Virus record (IMG/VR): IMGVR_UViG_3300029319_000164
Location: 1-28,442 of that record
Source: a virus
DNA: 28,442 bases
Reading direction: 5' to 3' (one strand)
The notes beneath the pieces were generated by a model. That model searched no databases. It saw only the letters and a list, made by a program, of their open reading frames with translations, and had not been told where the DNA came from. The position numbers were made by a program, and so were the translations under genes. Within the stretch, counting starts at the first letter, position 1. Each line of letters opens with the position of its first letter. This document shows, piece after piece, positions 1-28,442 of this stretch.

Positions 1-24
1 TTCATCTTCTGTCTCAACTTCTGA
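1..24 (+). CDS. Possible 3' end of an upstream small gene
   Basis: Frame 1 is open from the window edge and ends in TGA at 22-24 (last residues LNF). I prefer this frame because this stop sits in the same context (ACTTCTGATA) as the stop of the next gene at 248-250, and because two further genes (ending at 1343 and 1649) also end in a TGATA sequence. Frame 2 also stops nearby, at 29-31, so the assignment is uncertain and no function can be given from seven residues. Confidence 0.3.
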   Translation, partial: FIFCLNF

Positions 25-54
25 TACCTAAAGTATCACAAACTAACAGTCCTG
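22..54 (+). repeat. Intergenic repeat, copy A (TGATACCTA ... ACTAACAGTC)
   Basis: This stretch begins on the presumed stop codon, contains a small dyad (GATAC 23-27 with GTATC 33-37) and ends in ACTAACAGTC. Copy D at 1647-1680 has the same order: a TGATACTTAG start and an ACTAACAGTC end. It belongs to a family of related gene-end elements in the first 1.7 kb. I see no open frame in it. A role as an RNA-processing, stability or termination signal is inference. Confidence 0.45.
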
Positions 55-103
55 GTGATGACTCTAAACTCACTCTTTTTTTGTGCCTATCTATCAATCA
101 AAC

Positions 104-250
104 ATGTCTAAAGAAGTTGCAATCGGTCTGCTGAAAGTTGCTCAGAACGGTAATGACTTGCTCTCCATTCTTGACTCTCTGAATGACTCTCAAGACGAGA
201 AGGTTACGCCTCTCGCTGTTGACTTTCAAGGTAATCCTACTGACTTCTGA
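104..250 (+). CDS. Small hypothetical protein, 48 residues
   Basis: A short uninterrupted frame from ATG 104 to TGA 248-250 encodes 48 residues. The N-terminal half is predicted helical (AIGLLKVAQNG, then LLSILDSL), and the C-terminal half is polar and acidic (NDSQDEK). No Shine-Dalgarno sequence is visible upstream. The style resembles the many tiny accessory proteins of T4-like cyanophages, but I cannot name a family or role. It is followed by a hairpin terminator at 258-318, which supports it being the last gene of a transcription unit. Codon choice (ctc, ctg, ggt) is richer in G and C than in the structural genes beyond 4300. Short length is the main reason for doubt. Confidence 0.6.
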   Translation: MSKEVAIGLLKVAQNGNDLLSILDSLNDSQDEKVTPLAVDFQGNPTDF

Positions 251-257
251 TATAAGC

Positions 258-318
258 AAAGGGAGGTGATCGTTTGGGAAGACTAATGCCTTCCCGGCAC
301 AAAAAAACCTCCCTTTTT
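258..318 (+). terminator. Nested hairpin, likely intrinsic terminator
   Basis: A perfect 10-bp outer stem (AAAGGGAGGT 258-267 with ACCTCCCTTT 307-316) encloses a second hairpin (GGGAAG 276-281 with CTTCCC 290-295, 8-nt loop). The outer stem runs into a T tract at 314-318, as expected for a rho-independent terminator of the gene ending at 250. The A run at 301-307 means the reverse strand also reads stem plus T tract, so it may terminate in both directions. The long structured loop is unusual for a plain terminator. Confidence 0.65.
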
Positions 319-589
319 AGCACATATACATAAAGATTATGCTTTTTTTCTATTAAAAAAGGTTTAATTAATGTATATGCATTGTTTATACCTTTCCACA
401 ATGTATGTGGAAAACTGTTACTTATCTGTGGAAAATGCATGATTAAATGTACTCTAGAGACGCTGCTGAGTATCTCTCAGGGCACTCTAAAGGTCTCTGA
501 TAAATGTCTCTGGACCTCGGTTTTTTACTCTTGATAAATGTGTTCAGGTCTTGTGTTTTATGTCTTTCTAAATGTGTCTGGACCTTGTG
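319..589. other. Candidate replication or DnaA-binding region
   Basis: This is non-coding DNA with an AT-rich block (about 319-391), then three DnaA-box-like sites (392-435), a small dyad (CTGAG 466-470 with CTCAG 476-480), and three 34-bp-spaced repeats (501 onward). An AT-rich unwinding segment, DnaA boxes and iterons together are the classical parts of a bacterial or plasmid origin. T4-type phages normally start replication by other means, so this could instead bind or titrate host DnaA or act as a promoter control region. The functional call is inference. Confidence 0.35.
392..435. promoter_or_regulatory. Cluster of three cyanobacterial-type DnaA boxes
   Basis: TGTGGAAAA occurs exactly at 406-414 and 427-435. 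This is the reverse complement of TTTTCCACA, the DnaA box used at cyanobacterial origins. CTTTCCACA at 392-400 is the same box on the + strand with one mismatch. The first two sites form a perfect 8-bp inverted repeat (393-400 with 406-413, 5-nt loop). The two exact boxes start 21 bp apart, close to two helical turns, so they lie on the same DNA face. The matches are visible in the sequence; DnaA binding is inference. Confidence 0.5.
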
Positions 590-602
590 ATCTTAGCGAG
601 CA
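501..602 (+). repeat. Three degenerate 34-bp tandem repeats (iteron-like)
   Basis: TAAATGT starts at 501, 535 and 569, spaced exactly 34 bp. Copies 1 and 3 continue as TAAATGT-n-TCTGGACCT; copy 2 has TAAATGTGTTCAGGTCTTGTG-like sequence, matching copy 3 at the TTGTG end. A fourth partial TAAATGT lies at 444-450, outside the 34-bp phase. Spacing is constant but identity is moderate, which fits protein-binding iterons better than a recent duplication. No coding sequence is convincing here. Confidence 0.5.
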
Positions 603-672
603 GTTTATCACACTCGCGCAAAAAAGTCAACGGGACGGCGATAATTATTGTCAGGGGTTGACAGCACAAAAA

Positions 673-693
673 TATCAGACTTTCTGATAAATA
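673..693 (+). promoter_or_regulatory. Palindromic operator-like site overlapping a late-promoter core
   Basis: TATCAGA (673-679) and TCTGATA (683-689) form a perfect 7-bp inverted repeat with a 3-bp centre. Its right arm overlaps ATAAATA at 687-693, the core of the T4-type late promoter seen before several structural genes here. The site lies just upstream of the sigma-70 promoter at 705-733. It could be a repressor or activator site, or a late promoter giving the gene at 763 a second start. Both roles are inferred. Confidence 0.4.
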
Positions 694-704
694 CACTGAA
701 GAGA

Positions 705-733
705 TTGACAGTTACTCTCTGTTATTCTATACT
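705..733 (+). promoter_or_regulatory. Sigma-70 promoter (early type)
   Basis: TTGACA at 705-710 (perfect -35) and TATACT at 728-733 (one mismatch to TATAAT) are separated by exactly 17 bp. Transcription would begin near 740 and give a leader of about 20 nt to the gene at 763, which has GGAG at 751-754. This near-consensus host-type promoter fits early expression by the cyanobacterial RNA polymerase. Confidence 0.75.
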
Positions 734-762
734 GTAAAAGCATCACTCAGGGAGCACCAACT

Positions 763-936
763 ATGCCTGCTATCTATCACCAAGCACAGAAGAGTAAGTA
801 TCGCATCACCTTAGAGATTGATGCGATGGGAGATTTTGACCCACACAATATCAACTGGGATAAACTCTTTCAGTTGGAAGGTTCTGAGAAATGTGATGCT
901 TATGTGGAGGACCTAAGTACACCTGACCGCTGGTAA
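763..936 (+). CDS. Small hypothetical protein, 57 residues
   Basis: The frame runs from ATG 763 to TAA 934-936. GGAG at 751-754 is a fair ribosome binding site, and a strong sigma-70 promoter lies immediately upstream, so this gene is probably expressed early. The protein alternates hydrophobic and charged residues (KYRITLEIDAMGDFDP, then NWDKLFQLEG), which suggests a small alpha/beta fold. The motif DFDPHNINWDKLFQLEG, with a Trp and acidic residues, resembles other tiny cyanophage proteins I have seen, but I cannot assign a family. No membrane segment or signal peptide is present. It is the first gene after the putative control region 319-733. Confidence 0.7.
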   Translation: MPAIYHQAQKSKYRITLEIDAMGDFDPHNINWDKLFQLEGSEKCDAYVEDLSTPDRW

Positions 937-940
937 GTTG

Positions 941-995
941 TGGCGCTTCATTGTTACTCACCTCAGAACTGTAGTAACAGTGTAGGCATGACACT
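941..995 (+). repeat. Intergenic repeat, copy B, with two hairpins
   Basis: TGGCG near 941 followed by GTTACTCACCT (953-963) matches copy C (TGGCG ... GTTACTCACCT, 1356-1376). Within it TGTTACT (952-958) pairs with AGTAACA (973-979), and AGTGT (979-983) pairs with ACACT (991-995), so two adjacent hairpins end three bases before the ATG at 999. The leader has no Shine-Dalgarno sequence. The hairpins may influence translation or RNA stability; that is inference. Confidence 0.45.
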
Positions 996-998
996 TTT

Positions 999-1343
999 AT
1001 GAACACCGCTATCAACCTGGTCAACATTTGCGATTCTCTGAGTGCATCCGGGGTCACTCCTAAGTATACCAAACTCAAGAGCACTGTGAGTCGTAAGCGT
1101 AAGTCTACTTTGAAAAAAACTGCCTCTAGTGGTAAGAATGCTCTCGGCACTCATGATACTCAAAAGGGGTCATATGTTGGTGCTGGAGATATTGCTATCG
1201 GTGCGGGTCGTATGGGTACATTTAACCCGGTTAATTCCCTGGGTCGGCAGTATACTGGAGATAAGGCAAAAATCGCCTCTATCTATCAGAAACAGGTTGC
1301 CGTTGATCGTAAGGCAGCAGCACTCGATCGTATTGCTGGGTGA
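999..1343 (+). CDS. Basic hypothetical protein, 114 residues
   Basis: The frame is ATG 999 to TGA 1341-1343. The protein is strongly basic in its first half (VSRKRKSTLKKTASSGK, about residues 30-46). A glycine-rich middle follows (YVGAGDIAIGAGRMG, about 59-73), then a charged tail predicted helical (KIASIYQKQVAVDRKAAALDRIAG). The basic tract suggests nucleic-acid binding or a role in packaged DNA, but no known domain is recognisable. There is no visible ribosome binding site, and the leader carries two small hairpins. An overlapping frame starting at 1129 is a shadow. The stop codon lies inside the recurring TGATACTTAG element. Codon use (cgt, ctc, ggt) is unlike the AT-rich structural genes, which suggests a different expression class or origin. 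Confidence 0.65.
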   Translation: MNTAINLVNICDSLSASGVTPKYTKLKSTVSRKRKSTLKKTASSGKNALGTHDTQKGSYVGAGDIAIGAGRMGTFNPVNSLGRQYTGDKAKIASIYQKQVAVDRKAAALDRIAG

Positions 1344-1374
1344 TACTTAGTGAGTGGCGTTAAATGTTACTCAC
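1341..1374 (+). repeat. Intergenic repeat, copy C, with hairpin
   Basis: TGATACTTAG begins on the stop codon of the preceding gene. GTGAGT (1350-1355) then pairs perfectly with ACTCAC (1369-1374). It shares the TGATACTTAG start with copy D and the TGGCG ... GTTACTCACCT part with copy B. No T tract follows, so a standard terminator is unlikely. Confidence 0.5.
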
Positions 1375-1394
1375 CTTGAAAGTGTCCCTATAGT

Positions 1395-1649
1395 ATGAAC
1401 CTTTGCCAAACTACCTTGATCAACACCTCTCACGATAATGAGCACGTCTTCGATGTTATTGACATGGCAGTCGCTAAGTTAATGGCACTCGTGGAAGTTC
1501 GTCACAAAATCGTATTGGACGAGTTCGTGCTAAGTGAGATTCTTTTCGATAGTATTCCTGGTGATATGCATTGGACAGAACTCCCTAAGTATCACGCTGG
1601 GGAGATTTATCGTCTTTGCTATCAGGAACTCGTGCCTTATCTTCAGTGA
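1395..1649 (+). CDS. Hypothetical protein, 84 residues
   Basis: The frame is ATG 1395 to TGA 1647-1649. The protein is mildly acidic and predicted helical: VFDVIDMAVAKLMALVEVRHK (about residues 18-38, split by polar residues), then a linker containing GDMHWTELPKYHAGE and a final helix EIYRLCYQELVPYL. The last part looks like a small helical bundle, but I recognise no family. No Shine-Dalgarno sequence precedes it. TATAGT at 1389-1394 abuts the start codon; if it were a -10 box the transcript would start inside the gene, so I do not call it a promoter. It lies between copies C and D of the intergenic repeat, in the same cluster as the 114-residue gene. Confidence 0.6.
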   Translation: MNLCQTTLINTSHDNEHVFDVIDMAVAKLMALVEVRHKIVLDEFVLSEILFDSIPGDMHWTELPKYHAGEIYRLCYQELVPYLQ

Positions 1650-1680
1650 TACTTAGCGTGGGCGGCAGTTACTAACAGTC
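1647..1680 (+). repeat. Intergenic repeat, copy D
   Basis: TGATACTTAG starts on the stop codon of the 84-residue gene. GGCGGCAG and TTACTAACAGTC follow. The first part matches copy C and the last part (ACTAACAGTC) matches copy A at 22-54. The mosaic sharing between copies suggests one ancestral element that has diverged or recombined. Confidence 0.45.
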
Positions 1681-1734
1681 TCCCCGAAAAGTGCTGATTT
1701 CGCAGTATGCGTATTCGGCAGTTATTGTGGCGTT

Positions 1735-1779
1735 ATTTTATATCGCCCGGCGGGCGTAGCGGTGCCCCGTATATAAAAT
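1735..1779 (+). other. Structured RNA or cruciform element: GC hairpin within an AT stem
   Basis: A perfect 9-bp stem (ATTTTATAT 1735-1743 with ATATAAAAT 1771-1779) encloses a GC-only hairpin (CGCCC 1744-1748 with GGGCG 1752-1756, 3-nt loop) and a weaker dyad to its right (CGG 1760-1762 region with CCG 1767-1769). The inner segment is far more GC-rich than its flanks. The whole lies in the 201-bp gap 1650-1850, where I see no gene. It could be a three-way-junction RNA, a terminator variant or an inserted hairpin element. No T tract follows. Confidence 0.45.
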
Positions 1780-1850
1780 TCGATCACTACCCTAACCTAC
1801 AGAGGTGACAAAACGCCCGATCAATATCATTCTCATAAAAAATTTCCGCC

Positions 1851-1991
1851 ATGAAAAAAAAGCATTATTGGAGTTTTTGGAAAGTAGTATTTGCGGGATG
1901 GTTGATAAGATATCCGAAGACAATGTTGAGAATCACACTTATACCACTTGGGTTTTTGATAGTGGTGATATATAATGCGTTAGTAAATTAG
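1851..1991 (+). CDS. Small single-span membrane protein, 46 residues
   Basis: The frame is ATG 1851 to TAG 1989-1991. It begins with a basic segment (MKKKHYWSFWK), has aromatic residues at the interface and a first hydrophobic patch (VVFAGWLI). It then has RYPKT and a clear membrane span of about 20 residues (MLRITLIPLGFLIVVIYNAL), ending almost at once. The pattern predicts a tiny inner-membrane protein with a cytoplasmic basic N-terminus. The next gene begins six bases later, so the two are probably co-transcribed. No good ribosome binding site is seen. Function is unknown. Candidates by size and type are envelope or superinfection-related peptides, but nothing in the sequence decides this. 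Confidence 0.6.
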   Translation: MKKKHYWSFWKVVFAGWLIRYPKTMLRITLIPLGFLIVVIYNALVN

Positions 1992-1997
1992 GGGGAT

Positions 1998-2219
1998 ATG
2001 AAAAAAATTTCTGAAAAAATTTTACAACCTATCAAGGTTTATCACATATATGCAAAAGATGAGTGTTTATACAACAACTTAAGTGAGAAACAATTTGATA
2101 ATGTATGGAAGACATTAAGAGGTATGGTAGGGTTAATGAAGACAGACTATAGTCTTGATGACTTATCATATGAGGAGGTAGAGTTAACCCGACAAGTCAA
2201 TGAGGAACATTCCTATTGA
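1998..2219 (+). CDS. Hypothetical protein, 73 residues, cyanophage type
   Basis: The frame is ATG 1998 to TGA 2217-2219. The core KVYHIYAKDECLYNNLSEKQF, followed by WKTLRGMVGLMKTDYSLDDLSYEEV, looks like a compact beta-beta-alpha fold of the kind I associate with short conserved cyanomyovirus proteins. A function is not known to me. A run of G residues (1991-1995) lies just before the start, unusually close for a ribosome binding site. It follows the small membrane protein by six bases. Its stop codon lies within the -35 box of the promoter for the next gene (2216-2221), so the two transcription units abut tightly. Confidence 0.7.
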   Translation: MKKISEKILQPIKVYHIYAKDECLYNNLSEKQFDNVWKTLRGMVGLMKTDYSLDDLSYEEVELTRQVNEEHSY

Positions 2220-2244
2220 CGTAATATAGATAACCTGTTAGAAT
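2216..2244 (+). promoter_or_regulatory. Sigma-70 promoter for the glycosyltransferase gene
   Basis: TTGACG at 2216-2221 and TAGAAT at 2239-2244 are separated by 17 bp, each with one mismatch to consensus. The -35 box overlaps the TGA stop of the preceding gene. Initiation near 2251 would leave a leader of about 16 nt before the ATG at 2267, which has no Shine-Dalgarno sequence. This predicts separate host-polymerase transcription of the glycosyltransferase. Confidence 0.65.
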
Positions 2245-2266
2245 TGAACTGAAATTATTTTCAACT

Positions 2267-3034
2267 ATGGCAAAAGGATTTACTGTAAAAGCTGCTGCAC
2301 CAAAGAAGAAGGAAGCAGAGTGGGACTATGAAGCAATTAAGGAACGTGTACGTGGTAAGACAATTGTATTTTGTCTACCTGGTCGTGGGTGTAGTTTTAT
2401 TTTTCTGAAGAACTTTGTACAACTGTGCTTTGATATGGTACAGAATGGAATGAGTATTCAGATTAGTCAAGACTATTCATCAATGGTTAACTTTGCACGT
2501 TGTAAGGTATTGGGTGCGAATGTATTGCGAGGACCGAAGCAAATTCCATGGGATGGGAAGTTGGAGTATGACTATCAGTTGTGGATTGATAGTGACATTG
2601 TGTTTAACACAGAGAAGTTTTGGCAGTTGTGTGATGTAGCATTTCCTGCAGAAGGTGAGGAGCGTCCTATCAGTGCTGGATGGTATGCAACAGAAGATGG
2701 CACAACAACATCTGTTGCTCATTGGTTGGAAGAAGAGGACTTCCGTCGTAATGGTGGAGTCATGAACCATGAAACAGTGGATTCTATCAGTAAGCGGCGT
2801 AAGCCATTCACTGTAGACTACACAGGTTTTGGATGGGTGCTCATCAAGAAGGGAGTCTTTGAGAACCTTGAGTATCCATGGTTTGCTCCGAAGATGCAAG
2901 TTTTTGAGTCCGGTGCTGTTCAGGATATGTGTGGAGAGGATGTATCATTCTGTCTTGATGCAAAGGAAGAGGGTTTTGAAATCTGGTGCGATCCTCGCAT
3001 TCGTGTTGGGCACGAAAAAACTCGCGTAATCTGA
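2267..3034 (+). CDS. GT-A-fold glycosyltransferase (family 2-like), 255 residues
   Basis: The protein probably transfers a sugar from a nucleotide-sugar donor. After a basic N-terminal tail (residues 1-30) comes the first beta strand KTIVFCLPGRGCS (31-43). The metal-binding DxD motif is in LWIDSDIVF (D108, D110). A later acceptor and catalytic region has GFGWVLIKKGVFE (187-199), CGEDVSFC (222-229, with the expected ED pair) and IWCDPRIRVGHEK, ending in a His (249) often used in metal binding. This order is typical of GT-A enzymes. No signal or membrane segment is present, so it acts in the cytoplasm. It has its own sigma-70 promoter and is followed by a hairpin terminator, so it looks like a single-gene unit beside the baseplate genes. 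The substrate is unknown: virion glycosylation, DNA modification and host envelope changes are all possible. Confidence 0.8.
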   Translation: MAKGFTVKAAAPKKKEAEWDYEAIKERVRGKTIVFCLPGRGCSFIFLKNFVQLCFDMVQNGMSIQISQDYSSMVNFARCKVLGANVLRGPKQIPWDGKLEYDYQLWIDSDIVFNTEKFWQLCDVAFPAEGEERPISAGWYATEDGTTTSVAHWLEEEDFRRNGGVMNHETVDSISKRRKPFTVDYTGFGWVLIKKGVFENLEYPWFAPKMQVFESGAVQDMCGEDVSFCLDAKEEGFEIWCDPRIRVGHEKTRVI

Positions 3035-3042
3035 TTATAACC

Positions 3043-3076
3043 GTTGCCTTTAGTATCTGAAGGCAACAATATTTTT
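3043..3076 (+). terminator. Hairpin terminator after the glycosyltransferase gene
   Basis: GTTGCCTT (3043-3050) and AAGGCAAC (3060-3067) form a perfect 8-bp stem with a 9-nt loop, followed by AATATTTTT. It begins eight bases after the stop codon at 3034. The T tract is slightly interrupted but adequate for an intrinsic terminator. Confidence 0.7.
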
Positions 3077-3099
3077 ACTACTACAAAGGACTATTAACT

Positions 3100-3234
3100 A
3101 TGGCAATCATGAAAGGTGGCAGTTATGTGCCTTCAAAACCGAAGAAGACTCGTCAAGGTAACTCACAACACACGTTGCTTTCCGCTACTTCTCGTAATAA
3201 AGCAAAAAAGAAGTATCGGGGACAAGGTAAATAA
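3100..3234 (+). CDS. Small basic protein, 44 residues, cyanophage type
   Basis: The frame is ATG 3100 to TAA 3232-3234, preceded by AAAGGA at 3085-3090, a reasonable ribosome binding site. The protein is very basic and has almost no hydrophobic core: MKGGSYVPSKPKKTRQG, then TSRNKAKKKYRGQGK. It looks like a nucleic-acid or ribosome-binding peptide. I recall very similar short proteins with the KKTRQG and YRGQGK ends in marine T4-like cyanophages, where they are unnamed. It starts just after the terminator hairpin and 22 bases before the next gene. The short length would lead many gene callers to miss it; the composition and ribosome binding site make it convincing. Confidence 0.75.
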   Translation: MAIMKGGSYVPSKPKKTRQGNSQHTLLSATSRNKAKKKYRGQGK

Positions 3235-3256
3235 GTAAAGTTATATTAATAATGTA

Positions 3257-3970
3257 ATGGCAGCACTTATTTGCAACTTACCATCAGTTGAAGTATGGGT
3301 ACGAAAAGAATACTTAACTGACCATCAAAGTGGTCATGGTGAGTTTGTTAAAGGCGTCTGGGTATCGGCTAAGTCGATTCCTGGGCGCACTTTTTATTTT
3401 GAGACATATTTACCAGAATATGCAGCAATGTATGATAAGTTACCTATCAGTGCATTTGTATCTGCTCCAGAGACTCCTAAACCTGATATGAACTTACCTA
3501 ACCTACAGTTTTGGAACTGTATGGACTATGGTGTTGTTTCAGTTACAAAACAGTTTATTGGTAGTATGGACTATGAACTGTATACAAGAGACTTTGGTAT
3601 TCAGAAAGGTACTTATATCTGTACTTTAGATAATTATCATCAAGATCCTGATGTAATTGACTATGCTACAAGTGAAAATCCTGCAGAACATAAGTCACAT
3701 AACCTAATTGAACTTGAAAATGGTCAATATGCATTGTATCCTAATAATAGAATGCGTATCTATGATAACAGTTTGACACCTGTCGAACCAAAAATGCCTG
3801 ATTTTAAGGTTTCAACGCAATATTATCAAGTTGAAAATGGTTTTGAACGTCTTGGTATGGGTCGTGAGGATGAATATTTCTGGAAAACAGCAAAAGAACG
3901 TGAAACAGAAGACGAAAGTATTGAAGATATGTACAAATCGCAAGATGGAAGACCACTTGATACGCAATAA
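3257..3970 (+). CDS. Conserved cyanomyovirus protein of unknown function, 237 residues
   Basis: This is a soluble, beta-rich protein without signal peptide or membrane span. The N-terminal part carries VEVWVRKEYLTDHQSGHGEF and WVSAKSIPGRTFYFETYLPEY. The middle has LQFWNCMDYGVV and IGSMDYELYTRDFG. The C-terminal third has TLDNYHQDPDVIDYATSE, LENGQYALYPNNRMRIYD and a charged tail. I recognise it as similar to an unnamed protein that accompanies the gp25 region in cyanomyoviruses, but know of no function. Its place just before the baseplate genes suggests a virion, assembly or early-structural role; that is inference. The start ATG at 3257 has no Shine-Dalgarno sequence. Its TAA stop lies inside the ATAAATA late-promoter core at 3967-3973. 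Confidence 0.8.
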   Translation: MAALICNLPSVEVWVRKEYLTDHQSGHGEFVKGVWVSAKSIPGRTFYFETYLPEYAAMYDKLPISAFVSAPETPKPDMNLPNLQFWNCMDYGVVSVTKQFIGSMDYELYTRDFGIQKGTYICTLDNYHQDPDVIDYATSENPAEHKSHNLIELENGQYALYPNNRMRIYDNSLTPVEPKMPDFKVSTQYYQVENGFERLGMGREDEYFWKTAKERETEDESIEDMYKSQDGRPLDTQ

Positions 3971-3973
3971 ATA
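3967..3973 (+). promoter_or_regulatory. Late-promoter core (ATAAATA)
   Basis: ATAAATA overlaps the TAA stop of the 237-residue gene and precedes the 87-residue gene at 4033. T4-type late promoters consist of a TATAAATA-like -10 element recognised by the gp55 sigma factor; cyanophages use a similar core. Initiation would give a leader of about 50 nt, which can fold (see 3987-4027). Confidence 0.5.
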
Positions 3974-3986
3974 AAGATAAGGGATA

Positions 3987-4027
3987 GCAACCCCTCTAAA
4001 AGTTCTGGTTTCGTTGCAAATCAGAGG
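3987..4027 (+). promoter_or_regulatory. Structured leader over the ribosome binding site
   Basis: GCAAC (3987-3991) can pair with GTTGC (4013-4017), and CCTCT (3993-3997) with AGAGG (4023-4027). The order of the four arms is that of an H-type pseudoknot. AGAGG is also the ribosome binding site, five bases before ATG 4033, so the fold would hide it. Both stems are only 5 bp, so this could be chance; control of translation is inference. Confidence 0.35.
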
Positions 4028-4032
4028 CTAAA

Positions 4033-4296
4033 ATGGGCAATTCTCCAGTAGATAGGGATGCTAAGTACATGAAGGAGCAGTGGGGAACCACTCGTCTTGC
4101 GACAGACTATTTCATTGAGGAAAATATGACAACACAAAACGATTTTTTGGATAATTTAGCAAATCATCAGCATCAAAAGATGCTTCGTGAGATTGCAAAT
4201 GATGATAAAACACCTAAAAAACGTGATTATCAGATTCAAACTGAGTTATATGAAATTGATAATGACGACAATAATGATAATATTCTGAAAGGGTAA
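4033..4296 (+). CDS. Hypothetical acidic protein, 87 residues
   Basis: The frame is ATG 4033 to TAA 4294-4296, with GAGG at 4024-4027 as a good ribosome binding site. The N-terminal motif NSPVDRDAKYMKEQWG is followed by a long helical segment (TDYFIEENMTTQNDFLDNLANH, interrupted by polar residues; then QKMLREIANDD). The tail is very acidic and asparagine-rich (EIDNDDNNDNILKG). No membrane segment or signal is seen. I do not know its function; its position directly upstream of gp25 in a late-promoter context suggests a virion component, chaperone or assembly factor. A late-promoter core starts on its last stop base. Confidence 0.7.
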   Translation: MGNSPVDRDAKYMKEQWGTTRLATDYFIEENMTTQNDFLDNLANHQHQKMLREIANDDKTPKKRDYQIQTELYEIDNDDNNDNILKG

Positions 4297-4302
4297 TAAA
4301 TA
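4296..4302 (+). promoter_or_regulatory. Late-promoter core (ATAAATA) for gp25-gp6
   Basis: The motif begins on the last base of the upstream TAA stop (TAATAAATA) and lies 20 bases before the gp25 ATG at 4323. By analogy with T4 the transcript would begin about 6-7 bases after the core, giving a leader of only about 14 nt without a Shine-Dalgarno sequence. Confidence 0.6.
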
Positions 4303-4322
4303 AGATAGAATTGTAATTTTTT

Positions 4323-4724
4323 ATGCCTGTAGAACGGCTAAGCAAAGGATTTAAAGACGTAAGTTCATCATTTCAGAGTAATCCTCTGTCAAATGATCTG
4401 CTTGCGATTAAAAATGAGACTGCAATTGCCCGTTCTGTAAGGAATCTTGTCTTAACATATCAGGGTGAGAGACCATTTAACCAAATTTTAGGATCAAAGG
4501 TCAGTCGTTTATTGTTTGAAAATGTTAATGAGATTACTGCATCTGCAATAAAGGATGAAATTGAAACAACTATCAATAATTTTGAACCTAGGGTGAATTT
4601 ATTAGAAGTCAGAGTATCACCTGATTATAATGGATATGAATTTAATGTGAAAGTTCGTTATGAAATTGTTGGTATTGATGCATCACCACAACAGTTATCA
4701 TTTGTATTACAACCGACACGCTAA
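4323..4724 (+). CDS. gp25: Baseplate wedge subunit gp25
   Basis: This is the T4 gp25 homologue, a component of the baseplate wedge and related to the sheath-initiator proteins of other contractile systems (gp25-like family). At 133 residues it matches T4 gp25 (132). The conserved motif is present as NNFEPRVNLLEV (E88-P89-R90), followed by the beta strands YNGYEFNVKVRYEIVG. The N-terminal stretch LSNDLLAIKNETAIARSVRN and GERPFNQILGSKV are typical of the family. The start is set by the family length; no Shine-Dalgarno sequence precedes it. The stop overlaps the start of gp6 by one base (TAATG), so the two are translationally coupled, as expected for wedge proteins made in fixed proportion. Confidence 0.95.
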   Translation: MPVERLSKGFKDVSSSFQSNPLSNDLLAIKNETAIARSVRNLVLTYQGERPFNQILGSKVSRLLFENVNEITASAIKDEIETTINNFEPRVNLLEVRVSPDYNGYEFNVKVRYEIVGIDASPQQLSFVLQPTR

Positions 4725-6847
4725 TGGCACTAGTAAATTTCGCTAATTTAGACTTCGATCAAATTAAGACTTCGATTAAGGATTATCTTAGGTCGAACTC
4801 AAACTTTACTGACTATGATTTTGAGGGTTCAAACCTCTCAACTATTATTGATACGCTTGCATATAATACATATATCACCTCATATAATGCCAATATGGTA
4901 TCTAATGAGGTATTCATCGATTCCGCCACTCTCAGGGAGAATGTGGTGTCTCTGGCACGTAATATAGGATATACACCAAGGTCAAAGAAATCTGCAAGAG
5001 CAACGATATCTTTCTTTGTTGATACATCAAATTTATCTAATGTACCAACACAACTGACTTTAAAAGCAGGTACTGTATGTACAACACGGACTTTTAATGT
5101 TGAAAGTTATTCATTCACAATTCCAGCAGATATCACTGTTCCCGTTGTAAATAACATTGCAGAGTTTGATAATATTGTTGTTTATGAAGGAACAAGAGTT
5201 ACTGAAAACTTTACTGTAAGTTCTTTCAATAACAACCAAAGATTTATTCTTGGTAATGCTGGTATTGATACAAGCACCCTATCAGTTATAGTAAAACCAA
5301 ACGAAAACTCTACTGTAACTAGAACTTATAAATTAGCAGACAGTTTATTTGATGTAAAGTCAGATTCTGCAGTATATTATATTCAAGAAGTTGAAGATGA
5401 AAGATATGAGATAATTTTTGGTGATGGTATTTTTGGTAATAGGTTACAAGAACCAGACTTCATTGAAGTAAGTTATAATGTAACTAATGGAGTTGATGCA
5501 AATGGACTTTCATCATTTGTATTCTCTGGTAAAATAATAGATCAAGCAGATAGAATAGTTCAAGGTGGAATATCTCTTATTACAACTATAAATGAGTCTT
5601 CATTAGGTTCTAGTATTGAAAGTGTAGAGTCAGTTAAAAAGTACTCAACTCAGATATTTGCTTCAAGAAACCGTGCAGTAACAGCAGCAGACTATGAAGC
5701 TTTGATTCCTCTTGTATATCCTGAGACAGAATCAGTTTCTGCTTATGGTGGAGAAGAAGTTACACCACCACAATTTGGAAAGGTGTTCATAAGTGTAAAA
5801 CCATATAATAACAGATATATTTCTAACTTAGTTAAGGACAATATCAAGAGAGAACTGAAAAAATATTCTGTAGCTGGTATTGTTCCTGAAATTATTGATC
5901 TAAAATATCTTTTTATTGAAGTTGATTCAAACGTTTATTATAACTCCAATCTAACTACTTCCAATGAATCTGTAAAGAGTACGATTCTTTCTAATATTAC
6001 CGCATATTCAGATTCAACTGAATTAAATAGATTTGGAGCAAGGTTTAAATATAGTAAGTTTTTAAACTTGATTGATAGCAGTCACGATTCTGTTACTTCT
6101 AATATTACAAATATTGTAATGCGAAGAGATATGAGAGCAGAACTCAACTCTTTTGCAGATTATGAAATATGTTTTGGCAATCGTTTTCATATTAAAAACC
6201 ATGGACATGGAACTCATGGAGGACAAATAGGATACAATATCAAATCTTCTGCATTCTCTGTAAATGGTATTGGTGGTTCTGTTTATTTTGCTGACGTTCC
6301 AAACTCTGGTTTGAAGACAGGTTCTCTTAATCTTATAAGACTCATTTCCCCAACTGAAGCAAAAATAGTAAGAAAAAATGTTGGAACTATTGATTATGTG
6401 AAAGGAGAAATAAAAATATATCCTATCAATATCACATCAACAGCACTGGATAAAGGCGTTCCTACCATTGAGATTTCAGCTTACCCATATTCAAATGATG
6501 TCATAGGATTACAGGATCTTTATTTGCAACTAGATACTAGTAACATGATGATTAATATGCTATCTGATGGTATATCCTCTGGATCTGATATTTCTGGAAG
6601 TAACTATGAAGTATCTTCTAGTTATTCAAATGGTTCTCTTGTTCGTGGTCCAATTTTAGTATCAACAACAAATACCACTACAACCACTACTAACACTACC
6701 ACAACTGCTCCAACGTTTAGTACTTCTACAGCAACTAGTACAACTGGTTCTACAGTCGTATCTACCACATCATCAAGTCCAACTCCAACTCCAACACCTT
6801 CACCCTCTCCATCCCCATCAAGTGGCGGTGGCGGTTATACCTACTAA
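4724..6847 (+). CDS. gp6: Baseplate wedge subunit gp6 (baseplate J-like)
   Basis: This is the wedge protein that forms the baseplate inner ring in T4-like phages. At 707 residues it is slightly longer than T4 gp6 (660). Family landmarks are the N-terminal helical part (LSTIIDTLAYNTYITSYNAN), NVVSLARNIGYTPRSKKSAR, the FGDGIFGNRL turn, and ASRNRAVTAADYEALIPLVYPE, the usual baseplate-J signature. Two features are unusual. A His cluster lies at 489-498 (H489, H493, H495, H498). The last 60 residues (about 648-707) are low-complexity Thr/Ser/Pro with short PTPTP and SPSPS runs, ending GGGGYTY. The tail is probably flexible and surface-exposed. The gene overlaps gp25 by one base and ends 18 bases before the giant virion gene. 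Confidence 0.93.
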   Translation: MALVNFANLDFDQIKTSIKDYLRSNSNFTDYDFEGSNLSTIIDTLAYNTYITSYNANMVSNEVFIDSATLRENVVSLARNIGYTPRSKKSARATISFFVDTSNLSNVPTQLTLKAGTVCTTRTFNVESYSFTIPADITVPVVNNIAEFDNIVVYEGTRVTENFTVSSFNNNQRFILGNAGIDTSTLSVIVKPNENSTVTRTYKLADSLFDVKSDSAVYYIQEVEDERYEIIFGDGIFGNRLQEPDFIEVSYNVTNGVDANGLSSFVFSGKIIDQADRIVQGGISLITTINESSLGSSIESVESVKKYSTQIFASRNRAVTAADYEALIPLVYPETESVSAYGGEEVTPPQFGKVFISVKPYNNRYISNLVKDNIKRELKKYSVAGIVPEIIDLKYLFIEVDSNVYYNSNLTTSNESVKSTILSNITAYSDSTELNRFGARFKYSKFLNLIDSSHDSVTSNITNIVMRRDMRAELNSFADYEICFGNRFHIKNHGHGTHGGQIGYNIKSSAFSVNGIGGSVYFADVPNSGLKTGSLNLIRLISPTEAKIVRKNVGTIDYVKGEIKIYPINITSTALDKGVPTIEISAYPYSNDVIGLQDLYLQLDTSNMMINMLSDGISSGSDISGSNYEVSSSYSNGSLVRGPILVSTTNTTTTTTNTTTTAPTFSTSTATSTTGSTVVSTTSSSPTPTPTPSPSPSPSSGGGGYTY

Positions 6848-6865
6848 GATAAAGATAACAAGAAT

Positions 6866-9800
6866 ATGTCAGAAACTAGAGTCAAAATCCAAACAGTCGT
6901 TCAAAACCAACTGCCAGGTTTTGTCGTGGAAGAATCTCCACTTCTTGTTGAATTTTTAAAACAATATTATGTTTCTCAAGAATACACTTCAGGAACGTAT
7001 GATATTATTCAGAACATTGACAAGTATGTGAAACTTGATGAGATATTAAATCATGCAAGCACAGCAACTCTTTTATCTGACATAGATTCTATTACTGATA
7101 CTATCACTGTCTTTGAAGGAACTCTTACTGATGGTTTCCCTGATAAGTATGGTATTATTAAAATTGACGATGAGATTATTACATACACTAGTAAAACAAA
7201 TACAACCTTTGAGGGGTGTGTAAGGGGTTTTAGTGGCGTTACTTCTTATCGTAAAACAAATACCCCCGAAGAGTTGGTATTTACTTCTACAGAATCTTCT
7301 TCACACAGTGCGAACGCTACAATCACAAACTTAAGTTCTTTATTTTTGCAGGAGTTTCTGACAAAAATAAAGAAACAATTCTTACCTGGATTTTCTGACA
7401 GATCTTTGGCATCTGGTTTAAATCAAAATGTTTTTATCAAACAGTCAAAAGACTTTTACACATCTAAGGGCACGGATAGATCTTTTAAAATTCTTTTCAA
7501 TGCATTGTATGGAGAGAATGTTGATGTTATAAAACCAAAAGAATATCTTTTTAGACCTTCAGATGCTGGATATAGAAAAACTAGAGATATTGTTGTTGAA
7601 GCAATAAGTGGAAATCCATTAGATCTTCTGAATAATACTTTATATCAAGATGAATATCCTGACTATGGTATAAAAGTATCTTATGCTTCTATTACAGATG
7701 TTGAAAAGATACAAGTAGGTGAAAAAGTATTTTACAAGTTAGGTTTTGATAGCGATTATGATAAAGATATTAATCTGGAAGGATCTGTATATGGAAATTT
7801 TGTAGTTCATCCCAAAACTAGATTTGTTACTGAAGCAAGTTCTGGTTCAACTACAATTGATGTTGATTCAACTGTTGGGTTTCCAAATTCTGGAACTTTA
7901 ATATGTAAAAATTCTTCAGGGGATGATCTAACTTTAACGTATAATGGAAAATCTGTTACACAGTTCTATAATGTAGAGGGAATAAGTTCCTCCATCTCTA
8001 CTGCGGAAGAAATAAGATTAGATGTATTCGCTTATGGATATTCTGGAAATAGTACTGACATAATTTCAGTAAGAATAGGTAATGTTCTTGGGAATGTTGA
8101 AGTAATACAAGATACTTATTTCTTCTCAAAAGACGATACTGCAAAAGTAAAAAGTTTAGGTATTTCTCAAAAAAATCCAAAAACTGATAATTGGATTGAT
8201 AATATATCAAATACTTTTACTACAAAGAATGTTAGTTCAGTTGACAATCAAAGTCTCGTTTATAACATCGAAGTTTATGCTAATCACAATTTTAGAATAG
8301 GTGATAAGTTAAAAGCAACTAATGACTCTAGTGTTTCTATTGATTGTGACATTGTTGATGTCAAGAACGAGAAGGAATTTGTTGTTCAATCGCAAAGTCA
8401 ACTTGATATCAATTCTATTCTTGAACTGAATAGGTATATTCTCAAACCCAATTTCTCAAAATATTCTGGTCTAAACTCAAATTCTACAGACGTTCAGAAT
8501 ACTTATACAAATTACTCTAATGAAATCTTAGTTGCTTCTGATTCTTTACCATCTTATAAGAATCAGTTATTAAACCCATATGATAAAAAGATTACTCTTT
8601 CTGGCAACTATAGTGGCGAAGTATTTACAGTAACTTCAGTTAATGATCATGGTTTTTATACTGGTGATCAAATTTATTATTCTCCATTTACAGAAACAGT
8701 TGCTCAGAGTGCAGGAGAAGGAGAAGAAACATTAGTTGATGTTACAAGTAAATTTGATGAGTTAGACGAAGGTCTTTATTATGTTGCACGAGTCAATTCT
8801 ACAAGTTTTAAACTTGCAAAAAGTCCTTCTAATATTGTCAGCAATAAGTTTGTATCTGTAAGTGGTATTGTCACTTCAAATACATTCTCTTATTATGATT
8901 TCCAAGGAAAAGATATACAGGCACAAAATATCTTTAGAGAGATAAAAGAACCTGTAAACAAAAGTGGAAATTATACAACAACTCCAGGAAAAGTTGGCGT
9001 TCTTGTAAATGGCGTAGAAATTTTAAACTACAAATCGTCGGAATCTGTATCTTATGGTCAAATTAACACCATTGATGTAACAGGTCCAGGAACTGGATAT
9101 GATGTTATAAACCCACCAAGTCTTCATATAGAAGATTCTCTTGGTGTTGGAGCAACAGGAATTTGTGCTGTAGAAGGTTCTTTAGATAGAATTGACATTC
9201 TTGACAGTGGTTTTGATTATGTCAATACACCTGTTGTTACTATTACAGGTGGAAATGGAAAAAATGCAGAAGCAGAAGTCAATATGATTTCTGTAGAACA
9301 TGCGCCAGTTTTTACATCCGATAATGCATCAAATCTGAATATTTTTACAGATGTTATTGGGTTTACAACATATCATAAGTTTAGAGATAATGAAGAAGTA
9401 TTTTATCTGACAGATGGTCAAACTGGTATTGCAGGATTAACTACAGGAGCAAAATATAATGTTTCTGTAATTGATGCATTTAATGTAAAACTTTACAAAA
9501 AAGAGAGTGATTCTGTTGCAGGCATTAACACTGTAAACTTAAATGATTATGGTGTTGGAAATCATAGATTAAAGTCTGCAAATAAAAAGAAAATTATTTC
9601 CAAAATCATTGTAAAAAACATTGGAGAAGGATACTCAAATAAGGAGAGAACATCTCCAATATCTGGAATCAATACCGCAACAGACACTATCAATATTGAT
9701 TCGCATGGATATTCTACAGGAGAAGAAATTAAATATTCAACAACTGGATCGGTTGTTGAAGGTCTTTCAGTAAGTAAGACATATATTGTTAAAAAAATTG

Positions 9801-12800
9801 ATGATAACTCCTTCAAAGTTGCAGAATGTGGTATTGGAACAGTAGCAAAAACATATTATCTGGATACTGATCAATATATTGATTTTAGATCTGTAGGTTC
9901 TGGAGTACACTCTTTCAATTATACACCAATTAGTGTTGATATAGTAGGAAATATTGGAGTTTCTACATTAACAGGACAAGATTTCTCCGCAAAAACTCAA
10001 CCAGTTTTCAGAGGTGGTATTGAATCTATACATTTAACATCTAATGGTTCTCAATATGGTTCCGATGAAGTTATTAACTATGACAGACAACCCATTTTTG
10101 AACTGAGAAGTGGAAAAAATGCCGAGTTACTGGCTATTGTAGATGTTCAAGGAACTATTCAAGAAGTTTTAGTATTAAATGGAGGTTCTGGATACAATTC
10201 TCCACCAAGTCTCAACATTAAAGGAACAGGAAAATATGCAAGGTTAGTCCCTGTCATTGAAAATGGAGAAATTTCTAAAATTATAACAGAGAATGGTGGT
10301 GTTGGATATGGAGACGGAACTACTGTCGAAGTAGTTCCATCTGGACAAGGATGCAAATTGTTTGCTAATATTCAAAAGTGGACTGTTAACTTATTCCAAA
10401 AATATTTTAATATTATTGGTAGTGATGATGGTATTGTAACTTTATCAGATAGAAGTGAGTATGGACTTCAATATTGTCACTTGTACGCTCCTAGAAGTCT
10501 CAGAGAATCCATATATGCAAAAGATCAAGATGGATTGACTTTATATGGTATTGCAGATTTAAGAAAGTCAAATAATGAAGAAGTTCCTTCATCCAACCAC
10601 TCTCCTATTATCGGATGGGCATATGATGGAAATCCAATTTATGGACCATATGGATTTGCAGAACCATCTGGTGGTGTTGTCAGATCGATGGAGTCTGGAT
10701 ATAAATTAGTTTCCAAGCAAAATAGACCATCTTTTGCAAATTTCCCACAAGGATTTTTTATTGAGGATTATGAGTTTACAAAATCTGGAGACCTTGATAA
10801 AAACAATGGAAGGTTCTGTGTAACTCCAGAGTATCCTAATGGAGTTTATGCTTATTTCTCAACAATTAGTTCTAGTTCAATAGACACTGATGGTCCATTT
10901 AGAGGGTATAAGAGACCTGTTTTTCCATATTTTATTGGAGATACTTTTAGATCTGAACCCAATTCATTTAACTTCAGTAAGGAGTCAAATCAAAAAGATT
11001 ATAAAGTTAATGATCACAATTGGTTCAGAAATACAACCAGGTATCAATTAAGAGGAAATAATGTTAATAGTTCTTATGACTACATTTATAATCCAAACGA
11101 CTTTAAAGAGCAGACGATAAATGTTGATGGCATTTTAACAGGTGGCGTTGAATCTGTAGGTATTCTTACTGGTGGCGATGGTTATAATCCACTCAACATT
11201 ATTACATTTGACAATACAAATACTGGTGGTTCTAATGCTTCTGCTAGAGTCTCAAGAGTATTTGGAAAACCAGTAAACACTATTAGTGCAGCTACAACTT
11301 CATTTACGGAAGTTGAATTTTCAGTTGACAGTGTTGGTAGAGTAATTGGTTTTACAACCTCTCCACATGGATTCAAAAATATTGATATTATCAATGTTTC
11401 TGGTTTAAATACTTCATTCTCAAAAATTGAAGGAAGTTATACCATTGGTATTAGAACTGACAGTTTTGTTACAACATTAGGAATTAGTTCAGTTTCAGTC
11501 ACTGGACTGACTACATATTTTTATGTTTCAGGTGCATTAGAATTTCCATATATCAAAGAAAATGATGTACTTGGAATTGGCACCCAGGAAAAAGTTAAAG
11601 TACTCAATGTTGATAAAAAATCTGGAAGAATAAGAGTATTACGTCAATATAATTCTACTGTTGGATCTTCTTATTCCGCATCTACAGTTCTTTTTGAGGA
11701 TCCAAGAAAATTCACAATCAACACAGGATTTAGAACTGATTATTCTTACGATGTAAACACAGAATTATATTTCAAACCGTCAGAATCTGTCGGATTAGCA
11801 ACTGTTGCATCTGTTGGTAGTGGAACTACTGTTTCGTTCTCTTTACCTGGTATCGGTGCTACACAAGTATTCGTTCCTTATCAAGCAATCTATTTCCCAA
11901 ATCATGGACTTAAAACAGGAGATAGAGTAACTTACTCAACTCATGGTGGATCTGAGATAAACGTAACTAATGGAAGTATTTATTTTGATCTGCCACAAAC
12001 GCAAGATTTGTATATTGCAGAAATTACAAAAGATCTGATTGGCATTTCTACTGTCAGACTTGGTTTAGGTACAGATGGTTCTTTTGTTGGTGTTGGAACA
12101 ACAAACTCCACCGGTTTGCTATTCTTTAACACTGTTGGAACTGGCGATAATCATAGTTTTACAACTAAAAATAATTCCATTGTTGGTACTGTTTCTAAGA
12201 ATATCGTAACTGTATCGACAGCATCAACTCATGGTTTGAGTAGTGGCGATAACATTAGAATTTCAAATATTCCAACAGATCAAACTGAAATTGTTGTAAA
12301 ATATAGCGATTCAAACAGAAGATATACATTTGGTCAAAAATCCTTTAATGCTGCCGACATAGATGTTTCTGAAAATACCATTTACATAGAGAACCATAAT
12401 CTTTCTAAGGGAGATAAGGTAATATACGTTGCTTCCACTTCAGCAAGTGATCTGATCAGCGAAGAAATGTATTATGTTGATGTTTACTCAAAAGATAAAC
12501 TTAAGTTGTGCAGAACAATTTACGATTTGTATTTGAGTGAACCAAATTATGTAAATCTGACATCTACTTCTGATGGAGAGTTATTGCCAGTAAATCCAAA
12601 TTTAAAACTTTATAGAAATAAATCGGTTAAGTTTGATCTGTCAGATTCTTCTCTTTCTTCTTCAAATTCTGGAATCATATATTCCGCATTTGAATTAAAC
12701 TTCTATAAAGACTCAAATTATCAGTTTAAATTTGACGGAACTGGAACTACTAGAAACTTTGAAACCGTAAAAACCTCTGGTAAAGTTGGTATTGACACTT

Positions 12801-15800
12801 CAGCAAGTGTTACACTCCAGTTAAACGATTCATTTGATGATATTCTTTACTACAGATTAGAAACTATCAACGATCAATATATTTCATCGGATAAAAAAGA
12901 AATTATAATTGATACTGAAGTAAACTCTAACAACCAAATAACTTTAGTTGACAGCGAATATTCTGGTGAGTATAGAATAACAGGAGTGGGAACCACTACT
13001 TTCACCTTCGATCTTAACAGTTTTCCAGAAAAAGATTTATATAATAAAACAAATTCAAACATTTTCTATGATACCAAATCAGTGAGAGCATTTGGACCAA
13101 TTTCTGCGATTGAAGTTATAAGTGAAGGAAACAAATATGAGTCTGTTCCTAGCATCGGTTCTATTGAGTCCACACACGGTTCTGGAGCAATTTTAGAAGC
13201 GACAAGTAAAACTATCGGAAGAATTGTTAAAAAAACCGTTGAAGATGTTGGTTTTGATTATCCATCAGACACCACACTTTCTCCAGCATTTAACTTACCA
13301 GAATTAATTAAAGTAGAGTCTTTAACATCATTTGCTTCTATTGGCATTAGTTCTGCAGGTAAAGATTACTTAGTCCCACCAGATCTTATTGTCTTAGATG
13401 GATATACGAACAATATAGTTAATGATGTTGATATTGAATATAAAATTGGAGACAATGAAGTTAATATCAAGAGAAATACATTTGGAATGTATAATGTAAC
13501 TCCAAGAATTGTTCCAATCAATAACAGTAACGGTGTTGGTATTAATTCTATTACGTTTGATAATACGACTAAGGATGTAACTTTAGGAATTGCTACGGGT
13601 TTTAGTGATGGTTTCCCATTCAATGTTGGGGATAAAATCTTAATTGAAAATACTAGTGTTGGTCTCAATACCACAGGAAGAGGATACAACTCTTCTGCAT
13701 ATGGATATGATCTTTTCACAGTTACAGCAGTCAATCCTCTTCTTGGGGGTTATTCTGCAACGGTAACATTTAATGTAAAAGAATATTTTACAGGTTCAGA
13801 ATCACCTGGCGTTTTTGATCCATCAAGGTCTTCTGGAAGAGTCATTAGAGAAGCAGATTTTCCAATTTTTGACATAGAAATTAAAACAAATGACTTTATC
13901 ATTGGTGAAGAAGTTTTCTCAGAAACTACATCTGGTACTGTTGAAAAATGGGATCGAAGAACAGAATATATTAAAATATCTACTAATACAGATTTCTCTA
14001 TTGGAGAAATTATAAGAGGACAAACTTCTAATACTAGTGCAATAGTATCGAGTAAAATTGATTTTGACTCATACGCTGAACTATCTCCTAGCGTAAGAGT
14101 TAATAAAGGATGGACTTATGATACTGGTGTATTAAACAATAATATTCAAAGAATTCCAGACAATGATTATTATCAACAGTTCTCATATTCTTTAAAATCT
14201 AGGATTCCTTATGGAACCTGGAATGAACCTGTCCAAGCACTCAATCATACAACTGGATTCTTAAAGTTCTCAGATCTTATTATTGAAACTAAGGAAGATG
14301 GGGAAGGTTCTGCAATTGTTGATCCAGAGGATTCTATATTTGAGCTCGTAGTTGATATCGTTGGTTCTGGTAATTTAAACTGTACATACACTTTTGATTT
14401 AGCATCAGAAAATAACTTAAATTTGAGTGGAATGTATTCTAATGAAATTACGTTGAATAGTCGTGTTCTTGTAGACTATTTTGAATCTGTAGGTAATAGA
14501 GTTTTAAATATAGACAATTTCAGTTATCTGTTTAACAATATCCCAAGAGCAACTAGATATTCAATTGTTGATGATTTTGATATCAGTTCGGCAAGAGTTA
14601 GAAAGTATTTCACTTTTGTTCGTGATAAGAGATTTACGATGCAAAGACAAGTCATGGCAGTATCTTTACTGCATGACGATCAAAATGCATATCTCAATCA
14701 ATATGGAAGGGTAGAATCTGTAGTAGATTTGGGTTCATTTGACTTCTCAATAAATGAGAGTTTAGGACAACTTAGGTTCTATCCAATTAAATACACCGTA
14801 AATGATTATGACGTGACTGTATTGTCATTTGACCTTTTAAGCAATGTTTCTTATGGATCTAGTAATCCTATCACTTTAGGTAACATTGTTAATATTGAGT
14901 CAGAGAATACTGTTATATCTTCAGGTTCAGTTGCTGCTACAACTGTTGTTGGTATTGCATCTACGTATCGTTCTTCTAAAGTACTTGTTGAAATAGGAGG
15001 AACTGATGGTTCATATCATGAGTTTGATGAAATTAACCTCATCCATGATGGAACAAATGTTGATATTGTTGAATATGGACAATTAACTGACAACTCAGTT
15101 TATAGTACATTTGGTATTGCTGGATTAGGAACGTATATTCCATATATTGATGGAGACCAAGTAAAAGTAGACTTCAAACTTAACTCATCTCTCAGCGTAG
15201 ACTTAAGCATTAATAGTCTTGCAGTTTCAGTTGCCATTGCTAGTACTAGTTCTGTTGGTGTTGGAACTGACGAACTGTCTACAGCACGTTTGAGTTCTGG
15301 TTATGTTGCTATATCTTCTTCGCCCACTCCATCAGAAACAGTTGTTAAGGAATATCCAAACAACCATTCTTCAGCATACTATATTATTAGTGTTGAAGAT
15401 ACAACCAATAATCGTTATGAAATGTCTGAAGTTGTACTTGTTGATAATGGTTCGGAAGCATACGTTACCGAGTTTGGTACTTTAAGTACTAATGGTTCCA
15501 TTGGTCAAGTTGGCGCTGCAATGACAACAAATGGAACACAACTAACATATACACCAAATGCCAATATTGATGTTGAGATTAGAGTATTTGAAGGTGCTTT
15601 GGGTCTGGTCAAGGGCACTGTTCCACAAGATGAAATTGATATTAACAATGCAAAAATAAGAACTGGAAATGGTAGTTATGAAGGAACTTCTAAGGATGTT
15701 AGAAAGAGTTTTGAACTTACTCATAATCAAGACCCAATTTTCTTTAGATATTTTGAAGGAAACTCTGCAGTTGGAGTTAATACTAATAACGATAGTATCT

Positions 15801-18800
15801 TTATTCCCAATCATTTCTTTGTTACTGGTGAAGAAGTAAAATATTCTAGTTCTAGTTCAGATACTACTCAAGCAATTGGAATTGGATCCACTACAATTTC
15901 TGGCATTGGTGTTACTGATAAACTTCCATCTACAGTTTTTGTTTATAAAGTCAATGAGAGTAATATTAGACTTGCAGCAACTGCAGCTGATGCTTTAAGA
16001 CAAGTTCCAAATACTTTCAATTTAACTCATGTTGGTATTGGAACATCACATAGTTTTACTGCTAAGAATCAAAACTCTAAAGTTATGTTGACAATTGATA
16101 ACTATATTCAGTCTCCAATTGTTGCAACTTCTATAACATCTTCTTTAAGTAAGAATGTATCAAATGCAGATAATAGACTTGAACTTACAGGAATAACATC
16201 ATTCTTTAGTGGAAATTTAATTAAAATTAATGAAGAAATAATGAAGATTAGTGTTATTGGTTTTGGAACCACAAATGCTATTCTTGTTGAAAGACCTTGG
16301 ATGGGAACTGGGGTATCAACTCATTCTTCTGGCGACACGGTTACTATTGTTCAAGGAAACTATAATATTATAGACAACACTGTTCATTTCGTTGAACCCC
16401 CTTATGGAAAAAATCCAATTAGTTCCGATTCTAACCCACCATCGGAAAGAGACTGGATTGGAGTTACTACATCCTCCAAATTCCAAGGCAGAACTTTCTT
16501 GAGAAGTGGAGTTACAAATTCATCCAATGAGGCTTATGCTAATAACTATATTTTTGATGATATTTCAAGTGAGTTTAATGGAGTACAAAAAGACTTTAAA
16601 CTTACATCAGAAAAACAAAATGTTTCAGGATTCTCAACTTATCATGGCATTGTCTTGATAAATGGCATTTTCCAAGGACCACCTCCACAAGATGGACGAC
16701 TTGGAGATTATAGTTTCACTGAAAATGTTGGAGTATCTACTATTTCTTTCACAGGAACTGCAACATCAGTTGGTTATGATGTTAATAATGCAAATATTCC
16801 TGTTGGGGGAGTTATTGTTTCTGTTGGTTCCACTCAAGGTTTTGGTTTCCAACCACTTGTTGCAGCTGGTGGAACTGCAACAGTTTCTCCTACAGGAAGA
16901 ATCATCGCTGTAAGTATTGGAAATAGTGGTTCTGGATATAGAGGTGGAATGCAAACAGTGAATGTTGGAGTTATGACAGAAAGCACAGGAACTCCAAATA
17001 TTGATTTAATTGGAACTGCAAATATAAATGATGGACATGTTACTGATGTCAATATCACTAATCCTGGTTCTGGATATACCACATCAAATCCACCCATAGT
17101 TATATTCGATACACCACTTTCTTATACTAATATTCCATTAGTATACAGTTCTTCTTCTATACAAGGTGATGGAACTAGTGCAACTGTCGATATTGTTGTT
17201 GGACAAGGTTCTAGTGTAATTGACTTTACATTTAAAAACACGGGATATTCTTATGGTGTTGGCGAAATTCTAACAGTCAATGTTGGTGGAAACACTGGTA
17301 TACCATTAGATACAACAAAAACATATTCAGAATTCCAGCTGACTGTTGATGAAATATATAAAGATAATTTCTCTGGTTGGGTTGTAGGTCAGTTTGAGCA
17401 TTTGGATGATATTAGTGGATTATTTGATAGTGCAAGAAAGACATTCCCACTTGCCATTTCAGATAATCCAGTAAGTATTAGAGCAGCGAAAGGTTCTCTC
17501 ATTGACGTGAAATCATTGCTACTTGTATTTGTTAATGATGTTTTACAAGTTCCTGGAGAGTCTTACAGTTTTGAAGGTGGTAGTGTTCTTACATTTACTG
17601 AAGCACCAGATGCTGGAGATAGTGCAAAAGTTCTATTCTATAAAGGATCTGGCGATGATGTTGATGTGGTATTCAGAGATGTTTTGGAAACTGTTAAAGT
17701 TGGCGACACCTTGAAACTTAATAATGATCCAAAACTTGGACAAAGTGTTGGTTTAAGACAAAATGCTAGAGTCGTGACCGGAATCAATACTACAGATTCT
17801 GTTCAGACAAACCTTTATGGTGGTCCTGGTATTACTACTAATGATACTTTATTGAGACCAGTTGAATGGTGCAGACAAACTTCAGATAGAATTATTGATG
17901 GCAAAATTGTCGGAAAATCTAGAGTCAAATATGAACCTCTGATAAATCCATCTTGTTACGCTATTAGTTCTGTTGGAGTTGGAACAACAACCATATATGT
18001 TGATAATATCAAACCATTCTTTGATGCAGAAAATGAAAGTACTGTAAGATCTTTCCAAAACAAGATAACACTTACTTCTCAGGACTCTATTGTTCCTGCA
18101 TTAGCAACTGCTACTGTTTCTTCTGCAGGAACTATATCAGCAATTGCCATTTCTGATGGTGGTTTTGGATATACCTCAGCACCTCTGGTTGTTATACAAT
18201 CTCCAGTAGGACTTGGAACAACTACCAGAGCTAGTGCAACAGCAACTATTTCTTCTGGTGTAGTTAACTCTATTACTATAACAGATGGCGGTTCTGGTTA
18301 CGGCACAACTGATACTCCAGCAGTTCTGATTGAAGCACCAAAAGTCATTACCGAAGATACTAATGTTGATCTATATGAAGGAGATTCTGGTATTATTGTT
18401 GGTTATGCAGTAACCAACTCCATCTTATCACTCGATTTACACATTCCATACGATTCTTACTTAAAGGATGAAACTGTTGTTGGAACCGCCAAAACACTCA
18501 GTTCTATTGATGTTGGAGATTACTTTATTGTTTATAACTCAAACATTGAAAATGCATCTACGGAAGTAAGAGCTGTAGATGCTAATTCACAAGTTGTAGG
18601 AGTCGGAACACAATTTGTCGATAGTGTTTACTATGTGCATTCTGCAGAAGATGTACAAGTTAATGTTGTTGGATTGGGAGTAACCACGGTTAGAAGAGTT
18701 GGTACAAGAGTTGGAGTTTCTACTATAGATTATAGTTCATCCACAATCACTTCTGATGATAGTTTGTTATATGAATACAGTAATGTGTCATTTGTTTCAT

Positions 18801-18985
18801 CAATCCCAGATACTGCTGGTTTTTCAACTTCAATGTTCTTTGGTAACTTTAGTTGGGGTAAGATTAACATTACTGGTCCTACTAATTCTTACAATATTTA
18901 CAACCTCAATGGAATTGGCGGTATATCAACTTCAGTAGTTGTAAACCGAACAAATCCTCTTAAATATGCTAACTACACTGATTAG
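6866..18985 (+). CDS. Giant modular virion structural protein, 4039 residues (gp7 position)
   Basis: One uninterrupted frame of 12.1 kb. The N-terminus (PGFVVEESPLLVEFLKQYY, then RSFKILFNALYGENVDVIKP near 200) looks like the wedge-attachment end seen in cyanophage giants. The gene sits between gp6 and gp8, where T4 has gp7 (1032 residues), so a wedge role is likely but not shown. Along the chain I see about eight repeats of the type HG-TGD-V-Y ... YYV ... FKLA (near residues 470, 592, 833, 944, 1677, 1788, 1841, 2979) and about 14 GGSGY-type strands (from near 738 to 3820). There is a YHYH-like domain around 1195-1370 (WAYDGNPIYGPYG at about 1251) and a duplicated beta domain (about 2702-2772 and 2832-2909). 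No signal or membrane segment is seen. It probably forms a long surface-exposed baseplate arm. No frameshift or broken segment is visible. Confidence 0.88.
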   Translation: MSETRVKIQTVVQNQLPGFVVEESPLLVEFLKQYYVSQEYTSGTYDIIQNIDKYVKLDEILNHASTATLLSDIDSITDTITVFEGTLTDGFPDKYGIIKIDDEIITYTSKTNTTFEGCVRGFSGVTSYRKTNTPEELVFTSTESSSHSANATITNLSSLFLQEFLTKIKKQFLPGFSDRSLASGLNQNVFIKQSKDFYTSKGTDRSFKILFNALYGENVDVIKPKEYLFRPSDAGYRKTRDIVVEAISGNPLDLLNNTLYQDEYPDYGIKVSYASITDVEKIQVGEKVFYKLGFDSDYDKDINLEGSVYGNFVVHPKTRFVTEASSGSTTIDVDSTVGFPNSGTLICKNSSGDDLTLTYNGKSVTQFYNVEGISSSISTAEEIRLDVFAYGYSGNSTDIISVRIGNVLGNVEVIQDTYFFSKDDTAKVKSLGISQKNPKTDNWIDNISNTFTTKNVSSVDNQSLVYNIEVYANHNFRIGDKLKATNDSSVSIDCDIVDVKNEKEFVVQSQSQLDINSILELNRYILKPNFSKYSGLNSNSTDVQNTYTNYSNEILVASDSLPSYKNQLLNPYDKKITLSGNYSGEVFTVTSVNDHGFYTGDQIYYSPFTETVAQSAGEGEETLVDVTSKFDELDEGLYYVARVNSTSFKLAKSPSNIVSNKFVSVSGIVTSNTFSYYDFQGKDIQAQNIFREIKEPVNKSGNYTTTPGKVGVLVNGVEILNYKSSESVSYGQINTIDVTGPGTGYDVINPPSLHIEDSLGVGATGICAVEGSLDRIDILDSGFDYVNTPVVTITGGNGKNAEAEVNMISVEHAPVFTSDNASNLNIFTDVIGFTTYHKFRDNEEVFYLTDGQTGIAGLTTGAKYNVSVIDAFNVKLYKKESDSVAGINTVNLNDYGVGNHRLKSANKKKIISKIIVKNIGEGYSNKERTSPISGINTATDTINIDSHGYSTGEEIKYSTTGSVVEGLSVSKTYIVKKIDDNSFKVAECGIGTVAKTYYLDTDQYIDFRSVGSGVHSFNYTPISVDIVGNIGVSTLTGQDFSAKTQPVFRGGIESIHLTSNGSQYGSDEVINYDRQPIFELRSGKNAELLAIVDVQGTIQEVLVLNGGSGYNSPPSLNIKGTGKYARLVPVIENGEISKIITENGGVGYGDGTTVEVVPSGQGCKLFANIQKWTVNLFQKYFNIIGSDDGIVTLSDRSEYGLQYCHLYAPRSLRESIYAKDQDGLTLYGIADLRKSNNEEVPSSNHSPIIGWAYDGNPIYGPYGFAEPSGGVVRSMESGYKLVSKQNRPSFANFPQGFFIEDYEFTKSGDLDKNNGRFCVTPEYPNGVYAYFSTISSSSIDTDGPFRGYKRPVFPYFIGDTFRSEPNSFNFSKESNQKDYKVNDHNWFRNTTRYQLRGNNVNSSYDYIYNPNDFKEQTINVDGILTGGVESVGILTGGDGYNPLNIITFDNTNTGGSNASARVSRVFGKPVNTISAATTSFTEVEFSVDSVGRVIGFTTSPHGFKNIDIINVSGLNTSFSKIEGSYTIGIRTDSFVTTLGISSVSVTGLTTYFYVSGALEFPYIKENDVLGIGTQEKVKVLNVDKKSGRIRVLRQYNSTVGSSYSASTVLFEDPRKFTINTGFRTDYSYDVNTELYFKPSESVGLATVASVGSGTTVSFSLPGIGATQVFVPYQAIYFPNHGLKTGDRVTYSTHGGSEINVTNGSIYFDLPQTQDLYIAEITKDLIGISTVRLGLGTDGSFVGVGTTNSTGLLFFNTVGTGDNHSFTTKNNSIVGTVSKNIVTVSTASTHGLSSGDNIRISNIPTDQTEIVVKYSDSNRRYTFGQKSFNAADIDVSENTIYIENHNLSKGDKVIYVASTSASDLISEEMYYVDVYSKDKLKLCRTIYDLYLSEPNYVNLTSTSDGELLPVNPNLKLYRNKSVKFDLSDSSLSSSNSGIIYSAFELNFYKDSNYQFKFDGTGTTRNFETVKTSGKVGIDTSASVTLQLNDSFDDILYYRLETINDQYISSDKKEIIIDTEVNSNNQITLVDSEYSGEYRITGVGTTTFTFDLNSFPEKDLYNKTNSNIFYDTKSVRAFGPISAIEVISEGNKYESVPSIGSIESTHGSGAILEATSKTIGRIVKKTVEDVGFDYPSDTTLSPAFNLPELIKVESLTSFASIGISSAGKDYLVPPDLIVLDGYTNNIVNDVDIEYKIGDNEVNIKRNTFGMYNVTPRIVPINNSNGVGINSITFDNTTKDVTLGIATGFSDGFPFNVGDKILIENTSVGLNTTGRGYNSSAYGYDLFTVTAVNPLLGGYSATVTFNVKEYFTGSESPGVFDPSRSSGRVIREADFPIFDIEIKTNDFIIGEEVFSETTSGTVEKWDRRTEYIKISTNTDFSIGEIIRGQTSNTSAIVSSKIDFDSYAELSPSVRVNKGWTYDTGVLNNNIQRIPDNDYYQQFSYSLKSRIPYGTWNEPVQALNHTTGFLKFSDLIIETKEDGEGSAIVDPEDSIFELVVDIVGSGNLNCTYTFDLASENNLNLSGMYSNEITLNSRVLVDYFESVGNRVLNIDNFSYLFNNIPRATRYSIVDDFDISSARVRKYFTFVRDKRFTMQRQVMAVSLLHDDQNAYLNQYGRVESVVDLGSFDFSINESLGQLRFYPIKYTVNDYDVTVLSFDLLSNVSYGSSNPITLGNIVNIESENTVISSGSVAATTVVGIASTYRSSKVLVEIGGTDGSYHEFDEINLIHDGTNVDIVEYGQLTDNSVYSTFGIAGLGTYIPYIDGDQVKVDFKLNSSLSVDLSINSLAVSVAIASTSSVGVGTDELSTARLSSGYVAISSSPTPSETVVKEYPNNHSSAYYIISVEDTTNNRYEMSEVVLVDNGSEAYVTEFGTLSTNGSIGQVGAAMTTNGTQLTYTPNANIDVEIRVFEGALGLVKGTVPQDEIDINNAKIRTGNGSYEGTSKDVRKSFELTHNQDPIFFRYFEGNSAVGVNTNNDSIFIPNHFFVTGEEVKYSSSSSDTTQAIGIGSTTISGIGVTDKLPSTVFVYKVNESNIRLAATAADALRQVPNTFNLTHVGIGTSHSFTAKNQNSKVMLTIDNYIQSPIVATSITSSLSKNVSNADNRLELTGITSFFSGNLIKINEEIMKISVIGFGTTNAILVERPWMGTGVSTHSSGDTVTIVQGNYNIIDNTVHFVEPPYGKNPISSDSNPPSERDWIGVTTSSKFQGRTFLRSGVTNSSNEAYANNYIFDDISSEFNGVQKDFKLTSEKQNVSGFSTYHGIVLINGIFQGPPPQDGRLGDYSFTENVGVSTISFTGTATSVGYDVNNANIPVGGVIVSVGSTQGFGFQPLVAAGGTATVSPTGRIIAVSIGNSGSGYRGGMQTVNVGVMTESTGTPNIDLIGTANINDGHVTDVNITNPGSGYTTSNPPIVIFDTPLSYTNIPLVYSSSSIQGDGTSATVDIVVGQGSSVIDFTFKNTGYSYGVGEILTVNVGGNTGIPLDTTKTYSEFQLTVDEIYKDNFSGWVVGQFEHLDDISGLFDSARKTFPLAISDNPVSIRAAKGSLIDVKSLLLVFVNDVLQVPGESYSFEGGSVLTFTEAPDAGDSAKVLFYKGSGDDVDVVFRDVLETVKVGDTLKLNNDPKLGQSVGLRQNARVVTGINTTDSVQTNLYGGPGITTNDTLLRPVEWCRQTSDRIIDGKIVGKSRVKYEPLINPSCYAISSVGVGTTTIYVDNIKPFFDAENESTVRSFQNKITLTSQDSIVPALATATVSSAGTISAIAISDGGFGYTSAPLVVIQSPVGLGTTTRASATATISSGVVNSITITDGGSGYGTTDTPAVLIEAPKVITEDTNVDLYEGDSGIIVGYAVTNSILSLDLHIPYDSYLKDETVVGTAKTLSSIDVGDYFIVYNSNIENASTEVRAVDANSQVVGVGTQFVDSVYYVHSAEDVQVNVVGLGVTTVRRVGTRVGVSTIDYSSSTITSDDSLLYEYSNVSFVSSIPDTAGFSTSMFFGNFSWGKINITGPTNSYNIYNLNGIGGISTSVVVNRTNPLKYANYTD
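14960..15600 (+). repeat. Tandem domain duplication inside the giant protein
   Basis: Residues about 2702-2772 (VLVEIGG, EFDEINLIHDG, VDIVEYGQL, GTYIPYIDGDQVKVDF) and about 2832-2909 (YYIISVEDTT, EMSEVVLVDNG, AYVTEFGTL, GTQLTYTPNANIDVEIRVF) share the same order of strands and turns. The two copies are clearly related but diverged, so the duplication is old. It is a protein-level repeat within one gene. Confidence 0.6.
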
Positions 18986-18987
18986 TA

Positions 18988-18994
18988 ATAAATA
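18988..18994 (+). promoter_or_regulatory. Late-promoter core (ATAAATA) for the fibre gene
   Basis: The motif follows the TAG stop of the giant gene by two bases and lies 19 bases before the fibre ATG at 19014. Its TAATAAATA context is the same as at 4294-4302. A T4-like start would leave a leader of about 13 nt with no Shine-Dalgarno sequence. Confidence 0.6.
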
Positions 18995-19013
18995 AAAGAA
19001 AACTCATTCTACA

Positions 19014-21860
19014 ATGGCAAGAGTAGCGATAAATACCGGCTCAGCTGCAAATGATGGAACAGGTGATAGCCTTCGTGGTGCCGGTGGTAAAATAAATTCA
19101 AACTTTGTTGACTTATACAATTTTCTGGGTGATGGTACTGATCTAACTCCTAGTTGGGATGTAGTAAGTACTGGTATCGTTACTACTGCAAATGTGGGTA
19201 TTGGAACTACAATTCCTAGATTTGATTTAGAAGTTGGGGCAGTTGGATCTTCTAGCACTTCTTTATATGTTCATGGAGAAGCTAATGCTACTAGTTTTTC
19301 TGGTTCTGCCTCTGGATTAACAAGTATTCCTTCAAGTCAGTTGACTGGAGCACTTCCAGCTCTTGATGGTTCTGCATTGACCAACGTTGTTGGTAGTGGA
19401 TCTGGTGTTGTTATTCAAGAAGAGGGATCGGCTGTAGGAACTGCAGGAACTATTGACTTTGTGGGATCTGCAGTGACCGCAACATTTAGTGGTGGTATTG
19501 CTACTGTTAGTATTAGTGGTGGGGGAATTCAGGGTGTTGTTGTTCAAGAAGAGGGGTCAACTGTAGGAACTGCAGGAACTATTGACTTTGTGGGTACTGG
19601 AGTAACTGCGACATTTAGTGGTGGTATTGCCACAGTTAGTATTAGTGGTGGTGGAGGTGGAGGTGCCTCTTCTATTAATGACTTATCTGATGCTACTACT
19701 GGTGGAACTGCAAGTCTTGGTTTAGGTTCACAATCTCTTGGACAGGCTAGTGGCAACAACACAGGCAGTAACAATGTTGCAGTTGGTGATGCTGCCATGT
19801 ATGCCATTACATCTGGCGATTACAATTCAGCTTTAGGTGTTGCCGCTTTACGTTATAATAATAGTGGATCATATAATTCAGCAGTAGGATACCATGCCTT
19901 ATATTACTGCAATGAAGGATATGATAATACTGCTGTTGGTTATGAAGCGGCCTACAACATAACAACTGGATATGGCAATGTAGCAGTCGGAAAACAAGCA
20001 CTTAGAACACATAATGAAGGAAATCGTAATACTGCTATAGGTTGGAAAAGTTTATATTATACTACAGGAAATTCTAACACTGGTGTTGGTGCCGTTGCCC
20101 TAGAAAACAATAAAACAGGAACTGAAAACACCGCGGTTGGTAATGCTGCTTTACAACAAAATATTGAGGGAATTCAAAATACTGCATTGGGCAGTGCTGC
20201 TGGTTATGGAAATACCAGTGGTAATTATAATGTTGCCATAGGACGTTATGCTTTAAAGGAAAATCAAACTGGCAACAGTAATGTTGCAATTGGAAACAGA
20301 GCATTAGAGAACCTGGAAAATAAAGACTCATGTATTGCTATTGGATCCCGAGCCGGAACAGCATCAACAAGTTCACAATGGTTTGTTGCACTTGGTGATT
20401 CCGCTCTCGCTGATCAAACTACTGCCAACTACAACACGGCTTTAGGACATCAGTGTCTGGGCAAAGCAACAACAGGTGGTTCAAATGTTGCGGTTGGTGC
20501 TAATGCAGTATATAAACTCACTACAGGAAATTATAATACTGGAGTTGGTTATAATGCATTATATGAATGTACTGGAAGTTCAACTGGTAACGTAGCACTT
20601 GGTTACAAGGCTGGATCTGAGGTAGCAAATGGCGATTACAACACTTTTGCTGGTTATGGAGCTGGAGAAAAAGTCACATCTGGCAGCGGTAACGTTGCTG
20701 TAGGTCATAATGCTTTAGGTGTAAGTACTTCAGGAAATAATAATGTTGCTGTTGGAGAGTATGCGCTTAATGGTGCTACTACTGGATATCAAAATGCTGT
20801 TCTTGGTTATAATGCAGGATATAATATTACAGAGGGATATTATAATGTCGCGGTTGGAGCAGATGCAGCAAAACTTTCCACGACCGGTACTAACAATGTA
20901 TCTATAGGACACCAAGCAGCACAAACCCTAACCACTGGTAGTAATAACATAACCATTGGATATAACGCACAACCTAGTAGTGCAACTGCTTCTCATGAAA
21001 TTACTATTGGTGATAGTTTTGCCAAGACCTTGCGTATTCCTGGATTAAATGGGAATGACGGTGAAGTCCTTAGTTACAATTCATCAACTTCTAGTATCGC
21101 TTTTAGTGATTATACCGGAGACCTTTCAGATGCTGTAACAAGTAGATGGACCCTTGGTGCTAATGGTACTAATCATTATACATTTACTGGACCTGGTTTT
21201 TCTGGAGCTACAGATGATCCAACAGTATTTTTACAAAGAGGGCATACATATGAATTTGTAAATGGAATGAATGCCCATCCTTTCAAAATTCAACTTGAAT
21301 ATCAAAATACAACAGGTACAGCGTATGCTACTGGCGTAACTAACAATGGAGCACAAAATGGCACTATAAAATTCAAAGTGCCAATGGATGCACCCAATAA
21401 ACTTCACTATCAATGTACTTCCCATGTGGGAATGTCTGGAACCATCTTCATTGGACCAGCACAAAATGTTCCTGTTGGACAAAGACAAGTTGTTTCTGCA
21501 TCAACTGGTAACGTAGCTTCAAACAATAGTGCAAACATTTCAATTCCTGGATTTAAAACATATAGTTTGTTAAAAGTTGATATAGATCATCCTGCATGGG
21601 TGAGATTATATGTTGACTCTTCTTCAAGAACATCAGATTCTAGTAGAGTTTATACAACAGATCCAACACCAGGTTCTGGTATGATAGCAGAAGTTCGCAC
21701 TACAACTGCAGGCACCAGCACATTCTTAATGTCTCCAGGAGTTATTGGATGGAATAATGATTCCACTACAAGTGAAACAATATATGCAAGAGTTACAAAT
21801 AATGACTCTTTAACGAGAGACATTACAGTCAGTTTAACCGTAGTTAAGTTAGAAGGCTAA
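19014..21860 (+). CDS. Tail fibre or adhesin with YadA-like repeats and C-terminal cupredoxin-like domain
   Basis: This 948-residue protein probably forms a trimeric fibre attached to the baseplate. The N-terminus INTGSAANDGTGDSLRGAGG ... KINSNFVDLY is a common phage fibre-anchor module. Residues about 131-216 are two 43-residue direct repeats. Residues about 248-675 are some 25 repeats of about 16-17 residues of the form N-VAVG-AL-TTG, the head repeat of YadA/Hep_Hag adhesins, expected to fold as a trimeric beta roll. Residues about 710-815 look like a cupredoxin domain with H755, C801, H804 and M807, the set of type-1 copper ligands in the CxxHxxM spacing of amicyanin. A last beta-rich domain (about 816-948) may be the receptor-binding tip. 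The stop overlaps the protease start by one base. No signal peptide, as expected for a virion part. Copper binding is inferred. Confidence 0.85.
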   Translation: MARVAINTGSAANDGTGDSLRGAGGKINSNFVDLYNFLGDGTDLTPSWDVVSTGIVTTANVGIGTTIPRFDLEVGAVGSSSTSLYVHGEANATSFSGSASGLTSIPSSQLTGALPALDGSALTNVVGSGSGVVIQEEGSAVGTAGTIDFVGSAVTATFSGGIATVSISGGGIQGVVVQEEGSTVGTAGTIDFVGTGVTATFSGGIATVSISGGGGGGASSINDLSDATTGGTASLGLGSQSLGQASGNNTGSNNVAVGDAAMYAITSGDYNSALGVAALRYNNSGSYNSAVGYHALYYCNEGYDNTAVGYEAAYNITTGYGNVAVGKQALRTHNEGNRNTAIGWKSLYYTTGNSNTGVGAVALENNKTGTENTAVGNAALQQNIEGIQNTALGSAAGYGNTSGNYNVAIGRYALKENQTGNSNVAIGNRALENLENKDSCIAIGSRAGTASTSSQWFVALGDSALADQTTANYNTALGHQCLGKATTGGSNVAVGANAVYKLTTGNYNTGVGYNALYECTGSSTGNVALGYKAGSEVANGDYNTFAGYGAGEKVTSGSGNVAVGHNALGVSTSGNNNVAVGEYALNGATTGYQNAVLGYNAGYNITEGYYNVAVGADAAKLSTTGTNNVSIGHQAAQTLTTGSNNITIGYNAQPSSATASHEITIGDSFAKTLRIPGLNGNDGEVLSYNSSTSSIAFSDYTGDLSDAVTSRWTLGANGTNHYTFTGPGFSGATDDPTVFLQRGHTYEFVNGMNAHPFKIQLEYQNTTGTAYATGVTNNGAQNGTIKFKVPMDAPNKLHYQCTSHVGMSGTIFIGPAQNVPVGQRQVVSASTGNVASNNSANISIPGFKTYSLLKVDIDHPAWVRLYVDSSSRTSDSSRVYTTDPTPGSGMIAEVRTTTAGTSTFLMSPGVIGWNNDSTTSETIYARVTNNDSLTRDITVSLTVVKLEG
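19404..19661 (+). repeat. 129-bp tandem direct repeat in the fibre gene
   Basis: Two adjacent 129-bp units (19404-19532 and 19533-19661) encode 43 residues each. They are nearly identical over long blocks such as VGTAGTIDFVG and ATFSGGIATVSISGGG, and differ mainly at synonymous sites. The reading frame is kept. The high DNA identity suggests a recent duplication or ongoing recombination that changes fibre length. Confidence 0.8.
19755..21040 (+). repeat. YadA-head repeat array (about 25 units)
   Basis: Units of 48-51 bp encode the pattern N-xVAVGxxAL-xxTTG. I count about 25 copies. They differ in DNA sequence more than in protein, so selection acts on the structural repeat. The last units lose the pattern (ITIGYNAQPS, ITIGDSFAKT), marking the end of the beta roll before the cupredoxin-like domain. 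Confidence 0.8.
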
Positions 21861-23515
21861 TGACAAAGTACATAGTAACCGTAAAAAAAGGAACTGATAT
21901 TGAGTCTTTTTATAATGATATGGAAACTCTTGGAGGAGACTCCAGAATACCTTCGAGACAAGTATCTTGTTATGACAGGAGACCTACTAGTAGAAACACT
22001 GGATATGATTTAGAAGATGATGAGATTGAATCTTTATTGAAAGATAATAGGGTATTGGATATTCAAAGTCAGTCTTCGATAGATTCGTTGATAACTAAAC
22101 CATTGTGGACACAAACGTCATCAGATTGGGACAAAAGTTCTACACCAACAAACACCAATAGAAATTGGTCTTTGTATCGATGTGTTAATGGATCGCAAGT
22201 GTCAAATTGGGGTTCTAATCATACTTCAGATGCTAGTGCCACTATTACAACAACATCATCAGGAAAAAATGTAGATGTTGTAATAGTGGATGGACATCTT
22301 AACACAAGCCATCCTGAGTTTGCTGTTAATGATGATGGTACTGGCGGAAGTAGAGTTCAACAATTTAATTGGTATTCACTAACAAATGAAATTACAGGTG
22401 GTGCAAATGGATCTTACGCTTATAGATCTGGAACTGATTTAAATAATGCAAATGATAATCATGGAATGCATGTTGCTGGCACAGTAGCAGGAAACACTCA
22501 AGGTTGGGCTAGAGATGCTAACATTTATTATGTTAGTCCATATGACGGACAAATAGCTAATCAGTACCTTTTTGAATATATAAGAGCTTGGCATAACCAG
22601 AAATCAATAAATTCTGATACTGGCAGAAGGAATCCAACTATTGTCAATAATAGTTGGGGTTCATCATATGTATTAACTAGATCTAATGTTACTGCTATTT
22701 CATATAGAGGAACCTCAGATAGTGATGGTTCATGGACTGATAGTGAATTAGATGCATATGGTATAAGAGATTATACTGCATCAAACATTAATGTTCAGGC
22801 GTATGTTCCATCATTTATTGCGGATATTGAAGATGCTGTAGATGATGGAATTATTTTTGTAGGTGCTGCAGGAAATGATTCAACTAAAATTGATGTTGAA
22901 GGAGGTACTGATTACGATAATTATATAACTTCCGGATCTAATTACTACTATCATAGAGGAAATTGGACCAGTGCTGGTGCAGTGTCTGGTACTGGTGGAG
23001 CGCGACTTTCAGTTTGTGTAGGTGCAGTAAGTGCTTTAGTAAATGAATCTAAAGCAACTTTCAGTAATTGTGGATCAAGAATCGACATATTTGCTCCAGG
23101 AGATAATATAATTTCTCCTGTTAATGATGGAACTATTACTGGAGGTTCTGTTACTACTGTTAACGACTCTAGAAATTCTTCATATAAACTTGCAAAATAT
23201 GATGGTACTAGTATGGCATCTCCACAAGTTTGTGGTGTTCTTGCATGTTTACTTGAACAATATCCAAATATGAATCAGAGTGACGTTATTGATTATTTGA
23301 ATCAACATGCAAAAGGGAGTCAAATGACTGCAACCAGTGGTGGACATACTGATGATACAGATCTTCAAGGTGCTGATAATGAATACTTATTTTATTTTAA
23401 AGAAAGACCTGAAACTGGAGTATCTATCCCCAGATATACTTATAGTTCTAGGAACTCATCATCTAATGGTGTAAAGTATCCAAGAACTAACAGAATGGTG
23501 ACAAAGCGTCAATAA
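21860..23515 (+). CDS. Subtilisin-like serine protease (peptidase S8) with pro-domain
   Basis: This 551-residue endopeptidase carries all catalytic residues of family S8: Asp144 in VVIVDGHLN, His201 in NDNHGMHVAGT, the oxyanion Asn339 in GAAGNDS and Ser451 in YDGTSMASPQ. The spacing is that of a complete catalytic domain (about 135-500). Residues 1-75 (MTKYIVTVKKGTD ... DDEIESLLKDNRVLDIQ) resemble the inhibitor-I9 pro-domain that helps folding and is then cut off. About 60 residues lie between pro-domain and catalytic Asp. A 50-residue Arg- and Ser-rich tail (RPETGVSIPRYTYSSR, ending VTKRQ) may anchor it to the virion. There is no signal peptide. The start overlaps the fibre stop (TAATG), so it is co-translated with the fibre, and gp8 follows. 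Likely roles are cleavage of virion proteins during assembly or of host surface proteins; the substrate is unknown. Confidence 0.9.
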   Translation: MTKYIVTVKKGTDIESFYNDMETLGGDSRIPSRQVSCYDRRPTSRNTGYDLEDDEIESLLKDNRVLDIQSQSSIDSLITKPLWTQTSSDWDKSSTPTNTNRNWSLYRCVNGSQVSNWGSNHTSDASATITTTSSGKNVDVVIVDGHLNTSHPEFAVNDDGTGGSRVQQFNWYSLTNEITGGANGSYAYRSGTDLNNANDNHGMHVAGTVAGNTQGWARDANIYYVSPYDGQIANQYLFEYIRAWHNQKSINSDTGRRNPTIVNNSWGSSYVLTRSNVTAISYRGTSDSDGSWTDSELDAYGIRDYTASNINVQAYVPSFIADIEDAVDDGIIFVGAAGNDSTKIDVEGGTDYDNYITSGSNYYYHRGNWTSAGAVSGTGGARLSVCVGAVSALVNESKATFSNCGSRIDIFAPGDNIISPVNDGTITGGSVTTVNDSRNSSYKLAKYDGTSMASPQVCGVLACLLEQYPNMNQSDVIDYLNQHAKGSQMTATSGGHTDDTDLQGADNEYLFYFKERPETGVSIPRYTYSSRNSSSNGVKYPRTNRMVTKRQ

Positions 23516-23526
23516 ATCTTATCTAA

Positions 23527-23533
23527 ATAAATA
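23527..23533 (+). promoter_or_regulatory. Late-promoter core (ATAAATA) for gp8
   Basis: The motif lies 12 bases after the protease stop codon and 14 bases before the gp8 ATG at 23548. A near copy (ATAAATC, 23512-23518) overlaps the protease stop. Initiation about 6-7 bases downstream would leave a leader of only about 8 nt. Confidence 0.6.
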
Positions 23534-23547
23534 AAAACTCCCGCAAA

Positions 23548-25116
23548 ATGGCTGCAATTATAACTGATCAACTTCGTATTTTGAATGCGAATAATTTTGT
23601 AGTTGGTGTTGCTTCTACGAGTAACTCATATTATTCATTTGTTGGTTTACCAAACGCAACAGATTATGCTACTGATTGGAATATAGATCCACCATCACCT
23701 ACCGACAACTTTGGTGAGGAAAATGATTATTGGGACACAATGATCGCGTTGAAGAAAATAACAAGAGATGATGTAAGACAGGTTGTTAAAAAGTCAACAT
23801 GGACTTCTGGTATTACATATGACATGTATCGTCATGATATTAGTGCCTCTAATCCAGCAACGCCTTCCAATTCTGTTGACTTATATTCTGCAAACTATTA
23901 TGTAATGAATAGTGACTTCAGAGTTTATATTTGTTTGAGTAATGGTGCAACTCCAGAAAATCCTGCAGGTAGACCTTCATTAGACGAACCAACATTTATT
24001 GATCTGGAACCAAGAGAAGCCGGGACTAGTGGAGATGGTTATATTTGGAAATATCTTTATACTATTAAACCTAGTGAATATGTAAAATTTGATACTACAG
24101 AATACATGCCAGTTCCACTAGAATGGGGAACAAACACAGATGATTCTGCTGTAAGAAATAATGCAGCAACTAGTGGTCAAATAAAAGTTGTTATCATTAA
24201 AGATAGGGGAGTTGGTGTAGGAACTGCTAATAGAACATATACTAGAATTCCTATTAAAGGTGATGGTTCTGGTGCAGAAGCAACGGTAGTTGTTAATAAT
24301 GATGCGAAAGTTGATAGTATAACTGTTTCTAGAGGTGGTTCTGGATATACATTTGGAACTATAGATTTAACAGCAGGCAATGTTCCATCTGGAACTACTT
24401 CTCCTGTTTTTGACGTTATCATTCCGCCTCAAGGAGGGCATGGATCTGATATCTATAGGGAGTTGGGTGCATCTAATGTTCTTATGTATTCTAGAATTGA
24501 AAACGATACCCAGAATCCAGACTTTATTACTGGAAATGAAATAGCAAGAGTTGGTATAGTTCAAAGCCCTATTAGTAATGGAACAAGTGAACTTTTAACT
24601 CTAAACAAAGCAAGTGCAGTGTACGCACTTAAATTGACTGGTATTGGATATAGTTCTGTCACTTTTGCCGCAGATACACAAATTACACAAACAATCGGTA
24701 TTGGTTCTACTGCTTTTGGTAGAGTAGTTTCATATGATCAAAACACTGGAGTTTTAAAGTATTGGCAAGATAAGTTTCATGTTGGGTTTAATACCGATGG
24801 AACTAAAAATGCATCTCCAACATATGGTTTTGATATGCATAGATTTACTGCAGATATTGGATCCGGGGGTTCATTAAATATTATTGGTGGATCTGCAACC
24901 TTAGGAATTGAAACTACATTTGGTAGTACTAGCAACCCAGGTATAAGTACCATAATAAATAGTAGGACATACTATTTGGGTCAACAATTTATTAATGGAG
25001 TGTCCCAACCAGAAGTTAAAAAATATTCTGGAAATATAATTTACGTTGACAATAGACCATCAATTACAAGGTCATCTAACCAAAAAGAAGATATTAAAGT
25101 TATTTTGCAATTCTAA
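23548..25116 (+). CDS. gp8: Baseplate wedge subunit gp8
   Basis: This is the homologue of T4 gp8, a wedge protein at the baseplate periphery. Matches I can see to T4 gp8 are GDGYIWKYLYTI near residue 160 (T4 GDGYVWEYLFEI) and the C-terminus IIYVDNRPSITRS ... EDIKVILQF (T4 MIYMENRPPI ... INILFTF). At 522 residues it is much longer than the T4 protein (334). Most of the extra length lies in the second half, including a GGSGY module near 257 like those in the giant protein and a segment IGIGSTAFGRVVSYDQNTG. The late-promoter core is 14 bases upstream and there is no Shine-Dalgarno sequence. The next gene begins six bases after its stop. Confidence 0.9.
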   Translation: MAAIITDQLRILNANNFVVGVASTSNSYYSFVGLPNATDYATDWNIDPPSPTDNFGEENDYWDTMIALKKITRDDVRQVVKKSTWTSGITYDMYRHDISASNPATPSNSVDLYSANYYVMNSDFRVYICLSNGATPENPAGRPSLDEPTFIDLEPREAGTSGDGYIWKYLYTIKPSEYVKFDTTEYMPVPLEWGTNTDDSAVRNNAATSGQIKVVIIKDRGVGVGTANRTYTRIPIKGDGSGAEATVVVNNDAKVDSITVSRGGSGYTFGTIDLTAGNVPSGTTSPVFDVIIPPQGGHGSDIYRELGASNVLMYSRIENDTQNPDFITGNEIARVGIVQSPISNGTSELLTLNKASAVYALKLTGIGYSSVTFAADTQITQTIGIGSTAFGRVVSYDQNTGVLKYWQDKFHVGFNTDGTKNASPTYGFDMHRFTADIGSGGSLNIIGGSATLGIETTFGSTSNPGISTIINSRTYYLGQQFINGVSQPEVKKYSGNIIYVDNRPSITRSSNQKEDIKVILQF

Positions 25117-25122
25117 AGAATT

Positions 25123-28100
25123 ATGTCCCAAGAAACAAACCTCAACGTATCTCCATATTTTGATGACTATCACGAACCGATAATTGGTGGAAAAGATAAT
25201 GACTATTATAAAGTTCTCTTTAAGCCAGGATATCCTGTTCAGGCAAGAGAGTTAACTACTTTACAGTCCATTTTACAAAACCAAATTGAACAGTTTGGCA
25301 ATCACTTCTTTAAAGAAGGTGCCAAAGTCATTCCAGGTTCTCTTTCTTATATAAATCCATTTTATTATGTTCAATTAGAAGAAAATTTCTTAGGAATACC
25401 TATATCTCTTTATATTGATCAATTAGTTGGGAAAAAAATTCGTGGAGAAACGTCGGGAGTTGTTGGCGTAGTTAAGAAAATATTATCGGACGTAGAATCA
25501 GAAAAAGGAAACTATACGATTTATATTGATCTGATAGATTCAAACATCAATCTGTCAGATTCTTTGTTTGAAGATGGTGAGAATTTAATATGTGAAGAAG
25601 CAATTCCTTATGGTTCAACTTTCATTGCAGCAAATGAAGGTTTTGCAAGATCTATCTCTACATCTTCTTCTGGAAAAGGCAGTGCGTTTGGTCTTGGGAA
25701 TGGTGTATATTTTCTTAGAGGATATTTTGTAGATGTTAATGATGAAATTCTTATTTTAGATCAATACTCTAATACACCAAGTTATAGAGTTGGTCTCGAT
25801 ATTATTGAAGAAATAATAACTGCTGATGTTGATCCAAACTTGAATGATAATGCAAGTGGTTTTAACAACTATGCAGCACCTGGTGCAGATAGATTAAAAA
25901 TCACTGCCAAATTGTCTAAAAAAGATCTTAGATCTTTCGATTCTACAAGTTTTGTAGAATTGGCAAAGGTTGAAAATGGTGTATTAACCAAGATAAACAC
26001 AAATACAGATTATAATCTTCTTTCGGACGAACTTGCTAGAAGAACATTTGACGAGTCTGGACATTATTATATTAAAGCATTTAATGTCTATGCCAGAGAA
26101 AGTTTGGATGATGGCGAAGGAAATAATGGCGTTTATAAATCAACGCAGTTAACTTCTGGAGGAAATACCCCATCTGATGATTTGATGGTGTATAAGATTT
26201 CTCCAGGAAAAGCTTATGTGAAGGGGTATGAAGTTGAAACAATCGCCCCCACATTTTTAGATGTACCAAAGGCAAGAACGACTAAAACTTTAACAAACCA
26301 AAAAGTAGGTTTTAATTTTGGTTCAACATTAAATATCAATAATGTTCACGGATCGCCTTCTCTTGGCATCAATACTTCTTCGACAATTAGTCTTAGAAAT
26401 GACAGAATTGGTATAAGTTCGGTTGATCCTGCGGGAAAGGAAATTGGAGTTGCAAGAGTCTATGATTTTGCATTAGAAGCAGGTTCTTATCAGTTAGATA
26501 ATCAAGCGTTAAACAACTGGGACATTTCTTTATTTGATGTACAAACATATGCAGATATATCAATTAATGAACCAATTACTTTATCAATTCCTTCTAGAGT
26601 AAAGGGGGGTTCTAGTGGTGCTGTTGCTTACGTTAAGCATCCAGTATCTGCTGGAGTTGCTGTAACTGTATATCAAATTTCTGGTACTTTTATTAATGGA
26701 GAAAAACTAACTTTTGATGGAACAACAGAAACCAGAATTGGTACTGGTTATACTGCATTTAGTTTATCCGATGCTAAATCTTTGTTTAGTGTTGTTGGTT
26801 CAGCAAATACCTTCTCTGGTGATATTATTCAACAAGAAACTACAGATCTTGGTACTGTAACTTTTGCTTCTGGCGGAGAAGCAAATAATAGTACAACAGT
26901 TACTAGTGCAACATTATCATTCCCAGGAATTGTTACTACTGGCAATCTTTTACAGTATAGTAGACCAAATTTCTCAGTAAAATCTTTTGCAAAAGTTGAA
27001 CAAGTATCTACAAATTCTTTGACTGTTTCTGGAGTAACTACGGTTTCTGGATTTTGTGATGGTGGACTTTCAAGTTCACAATTGACTGTAAATGATATGA
27101 AATTAGTCTCTACAAGACTTCAAGATAATACAAAAGGTCTTTTAAATAATGCACTCTTCCAACCATTACCTAAAAAGAATGTAGAATCTGTCGATTTCGC
27201 TGATGGTAATCTTATTATTAGAAGACAATATGATGTAACTATCACAGATAACTCTACGAATACAATTTCTTCTGGGGACAATGAAGTCTTCATGGAATTT
27301 GATGAAGAAAGATATGTTCTCACAAGATCTGATGGCAGTACAGAAGAACTTTCTCAAGACAAGTTTGTTTTTAATGCGGCAGGCACTGAACTTACTATAA
27401 ATGGACTTGGTTCAAATAGAACTGCAAGGTTAATTGCAACTTTAAGGAAATCAAATATAAGTGTAAAAACAAAGAGAAAGTCAAGAATTTCTTCTCTGAT
27501 TGTTGACAAGTCCAAGTATGATTATTCTGGAACCGGCACAACAACACTTAATGATGGTCTTGAGTATGGAAGTTATCCGTTCGGAACTCGTGTTCAAGAT
27601 GAAAGAGTTTGTCTGAATGTTCCTGATGTTCAAACTGTTTATGGTATCTTTGAATCTGAAAATACTTCAGAACCATCTCTACCCAGGATAACTCTGGCAT
27701 CTATGGATGGTCCAACATCAAAAACTGATGATTTGATTGTTGGAGAAATTTTTGTTGGTCAAAACTCTGGCGCAAAGTGCATCTATGCAGAAAAAATTGA
27801 TAGTTCATCAATTTCCCTGATTTACTTAAATTCGTTTAACTTGGAAAGAGGAGAACTTGTAAAATTTGAAGAATCTGGAGTTAATGCTATTGCAAGTGGT
27901 TTAACCGTAGGAAGTAAAGATATTTCAGAGGACTTTGTTCTTGATAGTGGCGCAAACCTTACATATTATGATTATAGTAGTATTAGAAGGTTAGAAGGAA
28001 GACAAGAACCAAAGAGAAAAATTAAAATTGTCTTTTCCAATGGATATTATGATTCTTCCGATACTGGAGACATCACCACAACAAATTCTTATGGTGCATT

Positions 28101-28442
28101 TGATTATACTAGAGAAATAATTGAAACAGAAGGTCATAGAGCAACAGATATTATTGATGTAAGACCAAGAGTTTCAGACTATAGCGTAGCACAAGATTCC
28201 AGATCTCCATTTGAATTTGATGGAAGATCTTTTAATGGTGGACAACATAGTTGCCCACATGTTTTAGCTTCGGATGAATCGGAGACAGTTTCCTTTAACT
28301 ACTATCTCCCAAGAGTTGATAGAATCTATCTCACAAAAGATGGTGTTTTTAAAATAGATAATTATTTAGAGGGCGATATTCTCCAGCAATTACATGATGA
28401 TGTTTTAGATAAATGCACTAATGAAGCTGGGCACTATGAGTT
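25123..28442 (+). CDS. DUF4815-type virion structural protein, partial (3' end outside the window)
   Basis: The frame is open from ATG 25123 to the window edge: 1106 complete codons with no stop. The N-terminus SPYFDDYHEP ... DYYKVLFKPGYPVQARELTT, then LQSILQNQIEQFG and FFKEGAKVIPGS, is the signature of the DUF4815 family of phage structural proteins. Other recognisable parts are YKISPGKAYVKGYEVE near residue 355 and many beta-rich repeats (GGSSGAVAYV, FDGTTETRIG). The start, six bases after gp8, is supported by family length and by AAAGAA at 25115-25120. It is probably another baseplate or tail component made with gp8. I know no T4 protein that it clearly replaces. Confidence 0.88.
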   Translation, partial: MSQETNLNVSPYFDDYHEPIIGGKDNDYYKVLFKPGYPVQARELTTLQSILQNQIEQFGNHFFKEGAKVIPGSLSYINPFYYVQLEENFLGIPISLYIDQLVGKKIRGETSGVVGVVKKILSDVESEKGNYTIYIDLIDSNINLSDSLFEDGENLICEEAIPYGSTFIAANEGFARSISTSSSGKGSAFGLGNGVYFLRGYFVDVNDEILILDQYSNTPSYRVGLDIIEEIITADVDPNLNDNASGFNNYAAPGADRLKITAKLSKKDLRSFDSTSFVELAKVENGVLTKINTNTDYNLLSDELARRTFDESGHYYIKAFNVYARESLDDGEGNNGVYKSTQLTSGGNTPSDDLMVYKISPGKAYVKGYEVETIAPTFLDVPKARTTKTLTNQKVGFNFGSTLNINNVHGSPSLGINTSSTISLRNDRIGISSVDPAGKEIGVARVYDFALEAGSYQLDNQALNNWDISLFDVQTYADISINEPITLSIPSRVKGGSSGAVAYVKHPVSAGVAVTVYQISGTFINGEKLTFDGTTETRIGTGYTAFSLSDAKSLFSVVGSANTFSGDIIQQETTDLGTVTFASGGEANNSTTVTSATLSFPGIVTTGNLLQYSRPNFSVKSFAKVEQVSTNSLTVSGVTTVSGFCDGGLSSSQLTVNDMKLVSTRLQDNTKGLLNNALFQPLPKKNVESVDFADGNLIIRRQYDVTITDNSTNTISSGDNEVFMEFDEERYVLTRSDGSTEELSQDKFVFNAAGTELTINGLGSNRTARLIATLRKSNISVKTKRKSRISSLIVDKSKYDYSGTGTTTLNDGLEYGSYPFGTRVQDERVCLNVPDVQTVYGIFESENTSEPSLPRITLASMDGPTSKTDDLIVGEIFVGQNSGAKCIYAEKIDSSSISLIYLNSFNLERGELVKFEESGVNAIASGLTVGSKDISEDFVLDSGANLTYYDYSSIRRLEGRQEPKRKIKIVFSNGYYDSSDTGDITTTNSYGAFDYTREIIETEGHRATDIIDVRPRVSDYSVAQDSRSPFEFDGRSFNGGQHSCPHVLASDESETVSFNYYLPRVDRIYLTKDGVFKIDNYLEGDILQQLHDDVLDKCTNEAGHYE

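Follow-up and report, generated by a model that had tools for sequence, protein, structure and literature searches.

Residues 711-813 of a phage fibre protein form a true cupredoxin domain with a complete set of type-1 copper ligands, as judged from structure prediction and from sequence. The gene lies in a window of 28,442 nucleotides, by which we mean the whole stretch of DNA that was analysed. On the one hand, the preliminary description of a cupredoxin site in a cyanophage fibre holds. On the other hand, the site is not confined to one phage, and the domain recurs widely as a module in the structural proteins of marine cyanophages. Because the four ligands are retained in nearly every relative, we consider that these cyanophage virions are likely to bear a metal ion, with copper as the best candidate, on the machinery that contacts the host.

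The fibre gene and its place in the baseplate cluster

The gp8-like protein encoded in the window is up to 68% identical to those of SynMITS9220M01 and S-SM2. Accordingly, the 37.4-kb record comes from a cyanophage of T4-like, Kyanoviridae type. The genes of the baseplate cluster and the parts of the fibre protein are located as follows.

4724..6847, plus strand: gp6-like baseplate wedge gene
6866..18985, plus strand: ORF of 4039 aa in the baseplate cluster
19014..21860, plus strand: fibre gene, 948 aa, with the position and N terminus of a gp9-like protein ("baseplate wedge tail fiber connector")
19014..19145, plus strand: residues 1-44, N-terminal region common to cyanophage gp9-like baseplate proteins
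19773..20996, plus strand: residues ~254-661, about two dozen 17-aa repeats of the N-x-A-V-G type, starting 17 aa apart
21144..21452, plus strand: residues 711-813, cupredoxin domain
21465..21857, plus strand: residues 818-948, C-terminal jelly-roll-like domain of 131 aa (pLDDT 95.4)
21860..23515, plus strand: S8 subtilase gene (PF00082, 4e-29)
23548..25116, plus strand: gp8-like baseplate wedge gene

The cluster also encodes a DUF4815 protein. A giant structural gene precedes the gp9-like gene in RB11-B (annotated "baseplate wedge initiator") and in S-SSM4 and S-WAM1 ("virion structural protein"), and the position of the 4039-aa ORF is held elsewhere by even longer ORFs (20.8 kb in S-SSM4). 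The name "fibre" used in the preliminary description is fair, since the gene is encoded between the gp6 and giant baseplate genes and gp8. Both the common N terminus and the place between the giant baseplate gene and gp8 are those of Kyanoviridae gp9-like proteins.

The first 39-62 residues of the fibre protein show 52-62% identity to the gp9-like proteins of RB11-B, S-SSM4, S-WAM1, and P-TIM40, and its cupredoxin region shows 32-55% identity to their C-terminal ends. Judged from this likeness, residues 1-44 are probably the baseplate anchor. The 17-aa repeats replace the middle of these four relatives and probably form an elongated beta-roll stalk. The four proteins stop at the cupredoxin domain or within ~5 residues of it, and the fibre of the window adds the 131-aa domain. 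The domain had been placed at the fibre tip; it does lie near the distal end, but it is not the extreme tip because the 131-aa domain follows it.

This C-terminal domain is an independent module, with a cupredoxin match in the same ORF in 27 of 80 relatives. It forms the end of numerous phage proteins that are otherwise unalike (80 contigs kept, L175-L254). Its fold search gave no clear solved relative, the best Z being 8.0 with many tied jelly-rolls; we do not claim a receptor role for it from the fold search.

Two other proteins encoded in the window are of separate interest. Relatives of the subtilase in ACG-2014e/h and phrog_9158 end in a cupredoxin-like domain of their own. In P-SSM2, the gene immediately ahead of a fibre that contains two cupredoxin domains is a PF00082 gene. 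The occurrence of a virion protease next to fibres merits study in its own right. The protein encoded at positions 3257-3970 (plus strand) is conserved, occurs also in Pelagibacter and Flavobacterium phages, and matches phrog_3704, which is labelled "ferredoxin"; records name it purM or ferredoxin. It has no Pfam match to either, and this name looks like an inherited mislabel.

In the S-SCSM1 genome, a homologue is named "long tail fiber proximal subunit" and carries the note "virion protein". For this phage, mass spectrometry of purified particles is reported to have identified 45 proteins (PMC9602691). In T4, the N terminus of gp9 binds gp7, and the C-terminal domain of gp9 is the coaxial attachment site of the long tail fibre (PMC3004832). 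If cyanophage gp9-like proteins work as T4 gp9 does, the cupredoxin would be located at the fibre joint or in the distal part.

Fold and kinship of the cupredoxin domain

The four putative copper ligands of the fibre are encoded at the following positions.

21276..21278, plus strand: H755, first type-1 ligand; the next residue is a near-invariant Pro (HPF)
21414..21416, plus strand: C801, thiolate ligand
21423..21425, plus strand: H804, third ligand
21432..21434, plus strand: M807, axial ligand

These residues are located exactly where the preliminary description had put them and follow the canonical type-1 order, and the spacing C-x2-H-x2-M is indeed equal to that of amicyanin (C-T-P-H-P-F-M). 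The fibre protein has five cysteines, of which C801 is the sole one in the cupredoxin domain. Among the 13 main ORFs of the window, the pattern C-x2-H-x(2-4)-M was found once, and this is the fibre motif. When the 13 main proteins were shuffled with their composition preserved, H-x(20-70)-C-x2-H-x2-M appeared in 19 of 4000 shuffles, indicating that the motif alone is a ~0.5% event before homologues are considered.

We predicted the structure of residues 703-821 with AlphaFold2, using 32 homologues. The model (pLDDT 92.5, pTM 0.85) has eight strands and, as predicted, shows the Greek-key beta-sandwich of 7-8 strands of the cupredoxin superfamily. H755 is located in the loop before strand 757-760, and the loop that joins strand 796-801 to strand 808-814 holds C801, H804, and M807; in this predicted fold, the arrangement is the canonical type-1 layout. 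When the model was compared with the PDB by Foldseek, the best 50 matches listed were all copper proteins (rusticyanin, nitrite reductase, laccases, ascorbate oxidase, AcoP, CueO). VIA-align superposed it on the N-terminal domain of 2dv6, the nitrite reductase of H. denitrificans, with Z 11.2 over 98 residues (2.6 A, 22% identity), and on rusticyanin with Z 8.7-9.8. The cupredoxin fold that had been suspected from the strands is thus borne out by the model together with the Foldseek and VIA matches, and structure prediction did not contradict it. Among predicted viral structures, the best matches were cyanophage gp9-like and tail-fibre proteins, and weaker ones included subtilase-type proteins and giant-virus "beta-sandwich" proteins. 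The BFVD entries named "beta-sandwich protein" are from Marseillevirus LCMAC201/202 and Pithovirus LCPAC302/304.

In terms of sequence, we used a profile of 32 phage domains over 119 residues (alignment A1). Searched against all PDB chains at E<=1, this profile matched only plastocyanins, amicyanins, pseudoazurins, and copper nitrite reductases. Pfam Copper-bind (PF00127) was matched by 19 of the 32 members, and the NCBIfam amicyanin model (TIGR02657) also by 19 (best 1.7e-5), with no match listed for the window member. These PDB matches, together with a relative (L037) that exceeds the PF00127 cut-off (22.7 vs 21.2), point to kinship with the cupredoxin superfamily. The window domain alone stays under that cut-off at 14.1 bits, and its own Pfam scan was weak (Copper-bind E 0.06-0.08, CBM_4_9 E 0.03). 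The carbohydrate-binding module CBM_4_9 was rejected because it is matched by only one of the 32 members and the fold search returns solely copper proteins. As a positive control, the phage-domain profile was run on P-SSM2, where it found petE, annotated as plastocyanin, and aligned His, Cys, His, and Met of this protein to the ligands.

A single-sequence search gave a PDB match to 2vmj with E 5e-4. This entry is presumably a nitrite reductase engineered with the loop of amicyanin, and its loop letters are identical to those of 1aac. Since the loop is that of amicyanin, we did not rest the case on this match and used the profile search instead. Likewise, we do not claim the domain as a member of the amicyanin family: the spacing would agree with membership, whereas the His-Asn feature and the match to the curated model are absent.

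Ligand retention and distribution

None of the four ligand residues was present in the seed peptides used to fetch the first relatives. In alignment A1, the four ligands are nevertheless among the 11 invariant columns out of 119. Wider searches collected 197 distinct domains covering both ligand regions, of which 190 have the set His, Cys, His, Met (HCHM), one has HCHQ, and six have no cysteine. The ligands are therefore not freely lost: they are conserved in the family as expected for a type-1 copper site, losses occur as a set, and the homologue alignment proposed in the preliminary description did not speak against the site. Single departures are rare among all domains seen, amounting to one HCNM and one HCHQ. 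The HCHQ copy (L132 ORF 526, residues 1411-1526) has Gln for the axial Met, reminiscent of stellacyanin-type sites. The Pro after the first His is present in 147 of 149 relatives, and the C-x2-H-x2-M spacing in 137 of 149.

Clustering below 50% identity, with the ligand columns excluded from the identity count, gave 38 clusters. The Cys and the second His are both present in 32 clusters and both absent in six, and they are never split (Fisher p 3.6e-7, a guide only, because the clusters are not fully independent). All four ligands are kept in 31 clusters, and one cluster keeps the Cys with Gln in the axial place. Alignment A2 was built mostly from intact representatives. In a sample gathered via the unrelated C-terminal domain, 24 domains were intact, three had lost the set, and one was truncated. 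At least three state changes are needed on the starred branches of the tree, indicating that the ligand change happened more than once.

Domains without the ligands, mostly sister copies, keep the fold signature, and some coexist with an intact copy within one phage or one protein. In RB11-B, a fibre paralogue has no ligands (GGFPFYL...YQASNVAGM) and its sister in the same phage is intact. Tandem copies without ligands are found in L227 (ORF L227:4385), and L024, L025, L028, and L029 (second ORF) have upstream copies without ligands, each in a protein that also contains an intact copy. A further ligand-less sister copy is encoded on the minus strand of L281. Considering that unused ligands would drop out singly, their joint retention or joint loss matches a working metal site and argues for metal binding over an inert relic.

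The module was found in about 344 phage records at E<=1e-3, nearly all of them marine cyanophages, together with one Pelagibacter phage. The proteins that carry it are fibres, gp9-like proteins, another baseplate protein, subtilases, a podovirus protein, and portal-adjacent structural proteins. The first genome scan for cellular relatives, made with A1, found none; bacterial relatives came up when a diverged phage domain served as the query. These HPF-type cupredoxins (L255-L278) come from MAGs of Bacteroidota, Myxococcota, and Bdellovibrionales; all 26 fully covered domains carry the four ligands, and three others are partial matches. In the tree of these short domains, most forks are open and no direction of transfer can be read.

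Role of the metal site and comparison with known systems

Based on sequence conservation, the cupredoxin domain very likely binds a metal. The reading that we place ahead of the others, with an even chance of being right, is a metal-stapled distal module in a baseplate-anchored fibre. The cupredoxin would be a module plugged in close to the distal end of the fibre, which is probably trimeric. The apo-domain would fold in the host cytoplasm and may then take up a copper ion from the lysate or from seawater. In this case, the Cys-His-His-Met site would tie the H755 loop to the C801-M807 loop, and the stapled loops could give a stiff beta-sandwich, resistant to proteases and salt, that presents the C-terminal receptor-side domain. 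We infer four parts of this model: copper as the metal, its presence in the virion, stapling over redox chemistry, and the trimer. The use of the module in fibres, baseplate proteins, subtilases, and a podovirus is consistent with a building-block role. Several points count against the stapling model. Free copper is scarce in seawater, the first His is followed by Pro and not by the Asn of amicyanin and plastocyanin, and the window domain scores below the Pfam cut-off. Also, the ligand-less sister copies keep the fold signature, indicating that the staple is not essential for the fold. The axial Met contributes little to binding strength, yet it is kept almost as strictly as the other ligands (one Gln case, L132); this exceeds the need of pure stapling and hints at redox tuning.

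In terms of redox chemistry, the copper centre could exchange electrons with the host envelope or with superoxide or peroxide near photosynthetic cells, and sensing or exploiting the redox state of the host surface could trigger a change in the fibre or baseplate. The complete type-1 set, retained jointly with its axial Met, would suit this role, as would the nearest folds, which are electron-transfer and redox copper proteins, and the predominance of phages of photosynthetic hosts among the matches. However, such a centre has no known partner or electron path, and the module also occurs in the Pelagibacter phage, the podovirus protein, and portal-adjacent structural proteins, so that its use is linked neither to photosynthesis nor to any single trigger. 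We consider this role unlikely, and it is similarly improbable that cyanophage fibres and baseplates carry redox-active type-1 copper centres whose redox state serves to sense or engage the host surface. If the redox reading were true, these would, to our knowledge, be the first blue-copper proteins to form part of a virion, and a large share of the cyanophages in the ocean would have them.

The metal might instead assist adsorption, when the fibre docks to a metal-uptake or metal-binding surface protein of the host, as a copper counterpart of the iron "Trojan horse" idea put forward for marine phages. The domain lies near the distal end, ahead of the C-terminal domain, and iron in tail fibres of marine phages has been proposed (PMC11705849). 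However, the metal of a type-1 site is buried and tightly bound, and is thus poorly suited to being donated or to acting as a bridge; there is no known host receptor, and the domain is found in baseplate and portal-adjacent proteins as well. We regard such copper-dependent adsorption as unlikely. The site could also hold another metal in the virion, such as zinc, or be usually empty while its ligand set is maintained. Soft metals other than copper can occupy sites of Cys, His, and Met, the metal cannot be read from the ligand pattern by itself, and free copper is very low in the cytoplasm where the phage assembles. An axial Met would be unusual for a zinc site, and an empty site is at odds with the joint conservation of the ligands, so we hold this alternative to be improbable too. 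The preliminary description had allowed for a fold with unused ligands, that is, a vestigial cupredoxin whose beta-sandwich was borrowed as an inert scaffold. The ligand-less sister copies demonstrate that the fold is usable alone. On the other hand, the four ligands persist in 31 of the 38 clusters, the Cys and second His are always present or absent together, and the axial Gln cluster is the sole one to combine the Cys with a changed ligand. Because the ligands are kept or lost as a set and not one by one, this explanation is disfavoured and appears very improbable.

If virions carry copper, the cyanophages behind the matching records would be metalloprotein particles in a copper-poor ocean, and questions would open up on copper-dependent adsorption, virion stability, and the viral share of marine copper ligands. 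The ligand-less sister copies offer natural controls that separate fold from metal. In viral metagenomes, such domains could pass for plastocyanin or nitrite-reductase-like metabolic genes.

The fold superfamily and the site are already textbook knowledge, and the use as a conserved virion module appears to be unreported. In the open-access papers searched, we found no description of cupredoxin domains as parts of phage virions, and "copper" in some cyanophage papers refers to microscopy grids or films. The viral nirK of PMC8115048 was considered as such a domain and rejected, as its two copper motifs and 67-70% identity to bacterial NirK argue for a real NirK.

Among known systems, amicyanin (1aac) shares with the phage domain the C-x2-H-x2-M motif of the same spacing, an upstream His, and the cupredoxin fold, and hhalign puts C, H, and M in register. 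It differs in having Asn after the first His, where the phage domain has Pro, and identity is low; amicyanin is a soluble electron carrier, whereas the phage domain sits inside a large fibre and is without a methylamine dehydrogenase partner. Plastocyanin, including petE of P-SSM2 (PSSM2_230), is matched by the profile with the four ligands aligned, but petE is an auxiliary photosynthesis protein with C-x2-H-x4-M, and the fibre domain is structural with a shorter loop. The N-terminal domain of 2dv6 and rusticyanin are the best structural matches (Z 11.2 and 9.8); they are cellular redox proteins with 16-22% identity. The bacterial HPF cupredoxins share HPF...C-x2-H-x2-M and up to 64% identity to a phage-type query, but many of them are short with lipoprotein-like N termini and others are large.

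T4 gp37-type tail fibres have iron-binding HxH sites in a trimeric needle. An iron-binding HxH tail-fibre site has been proposed for alterophage R22Y (PMC11705849). These iron sites are alike in placing a metal in a phage fibre, with a proposed structural or adsorption role; on the other hand, they belong to an unrelated fold in a trimeric needle, and the window has a type-1 copper-like site within one chain. We know of no copper site in T4 gp9, the socket of the long tail fibre. Relatives annotated as gp9-like have the N-terminal region and genomic position of the window protein, which differs from T4 gp9 in being much longer and having a repeat stalk.

Follow-up and report, generated by a model that had tools for sequence, protein, structure and literature searches.

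A subtilase-family protease gene linked to a tail fibre gene in marine T4-like cyanophages: a candidate virion-borne, fibre-mounted enzyme

The window analysed here is a whole stretch of 28,442 nucleotides of the IMG/VR virus record IMGVR_UViG_3300029319_000164. Positions 21860..23515 of its plus strand carry a full-length ORF of 551 aa, with an ATG start codon at 21860 and a stop codon ending at 23515, which was assigned to the S8 subtilase family of proteases by Pfam, PHROG, catalytic motifs and fold modeling. It follows a fibre gene encoding 948 aa (19014..21860, plus strand; ORF call and PHROG), the stop codon of which shares exactly one base with the protease start codon (TAATG), and it precedes a gene for a gp8-like baseplate wedge protein (23548..25116, plus strand; Pfam and PHROG 438, 2.5e-163). 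Both neighbours and the one-base overlap agree with the initial annotation of this DNA. The segment 6866-18985 is occupied by a single ORF of 4039 aa that lies between gp6 and the fibre gene, in a gp7-like position, and genes of 12-16 kb are found at the corresponding gp7-like place in S-SCSM1, S-H38 and S-CREM1. Just upstream of the baseplate genes, a 237-aa ORF (3257-3970) matches PHROG 3704 'ferredoxin', an auxiliary metabolic gene.

The late-promoter-like motif ATAAATA was found 21-27 bp upstream of gp25, the fibre gene and gp8 in the window. The copy at 18988..18994 (plus strand) lies 26 bp upstream of the fibre gene, and the copy at 23527..23533 (plus strand), located before gp8, marks the end of the fibre-protease unit; both are putative and recognized by motif only. 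No ATAAATA was found upstream of the protease gene in the window. The placement of these putative motifs fits the fibre and protease genes forming one late unit.

In SynMITS9220M01, which has the closest relative of the window gp8, the gp7-like gene directly adjoins gp8, and the fibre-protease pair therefore looks inserted between gp7 and gp8. The initial annotation had placed the protease gene inside a baseplate cassette and proposed a search for it at the same position in related phages. The pair is located in the same baseplate region in S-H38 and S-CREM1, whereas in most cultured relatives the protease gene belongs to a tail-fibre cluster elsewhere; the baseplate location holds for the window and these two phages, but not as a constant feature. 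Baseplate position was rejected as the key to function, since it varies in relatives while the fibre neighbour is constant.

According to the Pfam analysis, PF00082 matches residues 135-490 of the protease (4.4e-29; 102.1 bits with a curated cut-off of 21.8), and PHROG 9158 matches the predicted protein at 1.3e-99, both scores being far beyond chance. The peptidase S8 catalytic domain (aa 135-490; 22262..23329, plus strand; Pfam and motifs) contains the complete set of catalytic residues listed in the initial annotation, namely, D144 in VDVVIVD (22289-22291), H201 in DNHGMHVAG (22460-22462), N339 in AAGN (22874-22876) and S451 in GTSMASP (23210-23212). The AlphaFold2 model (23 sequences; pLDDT only 73.6) predicts a subtilase fold, and the closest PDB folds are those of aqualysin I (Foldseek E 1.2e-14) and proteinase K-like enzymes. 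In the same model, aa 1-70 (21860..22069, plus strand) show the beta-alpha-beta-beta-alpha-beta topology of the I9 propeptide (pLDDT mostly 80-88), though the Pfam I9 profile gives no match to the N-terminal region; the I9-like pro-domain noted earlier stands as a predicted topology and not as a profile match. The lack of a signal peptide, also noted earlier, was confirmed by hydropathy analysis, which indicates no signal peptide-like or hydrophobic N-terminus and no transmembrane segment in the protease. S8 enzymes usually work outside cells. The predicted fold, the D/H/N/S motifs and a putative I9-type pro-domain topology are common to the window protease and peptidases S8 such as aqualysin I and proteinase K-like enzymes, whereas phage origin, the lack of a signal peptide, an extra C-terminal G-x3-PR tail and linkage to a fibre gene distinguish it from the family in general.

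Homologues of the protease were found by tblastn in 40 phage records, all of them cyanomyoviruses or marine virus contigs, with 25-50% identity. The window gp8 matches 572 phage records, approximately 458 of which are cyanophages by name, and these counts make the protease an accessory gene, present in about one in ten. Some of the 40 records are already annotated as 'subtilisin-like serine protease', so the gene family itself is not new. Across the set of 97 distinct homologues, with identity ranging from 25 to 75%, the His, the oxyanion Asn and the Ser are invariant (97/97), and the catalytic Asp is present in 94; in the remaining three, which form one small clade (S-CAM1 L065, L104 and L131), this position reads Glu (VDIVTLE). 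With the triad and the Asn conserved to this degree, nearly all homologues are probably working enzymes, and a degenerate pseudoprotease was rejected. The view that the window enzyme is probably active is well supported by these alignments, and loss of catalytic residues in homologues, named earlier as the case against it, is confined to the Asp to Glu change in the three sequences.

Several homologues and similar proteins have unusual annotation or architecture. The S-CAM1 protein AOV57849.1 (L065:6308-8563) is annotated as 'putative proximal tail fiber protein' yet matches S8 (Pfam, 3.5e-10). A giant protein of S-BM3 (SBM3_00202, 2649 aa; L064:1-3340; OQ319121.1 135315-143261) is annotated as 'peptidase S8', and the phage that encodes it is without the fibre-linked S8 protease family. 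Alpha/beta-hydrolase (esterase)-like stretches (LLHGNGG, GYSNGG), read by eye, are fused behind the protease in L057 and L036 and give no Pfam match above threshold. In the S-SCSM1 homologue, two stretches are of the LamG lectin type, and a cupredoxin domain is present in another homologue; such fusions are expected of proteins that act at surfaces.

At every readable locus, the end of a same-strand ORF lies between -4 and +8 nt relative to the start of the protease gene. The N-termini of these partner fibres differ among phages: the baseplate-connector 'NDGTGD' type, to which the window fibre belongs, the 'MAINFP' type and others were found. Their last ~125 residues are homologous, with the exception of four phages that have an unrelated end, and this conserved fibre C-terminal domain is referred to here as the dock. 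In the window, the dock, of type A, comprises the last 129 aa of the fibre (21471..21857, plus strand) and is defined by alignment, model and linkage; it is modeled as a beta-sandwich with a pLDDT of 94.8. Matches of this model in the PDB were weak and scattered among jelly-rolls (HFTV1 turret, GOLD domains, plant virus capsids, Tk-SP) and were not used as evidence of its identity. The constant partner of the protease is the fibre gene just upstream, by way of the fibre C-terminal domain. The fibre-protease pair is kept in S-CAM1, S-H38, S-RSM4 and others.

Just before the dock, the window fibre has a cupredoxin-like stretch (aa 721-815; 21174..21458, plus strand) with CTSHVGM near its end, which was recognized by eye (Pfam Copper-bind E = 0.075). 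The same pattern, HP[FL] ... C-x2-H-x2-M, occurs in fibre homologues in L046, L059, L035 and L036, and the same domain type is fused behind the protease in other phages; copper binding is putative.

A search with the dock alone, with a profile built on S8-linked docks, gave at least 541 matches, and among the best 80 of them an S8 gene lies next to the dock in 57 of 59 newly found distinct sites. Overall, S8 is the neighbour in 100 of 109 distinct sites with a readable next gene, and nine sites have other genes; the true S8-linked fraction is probably lower because of the restriction to the best 80 matches and the origin of the profile. A separate S8 scan of genome contigs identified three close relatives (L146, L147, L148), each with the same dock upstream. 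These three sequences are contigs in bacterial or archaeal MAGs (Rhodobacteraceae, Rickettsiales, Euryarchaeota) and are probably misbinned cyanophage contigs.

Two kinds of genes other than S8 were found behind the dock. In L117, a kumamolisin-like S53 protease (4383-5660; PDB phmmer 8.8e-31) takes the S8 place directly behind a type A dock; Pfam calls this gene plain S8, an assignment that was rejected since the PDB comparison gives kumamolisin/sedolisin. S53 and S8 are separate families within one clan. The replacement of S8 by S53 in L117 indicates that proteolysis is the retained property. Eight of the nine exceptions belong to one family of non-protease proteins of 608-929 aa, which mostly begin near NGGNTGW, end with PCPYYLPDDF...ARTT and contain no Pfam domains (L058:6569-8872, L062:2689-5019, L066:6383-8680, L064:6302-8128, L052:40709-42679, L089:433-2715, L036:2233-4560 and L067:6371-9160). 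The dock is consequently no marker of S8 only. Members of this NGGNTGW family are possible alternative tip proteins; the one from S-SCSM1 bears the virion protein label. Since the dock takes exchangeable partners, a role as protease substrate only is less probable.

Behind the catalytic domain, homologous proteases carry the motif G-x3-P[RK], sometimes twice. The window enzyme has two such motifs (RPETGVSIPR and NGVKYPR) in a C-terminal tail (aa 516-542; 23405..23485, plus strand) that is proposed to be its dock-binding part. The motif was found within 125 residues in 83 of 97 homologues and behind an inserted domain in 7 more, and the fuller form R-x2-4-G-x3-P[RK] occurs in 61 of 97 as compared with 1% of shuffled tails. 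The motif G-x3-P[RK] occurs in enzymes paired with type A docks (90/93; three are without it) and is absent from all four enzymes paired with type B docks (P-SSM2, S-SCSM1, S-T4, Sf-CH5), which have a different common tail, [FY][NS]P[FY]xN; type B comprises these four sequences only, two of them close. Profile comparison gives no support for uniting docks A and B in a single family. The S53 enzyme of L117, located beside a type A dock, bears RRPATGMVWPR. The type of tail follows the type of dock even when the catalytic domain is swapped, which suggests, from sequence comparison, that the protease attaches to the dock by this tail. The homologues are mutually related, and the counts for tail and pairing are therefore not independent events. 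The G-x3-P[RK] motif is absent from the NGGNTGW family; because eight docks precede these tail-less proteins, the tail is not the sole way of using the dock.

Evidence concerning the virion comes from S-SCSM1, for which 45 proteins were reported by MS of CsCl-purified virions (PMC9602691). In the GenBank record of this phage, both the S8 homologue (228) and the preceding fibre (227) are labelled virion protein, and the same label is borne by ORFs 91, 213 and 214, which were detected according to PMC9602691. By our count, 48 genes of the record have this label as against the 45 proteins of PMC9602691, so that label and MS detection are close and not identical. The suggestion that the window protease may be carried in the virion gains support through this relative, where the label is consistent with the published proteome. 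Cleavage of the giant protein, the fibre and the wedge proteins by this enzyme, for which the initial annotation had proposed to look, received no support in the analysis.

Taken together, the data suggest, with a probability of about 0.6, a two-gene module of marine T4-like cyanophages that would provide a virion-borne protease mounted on the fibre and acting on host surface proteins. The first gene would encode a fibre ending in the ~125-residue beta-sandwich dock, and the second, overlapping or abutting it, an S8 protease that is produced late in zymogen form and has an I9-like pro-domain. After assembly, the dock would hold the protease, probably by its C-terminal G-x3-PR tail, in the manner of gp38 on gp37 in T2-type phages. 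On the virion, at adsorption, the protease may cut host surface proteins and so expose the receptor or the outer membrane. The gene, its catalytic residues and their conservation, the predicted fold, the gene pairing, the correlation of tail and dock and the virion label in one relative are observations, and we infer from them that the protease is attached to the fibre and active, as well as its substrate and the time of its action.

The main rival explanation is a maturation protease that would trim the upstream fibre, or other tail proteins, inside the cell during assembly, its presence in the virion being residual. Strict pairing with one fibre gene is also expected of a protease and its substrate, the protease has no signal peptide, the dock as the conserved part could be a removable C-terminal domain, and T4 gp38 provides a precedent of an assembly factor released after use (PMC12892980). 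This explanation nevertheless seems unlikely, as the dock is kept before a non-protease family at eight sites and thus has a role where no proteolysis is involved, fusions to LamG and cupredoxin would be unexpected in an assembly protease, and the S-SCSM1 homologue is labelled virion protein.

The near-invariance of the catalytic residues (H/N/S 97/97, D 94/97) despite 25-75% identity and the independent replacement by another protease family (S53) make it rather improbable that the protein is a structural tip, that is, a subtilase-fold adhesin that binds the receptor, with proteolysis dispensable or serving only for self-processing of the pro-domain. Such a role would agree with a non-protease family standing in behind the dock, with the lectin domains fused to homologues and with the small clade having Glu for the catalytic Asp. 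The least probable explanation, to which we give very little weight, is a free enzyme that leaves the cell at lysis, or is shed from particles, to break down debris, decoy proteins or the surfaces of neighbouring cells. The usual extracellular action of S8 enzymes and the late-type expression together with the fibre fit it, but strict pairing with a fibre domain, the correlation of tail and dock, and the virion label in S-SCSM1 speak against it.

Returning to the fibre-mounted protease, we give about even odds to a plug-and-socket arrangement on marine cyanophage fibres, in which the dock would take an S8, S53 or NGGNTGW partner, the proteases would grip it by the G-x3-PR tail, and the virion protease would digest host surface proteins at adsorption. 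If true, this would account for a 'hypothetical' gene that recurs in abundant viruses of the ocean, direct attention to a short signal for attachment and to the socket that receives it, make surface proteins of marine Synechococcus testable as an infection barrier, and give a simple rule for re-annotating both fibre and protease genes. The cyanophage genes annotated as 'subtilisin-like serine protease', T4-GC_292 or PHROG 9158 belong to the same family as the window protease, but their records give no more than a family name or 'hypothetical protein', and role, partner and tail are absent there. Searches of open-licence literature for the protease in phage tails yielded nothing on this family, and neither its pairing with the dock nor the tail nor the exchange for S53 was found described there, which is weak evidence of absence; the context of the protease, its pairing with the fibre dock, appears to be undescribed.

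Among known fibre-tip systems, the long tail fibres of T2-type phages carry the adhesin gp38 on the tip of the gp37 trimer, and gp38 of T4, the gene of which occupies the same position next to gp37, acts as an assembly factor and is then released (PMC12892980). The proposed module resembles the T2 gp37-gp38 pair in having the partner gene directly after the fibre gene, an exchangeable partner for a conserved fibre end and a proposed place at the fibre tip. T2 gp38, however, is an adhesin of the polyglycine-helix type that lacks enzyme activity and is attached by its N-terminus, whereas the window protein is a predicted protease with a proposed C-terminal anchor. Profile and fold searches identified it as a subtilase, and neither homology to gp38 nor its polyglycine II-helix fold was found. 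Because the protein families differ, the module may be considered T2-like in its working and not a member of that system.

Polysaccharide-degrading tailspikes are common; to our knowledge, fibre-mounted proteases directed against host surface proteins are hardly described as a family. If the proposed mechanism is correct, the module would be the protein-cutting counterpart of the polysaccharide depolymerases. Like the depolymerase tailspikes, the protease would be a virion enzyme that degrades the host surface layer at adsorption. The tailspikes cut polysaccharide and form one polypeptide with the spike, whereas here a protease is encoded by a separate gene.
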